Shown here piece by piece: positions 1 to 22,016 of a stretch of DNA of 22,016 nt; within the stretch, counting starts at the first letter, position 1, and every line of letters begins with the position of its first letter. Under the pieces are notes generated by a model, which searched no databases, was not told the DNA's origin, and saw only the letters and a list, made by a program, of their open reading frames with translations. The stretch comes from a virus, in IMG/VR virus record IMGVR_UViG_3300032050_000901, positions 1-22,016 of that record; one strand, 5' to 3'. The position numbers and the translations under genes are program-made.

Positions 1-339
1 TTATTTGTAGATTTTTACCGTCAAAAAAGTAAGATAATTAAAATCAATGTTAATGAAATACTTAACTTAGAACAAATAGACGAGATAGAACAACACGAAG
101 CATTTGGAAGTTTAATAAATAAAGTAACTCAAGAAATGAATAATTGGCATCATTATGATAGGTTATTATTTCAATTGTATAAAGACTCAAATATGTCTAT
201 GCGAGAAATAGCACAAGGCACTAATATAAGCTTACGAAGTATATTTTGTACATTAAAACATTGCAAAGAACGTTTAAAAGAAAACGTAGGAGAAGATTTT
301 GAAGATTACGTTAATAATGATTATGAATTAATTAAGTAA
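1..339 (+). CDS. Sigma-region-4-like HTH protein, 5' truncated
   Basis: The frame is open from base 1, so the start lies upstream of the window; an internal ATG at 136 is probably not the real start because the codons before it read as continuous protein (for example NVNEILNLEQIDEIEQHEAF). 112 residues are visible. The C-terminal half carries a helix-turn-helix of the sigma-70 region 4 type, with the pattern SMREIAQGTNISLRSIFCTLK followed by a basic helix and an acidic tail ending NNDYELIK. From memory this is a family that sits just before the packaging genes of Flavobacterium-type phages. It may bind DNA as a late regulator or help the terminase recognise DNA; neither is shown by the sequence. 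The next gene starts 2 nt after the stop. Confidence 0.75.
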   Translation, partial: LFVDFYRQKSKIIKINVNEILNLEQIDEIEQHEAFGSLINKVTQEMNNWHHYDRLLFQLYKDSNMSMREIAQGTNISLRSIFCTLKHCKERLKENVGEDFEDYVNNDYELIK

Positions 340-341
340 CT

Positions 342-515
342 ATGGTTGAAATTTTAGAGGTTCTTAATAAAGAATTGAAAAGAAGAAAAGAAAACGCAAA
401 AGAATTTATGAATGATTATAAGCGTTTAGAAGAAGACAATAAAAAGTTAAAGCAGGAAAACGAAATGCTACGAAAAGACCTGCAAGAATTAAGTAAAGAA
501 TATTTTAAAAAATAG
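342..515 (+). CDS. Short coiled-coil protein (57 aa)
   Basis: ATG at 342 opens a 57-codon frame ending TAG at 515. The product is very rich in Lys and Glu with hydrophobic residues in a heptad-like pattern from about residue 20 onward (RLEEDNKKLKQENEMLRKDL), so it should form one long helix and probably a coiled coil. It lies 2 nt after the HTH gene and 3 nt before the next, which supports it as a translated cistron. I recognise no specific family; a small assembly or DNA-packaging accessory protein is possible but unproven. Confidence 0.6.
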   Translation: MVEILEVLNKELKRRKENAKEFMNDYKRLEEDNKKLKQENEMLRKDLQELSKEYFKK

Positions 516-518
516 ATT

Positions 519-923
519 ATGGCACGAAAAAGACGAACAAAAGCTGAAATATTAGCAGCTAAAAGCGAAGGCTTAGGGGATACGGTAGAAAAGGTTTTAG
601 AAGTAACAGGAGTAGCAAAGGTTGCAAAATGGTTATTAGGCGAAGATTGCGGATGTGATGAGCGAAAGGCAAAGTTAAATGAACTATTTCCATATCGGAA
701 AACGTTGTGTTTAGAAGAATCTGAGTTTAGTTACTTAGATGAATGGTTTAACAGAAACACGGACAGAGTAACACCAATTGAGCAAATAGAACTATTTAAA
801 ATACATTCACGAGTGTTTCAAGTAAGAAACGAACTAACAAGTTGCCCAAGTTGCGTAGCTGAAAGAATAGCAGATTTAAAAAAAGTTTATAACCAATACA
901 AAGAAGAAAATGCCAATTCCTAA
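519..923 (+). CDS. Cys-pair phage protein of unknown function
   Basis: 134 residues. A basic N-terminus (MARKRRTKAE) is followed by a helical stretch. A Cys-x-Cys pair lies at residues 44 and 46 in the motif GEDCGCDERKAKLNELFPY, a single Cys at 64, and a CPSC pair at 109-112. The two pairs could bind zinc. The pattern (CGC...KLN.LFPY, later ...RVF, then C..C and LKKVY) is one I recall from conserved hypothetical proteins in Bacteroidota phages, always without a known function. The last 14 nt overlap the start of the next gene, so the two are probably co-translated. Confidence 0.75.
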   Translation: MARKRRTKAEILAAKSEGLGDTVEKVLEVTGVAKVAKWLLGEDCGCDERKAKLNELFPYRKTLCLEESEFSYLDEWFNRNTDRVTPIEQIELFKIHSRVFQVRNELTSCPSCVAERIADLKKVYNQYKEENANS

Positions 924-1368
924 ACCACGTTCAAACGAAGAAAAAAAAGACTTCATTCAGCGATGTATGTCGGATAGTAAAATGGCTTCTGAGTACACAA
1001 ACACCGACCAAAGATTAGCCGTATGTTCAACAAGCTATGAAGAAAACCTAAGTAAAGTTAATTTAGAAAGTTACACTGACTATCCTGAATCAGCAAAGAA
1101 CGCAGCACAAAGAGCATTAGATTGGGCTGATAAGAATGGTTGGGGAGATTGCGGAACACCTGTAGGAAAAGCACGAGCAAATCAATTAGCAAAAGGCGAA
1201 CCAATAAGCGAAGAAACAATATCACGAATGGCAAGTTTTGCAAGGCACTTACAAAATAAAGACGTTCCTTATAGCGAAGGTTGTGGTGGTTTAATGGTTG
1301 ATGCTTGGGGAGGTCAAGCAGGTATTGAATGGGCTCAAAATAAACTTAAAGAAATACGTGGCGAATAG
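910..1368 (+). CDS. Two-domain conserved phage protein
   Basis: 152 residues in two parts. Residues 1 to about 45 hold the motif IPKPRSNEEKKDFIQRCMSD followed by QRLAVC, a short module I recall at the ends of portal, protease or other head-region proteins of many phages. Residues about 55-150 are a second module with NGWGDCGTPVGKARANQLAKG, ISRMASFARHL and CGGLMVDAWGG, also known from memory as a domain attached to phage prohead or head-region proteins. Function is unknown. The gene overlaps its upstream neighbour by 14 nt. It is notable that the two modules form a stand-alone protein here rather than an extension of a head protein. Confidence 0.75.
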   Translation: MPIPKPRSNEEKKDFIQRCMSDSKMASEYTNTDQRLAVCSTSYEENLSKVNLESYTDYPESAKNAAQRALDWADKNGWGDCGTPVGKARANQLAKGEPISEETISRMASFARHLQNKDVPYSEGCGGLMVDAWGGQAGIEWAQNKLKEIRGE

Positions 1369-1402
1369 TGTCTTTTTAACAAGCGATTACTACATAGTAT
1401 TT

Positions 1403-1564
1403 ATGAATCCAAACAAGCATAAACACGAATGGAACGCAATAAGGTTAATTATGACAGTAAGTGAAATAAACTATTGTATATTTATTGATTATGAAAAGGA
1501 GTTTTTAGAATTCCATCCCGTATCAAAAGACGAATTCAAAGAATATTATTATAACCCAAATTAA
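1403..1564 (+). CDS. Small hypothetical protein (53 aa)
   Basis: Frame ends TAA at 1564, 1 nt before the ParB-like gene. The start is uncertain. ATG 1403 gives 53 residues (MNPNKHKHEWNAI...). An in-frame ATG at 1301 or TTG at 1298 would overlap the previous gene by about 70 nt. The codons between that gene's stop and 1403 (reading VFLTSDYYIVF) look protein-like, so a longer or non-canonical start is possible. The product has alternating hydrophobic residues (INYCIFIDYEKEFLEFHPVS) consistent with a small beta-rich fold. I do not recognise the family. Confidence 0.5.
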   Translation: MNPNKHKHEWNAIRLIMTVSEINYCIFIDYEKEFLEFHPVSKDEFKEYYYNPN

Positions 1565-1565
1565 A

Positions 1566-2171
1566 ATGAAGTTAGTGCAAATATCGGACGTAAAACCGAA
1601 CCCAAAAAACCCAAGAGTAATAAAAGACGGAAAATTCCAAAAGTTAGTTAAGTCTATTCAGGAGTTTCCTGATATGCTAAATAAACGCCCTCTAATCGTT
1701 TTTACAGACGTAGATGGTAAATACTGCGTATTAGGTGGTAATATGCGCTTAAAAGCGTTAAATGAGTTAAAATTTAAAGAAATACCCGTTATTATAGCAG
1801 ACGAATGGACGGAAGAACAAAAACACGAATTCTTAATTAAAGATAACGTAGGTTTTGGTGAATGGGATTGGGATAGTTTAGCAAATGAATGGGATGCCGA
1901 AAAGTTAGACGATTGGGGATTAGATGTAATTGGGTTTGATTTAAACGCTGATGAATTAGGAACTGAATTTAGTTTACCCGATGGCGACAAAGCACCTTTT
2001 CAACAAATGACTTTTACCCTTGCTGATGAACAAGCGGAGCAAATAAAGAACGCAATAGCAGATATAAAAGAAACTAAAGAATATAAATACTGCGAAACAA
2101 TGGGCAACGAAAACACGAATGGAAATGCACTTTATTTAATCATAATGCAATGGGCAGAGCAAAGGAAATAA
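1566..2171 (+). CDS. ParB/Srx-fold nuclease-like protein
   Basis: 201 residues. Residues 1 to about 85 match the ParB N-terminal fold: the NPR motif at 15-17, then YCVLGGNMRLKAL at about 53-65, equivalent to the GxxRxxA box that binds nucleotide in this superfamily, then IPVIIADEW. A second part (KHEFLIKDNVGFGEWDWDSLANEW...LDDWGLDV) is the continuation usual in phage ParB-like proteins. In phages this domain often neighbours DNA-modification enzymes rather than partition genes. No ParA is visible and the downstream gene is Mom-like, so a role in DNA modification or DNA processing is more likely than partition; that is inference. It overlaps the Mom-like gene by 22 nt. Confidence 0.8.
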   Translation: MKLVQISDVKPNPKNPRVIKDGKFQKLVKSIQEFPDMLNKRPLIVFTDVDGKYCVLGGNMRLKALNELKFKEIPVIIADEWTEEQKHEFLIKDNVGFGEWDWDSLANEWDAEKLDDWGLDVIGFDLNADELGTEFSLPDGDKAPFQQMTFTLADEQAEQIKNAIADIKETKEYKYCETMGNENTNGNALYLIIMQWAEQRK

Positions 2172-2911
2172 TTGTTAAGGTAATTCCAGCAAAGATTGCA
2201 AATGAGTTTGTAAAGAAAAATCACTATTCAGGAAAATTTGCGACAAGTTCATTATTACATTTTGGGTGTTTTTTAGATGATAAATTACACGGTGTAATGA
2301 GTTTTGGAAATCCGATTGATAGAAAGAAATTATTAAATTTAGTACATACAAAAGATGATAAACCCGTATTATGGACTGAATATCTTGAACTAAATAGAAT
2401 GGCGTTTAATGAATATTTACCTAAAAATTCAGAAAGTAGATGTTTTTCTATTGCCGTAAAAATGATAAAAAAAAATACACCACATATAAAATGGATAATA
2501 TCTTTTTCTGATGCTACTCAATGCGGTGATGGTGCTATATATAGAGCAAGTGGATTTTATTTAACGGCTATTAGAGAAAGTAAAAATGATTTATGGAAAA
2601 CACCTAAAAATTTAGGATGGAATGAGGAAGTGGCACATAGAATAGCTATACAAGGTGGAGTTGGTGGAAGAATCGCACATTTTGTTTTACAAAAATACGG
2701 AACACGAAATGTAAGTATATCAAAACTGATTGAGGATAACGGGGGAACTGCTTTAAATGGTTTTCAACTCCGCTACATTTACCTAATAGACAAAACTTGC
2801 AAAATAACAGTTCCTATTTTACCCTTTTCAAAAATAGATGAATTAGGAGCAGGAATGTATAAAGGAAAAAAGATAACTTTGCAAGAAAGACAACAAGCGC
2901 AAGAAGCATAA
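2150..2911 (+). CDS. Mom-like DNA-modification protein (GNAT fold)
   Basis: 253 residues. The motif order fits the phage Mu Mom family of acyltransferase-fold adenine modification proteins: KKNHYSGK at about 23-29, a glycine strand HGVMSFGNP at 48-55, EYLELNRMAF at 78-87, then ISFSDATQ at 117-124 with an Asp in the position expected for catalysis, then GDGAIYRASGF at 126-136. Mu Mom makes a methylcarbamoyl-type adenine modification that shields phage DNA from restriction; whether this homologue makes the same base is unknown. A poorly conserved insert of about 60 residues precedes FQLRYIYLID. The start overlaps the ParB-like gene by 22 nt, suggesting translational coupling. Near the 3' end, codons 239-241 form an A AAA AAG slippery heptamer (2866-2872); see the separate -1 frame entry. 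Confidence 0.75.
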   Translation: MGRAKEIIVKVIPAKIANEFVKKNHYSGKFATSSLLHFGCFLDDKLHGVMSFGNPIDRKKLLNLVHTKDDKPVLWTEYLELNRMAFNEYLPKNSESRCFSIAVKMIKKNTPHIKWIISFSDATQCGDGAIYRASGFYLTAIRESKNDLWKTPKNLGWNEEVAHRIAIQGGVGGRIAHFVLQKYGTRNVSISKLIEDNGGTALNGFQLRYIYLIDKTCKITVPILPFSKIDELGAGMYKGKKITLQERQQAQEA

Positions 2912-3030
2912 AAGTAATGCGTTCGGCATTCCAGCCGAAAGAAGGAGGGCGGTACTACCCTTGCGCTCAAATAACAGCACAAAAACAGCATAACAATGAG
3001 TGCAGAAGATATAAAGAAACACGAATTTAA
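2872..3030 (+). other. -1 frame C-terminal tail of the Mom-like gene
   Basis: A -1 slip on the heptamer A AAA AAG at 2866-2872 enters a frame open for 52 codons to TAA at 3030. It would replace the last 12 residues and give a 293-residue protein. The new frame includes MRSAFQPKEGGRYYPCAQ (from ATG 2917). From memory, many phage Mom-like or modification proteins encoded just before a terminase end in a tail of the form FQ..EGG..PT.ALQ, so this frame looks like a displaced conserved tail. Alternatives are reinitiation at ATG 2917 (5 nt after the main stop), a sequencing or natural frameshift, or a decayed tail. The frame runs 35 nt into the terminase small subunit gene. Confidence 0.4.
2896..2967 (+). 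other. Structured GC-rich element between mom-like and terS
   Basis: AGCGCAAG at 2896-2903 is the exact reverse complement of CTTGCGCT at 2960-2967. Between them lie a 6-bp perfect hairpin (TTCGGC 2922-2927 with GCCGAA 2934-2939) and a 4-bp one (AGGG with CCCT, about 2946-2961, partly competing with the outer stem). AATGC at 2916-2920 can instead pair with GCATT at 2926-2930, which would disrupt the first hairpin. The stretch is clearly more GC-rich than its surroundings. No run of T follows, so it is not an intrinsic terminator. It could stimulate frameshifting, control terminase translation, act as a processing or packaging signal, or be a by-product of a displaced coding tail. Confidence 0.45.
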
Positions 3031-3331
3031 AAAAGGCGAAAGCGGAAATCCTAACGGAAGACCGAAAGGAGCAAAGAACAGAAGCACAATAGCACGTTAT
3101 TGGTTAGAGGTAAACCAAAACTTAAAGAACCCTTTAACAGGTGAAAGCGAAACAATGAGCCAAGAAGATTTAATGACTTTGGCACTAATCAAAAAAGCAC
3201 GTGAGGGTGATGTAAATGCATATAAAGCACTTATGGATAGTGGATACGGCGCACCTATTCAGCAAGTAGAACAAACAATAATCGAACAACCTTTATTTCC
3301 CGATGTTCAAGAGAACGACAGCAACGAATAA
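2996..3331 (+). CDS. Terminase small subunit-like protein (DUF5681)
   Basis: 111 residues. The N-terminus carries the signature FKKGESGNPNGRPKGAKNRST (residues about 11-31), diagnostic of the DUF5681 family, a basic DNA-binding-like segment that in phages and prophages usually lies directly upstream of the large terminase. A helical remainder follows, and the acidic C-terminus reads PLFPDVQENDSNE. By position and family it is the likely DNA-recognition subunit of the packaging motor. The last 29 nt overlap the large subunit gene, favouring coupled translation. The start ATG at 2996 follows the structured stretch by about 28 nt. Confidence 0.75.
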   Translation: MSAEDIKKHEFKKGESGNPNGRPKGAKNRSTIARYWLEVNQNLKNPLTGESETMSQEDLMTLALIKKAREGDVNAYKALMDSGYGAPIQQVEQTIIEQPLFPDVQENDSNE

Positions 3332-4463
3332 GATACTGAGTTTAAAAAAGCGAACAAAGATTATTCAAGGTGGTTCGTCGGCTTCGAAAACGTATTCTAT
3401 TTTAGCAGTATTAATTGACAAAGCTATAAAATACGCAAACACGGAAATAAGTATAGTTGCAGAAACAATACCTCACTTACGTAGAGGAGCATTGAAAGAC
3501 TGCATTAAAATCCTTAAATGGACAAACAGATACAACGATGACCAATTTAACAAATCGTTATTAACCTACACTTTTAAAAACGGGAGCTATTTAGAATTTT
3601 TCAGTGCTGATGACAGCTCTAAATTACGAGGTGCAAGGCGTGATATTCTCTACATAAACGAGTGTAATAACGTAACCTTTGAATCATACAACGAATTAGC
3701 CATACGTACAAAGAAAGAGATATACTTAGACTTCAACCCTGCCAATGAATTTTGGGTGCATAAGGAACTAAAAGGCGAATCAGACGCAGACTTTCTTATC
3801 TTAACATACAAAGACAATGAAGCTCTTGACAAGTCAATTATTGACCAATTAGAAAAGAATCGTTTAAAAGCAGAAACAAGCTCTTACTGGGCGAATTGGT
3901 GTCGTGTTTATCTTGATGGTGAAATAGGAATGTTAGAGGGTGTTATATTCTCGAATTGGAAGTCTATTGATAAATTACCTACCGAAGCTAAATTGATAGG
4001 AATTGGATTAGACTTTGGTTATACAAATGACCCTACGGCAGCAATTGAGATTTACAATTATAACGGAACACGGATACTCAATGAACTTGTATATCGAACA
4101 GGAATGTTAAACAGCGACATAGCTAAAATCCTGCCGAGCAACGTAGTTATTTATGCAGATAGTTCAGAACCTAAGTCAATAGACGAAATAAAACGCTATG
4201 GAAAGACGATTAAAGGTGTTACCAAAGGCAAGGACTCAATAAACTACGGAATTGATGTTATGCAACAACAGGAATATTTAGTTACGTCAAATAGCGTTAA
4301 TTTAATCAAAGAGTTAAGGGCTTATTGTTGGGACGTAGATAAAGCAGGAACACGATTAAATAAACCTATTGACACGAATAACCACGCTATTGATGCTTTA
4401 CGTTACCACGAAATGGAAACGTTAGGATTAAAGAAAAATTACGGCACATATAATATACGTTAA
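3303..4463 (+). CDS. terL: Terminase large subunit
   Basis: 386 residues with both motor and nuclease signatures of the Terminase_3 / PBSX-like type. Residues 23-30 (GGSSASKT) are a deviant Walker A. DILYINE at 114-120 is Walker B with the catalytic Glu at the end. YLDFNPANEFW at about 141-151 is typical of this branch. The C-terminal RNase H-like nuclease shows GLDFGY (D237), YADSSEP (D286) and NHAIDALRY (D364), the expected three metal-binding acids. It translocates DNA into the prohead and cuts it. The chosen ATG overlaps the small subunit gene by 29 nt and leaves a normal short N-terminus before Walker A. Confidence 0.93.
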   Translation: MFKRTTATNKILSLKKRTKIIQGGSSASKTYSILAVLIDKAIKYANTEISIVAETIPHLRRGALKDCIKILKWTNRYNDDQFNKSLLTYTFKNGSYLEFFSADDSSKLRGARRDILYINECNNVTFESYNELAIRTKKEIYLDFNPANEFWVHKELKGESDADFLILTYKDNEALDKSIIDQLEKNRLKAETSSYWANWCRVYLDGEIGMLEGVIFSNWKSIDKLPTEAKLIGIGLDFGYTNDPTAAIEIYNYNGTRILNELVYRTGMLNSDIAKILPSNVVIYADSSEPKSIDEIKRYGKTIKGVTKGKDSINYGIDVMQQQEYLVTSNSVNLIKELRAYCWDVDKAGTRLNKPIDTNNHAIDALRYHEMETLGLKKNYGTYNIR

Positions 4464-4642
4464 TGACAGATGACACACCGATAATGACCCGAGAAGTTGA
4501 GCATTACGTGTATATTCGGACGGGTAAACGTGTAAAGATAGTTTTTAATGATGCTCAAAGTATAAGAAAGCATTTAATCTTACTTGGTGAGGCGTATGCA
4601 GTTGCCGTGTACTACAATAATCAAAATAAAACGTTTAAATAA
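4463..4642 (+). CDS. Small hypothetical protein (59 aa)
   Basis: ATG at 4463 overlaps the terL stop (TAATG), and TAA ends it at 4642, 1 nt before the next ATG. The product begins MTDDTPIMTREVEHYVYIRT and contains a conserved-looking centre (GKRVKIVFNDAQSIRKHLILLGEAYAVAVYY) predicted as beta strand, helix, strand. The tight end-to-end placement supports a real cistron. Its last codons contain the AACGTTTA element that sits 14 nt before the next gene. I do not recognise the family. Confidence 0.65.
   Translation: MTDDTPIMTREVEHYVYIRTGKRVKIVFNDAQSIRKHLILLGEAYAVAVYYNNQNKTFK
4630..4637 (+). promoter_or_regulatory. AACGTTTA leader element before 4644
   Basis: AACGTTTA followed by exactly six bases and then ATG. 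The same 8-mer with the same spacing precedes the genes at 11784, 12958 and 16118. No purine-rich Shine-Dalgarno site is present, so it may act as a translation-initiation or mRNA-level signal; the role is inferred from repetition only. Confidence 0.5.
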
Positions 4643-4643
4643 T

Positions 4644-5387
4644 ATGAAGTTAGAATTAATCGTTCCAACAAAACTTAGTGAGATACCTTTAACGCACTAT
4701 CAAAAGTTTTTAGCAGTAGCACAAAAGACAAATGATGAGGTGTTTTTAGCTGAAAAAATGATTCAATGTTTTTGTGGTATTGAACTAAAAGACGTAGTTA
4801 AGATTCCATTTAAAGAAGTTGAAGCGTTAAGCGTACATTTTGCTACAATGTTTCAGCAAAAGACGGAATTTAAAAATAGATTTTCTATTTCAGGAACTGA
4901 ATTTGGTTTTATTCCTAATTTAGAGAATATGACTTGGGGTGAATACATAGACCTTGAGGCGAATATAAGCGATTTAAGCACGTTTCATAAAGCAATGGCG
5001 GTAATGTATCGTCCAATAGTAGAAAAACACGGAGACAAGTATAAAATAGAGCCTTATGTTTCTACTATAAACTATTCCGAGATTATGGAATTTGCTCCTT
5101 TAGATATAGCACTTTCTGCAAAGGTTTTTTTTTACAATTTAGAGAACGAGTTATTAAAGGCTACGCTTCATTATTTGGAGACGGAGATTCAGAAGAGCAA
5201 GGAGATGTCAACGATTATAGCGAAAGAACTCAATTTACAAAGCAATGGGGTTGGTATCAAAGCATATATGCAGCAGCTAAAGGAGACATCACAAAGTTTG
5301 ATGAAGTTACCAGACTTCCACTTACAAAAGCACTTACCTACCTTACTTTCGAAAAGCAACGAACAGAGATTGAACAACGTGAATTAA
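4644..5387 (+). CDS. Frameshifted tail-assembly-chaperone-like protein (0 frame)
   Basis: 247 residues from ATG 4644 (MKLELIVPTKLSEIPLTHYQKF). A GTG 60 nt upstream is in frame but lies inside the previous gene and adds a basic, unlikely extension. The N-terminal 163 residues include KMIQCFCGIELKDV, MTWGEYIDLEANISD and HKAMAVMYRPI, patterns I recall from a conserved protein located just after the terminase in Flavobacterium-type phages. At codons 161-163 (GTT TTT TTT) the gene crosses a run of nine T, where a -1 slip enters a second protein-like frame (5132-5407). The 0-frame end (YNLENELLKATLHYLETEIQKS...) also looks protein-like, so bases 5132-5387 may be dual coding. The two-product arrangement resembles lambda G/GT chaperones, but the tape measure lies about 4.5 kb further on. 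Confidence 0.75.
   Translation: MKLELIVPTKLSEIPLTHYQKFLAVAQKTNDEVFLAEKMIQCFCGIELKDVVKIPFKEVEALSVHFATMFQQKTEFKNRFSISGTEFGFIPNLENMTWGEYIDLEANISDLSTFHKAMAVMYRPIVEKHGDKYKIEPYVSTINYSEIMEFAPLDIALSAKVFFYNLENELLKATLHYLETEIQKSKEMSTIIAKELNLQSNGVGIKAYMQQLKETSQSLMKLPDFHLQKHLPTLLSKSNEQRLNNVN
5125..5133 (+). promoter_or_regulatory. Nine-T slippery site for -1 frameshift
   Basis: A run of nine T read in frame 0 as GTT TTT TTT TAC satisfies the X XXY YYZ rule (T TTT TTT) and allows full re-pairing after a -1 slip, which then reads TTA CAA. No strong stimulatory stem is obvious just downstream. Transcriptional slippage adding one T would have the same effect, as would a miscounted homopolymer in the assembly. 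Confidence 0.6.
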
Positions 5388-5407
5388 ATAGACAACTAAA
5401 AAAATAG
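5132..5407 (+). CDS. -1 frame domain of the chaperone-like protein
   Basis: This frame is open from 5045 to TAG at 5405-5407 and holds no ATG, GTG or TTG codon anywhere, so it needs frameshifting to be made. Joined at the T run it gives 91 residues, for a 254-residue fusion. Its content is clearly protein-like: GDGDSEEQ, then FTKQWGWYQSIYAAAKGD, then ITKFDEVTRLPLTKALTYL, then FEKQRTEIEQRELNRQLKK. The motif set (KWGWY.SIY.LA.GDI.KFDEVT plus a terminal coiled coil) is one I recall as a separately annotated small protein in related phages. The stop lies 2 nt before the next gene's ATG at 5410, as expected for a genuine cistron end. The 0 frame stops earlier, at 5387. Confidence 0.65.
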   Translation, partial: LQFRERVIKGYASLFGDGDSEEQGDVNDYSERTQFTKQWGWYQSIYAAAKGDITKFDEVTRLPLTKALTYLTFEKQRTEIEQRELNRQLKK

Positions 5408-5409
5408 AT

Positions 5410-5868
5410 ATGAGTTATTACGGAATATTAAACATTTTAAAATCTGAATTAGAAGCAACTAATTTAGTTACTACAGTTACCGAAGGTGATATCTTTCAAG
5501 TTGATTTATCTAAGCAGACTTTGTTTCCTTTGGCTCATATTATGGTAAACAACGCAACGTTTGAAAATAATGTTATTCGTTATAATATTTCTATTATTGC
5601 TATGGATGTAGTGGATATATCAAAAGACGAAACAACGGATATTTTTATAGGCAATGACAACGAGCAAGATGTATTAAATACTCAGATAACAATGTTGAAT
5701 CGTGTTTATGATAAATTAGTTCGTGGTAACTTCTTTACCAATTTAGGAATCATTGATGGTAACCCAACTTGTGAGCCATTTATAGAACGTTTTGAAAACA
5801 ATTTAGCAGGTTGGACAATGACGTTTGATTATTTAATAGGCAACGAAATGACGATATGTAATGAATAA
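5410..5868 (+). CDS. Tail terminator-like protein
   Basis: 152 residues. The pattern TVTEGDIFQVDLSKQTLFPLAHIMVNNATFENNVIRYNISIIAMD, followed by ETTDIFIGNDNEQDVLNTQ and ERFENNLAGWTMTFDYLIGNEMTIC, matches from memory a conserved family in the neck/tail block of Bacteroidota phages. The alternating beta strands, the length and the position just before an HK97-gp10-like gene suggest the tail terminator (lambda gpU-like) that caps the tail tube. That assignment rests on synteny and fold pattern, not on a diagnostic motif. It overlaps the next gene by 8 nt. Confidence 0.6.
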   Translation: MSYYGILNILKSELEATNLVTTVTEGDIFQVDLSKQTLFPLAHIMVNNATFENNVIRYNISIIAMDVVDISKDETTDIFIGNDNEQDVLNTQITMLNRVYDKLVRGNFFTNLGIIDGNPTCEPFIERFENNLAGWTMTFDYLIGNEMTICNE

Positions 5869-6370
5869 TCGAGAAGAAACATTAAAACGATTTATTCAGC
5901 ACGTAGTTAGTCAAGCCAAAAGAAACTTAACAACCTACGGTAAAAACGCTTCTAAGAAACTTTACAATTCAATTAAAGGCGAATCAAAGGCTTTTCCAAA
6001 TTCAATAGGTATTTACTTTGATATGGAGGAGTACGGATTTTATCAAGATAAAGGTGTTTCAGGAACTAAAAAGAAATATGATACGCCATTTAAATACACG
6101 AATAAGATGCCACCACCGAGTGCTTTTGATAAATGGACTATTCGTAAAGGTATTGCACCAAGAAAATCAGGCGGTCAATTTCAAACACGAAAAGGATTAA
6201 ACTTCGCTATTGCTCGTTCTATATTTGAGAAGGGAATAAAACCGAGTTTATTTTTTACAAAACCATTTGAAGCAGCATTTAAAAACTTGCCTGATGAAAT
6301 GATTGAAAGCTACGGATTAGACGTAGAGACTTTATTTAATGACATTATGAATCAAACATTTAAGAAATGA
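5861..6370 (+). CDS. HK97 gp10-like tail completion protein
   Basis: 169 residues. An N-terminal helix is followed by YFDMEEYGFYQDKGVSGTKK, a basic glycine loop (APRKSGGQFQTRKG) and GIKPSLFFTKPFEAAFKNLPDEM. The YG.Y.DKG motif and the late PS.FF..P...A.K segment are typical of the HK97-gp10 / minor tail or tail-completion family, which joins the neck to the tail. The gene overlaps its neighbours by 8 and 4 nt. The function fits the adjacent terminator-like gene; confidence in the family is moderate. Confidence 0.65.
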   Translation: MNNREETLKRFIQHVVSQAKRNLTTYGKNASKKLYNSIKGESKAFPNSIGIYFDMEEYGFYQDKGVSGTKKKYDTPFKYTNKMPPPSAFDKWTIRKGIAPRKSGGQFQTRKGLNFAIARSIFEKGIKPSLFFTKPFEAAFKNLPDEMIESYGLDVETLFNDIMNQTFKK

Positions 6371-7434
6371 GTATTTTCGCACGTTCACCCTTTATTGTAG
6401 AAATTTCAGAAACAGGACAAGAGGGTTCTAAAGTAGAATTGTTTTTATGGAATGGCACGGGAGCAGCACCTGCAAACCCTTCATATACTTTATCTAAATT
6501 AATACCTGCAGCAAACAACGTAAACACGTATTATAATATTTCACCTTACATCCGTGAATTTATATCATTTAACACAAGAGCAGAGATTTATAATACTTAC
6601 CCTGCAGCAACAAATGAGCAATGGTGTAATGTAATTTATAAAAGATACAAATTAGACGGAGGTGTTTATACTTTGCTTAATACAACAACTCAAAAAGCAT
6701 ACGATGGTTATGGCTATTATGAAGAGGGAACTAACCCTAATTTATTTTATGATATTTTACACGAACAAGGAACGTTTAATTATTACTATGATGGAACTAA
6801 CCCAAGTACAACATTAAGCAGAAGAGCAGGTTATGTTACCGTTTACGCACTAACTGGATATAAAGCTAAATATACTAATTTAAACACGGGAGCAACGTTT
6901 ACTCAAAACTTAACTAACGATAGATTTACAAACGTTCCAAGAGTTTACGCAAATTATTATGCTGACGGTAATAAATTAGAAATATTAGATAATTCAAATA
7001 TAACAATATGGACGGCTTATCTTGTTCCTAAACAGAATTGTAAATACGATGCCGTTTTATGTGACTTTGTAAATAAGTATGGGGCTTGGCAAAGAACGTG
7101 GTTTTATGCTACGTCAAATGATACCTATGCTTTTGAAAACTCGGAATACAATTTAATGCAATCTTCAATAACTAATTATAGCACTTTAGAAGGTCAAAGA
7201 AAAGTATTTAATACAACGGTTAAAAAAACAATCAAGGTAAACACGGATTGGGTTAAAGAAGACTACAAAGAATTGCTTAAACAACTTATGGCAAGTGAAA
7301 GGATTCTTATAAATAGCTTACCTGTAAAACTAAATACAAAATCAACTGAATTATTTAAATCCATAAATAACAAAACAATTAACTACCAATTAGAATTTGA
7401 GTTTGCATTTAATGGAATAAACAATGTAATATGA
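6367..7434 (+). CDS. Tail/baseplate structural protein
   Basis: 355 residues, Tyr-, Asn- and Thr-rich with alternating hydrophobics, consistent with an all-beta virion protein. It begins MSIFARSPFIVEISETGQEGSK and has a segment NISPYIREFISF typical, from memory, of a Bacteroidota phage structural family that precedes the large tail protein. The C-terminal part (about 230-355) includes KYGAWQRTWFYA and a repeated Lys/Thr stretch before ELLKQLMAS. Overlap of 4 nt with both neighbours. A distal-tail or baseplate role is inferred from its place between neck genes and the large 775-residue protein; no catalytic motif is seen. Confidence 0.65.
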   Translation: MSIFARSPFIVEISETGQEGSKVELFLWNGTGAAPANPSYTLSKLIPAANNVNTYYNISPYIREFISFNTRAEIYNTYPAATNEQWCNVIYKRYKLDGGVYTLLNTTTQKAYDGYGYYEEGTNPNLFYDILHEQGTFNYYYDGTNPSTTLSRRAGYVTVYALTGYKAKYTNLNTGATFTQNLTNDRFTNVPRVYANYYADGNKLEILDNSNITIWTAYLVPKQNCKYDAVLCDFVNKYGAWQRTWFYATSNDTYAFENSEYNLMQSSITNYSTLEGQRKVFNTTVKKTIKVNTDWVKEDYKELLKQLMASERILINSLPVKLNTKSTELFKSINNKTINYQLEFEFAFNGINNVI

Positions 7435-9758
7435 GACAAGTTCAAGTATATATTGAAGGTAATAGAATTGAATTATTTAACGATGAACAAATTCAGATTA
7501 CTTCAAGCGTTCAAAATATTTCAGACATATCAAAAGTATTTACCGACTTTTCTCAATCGTTTACCGTTCCTGCTTCAACTGTAAATAACGAGATATTTCA
7601 GCACTTTTACCAATCGGATGTAGATTCTACTATTGACCATAATATAAGACGTTCTGCTATCATTGAAATTGATTTAACGACGTTTAGACGTGGTAAAATA
7701 CAGATTGAAAAGGCGAATATAAAAGACGGGTTACCTGAAAACTATCAGTTAACGTTTTACGGAGAAATAAGAACATTAAAAGATGCCTTTGGAGAAGACA
7801 AATTAAATCAATTAGATTTAAGTTCTTTAGAGTTTCAATTTACTGCAGCTAATATTTACGATAGAATAACGGATTTAGCAACTGATTACGATGTTCGTTA
7901 CCCTTTAATAGCAAGTAATAGGCTTTGGACGTATCAACACGCAGGAGAAGACGTAACAAACACATCACACGCAATAAGTTTCGAGGAGTTGTTTCCTGCA
8001 GTTAAAGTAAGTAAGTTATTTGAAGCAATTGAATCGCAATATGGAATAACATTTACGGGTACATTTTTAACAGACCCGAGATTTACAAACGTGTTTTTGT
8101 ATGGTAAAAACTCAATCGAATATCAATACTTTACCGAAATATCGGATATTCTATTAGACCAAATTGTAGGTAGCCCAATAATTGAAGACCCTAACTTACC
8201 TAATCCAGGCGATTTAGCTTACATTGATATTTATGAAGACAAAATAAATATTATTCAAGCAGTTGGAGCAGTTGCACACGTAATAACTTTTGATGTTTTA
8301 AGCGTTTCAGTTGCAGGAACTTTCTACATAGAAGCGTATCAAGATGGTAATTACTATCAAACATTTACTGGCGATAGCAATGGAGTTATAGGGTTTATTC
8401 AAATAATAAATACAGCAGGATTAGACACTACATTAACATTTAAGTTAAAGGCAACGGATAATATGACCGTTGAGTTATTAATAACGTATCAAATACAAGG
8501 TGTAAATGGTTTAACTAATTACGCTCAAGTAAGCACCGTGCCAACGGTATTAACAGGAAACGTAAGTTTAAATAATACTTTGCCTGATATTAAAGTTTCA
8601 GATTTCTTTAGTGGTGTTTTAAAAGAGTTTAATGCAACTTGCGTAGGCGTAGATAAAGACGTATTCGAAATATTACCTTTAGACGATTGGTATCAAGAAG
8701 GGGCGATAGTAGATATAACCGAATATACGGACATTGATTCAATAGATGTAGAGCGTATTAAGTTATATAAGAAAATAGCTTTTAAATATCAGCAATCTGA
8801 AAGTTTTGTTAATAGGCAGTTCTTTAAATTAGCTAATACAGAATACGGAAACACGGAATATCAATTTGCTTATGATGGTAGCGAATACGTAATAGAAGTT
8901 CCTTTTGAAAACTTACTATTTACAAGAGCAGAAAAAACAAACACGCCGTCACAATATGCAATCTTTGGGTATTGCTTAAACGAAAACTATCAAGCATATA
9001 CGCCAAAACCAATTCTACTTTATTTGTATGGTTCAAGTGGTACGTTATCGCATAACATTAAATTCTTTAATGGAGCAAGTCACGACAATATTTCAAGTTA
9101 TGCTTTATTCGGTCAAGATTTAACTTACCAAAACACGAAATATAGTTTAAACTTTGGAGCAGAAAATTCAATTATTCACTTAGAGACTATTCAAAATGGT
9201 TTATATGCTGAGTATTATTTTCCGTATTTAATGAACCTTTATAACCTAAAGAATAGATTAACATACGTAAAGACGAACCTTCCCATTTCGCTTTTAACAA
9301 ACCTAAGATTAAACGATAGAGTAATAATAAGGGATAAGCGTTATATTATTAACGAAATGAAATCTAACTTAACAACAGGCGAAGTAAACTTTAGCTTGTA
9401 TTTAGATTTTAGACCAATGGATGGTGGTAAACCTATAACTATTACAAGTGATGCTCAATGTATAGATGTTAAAATACCTTTTATAAATGGTGCAATAAGT
9501 GCTACAATTACTACTTCATATTCAGGAGTTACAATAACACCGAGTACAATTACAAGTAGTCAAGCGGTTGAGGTGTGTGTACCTGCAAATGCAAATACAA
9601 CATCATTCTTATTAGCTGAAAACTCAGACTTTTTAATTACCGAAGAATTCCAAAACTTAATAACGGAAAATTCAACGACTCAAGTTATTACATTGGTAAT
9701 TACATACACATTTGCAAACGGAACGCAAGTCTATCAACAAATAATATTACAACAATGA
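7431..9758 (+). CDS. Large tail/baseplate hub-like protein
   Basis: 775 residues. The N-terminus (QVYIEGNRIELFNDEQIQITSSVQ, then ISKVFTDFSQSFTVPAST, then RRGKIQIEKANIKDG) is characteristic, from memory, of a large structural protein shared by Bacteroidota siphophages. It is followed by a long beta-rich body. Around residues 610-665 (LLTNLRLNDRVIIRDKRYIINEMKSNLTTGEVNFSLYLDFR) it resembles baseplate-hub-type endings, and the last 100 residues look like an Ig-like beta domain. It probably forms the tail tip or hub. No peptidase or lysozyme motif is seen. It overlaps a small gene by 4 nt. Confidence 0.65.
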   Translation: MRQVQVYIEGNRIELFNDEQIQITSSVQNISDISKVFTDFSQSFTVPASTVNNEIFQHFYQSDVDSTIDHNIRRSAIIEIDLTTFRRGKIQIEKANIKDGLPENYQLTFYGEIRTLKDAFGEDKLNQLDLSSLEFQFTAANIYDRITDLATDYDVRYPLIASNRLWTYQHAGEDVTNTSHAISFEELFPAVKVSKLFEAIESQYGITFTGTFLTDPRFTNVFLYGKNSIEYQYFTEISDILLDQIVGSPIIEDPNLPNPGDLAYIDIYEDKINIIQAVGAVAHVITFDVLSVSVAGTFYIEAYQDGNYYQTFTGDSNGVIGFIQIINTAGLDTTLTFKLKATDNMTVELLITYQIQGVNGLTNYAQVSTVPTVLTGNVSLNNTLPDIKVSDFFSGVLKEFNATCVGVDKDVFEILPLDDWYQEGAIVDITEYTDIDSIDVERIKLYKKIAFKYQQSESFVNRQFFKLANTEYGNTEYQFAYDGSEYVIEVPFENLLFTRAEKTNTPSQYAIFGYCLNENYQAYTPKPILLYLYGSSGTLSHNIKFFNGASHDNISSYALFGQDLTYQNTKYSLNFGAENSIIHLETIQNGLYAEYYFPYLMNLYNLKNRLTYVKTNLPISLLTNLRLNDRVIIRDKRYIINEMKSNLTTGEVNFSLYLDFRPMDGGKPITITSDAQCIDVKIPFINGAISATITTSYSGVTITPSTITSSQAVEVCVPANANTTSFLLAENSDFLITEEFQNLITENSTTQVITLVITYTFANGTQVYQQIILQQ

Positions 9759-9925
9759 TAAAGCAAATAATAGATATGTTAAAACTTGCTGACCACGTAG
9801 GATTTAGCGAGAATATAGAAATAGCCAAAGGAAAACACGAATTAAAAGACTCGGTTAGGGACATTTGGAAACAATCATTTAGAGAATTAAAAGTAAAACG
9901 CAATGGCAGAAAAAAGGGTAATTGA
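9755..9925 (+). CDS. Small conserved protein before tape measure (56 aa)
   Basis: ATG at 9755 overlaps the previous stop (ATGA), and TGA ends it at 9925, 23 nt inside the tape measure gene. The product MIKQIIDMLKLADHVGFSEN continues as a helical, basic segment (GKHELKDSVRDIWKQSFRELKVKRNG). I recall similar short proteins in the same position in Flavobacterium-type phages. The position immediately before the tape measure is where tail chaperones usually lie, so it may help tape-measure assembly; that is speculative. Confidence 0.65.
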   Translation: MIKQIIDMLKLADHVGFSENIEIAKGKHELKDSVRDIWKQSFRELKVKRNGRKKGN

Positions 9926-11771
9926 ATTAGAAATTCAAGATAATAGCAAAACACTTAAACAACAATATAAAGAAGCCGTTGTTGAATTACAACGTGTTGC
10001 ACAAGCATATGGTGAAACGTCTCAACAGGCAGCAGAAGCAGCTAAAAGAGCAGCGAGTTTAAAAGACCAAATAGAAGATACAAACGATGCTATCGCAGCA
10101 TTTAAAGGCGAAGGTGCATTTAATGCAGTTGGTAAAGCCGTTAGTTCTGTAGCAAGTGGTTTTAGTGCTGTTGAGGGTGCAATGGGTTTAGTAGGAGTAG
10201 AATCCGAAAAACTACAAGAAACTATGTTACGTGTTCAAAGTGCAATGGCTTTAGCACAAGGTTTAGAAAATTTAGAAGATGCAGGACGTGCTTTTAAACA
10301 ATTAGGAACGGTAGCCGTAAATGCATTAAAAGGAATTAGGGGTGCTTTAGCAGCTACGGGAATAGGTCTTTTTGTTGTTGCTTTAGGAACTGTTGTCGCT
10401 TATTGGGATGATATCAAGGCTGCGGTAAGTGGGGTAACTGCCGAACAAGAAAAACTAAACAAAATATCTAAAGCTAATTTCGAAACATCAAAAGCTGAAT
10501 TAGAAACATTAGATGCTCAAGATAACATTCTAAAGTTACAAGGGAAAAGCGAACGTGAAATTCTAAATCTAAAAATAGCCAAAGTAAACACGGCAATTGA
10601 ATTAGGAAAAGTTGAATTAAAGAATGTTATTCTAACGAGTAAAGCCGAAGAAGAAGCAGCAATTAAAAATTATAATCTAACTAAGCAAATAGTCGATTTT
10701 ATTTTAGACACGGCTTTATTCTTACCTAAGTTAATGTTGATGCCTATTGATATGGCTATTGCAGGTGCTAATAAAGTTTCTGAAGCGTTAGGTTTTGGAA
10801 AAGTCATTGCATTCGATATGGGTAAAACTATGCAAGATATGCAAGATAAGTTTAGCGGTTTTATTGCAGGTTCTATATTCAATGTTCCAGAGGTACAAGC
10901 TGAAGGTGAAAAAACACGAAAGGAACTTGAAAAACAACTAAAAGATTTAGAAAACCAAAAGGCAGGTTTCCAATTACAAGTAAAAGCAATAGATAAACAA
11001 GCTGTTGAAGACTCTAAAAAGAACCAAGAAGACGCATTAAGCGAAGAGGAACGTAAACAAAAAGAACATCAAGAGAAATATTTAAACGAAGATAGATTAA
11101 GAACCAAATCAGTTTTGGATGCTTCTAACCAAAGAATGTTACAAGAGCAAAGTGAAACTGAATTCCAAAGACAACAAAATGAATTAAAGGCAAAGTCTTA
11201 TGAAGAATATTTAGCAAAAATTGCTGCTAAAGATGCGGAAGACGCTGCAAGAAAAAAGAAGAATAGAGATTTTGCTATTGAAATGGCACAATCAGGGCTT
11301 TCAACTATTCAAACGCTTACTGAAATATTTGGTAAAAAATCGGAAAAGGCAGCACGAAATGCATTTAGAATAAATAAAGCTGCTCAAATAGCAAGTGCCA
11401 CAATGTCAACGTATCAAAGTGCTCAACAGGCTTATGCGTCTCAATTCGTTCCTTTTCCAGACCCATCTTCACCTATTAGGGGTGCTGTTGCTGCAGGTGC
11501 TGCGGTATTTGCAGGATTAGCAAACATAGCTAAAATTGCTTCTCAAAAATTCGAAGGCGGTGGTTCTACGGGAGGTGGTGGTGGTGCTCCAAGTGGTGGT
11601 GGTGGTGGTGCTCCACAAATGGCCGCTCCAAACTTTAGTATTATAGGTAGTTCGGGAATTAATCAATTAGCACAATTACAACAAACACCAACACAAGCTT
11701 ATGTAGTAAGTGGTGAAGTTACAACTGCACAAGCCTTAGATAGAAATAGGTTACAAAACGCAACATTATAA
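9903..11771 (+). CDS. Tail tape measure protein
   Basis: 622 residues, mostly Ala/Lys/Glu/Gln-rich helix. N-terminal coiled coil, residues about 10-80. A hydrophobic segment at about 147-170 (ALAATGIGLFVVALGTVVAYW) and a second at about 262-285 match the membrane-active patches of tape measures. A second long coiled coil spans about 330-450. A Gly-rich linker at about 551-572 precedes a conserved end YVVSGEVTTAQALDRNRLQNATL, a tail I recall in Bacteroidota tape measures. It sets tail length; at roughly 0.15 nm per residue the tail would be near 90-100 nm, an estimate only. It is short for the family, implying a modest tail. Confidence 0.85.
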   Translation: MAEKRVIELEIQDNSKTLKQQYKEAVVELQRVAQAYGETSQQAAEAAKRAASLKDQIEDTNDAIAAFKGEGAFNAVGKAVSSVASGFSAVEGAMGLVGVESEKLQETMLRVQSAMALAQGLENLEDAGRAFKQLGTVAVNALKGIRGALAATGIGLFVVALGTVVAYWDDIKAAVSGVTAEQEKLNKISKANFETSKAELETLDAQDNILKLQGKSEREILNLKIAKVNTAIELGKVELKNVILTSKAEEEAAIKNYNLTKQIVDFILDTALFLPKLMLMPIDMAIAGANKVSEALGFGKVIAFDMGKTMQDMQDKFSGFIAGSIFNVPEVQAEGEKTRKELEKQLKDLENQKAGFQLQVKAIDKQAVEDSKKNQEDALSEEERKQKEHQEKYLNEDRLRTKSVLDASNQRMLQEQSETEFQRQQNELKAKSYEEYLAKIAAKDAEDAARKKKNRDFAIEMAQSGLSTIQTLTEIFGKKSEKAARNAFRINKAAQIASATMSTYQSAQQAYASQFVPFPDPSSPIRGAVAAGAAVFAGLANIAKIASQKFEGGGSTGGGGGAPSGGGGGAPQMAAPNFSIIGSSGINQLAQLQQTPTQAYVVSGEVTTAQALDRNRLQNATL

Positions 11772-11777
11772 CGTTTA
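11770..11777 (+). promoter_or_regulatory. AACGTTTA leader element before 11784
   Basis: Second copy of AACGTTTA-N6-ATG. It overlaps the tape measure stop codon (TAA 11769-11771), so the element is mainly non-coding here, which argues against a purely codon-driven origin. Confidence 0.5.
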
Positions 11778-11783
11778 AAAATT

Positions 11784-12365
11784 ATGGATAAGAAAATAAT
11801 TGAGTTAATTATTGACGAGAACGATTTACAAACAGGAATCCACGCAGTTTCAGTAGTTCATTCACCTGCAATCGAAGAAAACTTTATTGCCCTTTCAAAA
11901 CACGAAATAGAACTAAAAGAAGTTGACGCAGAAAAGAAAATTTTAATGGGTGCAGCTTTAGTTCCTAACAAACAAATTTTAAGAGCAGACAAAGACGGGA
12001 AAGGGTATTACATCTATTTTAGCGAGGACACTATTAAAAAGGCTTCTGAATTGTTCTTAATGCGTTCAAATCAAAACAACGCTACGTTAGAACACAAAGA
12101 AAAATTAAACGGAATGAGTGTTGTTGAAAGTTGGGTAATTGACAATCCTGAAATGGATAAATCTAAAGAATACGGATTTAACTTACCCAAGGGAACTTGG
12201 ATGATAGCTATGAAAGTAAACAACGAGGATATTTGGAAGGACGTAAAAGCGGGTAAAGTTAAAGGCTTTTCAATAGAGGGTTACTTCGCTGATAAATACG
12301 AAATGAGCCAAGAGAAAAACGAAAAACAAGAAATAATTAATAAACTAAAAGAATTACTAAAATGA
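11784..12365 (+). CDS. XkdF-like prohead protease
   Basis: 193 residues. After an N-terminal segment (IHAVSVVHSPAIEENFIALSK) comes the XkdF / Peptidase S78_2 core: ILMGAALVPNKQILRAD at about 53-69, TLEHKEKLNG with His104, VVESWVID, and GTWMIAMKVNNEDIWKDVKAGKVKGFSIEGYF with Ser163 at the GxSxEG position. His104 and Ser163 are the likely catalytic pair of a Herpesvirus-type (S78-like) maturation protease that cleaves scaffold and capsid. Synteny with scaffold and capsid downstream agrees. The C-terminus is a Lys/Glu helix. It overlaps the next gene by 4 nt. Confidence 0.8.
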   Translation: MDKKIIELIIDENDLQTGIHAVSVVHSPAIEENFIALSKHEIELKEVDAEKKILMGAALVPNKQILRADKDGKGYYIYFSEDTIKKASELFLMRSNQNNATLEHKEKLNGMSVVESWVIDNPEMDKSKEYGFNLPKGTWMIAMKVNNEDIWKDVKAGKVKGFSIEGYFADKYEMSQEKNEKQEIINKLKELLK

Positions 12366-12718
12366 ACAAGTTAAACGACATCTTTAATAAGATTGCTAAA
12401 ATGGAGCAAAACGCTCAAGAAGTAAAGTTAGGAAAAGTTCAAGTTGAATTAGGTGTATTACAAGACATTGAAAAAGAATTAATAGCAGCAAATGCAGGGG
12501 CAATAAAGGCAATTGATTTAGCAAACGCAGCTAAAAAACCTGCTGAAACTTCATTAAAAGCAAATAAGGAATTACTTATTAAATTTCAAGACTTTGTCAA
12601 GCAAATTAAAGCGTTAGGAATAGAAGCACCACAAACAGAAGTTGAAAACGGAATAGTTCGAATAAAAGAAAATATAAAGGCTATTGAAAATCTTATAGGA
12701 AATTTAGCTAAAATTTAA
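12362..12718 (+). CDS. Coiled-coil head-assembly protein A
   Basis: 118 residues, almost entirely helical, with KLGKVQVELGVLQDIEKEL near residues 22-40 and FVKQIKALGIEAPQTEV near 78-94. These two blocks are mirrored in the protein at 12958 (KHEVELGSIDNLNKVLEEI and ISKQAKDLGVEIPANV), so the two look like diverged duplicates. Position between the protease and the scaffold suggests an internal or scaffold-like head protein; no known family is recognised with certainty. Confidence 0.65.
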   Translation: MNKLNDIFNKIAKMEQNAQEVKLGKVQVELGVLQDIEKELIAANAGAIKAIDLANAAKKPAETSLKANKELLIKFQDFVKQIKALGIEAPQTEVENGIVRIKENIKAIENLIGNLAKI

Positions 12719-12729
12719 AATAAACTAAA

Positions 12730-12921
12730 ATGTCAGAAAAAATACCAAGCCCAAAAGGTGGCAAAAGAGGTTGTCTATGTAAAGACGGAACTTACTCAAA
12801 GAAATGTTGTGACGGAAGTTTAGAAGCACAAGGAATAGGTAAAACAGCAGGTACAGGAACTAATGTTGTAAATCAAAGTGAAAACAACGGTGTTAGAACT
12901 ATCGTTCGGCAAAACGGATAA
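12730..12921 (+). CDS. Cys-rich small phage protein (63 aa)
   Basis: 63 residues with Cys at 15, 17, 26 and 27 in GGKRGCLCKDGTYSKKCCDG, followed by SLEAQGIG and a Gly/Thr/Asn-rich tail. The CLCKDGTYS.KCCDG...AQGIG motif is one I recall in small proteins and C-terminal modules of Bacteroidota phages; its function is unknown. It could be a metal- or disulfide-stabilised minor virion component. It lies between two paralogous coiled-coil genes, 11 nt after one and 36 nt before the other. Confidence 0.7.
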   Translation: MSEKIPSPKGGKRGCLCKDGTYSKKCCDGSLEAQGIGKTAGTGTNVVNQSENNGVRTIVRQNG

Positions 12922-12943
12922 AAAGGTAACAAGGTAAAATTTA

Positions 12944-12951
12944 AACGTTTA
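12944..12951 (+). promoter_or_regulatory. AACGTTTA leader element before 12958
   Basis: Third copy of AACGTTTA-N6-ATG, here in a fully intergenic 36-nt gap (12922-12957), so coding constraint cannot explain it. Confidence 0.55.
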
Positions 12952-12957
12952 ATAAAT

Positions 12958-13353
12958 ATGAACACGAGAAAAACAGTTTACAATAAGTTATTTACTGAAA
13001 AGACTGAGTTAGCAAAACACGAAGTTGAGTTAGGTTCAATAGATAACTTAAATAAAGTTTTAGAAGAAATTAAAGGGGCAGGGAGAAATGTTGCGGCAAC
13101 GGGTCGTAAATCAGTTAGTGCATTAGTAAATACAACTTTACCAATAATTGACACAACAAGAAAAAAAATCGAACAAGCTCGTAAAGATTACGATTTAATA
13201 TCAAAACAAGCTAAAGATTTAGGTGTTGAAATTCCTGCAAATGTTACGGCAAATTTAAAAGAAGCTATTGCAGAGGATAGCGACTTGTTTGAACTAAGAA
13301 AAGCAATTGAAAAATTCGAATTAAGTTATTTGGATTTAACTGATAATTTTTAA
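12958..13353 (+). CDS. Coiled-coil head-assembly protein B
   Basis: 131 residues, helical, with LAKHEVELGSIDNLNKVLEEI at about 18-38, an Ala/Thr-rich middle and KQAKDLGVEIPANV at about 83-96. It shares the first and last blocks with the protein at 12362, suggesting an old duplication. The motif KHEVEL also resembles KHEIEL in the protease at 11784. Position in the head block suggests an internal or scaffold-associated protein. The C-terminus (FELSYLDLTDNF) is acidic and aromatic. No enzyme motif is present. Confidence 0.65.
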   Translation: MNTRKTVYNKLFTEKTELAKHEVELGSIDNLNKVLEEIKGAGRNVAATGRKSVSALVNTTLPIIDTTRKKIEQARKDYDLISKQAKDLGVEIPANVTANLKEAIAEDSDLFELRKAIEKFELSYLDLTDNF

Positions 13354-13365
13354 TAAATAAGCAAA

Positions 13366-13953
13366 ATGAATACAAATCAAATCTTAAACAAAGTTCGTGT
13401 TTTACTTGGAATGGAAGTAAAGTTAGAGCAAATGAAGTTAGCGGATGGTGTAACAGTTATAGAAGCTGAATCATTCGAACCTGAAATGGAAGTTTTCGTA
13501 GTTACGGAAGATGAGCAAAAGATACCAGTTCCAGTTGGTGAATACGAAATGGAAGACGGACGTATTTTAGTTATTGAGGTTGAAGGTATCGTTAAAGAAG
13601 TGAAAGAGAAAATGGAAGAGGAAGTAGAAGTTGAAGCACCTGAGACTGAAACGGAAGTTGAAGTAGAAGCGAAAGAGGCTACAAACCCAACTCCAAAGAA
13701 AACTATCGAAAGCGTAGTTAAGGAATCTTTCTTTTCAGAAATCGAAGAACTTAAAAAAGAAAACGAAACTTTGAAAGCTGAACTTTCTGCATTGAAAAAC
13801 CCAACTATTGAAAACACGGAAGTAGAATTAAGCGAAGAGCCTAAGCCTATTTCTTTCAATCCTGAAAATGTAAACCCTGTTGAAATTACTAAAATAGCTT
13901 CAAAAAGAGGACGTACAATTATGGATTCAGTAATGAGTAAAATAAACAAATAA
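13366..13953 (+). CDS. Capsid scaffolding protein
   Basis: 195 residues. An N-terminal block (KVRVLLGMEVKLEQMKLADGVTVIEAESFEPEMEVFVVTEDEQKIPVPVGEYEMEDGRILVI) forms a small beta-like domain that I recall from scaffolds of Bacteroidota phages. Then comes a very acidic Glu/Val-rich low-complexity stretch at about 80-110, a coiled coil (EIEELKKENETLKAELSALK) and a basic end (IASKRGRTIMDSVMSKINK), as expected for a scaffold whose C-terminus contacts the capsid protein. It lies directly before the decoration and capsid genes. The long open frame on the opposite strand here is a composition artefact. Confidence 0.75.
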   Translation: MNTNQILNKVRVLLGMEVKLEQMKLADGVTVIEAESFEPEMEVFVVTEDEQKIPVPVGEYEMEDGRILVIEVEGIVKEVKEKMEEEVEVEAPETETEVEVEAKEATNPTPKKTIESVVKESFFSEIEELKKENETLKAELSALKNPTIENTEVELSEEPKPISFNPENVNPVEITKIASKRGRTIMDSVMSKINK

Positions 13954-13973
13954 TAATTTAAAAACAAAAAAAA

Positions 13974-14396
13974 ATGAGTACAACTTTAGTTTCTATCTCG
14001 AATGATCCACTACGCCAATTAGAGGTAGTAGAAAACATTACGGGAGCAATTACTTTGGACGCTGAGGATTCAGGCAAAGTATTTATCTTAAAAGCTGCTA
14101 CAGGAGCGCAAATTACACTTCCTGCTGTTGCTTCATCTGCTGGACATAACTACCGATTTATCGTAGGTCAATTGTTCGCTACAACTGCTTGGACAATTAA
14201 AGCAGCTTCAAACGTTATTCAAGGTGGTGTTAATGTTAATAGCGTTAATGTACCTGGAGCGGACGAAAACACAATTACATTCGCACACGCTGCTGACACT
14301 GTAGGTGATTTCGTAGAATTAAAATGTGATGGTACAAATTGGTATGTTTCAGGACTTGGAACTGCTTCGGGTGCAATTACTTTAACTGTAGTTTAA
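13974..14396 (+). CDS. Putative capsid decoration protein
   Basis: 140 residues, beta-rich, Ala/Thr/Val-rich, with no Lys-rich helices. The order NITGAITLDAEDSGKVFILKAATGAQITLP, HNYRFIVGQ, WTIKA and TNWYVSGLG is typical of small beta-sandwich proteins that decorate phage heads. It precedes the major capsid gene by 19 nt, the usual place for decoration proteins. Codon choice (GCT, ACT, TTC, AAC) resembles that of the capsid gene and differs from earlier genes, suggesting high expression. The leader is A-rich with no Shine-Dalgarno site. A fibre-like or other beta-rich role cannot be excluded. Confidence 0.6.
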   Translation: MSTTLVSISNDPLRQLEVVENITGAITLDAEDSGKVFILKAATGAQITLPAVASSAGHNYRFIVGQLFATTAWTIKAASNVIQGGVNVNSVNVPGADENTITFAHAADTVGDFVELKCDGTNWYVSGLGTASGAITLTVV

Positions 14397-14415
14397 TATT
14401 TAAAAAATTTATAAA

Positions 14416-15372
14416 ATGAGTACAACAAGTTCAATTACTACTACTTACGCTGGTGAATTCGCAGGTAAGTACATTGCGGCTGCTTTATTAAGCGCACCAA
14501 CTTTAGAAAAAGGCGGAATTACAATTTTGCCTAACGTTAAGTACAAACAAGTTATCAAACGAGTAGCTACTGACGATATTATTAAAAACGCTACTTGCGA
14601 TTTTGACCCAACTTCAACAGTTACTTTGACTGAAAGAGTATTGCAGCCTGAATCATTCCAAGTTAACTTACAACTTTGTAAGCAAGACTTTAGAGCAGAT
14701 TGGGATGCTATCCAAATGGGTTACTCTGCATTTGATGTTTTGCCTAAGTCTTTTGCTGATTTCTTAATCGCACACGCTGCTGAGAAAGTTGCTGCAGGAA
14801 TGGAAACTTCAATTTGGAGGGGTGTTAATGCAACTGCAGGACAATTTGCAGGAATTATGACTCAATTAACTACTGACGCTGCTTTACCTGCTGCTCAGGA
14901 AATCCCTGCTGTTGGTGGTGGTGTTACTGCTTCAAACGTTATCGCTGAATTAGGTCTTATCGTTGACGCTTTACCGTCTGCTCTTTACGGAAAAGAAGAT
15001 TTAGTTCTTTATGTTTCTAACAACATTTACAGAGCTTACGTTCGTGCATTGGGTGGTTTTGCTGCTTCAGGTGTTGGTGCTAACGGTTACGATAACAAAG
15101 GAACAAACCAAGTATTGGGTGACCTTTACTTTGACGGTGTTAAGATTTTCTTAGCTAACGGACTTGCTGCTAACACTGCGCTTCTTTCTCAAACTTCTAA
15201 CTTGTTCTTTGCAACTGGTTTGATGAATGATATGAACGAAGTTAAGGTTATCGATATGGGTGACATTGATGGAAGCCAAAACGTAAGAGTAGTTATGCGA
15301 TTTACTGCTGACGCTAAATATGGTTTTGCTTCTGACTTAGTTACTTACGGTATCACAAACTCTGCTAACTAA
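14416..15372 (+). CDS. Major capsid protein
   Basis: 318 residues. The N-terminus (TTYAGEFAGKYIAAALLSAPTLEKGGITILPNVKYKQVIKRV), then CDFDPTSTVTLTERVLQPESFQVNLQLCKQDFRADWDAIQMG, is a strong match from memory to HK97-fold major capsid proteins of Bacteroidota siphophages. The later part has ENGY-like loops (GANGYDNKGTNQVLG) and a typical C-terminal strand set (VRVVMRFTADAKYGFASDLVTYG). Codons are shifted to GCT, ACT, AAC and TTC, as in abundant proteins. A strong intrinsic terminator follows 21 nt after the stop, closing the scaffold-decoration-capsid group. Confidence 0.88.
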   Translation: MSTTSSITTTYAGEFAGKYIAAALLSAPTLEKGGITILPNVKYKQVIKRVATDDIIKNATCDFDPTSTVTLTERVLQPESFQVNLQLCKQDFRADWDAIQMGYSAFDVLPKSFADFLIAHAAEKVAAGMETSIWRGVNATAGQFAGIMTQLTTDAALPAAQEIPAVGGGVTASNVIAELGLIVDALPSALYGKEDLVLYVSNNIYRAYVRALGGFAASGVGANGYDNKGTNQVLGDLYFDGVKIFLANGLAANTALLSQTSNLFFATGLMNDMNEVKVIDMGDIDGSQNVRVVMRFTADAKYGFASDLVTYGITNSAN

Positions 15373-15393
15373 TCAAACTAACAACTAATACGA

Positions 15394-15422
15394 GGGTGGT
15401 GAAATAAACACCACCCTTTTTT
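15394..15422 (+). terminator. Intrinsic terminator after major capsid gene
   Basis: GGGTGGTG (15394-15401) pairs perfectly with CACCACCC (15409-15416) across a 7-nt A-rich loop and is followed by TTTTTT. This is a textbook rho-independent terminator on the + strand. Confidence 0.92.
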
Positions 15423-15447
15423 GTTAAACATTAAAAAATAAAAAGAT

Positions 15448-16023
15448 ATGAGCTGCGATATAGCACACGGAAGATTAGAAGCTTGTAAAGACGGCGTAAG
15501 CGGTTTAGATGCTATCTATATTATTAACTACGGGGATTTTAACCCAGACCCTTCAACATTGGGCGGCGACGTTACCTACTCGGTAGCTGCTGGATATGAA
15601 GATACTATTTCAGATATTGCGAATGTTTCAAGCATTTACAAATTTGAATTGAAAGGTGCTAACTCTTTTGAGCAAACTATTCAGTCTTCAAGAGACAATG
15701 GAACTACTTTCTTTGAGCAAGTTTTAACAGTACAATTGAAAAAACAAGACGTACAAACGCACAAAACAATTAAATTGTTAGCTTACGGACGCCCACACAT
15801 TATTGTAAGAACACGTGATAATAATTTCTTTATTGCAGGACTTCAAAGAGGATGTGATGTAACTGCAGGAACTGTTTCTTCGGGAACTGCAATGGGTGAT
15901 TTTAATGGTTATTCTTTAACGTTTACAGGAATGGAAAACTTACCTGCTAACTTCTTGAATACTTCATCTGAAAGCGATTTAGCTGCAACTATTTTGAACG
16001 GAGCTACAATTGTAGATTCATAG
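15448..16023 (+). CDS. Major tail tube protein
   Basis: 191 residues. The pattern MSCDIAHGRLEACKDGVSGLDAIYIINYGD, later YKFELKGANSFEQTIQSSRDNGTTFFEQVLTVQLKKQD, then KLLAYGRPHIIVRTRDNNFFIAGLQRGCDVTAGTVSSGTAMGD and SLTFTGMENLPANF, matches from memory the tail-tube/major tail family of Bacteroidota siphophages. Strand-rich content and size agree. It has its own terminator 28 nt downstream, as expected for a highly expressed virion protein. It is separated from the other tail genes by the head block, an unusual position. Confidence 0.78.
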   Translation: MSCDIAHGRLEACKDGVSGLDAIYIINYGDFNPDPSTLGGDVTYSVAAGYEDTISDIANVSSIYKFELKGANSFEQTIQSSRDNGTTFFEQVLTVQLKKQDVQTHKTIKLLAYGRPHIIVRTRDNNFFIAGLQRGCDVTAGTVSSGTAMGDFNGYSLTFTGMENLPANFLNTSSESDLAATILNGATIVDS

Positions 16024-16050
16024 ACACTTTCTGTTTCTCCATAGATTAAG

Positions 16051-16076
16051 ACCCTGCCAATTATGGTGGGGTTTTT
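16051..16076 (+). terminator. Intrinsic terminator after tail tube gene
   Basis: ACCCTGCCA (16051-16059) pairs with TGGTGGGGT (16064-16072) over nine positions, two of them G-U, with an ATTA loop and a five-T tail. A good + strand rho-independent terminator. Confidence 0.85.
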
Positions 16077-16103
16077 CTATTTTAGAAACAAGAACACGAA
16101 TTG

Positions 16104-16111
16104 AACGTTTA
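16104..16111 (+). promoter_or_regulatory. AACGTTTA leader element before 16118
   Basis: Fourth copy of AACGTTTA-N6-ATG, in the gap between the tail-tube terminator and the next gene. Since it follows a terminator, the gap may also hold a promoter, but I see no clear TAnnTTTG box in it. Confidence 0.55.
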
Positions 16112-16117
16112 TAATAT

Positions 16118-16450
16118 ATGAACATATTAACAACAACGACAGACCCGCAGAACTTGAATATAGTTCCACGTTCGGTAACGTTTGATGAGTTGATATTTAC
16201 GGACGATAGTACAAATACACCCGAGATAATTACAATTAACTCAGTAACGAGTAAAGGGTATTACCAACAGATAGAAATCGAATGCGCTTTAACAGAAAAC
16301 CATTACTACAACGTAGAATTATTTAACAACGGAGATTTAGTGTTTAGAGGTAAGGTATTTTGTACTGACCAACCCGTAGTTAGTTTTTCGGTTAATAATG
16401 GTGATTACACAAGCCACACAAGTGGAAACGAATTTATAGTTTATGAATAA
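16118..16450 (+). CDS. Small structural protein upstream of portal
   Basis: 110 residues, beta-rich. The start MNILTTTTDPQNLNIVPRS, then YYQQIEIECALTENHYYNVELFNNGDLVFRGKVFCTDQPVVSFSVNNGDY and a C-terminal FIVYE, fits a short family I recall next to portals of Bacteroidota phages. A small head-vertex or tail protein is possible; no function is established from the sequence. It begins 41 nt after the tail tube terminator and overlaps the portal gene by 8 nt. Confidence 0.65.
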   Translation: MNILTTTTDPQNLNIVPRSVTFDELIFTDDSTNTPEIITINSVTSKGYYQQIEIECALTENHYYNVELFNNGDLVFRGKVFCTDQPVVSFSVNNGDYTSHTSGNEFIVYE

Positions 16451-18203
16451 CTTACATATATTAAACTTAGCGAAATACGAAGCGCCACAAGTCGTAGAAG
16501 CCAAAAGAGAAGATTGGGTTACTTATGGTGATTCCAATTCATATTTTGATTTTCTTATAGATAGATATAAAAATTCTACTACGAATAACGCGATTATAAA
16601 CAATATAAGCCGTTTAATTTATGGACGTGGACTATTTGCCTTAGACGCTAATAAAAAGCCAAATGAGTACGCTCAAATGATGGCTCTATTTAATCAAGAT
16701 TGTTTGCGTAAGTTAACATTTGAATTAAAAGCATTAGGTCAATGTGCTATTCAAGTTCATTACTCTAAAGACCATAAAAAGATTCTTAAAGCATATCATA
16801 TTCCTGTACAACTTTTAGCACCTGAAAAGTGTAATAAAGAGGGCGAAATAGAAGCGTATTACTATTCAGATAATTGGGAAGACGTTAAAAAGTTTGCGCC
16901 TAAACGAATAAGTGCTTTTGGATATTCAAACAACGAAATAGAAATACTTTATGTTAAGCCGTATAGCTTAGGAATGAAATATTTTAGTTATGTTGACTAT
17001 CAAGGGGCTTTAAGTTATGCTTTATTAGAAGAGGAAGTTTCAAACTACTTAATCAACGAAGTTCAAAATTCGTTTTCAGGAACTAAAATCGTAAACTTTA
17101 ACAATGGAGTTCCAACACCCGAGCAACAGAACGAAATTTCAAGTCAAGTTTTAGGTAAGTTAACAGGTTCTCAAGGTCGAAAAGTGATTGTAAGTTTCAA
17201 TGATAATACAGAAACACGAACAACGGTTGAAGATATACCATTGAATGATGCTCCAGACCATTACACTTATTTAAGCGAAGAGTGTTTACGTAAAATTATG
17301 TTAGGTCACAATGTAACGTCTCCGCTTTTATTTGGTATTGCTTCGAGTAACGGATTTAGTTCGAATGCAGATGAGTTAAAAAACTCAAGCATATTATTTG
17401 ACAATATGGTTATTAAACCATTTCAAGATACAATTATAGAAGCATTAGATAAGATTTTAGCTTATAACGGAATATCTTTGAAGTTGGCGTTTAGAACTTT
17501 GCAACCTTTAGAGTTTACAGACTTAGAAAATACGCAAACCGAAGAGCAAGTTGCAGAAGAAACGGGAACGATGTTAAGCAAAGACTCTGTAATAGCACAA
17601 GCGTTAATTGACTTAGGAGAAGACGAACCCGAAAACTCAATTCTAATAGATGAATTTGCAGTTGACTATGATTCAGATGACTCAGAGAACGAAACGCTTT
17701 CTAAAGAGCTAAAACCGTCCTTATTAAGCAAATTAGTTAACTTAGTTTCAACGGGTGACGCAAGACCAAACATAAGAAGTAAGCAAGATGAGGTTATAGA
17801 TGGTATTAAATTTATTACTCGTTATGTTTACGCAGGTGAAACGACTGAAAAAAGCCGTGAATTTTGTAAAAGAATGATAGCTGCTAAAAAGATTTACCGA
17901 AAAGAAGATATAATTAATATGAGCGGTCAAATTGTAAATGCAGGTTGGGGTCCAGAAGGAACTGATACTTATTCAATTTGGTTTTATAAAGGTGGTGGTT
18001 CTTGTCATCATAGATGGAATAAACGAGTGTACGCAACTTTTAGTGGTAAAGCTATTGACGTAAACAGCAAAGAATTAAAACAAGTAGCAGTTCGTAAAGC
18101 TGAAAAATTAGGGTATGTAGTTAAAAACGATTCTAAGGTTAGTACGCTTCCAAAAGATATGCCTTACAATGGCTTTTTACCAACTAATAAACGCTTTCAA
18201 TAA
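16443..18203 (+). CDS. Portal protein with extra C-terminal Cys/His domain
   Basis: 586 residues. Residues 1 to about 390 have portal character: YGDSNSYFDFLIDRYKNSTTNNAIINNISRLIYGRGL, LLAPEKCNKEGEIEAYYY, LEEEVSNYLINEVQNSFSGT and LGHNVTSPLLFGI. From about 435 onward a separate domain follows (FITRYVYAGETTEKSREFCKRMIAAKKIYRKEDI, VNAGWGPEGTDTYSIWFYKGGGSCHHRWNKRVY) with Cys near 475 and a C-H-H cluster near 521-523. It resembles C-terminal parts of Mu-F/SPP1-gp7-like minor head proteins, so portal and minor head functions may be fused. The dodecamer forms the DNA entry vertex. It overlaps the adaptor gene by one base (TAATG). Confidence 0.78.
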   Translation: MNNLHILNLAKYEAPQVVEAKREDWVTYGDSNSYFDFLIDRYKNSTTNNAIINNISRLIYGRGLFALDANKKPNEYAQMMALFNQDCLRKLTFELKALGQCAIQVHYSKDHKKILKAYHIPVQLLAPEKCNKEGEIEAYYYSDNWEDVKKFAPKRISAFGYSNNEIEILYVKPYSLGMKYFSYVDYQGALSYALLEEEVSNYLINEVQNSFSGTKIVNFNNGVPTPEQQNEISSQVLGKLTGSQGRKVIVSFNDNTETRTTVEDIPLNDAPDHYTYLSEECLRKIMLGHNVTSPLLFGIASSNGFSSNADELKNSSILFDNMVIKPFQDTIIEALDKILAYNGISLKLAFRTLQPLEFTDLENTQTEEQVAEETGTMLSKDSVIAQALIDLGEDEPENSILIDEFAVDYDSDDSENETLSKELKPSLLSKLVNLVSTGDARPNIRSKQDEVIDGIKFITRYVYAGETTEKSREFCKRMIAAKKIYRKEDIINMSGQIVNAGWGPEGTDTYSIWFYKGGGSCHHRWNKRVYATFSGKAIDVNSKELKQVAVRKAEKLGYVVKNDSKVSTLPKDMPYNGFLPTNKRFQ

Positions 18204-18715
18204 TGGCAGAAGCATTACTTATAACACGTAACGATTTAGTTCGTCTAACGGCTTTAAATGGCAACGTAGACACGGATAAATTTATTCAGTTTATCAAAAT
18301 CGCTCAAGATATTCATATTGAACATTATTTAGGGACTCAGCTAATTGAAAAGATTAAGACTTTAATTTTAAATGGTGATATTAATGAAGTTGCTTTTGAA
18401 GACTACAAAGACTTATTAGAAGTTTACGTTAAACCAATGGTTATTTATTGGGCTATGGTTGAGTATTTGCCAAATGCAGCTTACACCATAGCTAACAAAG
18501 GAGTTTACAAGCATAGTTCTGAGAATGCAGAAAACGTTGAAAAGACGGAAGTAGATTTTCTTATTAATAAATATTCTAATATTGCAAAAGAATACACCGA
18601 GAGATTTATAGAACATATTATTTATAATCAAGATAAGTTTCCTGAATACAATTTAAACTCAAACGGAGATACTTATCCGAATGATATTAGTAACTACGGA
18701 GGTTGGATTTTATGA
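18203..18715 (+). CDS. Head-tail adaptor protein (DUF6712-like)
   Basis: 170 residues, helical. LLITRNDLVRLTALNGNVDTDKFIQFIKIAQDIHIEHYLGTQLIEKI, then VYVKPMVIYWAMVEYLPNAAYTIANKGVYKHSSENAENVEKTEVDFL, is the pattern of the DUF6712 / gp6-like adaptor family that binds beneath the portal. Position directly after the portal gene agrees. The end (DTYPNDISNYGGWIL) is a typical surface tail. It overlaps a very small gene by 4 nt. Confidence 0.72.
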   Translation: MAEALLITRNDLVRLTALNGNVDTDKFIQFIKIAQDIHIEHYLGTQLIEKIKTLILNGDINEVAFEDYKDLLEVYVKPMVIYWAMVEYLPNAAYTIANKGVYKHSSENAENVEKTEVDFLINKYSNIAKEYTERFIEHIIYNQDKFPEYNLNSNGDTYPNDISNYGGWIL

Positions 18716-18819
18716 AGACATACAAACCAAAAAAGGAAAATATTAATAAATTACTCGTTTATTTAAAAAAGATAGATGGCAAATGTAAAGATAAGCCAGT
18801 TAACGGCGAAAGGAAGTAA
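18712..18819 (+). CDS. Very small basic protein (35 aa)
   Basis: ATG at 18712 overlaps the adaptor stop (ATGA) and TAA lies at 18817-18819. The product is MKTYKPKKENINKLLVYLKK followed by IDGKCKDKPVNGERK: highly basic with one hydrophobic patch. It overlaps the next gene by 44 nt in another frame. The ATGA coupling supports translation, but at this length the case is modest. No family recognised. Confidence 0.4.
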   Translation: MKTYKPKKENINKLLVYLKKIDGKCKDKPVNGERK

Positions 18820-19525
18820 AATTGCTTCTACTGATAGAGTGCCTATTGCTCAAGATACGGGCGGTGGTACTTTTGCGAGTAAGTACGTTACCGGAGCAGA
18901 AATAAATGAAGTCTTATTAGATACATCGCCACAACTTGGTGGTGATTTAGATGTTAACACAAGAAAAATTACAAGTGCTTCAAACGGCAATATTAAAATA
19001 GAACCTAACGGAACGGGAGCTGTTTTAATAGGTGGTAATGATACGCAGCCTTCAGAGTTAAGATTTATGGAATTACTTTCTAACGGAAGTAGTTATGTAG
19101 GTTTTAAAGCCCCTGCTGACATAACAACATCAAGAATATACACACTACCTACGGAAGACGGAACAAACGGACAAGTTTTACAAACAAATGGAAGTGGAAC
19201 TTTATCTTGGTTTGGAGCAAAAAAATACGTTGCTTTATTAAGTCAAACGGGAACTTCTGCACCTACTGCAACTGTTTTAGATAATACTTTAGGAGGTACT
19301 TTGGTTTGGAGTTATGATGGCGTAGGTTCTTATATTGGAACATTGACGGGTGCATTTACATTAGATAAAACATCAGTAATGATTTCAGGTGTTTATAAAG
19401 GTTCTGCATCGGGTTTAAGAAAAACGAATAATACGGTACAAATAACAACAACTGCAACTTCTACAAATACAGAGGCAAATGCTTTACTTGATAGTACAAC
19501 AATAGAAATTAAAGTTTATCCTTAA
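18776..19525 (+). CDS. Tail fibre-like protein
   Basis: 249 residues. The N-terminus MANVKISQLTAKGSKIASTDRVPIAQ is the typical opening of phage fibre or appendage proteins (KISQL.A.....DRVPI). It is followed by shaft-like repeats (LGGDLDVNTRKITSASNGNIKIEPNGTGAVLIGG) and a Thr/Ser/Gly-rich C-terminal beta region (YTLPTEDGTNGQVLQTNGSGTLSW). It probably contributes to an appendage or receptor contact. It lies after the adaptor and before another fibre-like gene. Confidence 0.7.
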   Translation: MANVKISQLTAKGSKIASTDRVPIAQDTGGGTFASKYVTGAEINEVLLDTSPQLGGDLDVNTRKITSASNGNIKIEPNGTGAVLIGGNDTQPSELRFMELLSNGSSYVGFKAPADITTSRIYTLPTEDGTNGQVLQTNGSGTLSWFGAKKYVALLSQTGTSAPTATVLDNTLGGTLVWSYDGVGSYIGTLTGAFTLDKTSVMISGVYKGSASGLRKTNNTVQITTTATSTNTEANALLDSTTIEIKVYP

Positions 19526-19534
19526 TTATAGAAT

Positions 19535-20689
19535 ATGGCAAATAGCAATGGATGGGGCGATGGCTCAGTAAATAATAACATAGGATGGGGACAAGGTTCT
19601 AATAATACTGTTGGTTGGGGTAAAAGCCATTTAGATTCTTGGGCTGGTGCTACTGATATTGACGGAGGTAATTTACCTTCTAATTCGGTTGCTCCTGCAA
19701 TTACGGGAACTGCTCAAGAAGGACAAACACTAACTTGTTCAACAGGAACTTGGAGTGGTTCCCCTACTTACACATATCAATGGAAACGCAACGGAAGTAA
19801 TATCGGAAGTGCTACAAATTCAACATATACACTTGTAACTGCAGACGTAGGACAATCAATTAAATGTACTGTAACGGCAACTAACTTTGTAGGAAGTGCA
19901 ACTGCTGATTCAAACACGGTTACTCCGACAAGTTCAACAGATGCAGATGCTCAAGCATTTATAACAGCTGCTTCAATAACAGACCCTACTCAACAAAGTG
20001 CTATTAATCAATTAGTAGTTGACTTGAAAGGGTATAACATTTGGACTAAAATGAAGGCTTTGTATCCGTTTGTAGGAGGTACGGCTGCACAGCATAAATG
20101 GAACTTGAAAGACCCTCGCGACTTAGATGCTGCATTTAGATTAGTGTTTAGTGGTGGATGGACTCATTCAAGTAGTGGTGCGACACCTAATGGAACGAAT
20201 GCTTATGCTGATACATTCTTAATTCCAAATACAAATTTAGGTTTAAATACATCAGGAATAGGTGTATATTCAAGAACTAACAATTTAACAAATTCTGGTG
20301 ATGTTGGTGTATATGATAGCGGATTTAATAATGGTTTATACTTATTAACAAATACAGCTGACACAAAAGATTATTCAAGAAATAATTCAAATTCTGGAAT
20401 AGTAGGAACGTCTTATGGTTCATCAGGATTGTTATTAAATTATAGAGTAAGTTCAACTCAATTTAGAATAAGAATAAATACAAATGATAATGTATATGCA
20501 ATAAATTCAAGTGCATTAAGCACGAATAAAATATATCTTGGAGCTATAAATGGTAATGGCATTGCTCAATATTATTCAAATAGACAACTTGCTTTTGGTA
20601 TTATAGCAGATGGTTTAACTACAACTGATGCTTCTAATTTAATAACAGCGGTACAAGCATTCCAAACAGCATTAAATAGAAACGTATGA
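19535..20689 (+). CDS. Receptor-binding protein with Ig-like domain
   Basis: 384 residues. Residues 5-30 carry three GWG repeats (GWGDGS, GWGQGS, GWGKSH), probably an attachment tag for the virion. Residues about 52-131 form an Ig-like domain: TAQEGQTLTCSTGTWSGSPTYTYQWKRNG, then STYTLVTADVGQSIKCTVTATN. A helical link (QSAINQLVVDLKGYNIWTKMKALYPFVGG) leads to a beta-rich C-terminal domain with Asn/Ser/Thr loops. Such a layout suits a cell-surface adhesin. The Ig-like domain and tip would be the variable parts. It overlaps the next gene by 4 nt. Confidence 0.75.
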   Translation: MANSNGWGDGSVNNNIGWGQGSNNTVGWGKSHLDSWAGATDIDGGNLPSNSVAPAITGTAQEGQTLTCSTGTWSGSPTYTYQWKRNGSNIGSATNSTYTLVTADVGQSIKCTVTATNFVGSATADSNTVTPTSSTDADAQAFITAASITDPTQQSAINQLVVDLKGYNIWTKMKALYPFVGGTAAQHKWNLKDPRDLDAAFRLVFSGGWTHSSSGATPNGTNAYADTFLIPNTNLGLNTSGIGVYSRTNNLTNSGDVGVYDSGFNNGLYLLTNTADTKDYSRNNSNSGIVGTSYGSSGLLLNYRVSSTQFRIRINTNDNVYAINSSALSTNKIYLGAINGNGIAQYYSNRQLAFGIIADGLTTTDASNLITAVQAFQTALNRNV

Positions 20690-20937
20690 AACTAAATGAA
20701 CTAACAAAAGAACAAAGACTAACTTATGTAGGCTTGCTTACTGAGTTACAAAAAGACGAATTAATCGGTCAATGGTATGCACCAGACTCTTATTTCAATC
20801 CAATTTCAGATATATCGGAAAACTGGGTAATATCAATAGAAGAAATGGAGCAATGCGTAAACCCTGATTTTCTTTGGGTTAAAGATTTACCATTGATTGA
20901 ATATAAACCAAAACCAACACCACCACCTTTTGAATAA
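20686..20937 (+). CDS. Small tail-accessory protein (83 aa)
   Basis: 83 residues with DELIGQWYAPDSYFNPISD, ENWVISIEEMEQCVN and FLWVKDLPLIEYKPKP. I recall this module following fibre genes, either as a separate protein or fused to them, in Bacteroidota phages. The sequence ends in a proline-rich tail (PKPTPPPFE). It may be a fibre chaperone or accessory; function is unknown. It overlaps the fibre gene by 4 nt. Confidence 0.65.
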   Translation: MKLNELTKEQRLTYVGLLTELQKDELIGQWYAPDSYFNPISDISENWVISIEEMEQCVNPDFLWVKDLPLIEYKPKPTPPPFE

Positions 20938-20944
20938 TAATACA

Positions 20945-21163
20945 ATGATAGACTTAAACCAAATTTTCACGGTAATAAAGAAACAAGGAGCAACGGGTGT
21001 TTTAGCTATTTGGCTATATTATACACATTCTGATGTGCAGGATTTAAAACAACGTCTTTATGACTGCTACGGAAGAGCAAGTAGTACGGCAACAAAACAA
21101 TTTAAAGACACTTCTACATTTGCTATTGTGCCAAAAGACGAACTAATAGAAGTTGAAGAATGA
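20945..21163 (+). CDS. Holin-like single-TM protein
   Basis: 72 residues from ATG 20945 (MIDLNQIFTVIKKQGATGVLAIWLYYTHSDVQ). An in-frame TTG at 20897 lies inside the preceding gene and yields a poor His/Asn-rich extension, so ATG 20945 is chosen. One hydrophobic segment (GATGVLAIWLYY) near residues 15-26 is short and is followed by an amphipathic helix DLKQRLYDCYGR, as in BhlA/UviB-type holin-like proteins. It lies immediately upstream of the endolysin with a 4-nt overlap, as expected for a lysis cassette. Confidence 0.55.
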   Translation: MIDLNQIFTVIKKQGATGVLAIWLYYTHSDVQDLKQRLYDCYGRASSTATKQFKDTSTFAIVPKDELIEVEE

Positions 21164-21678
21164 CTTACGACTGGCTAAAAGACGAGAAAGCACCACGCAT
21201 ATTAGTTCAAGCCGTTAAACAACTTGGAGTTAAAGAGATTGTAGGTAAAGAACACAATCCAACTATTATAGGATGGGCAAGACAATTAAAGTTAGCAAGT
21301 GTATATAACGCTGATGAGATTCCTTGGTGTGGTCTTTTTATAGCTTATTGTTGTTATGCAGCGGGTATTGAAATAGTTTCTAAACCACTATGGGCATTAT
21401 CTTGGGCAAATTGGGGAACACCAGTTACTGAGCCTATGTTAGGTGATGTATTGACATTTAAAAGAGATGGAGGAGGACACGTTGGAATCTATGTAGGCGA
21501 AGATGAAACACATTATCACGTATTAGGAGGAAATCAAGGAAACGCAGTTAGTGTATCAAGAATTGCAAAAACACGATTATATAAAGCACGAAGAACGGCT
21601 TGGAAGATAGCACAACCTGCAAATGTTCGTAAAGTGCATTTAGAAGCTAAAGGAGTAATAACAACAAACGAAAAATAA
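21160..21678 (+). CDS. Endolysin, NlpC/CHAP-like (TIGR02594)
   Basis: 172 residues. The motifs are ILVQAVKQLGVKEIVGKEHNPTIIGWAR, then DEIPWCGLFIAYC (catalytic Cys57), then GDVLTFKRDGGGHVGIYVGED (catalytic His107) and VLGGNQGNAVSVS (Asn125). This order fits the TIGR02594 family of peptidoglycan amidase/peptidases. There is no signal peptide, so export would depend on a holin. The C-terminus is basic and variable. The gene overlaps the holin-like gene and is 1 nt before the next. Confidence 0.85.
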   Translation: MTYDWLKDEKAPRILVQAVKQLGVKEIVGKEHNPTIIGWARQLKLASVYNADEIPWCGLFIAYCCYAAGIEIVSKPLWALSWANWGTPVTEPMLGDVLTFKRDGGGHVGIYVGEDETHYHVLGGNQGNAVSVSRIAKTRLYKARRTAWKIAQPANVRKVHLEAKGVITTNEK

Positions 21679-21679
21679 T

Positions 21680-21901
21680 ATGGCAAAGAAGAATTTAAAC
21701 GTAAAAGTTGACACGGATAATATAGATGTTAATATTGAACGTAAAGACGGAGATTTAAAAGTTAACTATGACTCTAAAAAACTTGATGTTCAAGTTAATA
21801 AAACCGCTGACAACGTTGAGGTGAAAGTTGACGCACAAGGCGGTTTATTAAAATTTGTAGGCAATGTTCTTAAAAAAGTTTTGTTACGTAGATTAAAATA
21901 G
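21680..21901 (+). CDS. Small protein with cationic amphipathic C-terminus
   Basis: 73 residues. Residues 1-50 alternate hydrophobic and charged residues (VKVDTDNIDVNIERKDGDLK, then LDVQVNKTADNVEVKVDAQGG), a repeated V.V pattern suggesting beta structure. The last 20 residues (GLLKFVGNVLKKVLLRRLK) form a strongly cationic, amphipathic helix like membrane-active peptides. Its place directly after the endolysin suggests a lysis role, perhaps against the outer membrane, but no spanin signal peptide or lipobox is present. It is the last gene before a terminator. Confidence 0.6.
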   Translation: MAKKNLNVKVDTDNIDVNIERKDGDLKVNYDSKKLDVQVNKTADNVEVKVDAQGGLLKFVGNVLKKVLLRRLK

Positions 21902-21909
21902 TATATTTG
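21880..21909 (+). promoter_or_regulatory. Bacteroidota-type promoter
   Basis: TATATTTG at 21902-21909 fits the Bacteroidota -7 consensus TAnnTTTG exactly and is followed by C. TTTG at 21880-21883, 18 nt upstream, fits the -33 box though the spacing is slightly short. It overlaps the end of the last gene and points to the right, so a transcript would start near 21915. Confidence 0.55.
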
Positions 21910-21924
21910 CAATGCTTTTTTCAT

Positions 21925-21940
21925 AATTAATGGATTAATT
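21925..21940. repeat. Perfect AT-rich inverted repeat
   Basis: AATTAAT and ATTAATT flank a GG centre, giving a 16-bp near-palindrome directly after the predicted transcription start. It could be an operator or the 5' hairpin of a short RNA. AT-rich palindromes of this size also occur by chance. Confidence 0.35.
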
Positions 21941-21949
21941 GTTAACGGG

Positions 21950-21976
21950 AAACCCTTACTTCGGTAGGGGTTTTTT
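21950..21976 (+). terminator. Intrinsic terminator at the end of the late genes
   Basis: AAACCCTTAC (21950-21959) pairs with GTAGGGGTTT (21964-21973), ten pairs with one G-U, closed by a C(TTCG)G tetraloop and followed by a T run to 21976. A very strong + strand terminator. No gene is visible between it and the window end at 22016. Confidence 0.92.
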
Positions 21977-22016
21977 AGTTTTAGAAAAAATATTTTAAAA
22001 TAAATGTAACCTATAT

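Follow-up and report, generated by a model that had tools for sequence, protein, structure and literature searches.

The gene that follows terL in the 22,016-nt virus record analysed here (the whole stretch is called the window) is, by a slight preference on comparative grounds, a tail-block gene programmed for two products, in which slippage of RNA polymerase on a run of nine T would give rise to a chaperone-like pair of proteins. The plain reading would yield a protein consisting of a helical N domain and a 0-frame tail. RNA polymerase would slip on T9, so that a minor share of the messages gains one U, and these messages, translated normally into the -1 frame, would yield a second protein with a C domain marked by the motif WGWY. 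The known cases of recoding thus gain a large family, left unannotated by the databases searched, with 342 loci that share one conserved run.

Gene layout and slip site

The first-pass annotation had described a -1 frame without a start codon that is reached at the T run and gives a product of 254 aa versus 247 aa unshifted. All of its coordinates were re-checked on the letters of the window and all held. The features that bear on the gene are as follows.

3303..4463, + strand: terminase large subunit, upstream (Pfam Terminase_3, Terminase_3C)
4644..5387, + strand: 0-frame gene, ATG to TAA, 247 aa, N domain and 0-frame tail (48 IMG/VR homologues at 76-100% identity)
5045..5407, + strand: -1 frame, stop to stop, with no ATG, GTG or TTG
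5125..5133, + strand: slip site, nine-T run (T9 in 96, T10 in 12 and T8 in 1 of 109 homologue clusters)
5126..5132, + strand: T_TTT_TTT heptamer in the 0-frame phase within T9 (codons GTT TTT TTT TAC)
5132..5407, + strand: C domain of the -1 frame (LQFRERV...KQWGWYQSIYAAAKGD...), 91 aa after the slip, with the third-position signature of the -1 frame
5139..5183, + strand: dual-coded stretch, 0 frame still constrained according to positional entropies, helix ELLKATLHYLE
5410..5868, + strand: next gene, 152 aa, its start adjoining the stop of the -1 frame (PHROG 30964, unknown function)
9903..11771, + strand: tail tape-measure protein (PHROG 3336 and others)

The -1 frame is bounded by TAA at 5042-5044 and TAG at 5405-5407, the latter ending two bases before the ATG at 5410, and the 254-aa product corresponds to join(4644..5132,5132..5407). 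The product of the 0-frame gene matches PHROG 32199, a family of unknown function. Across the run and beyond it, the 0-frame codons are GTT TTT TTT TAC AAT TTA. The site had been called a bare homopolymer; it is an uninterrupted T9, but it also contains a canonical slippery heptamer, since T_TTT_TTT lies in the 0-frame phase and follows the X_XXY_YYZ pattern of -1 programmed ribosomal frameshifting. No other T run longer than six occurs in the whole window, and T9 and the two frames recurred in each of the 48 close IMG/VR relatives (76-100% identity) over whatever length their contigs covered; the arrangement is therefore not due to chance.

Conservation of the T run and of both frames

Homologue searches were keyed on the downstream WGWY region and not on the T run, and yielded 344 usable loci in 278 distinct neighbourhoods and 109 clusters. 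In 342 of the 344 loci, an unbroken run was followed by the WGWY C domain in the -1 frame. Both exceptional loci belong to the same Dysgonomonas prophage and have T10, which gives a single-frame reading. Nearly all clusters thus carry nine or ten T (108/109), and the run was found in all three codon phases. Nine to ten T are kept in the phase 3 lineages (L165, L207, L052 and L053), in which T lost at the 5' side are offset by T gained at the 3' side, and in phase 1 (L159). The T8 lineage comprises L232, L235, L236 and L237, with the codons TCG TCT TTT TTT TAC.

If the true run were T10, the two frames would be a single ORF broken by a sequencing or assembly error. One of two prophage copies in Dysgonomonas sp. 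520 does have T10 and reads through in one frame, and the distant relatives described below are single ORFs. However, hundreds of independent contigs and a cultured phage have T9, and the 0 frame past the run is constrained and kept open. We regard an error as extremely unlikely, and this explanation was rejected.

The two gene copies of Dysgonomonas sp. 520 (L051 and L053), one frameshifted with T9 and the other a single ORF with T10, are either a natural pair or the result of a homopolymer error. In a draw of 396 genomes from the phylum of Dysgonomonas, the domain was seen solely in Dysgonomonas. The carriers are a large group of mostly uncultured phages, probably of Bacteroidota, and the window would have its host in the same group, as judged from relatives (Nonlabens, Dysgonomonas and Prevotella).

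The distribution of substitutions was analysed in 27 relatives. Upstream of the run, 63% of substitutions fell at 0-frame position 3, and in the overlap the largest class (45%) fell at 0-frame position 2, which is position 3 of the -1 frame. Along the gene, the signature was that of the 0 frame up to 5138 and in 5139-5183 (positional entropies of 0.18/0.22/0.40 at 0-frame codon positions 1/2/3), mixed in 5184-5228 and that of the -1 frame from 5229 onward. Therefore, just past the run it is the 0 frame that is constrained, and farther on the -1 frame codes for protein.

The 0 frame overlaps the second frame over 18-92 codons among relatives of the window. Its extension had an observed median of 66 codons, versus 38 after synonymous codons of the -1 protein were resampled; in L002, a close relative with the same anatomy as the window, the extension was 86 codons observed versus 27 resampled. 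Further, the stop of the -1 frame overlaps the start of the next gene as ATGA in 182 of 338 relatives. These comparisons show that the second frame, as read from substitution patterns, is a real protein and that both frames are under selection. The earlier proposal of two products from one start, with the frames joined at the T run, agrees with the -1 arrangement, which 342 of 344 loci share, and the homologue alignment that it had called for showed both frames and the run conserved.

In 92 of 109 clusters, the +1 frame was closed by a stop four codons past the run. This stop was considered as a separate signal and rejected; we make no claim on it because it is accounted for by coding constraint, namely F[RK] in the -1 frame together with L in the 0 frame.

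Relatives with split or single reading frames

The C domain could be a stand-alone protein made by internal initiation or reinitiation, as GenBank implies for one relative, Nonlabens phage P12024L, in which gp41 is annotated from an internal ATG; a TTG also lies directly 3' of the run in many relatives. This reading is very unlikely. Neither ATG nor GTG precedes WGWY in the -1 frame of 304 of 342 loci, and the window likewise has none. Conservation includes the FFLxFR segment, which lies ahead of any start, and distant homologues have the C domain fused to the N domain. A separate start, which the first-pass annotation had named as a possible refutation, was accordingly rejected on the basis of the 304 loci.

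P12024L is a cultured phage whose gene is 29% identical to that of the window. It has the codons CTT TTT TTT TAT, thus T9, followed by the same -1 domain. GenBank splits the locus into gp40 and gp41, and the conserved -1 frame reaches upstream past the gp41 ATG to the T run. At this locus (L049:5001-5695), gp40 and gp41 appear as two halves of one frameshift product, which links PHROG 32199 and PHROG 38404. These families (P12024L/S gp40 and gp41) are homologous to the N and C parts of the window gene and share its T9, but are catalogued as two separate unknown families with the join unannotated. The annotation of PHROG 32199 and 38404 may be corrected to two halves of one product. The C domain has been missed by automatic gene callers.

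Distant homologues with both domains in one ORF (259-301 aa) were found in cultured phages, namely Flavobacterium phages FPSV-F7 and laban6-1, Cellulophaga phage Ingeline, Polaribacter phage Leef and Microcystis phage Mea-Yong924-1. PHROG 25418, which contains the Duneviridae protein of 293-301 aa (FPSV-F7, laban6-1 and Ingeline) and also those of Leef and Mea-Yong924-1, has the same order of N then C domain as the window; unlike the window gene, its members are continuous ORFs without a slip run. These single-frame fusions show, at the level of encoded sequence, that the N and C domains form one protein. Since a continuous ORF yields only the long form, two products are not needed in all distant relatives.

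The N domain is further linked to Flavobacterium phage 6H (Foldseek E=3.8e-4; hhalign probability 74.7%). The 6H homologue (L363:10352-10927, minus strand) is annotated as 191 aa, and close relatives align over residues 1-186. Its C domain is unannotated and lies downstream in a different frame behind a stop; the FPSV-F7 counterpart is a continuous ORF of 293 aa.

Slippage by RNA polymerase or by the ribosome

The earlier description of a -1 slip stands in that the frames join at the run; run-length conservation, however, favours slippage of RNA polymerase over that of the ribosome. Slippage that adds one extra U is, on the comparative evidence, a reasonably probable route to the -1 frame, because the conserved feature is an uninterrupted stretch of 9-10 T and not the heptamer, because run length is kept in any phase, because T_TTT_TTC is never present and because no RNA stimulator is visible. 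RNA polymerase slippage is efficient at 9 A/T, and the RNA-DNA hybrid is 9-10 bp (PMC5009743). On A/T runs, insertion of a single base is the commonest slip (PMC5574713), and one inserted U leads to the -1 frame. Transcriptional slippage is expected to go with a conserved A/T homopolymer of about 8-9 or more without interruptions, and T9 or T10 in any phase agrees with this in all clusters except one. The one lineage with T8 only counts against it and forms a useful natural test of the run-length requirement.

Alternatively, the ribosome itself would shift to -1 on U_UUU_UUU, by conventional programmed frameshifting of the kind seen in lambda G/GT, and the extra T's would be a by-product of the conserved hydrophobic residues around FF. 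The run is indeed partly fixed by amino acids, with hydrophobic V or L before FF and L or F next in the -1 frame. The heptamer is in the right phase in the window, and U_UUU_UUU is among the E. coli motifs that shift at >0.1% without a stimulator (PMC4066793). A stimulator is dispensable in some tailed-phage shifts, and the known chaperone shifts are all ribosomal. We hold this alternative to be possible but somewhat doubtful, for the following reasons.

In the standard phase, replacing the T in the third position of the second Phe codon with C leaves both encoded proteins as they are (TTC; CTA/CTG Leu) and retains T_TTT_TTC. Ribosomes of E. coli slip more on U_UU.C than on U_UU.U, and IS elements naturally use U_UUU_UUC (PMC4066793); a ribosomal site is therefore not expected to exclude TTC. 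This third base was T in 58 of 58 standard-phase clusters, versus 20-32% TTC at other conserved Phe columns, and neither T_TTT_TTC nor any other alternative heptamer was found among the 109 clusters, which are related sequences and not independent draws. Control Phe-Phe pairs in the same loci were written TTTTTT in 161 of 391 cases, and 5 of the 391 belonged to runs of nine or more. The purely ribosomal reading is lowered by this test of the T8 position (third base, second Phe codon), at which the missing heptamer would be permitted, synonymous and at least equally slippery in E. coli. The ribosome and polymerase parameters used in this comparison are those of E. coli, T. thermophilus and Buchnera, not of Bacteroidota.

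Retention of 9-10 T despite a change of phase, in the four phase 3 lineages and in L159, also stands against the ribosomal reading, as does the result of the stimulator search. A downstream stimulator is a common, but not universal, element of -1 programmed ribosomal frameshifting, and the sequence downstream of the run showed neither a conserved RNA structure nor one of unusual stability (consensus energy of -1.07 kcal/mol, no compensatory pairs, z-scores of about 0). Further, Rfam and tRNA scans of the window gave no matches.

Thus, the persistence of nine or ten T in nearly every lineage points to RNA polymerase, and not the ribosome, as the determinant of the product ratio. Both mechanisms could contribute, because a -1 ribosomal slip on U_UUU_UUU yields the same 254-aa protein. 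The closest known systems for polymerase slippage are dnaX of Thermus thermophilus and spa13, spa33 and mxiA of Shigella, in which, as in the window, about nine uninterrupted A/T within a gene open a second frame and one inserted base leads to -1. Unlike the phage gene described here, these cases of dnaX and of type III secretion are host or plasmid genes.

Relation to tail assembly chaperones

We consider a role like that of the tail assembly chaperones G/GT a little more probable than not, by analogy with their two-product logic and position. Like lambda G/GT and the HK97-type chaperones, the window gene has a shared start, a putative minor -1 extension that adds a C domain, and a location in the tail block. 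Comparative evidence is consistent with two products that begin at one start codon and diverge where the frame changes late in the first ORF, as in G/GT. By this analogy, the short form is inferred to be abundant and the long form minor; the former would bind the tape measure, and the latter would bring in tail-tube subunits via its C domain.

The window gene differs from lambda G/GT in having no detectable homology of sequence or fold, in the 18-92 codons over which the two frames overlap among its relatives, and in the T9/T10 slip site, where the polymerase rather than the ribosome would probably slip. It differs also in position: G/GT lie between the major tail protein and the tape measure and adjoin the latter, whereas the gene described here comes after terL and the tape measure is 4.5 kb downstream. 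The first-pass annotation had placed the gene far from the tape measure. The distance of about 4.5 kb bears this out, although the tail block does include the gene. Its comparison with tail assembly chaperones stood as to the two products and failed as to homology.

No function for either domain was obtained from Pfam, PHROGs or PDB, and no homology to known chaperones was detected by Pfam, PDB sequence, Foldseek PDB or PF10109 searches. AlphaFold models were helical and of moderate confidence (mean pLDDT of 75.5 and 70.5); an alignment of a natural fusion with separate N and C rows was misaligned and was left out of folding. The best chaperone-labelled match in Foldseek BFVD had E=0.25, and BFVD matches were otherwise mostly unnamed phage relatives. 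The gene may thus work like G/GT, while its membership of the G/GT families is unsupported by homology.

The same two-product gene might instead encode another morphogenesis factor, for example a two-isoform chaperone for head-tail joining or tail completion, which we take to be a serious possibility short of probable. It accords with the lack of matches to chaperone families or folds, with a gene placed after terL instead of after the major tail protein, and with single-ORF relatives that yield only the long form. The two-product logic and the tail-block position resemble G/GT, however (in Ingeline, the PHROG 25418 gene is upstream of the tape measure, two or three genes away), and no alternative chaperone candidate is visible in the window. 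We retain the G/GT-like role as the preferred reading.

Published tail-chaperone cases are ribosomal slips at about 3-10%. In the open-access literature searched, we found no finding that combined a tail assembly chaperone with transcriptional slippage and no transcriptional slippage of the tail-chaperone type in a phage. It is conceivable, and we put it forward tentatively, that a tail-chaperone-type pair of a widespread phage lineage has its ratio set in the message, through polymerase slippage on a run about as long as the RNA-DNA hybrid (9-10), and not through ribosomal frameshifting. The family offers a clean natural comparison of ribosomal and transcriptional slippage for the same job.

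Genome neighbourhood

The order of modules over 3303-18203 is unusual: the tail block extends to the tape measure and is followed by a protease at 11784, a gene at 14416 that we take, from its position, to be MCP-like, and a portal at 16443. Upstream, the stretch 1566-2911 encodes a protein with a ParB N domain and, after it, a Mom-like DNA modification protein (Pfam Mom E=2.5e-43). The Mom-like gene contains nine consecutive A at 2467-2475, which could be a second slip-prone site.
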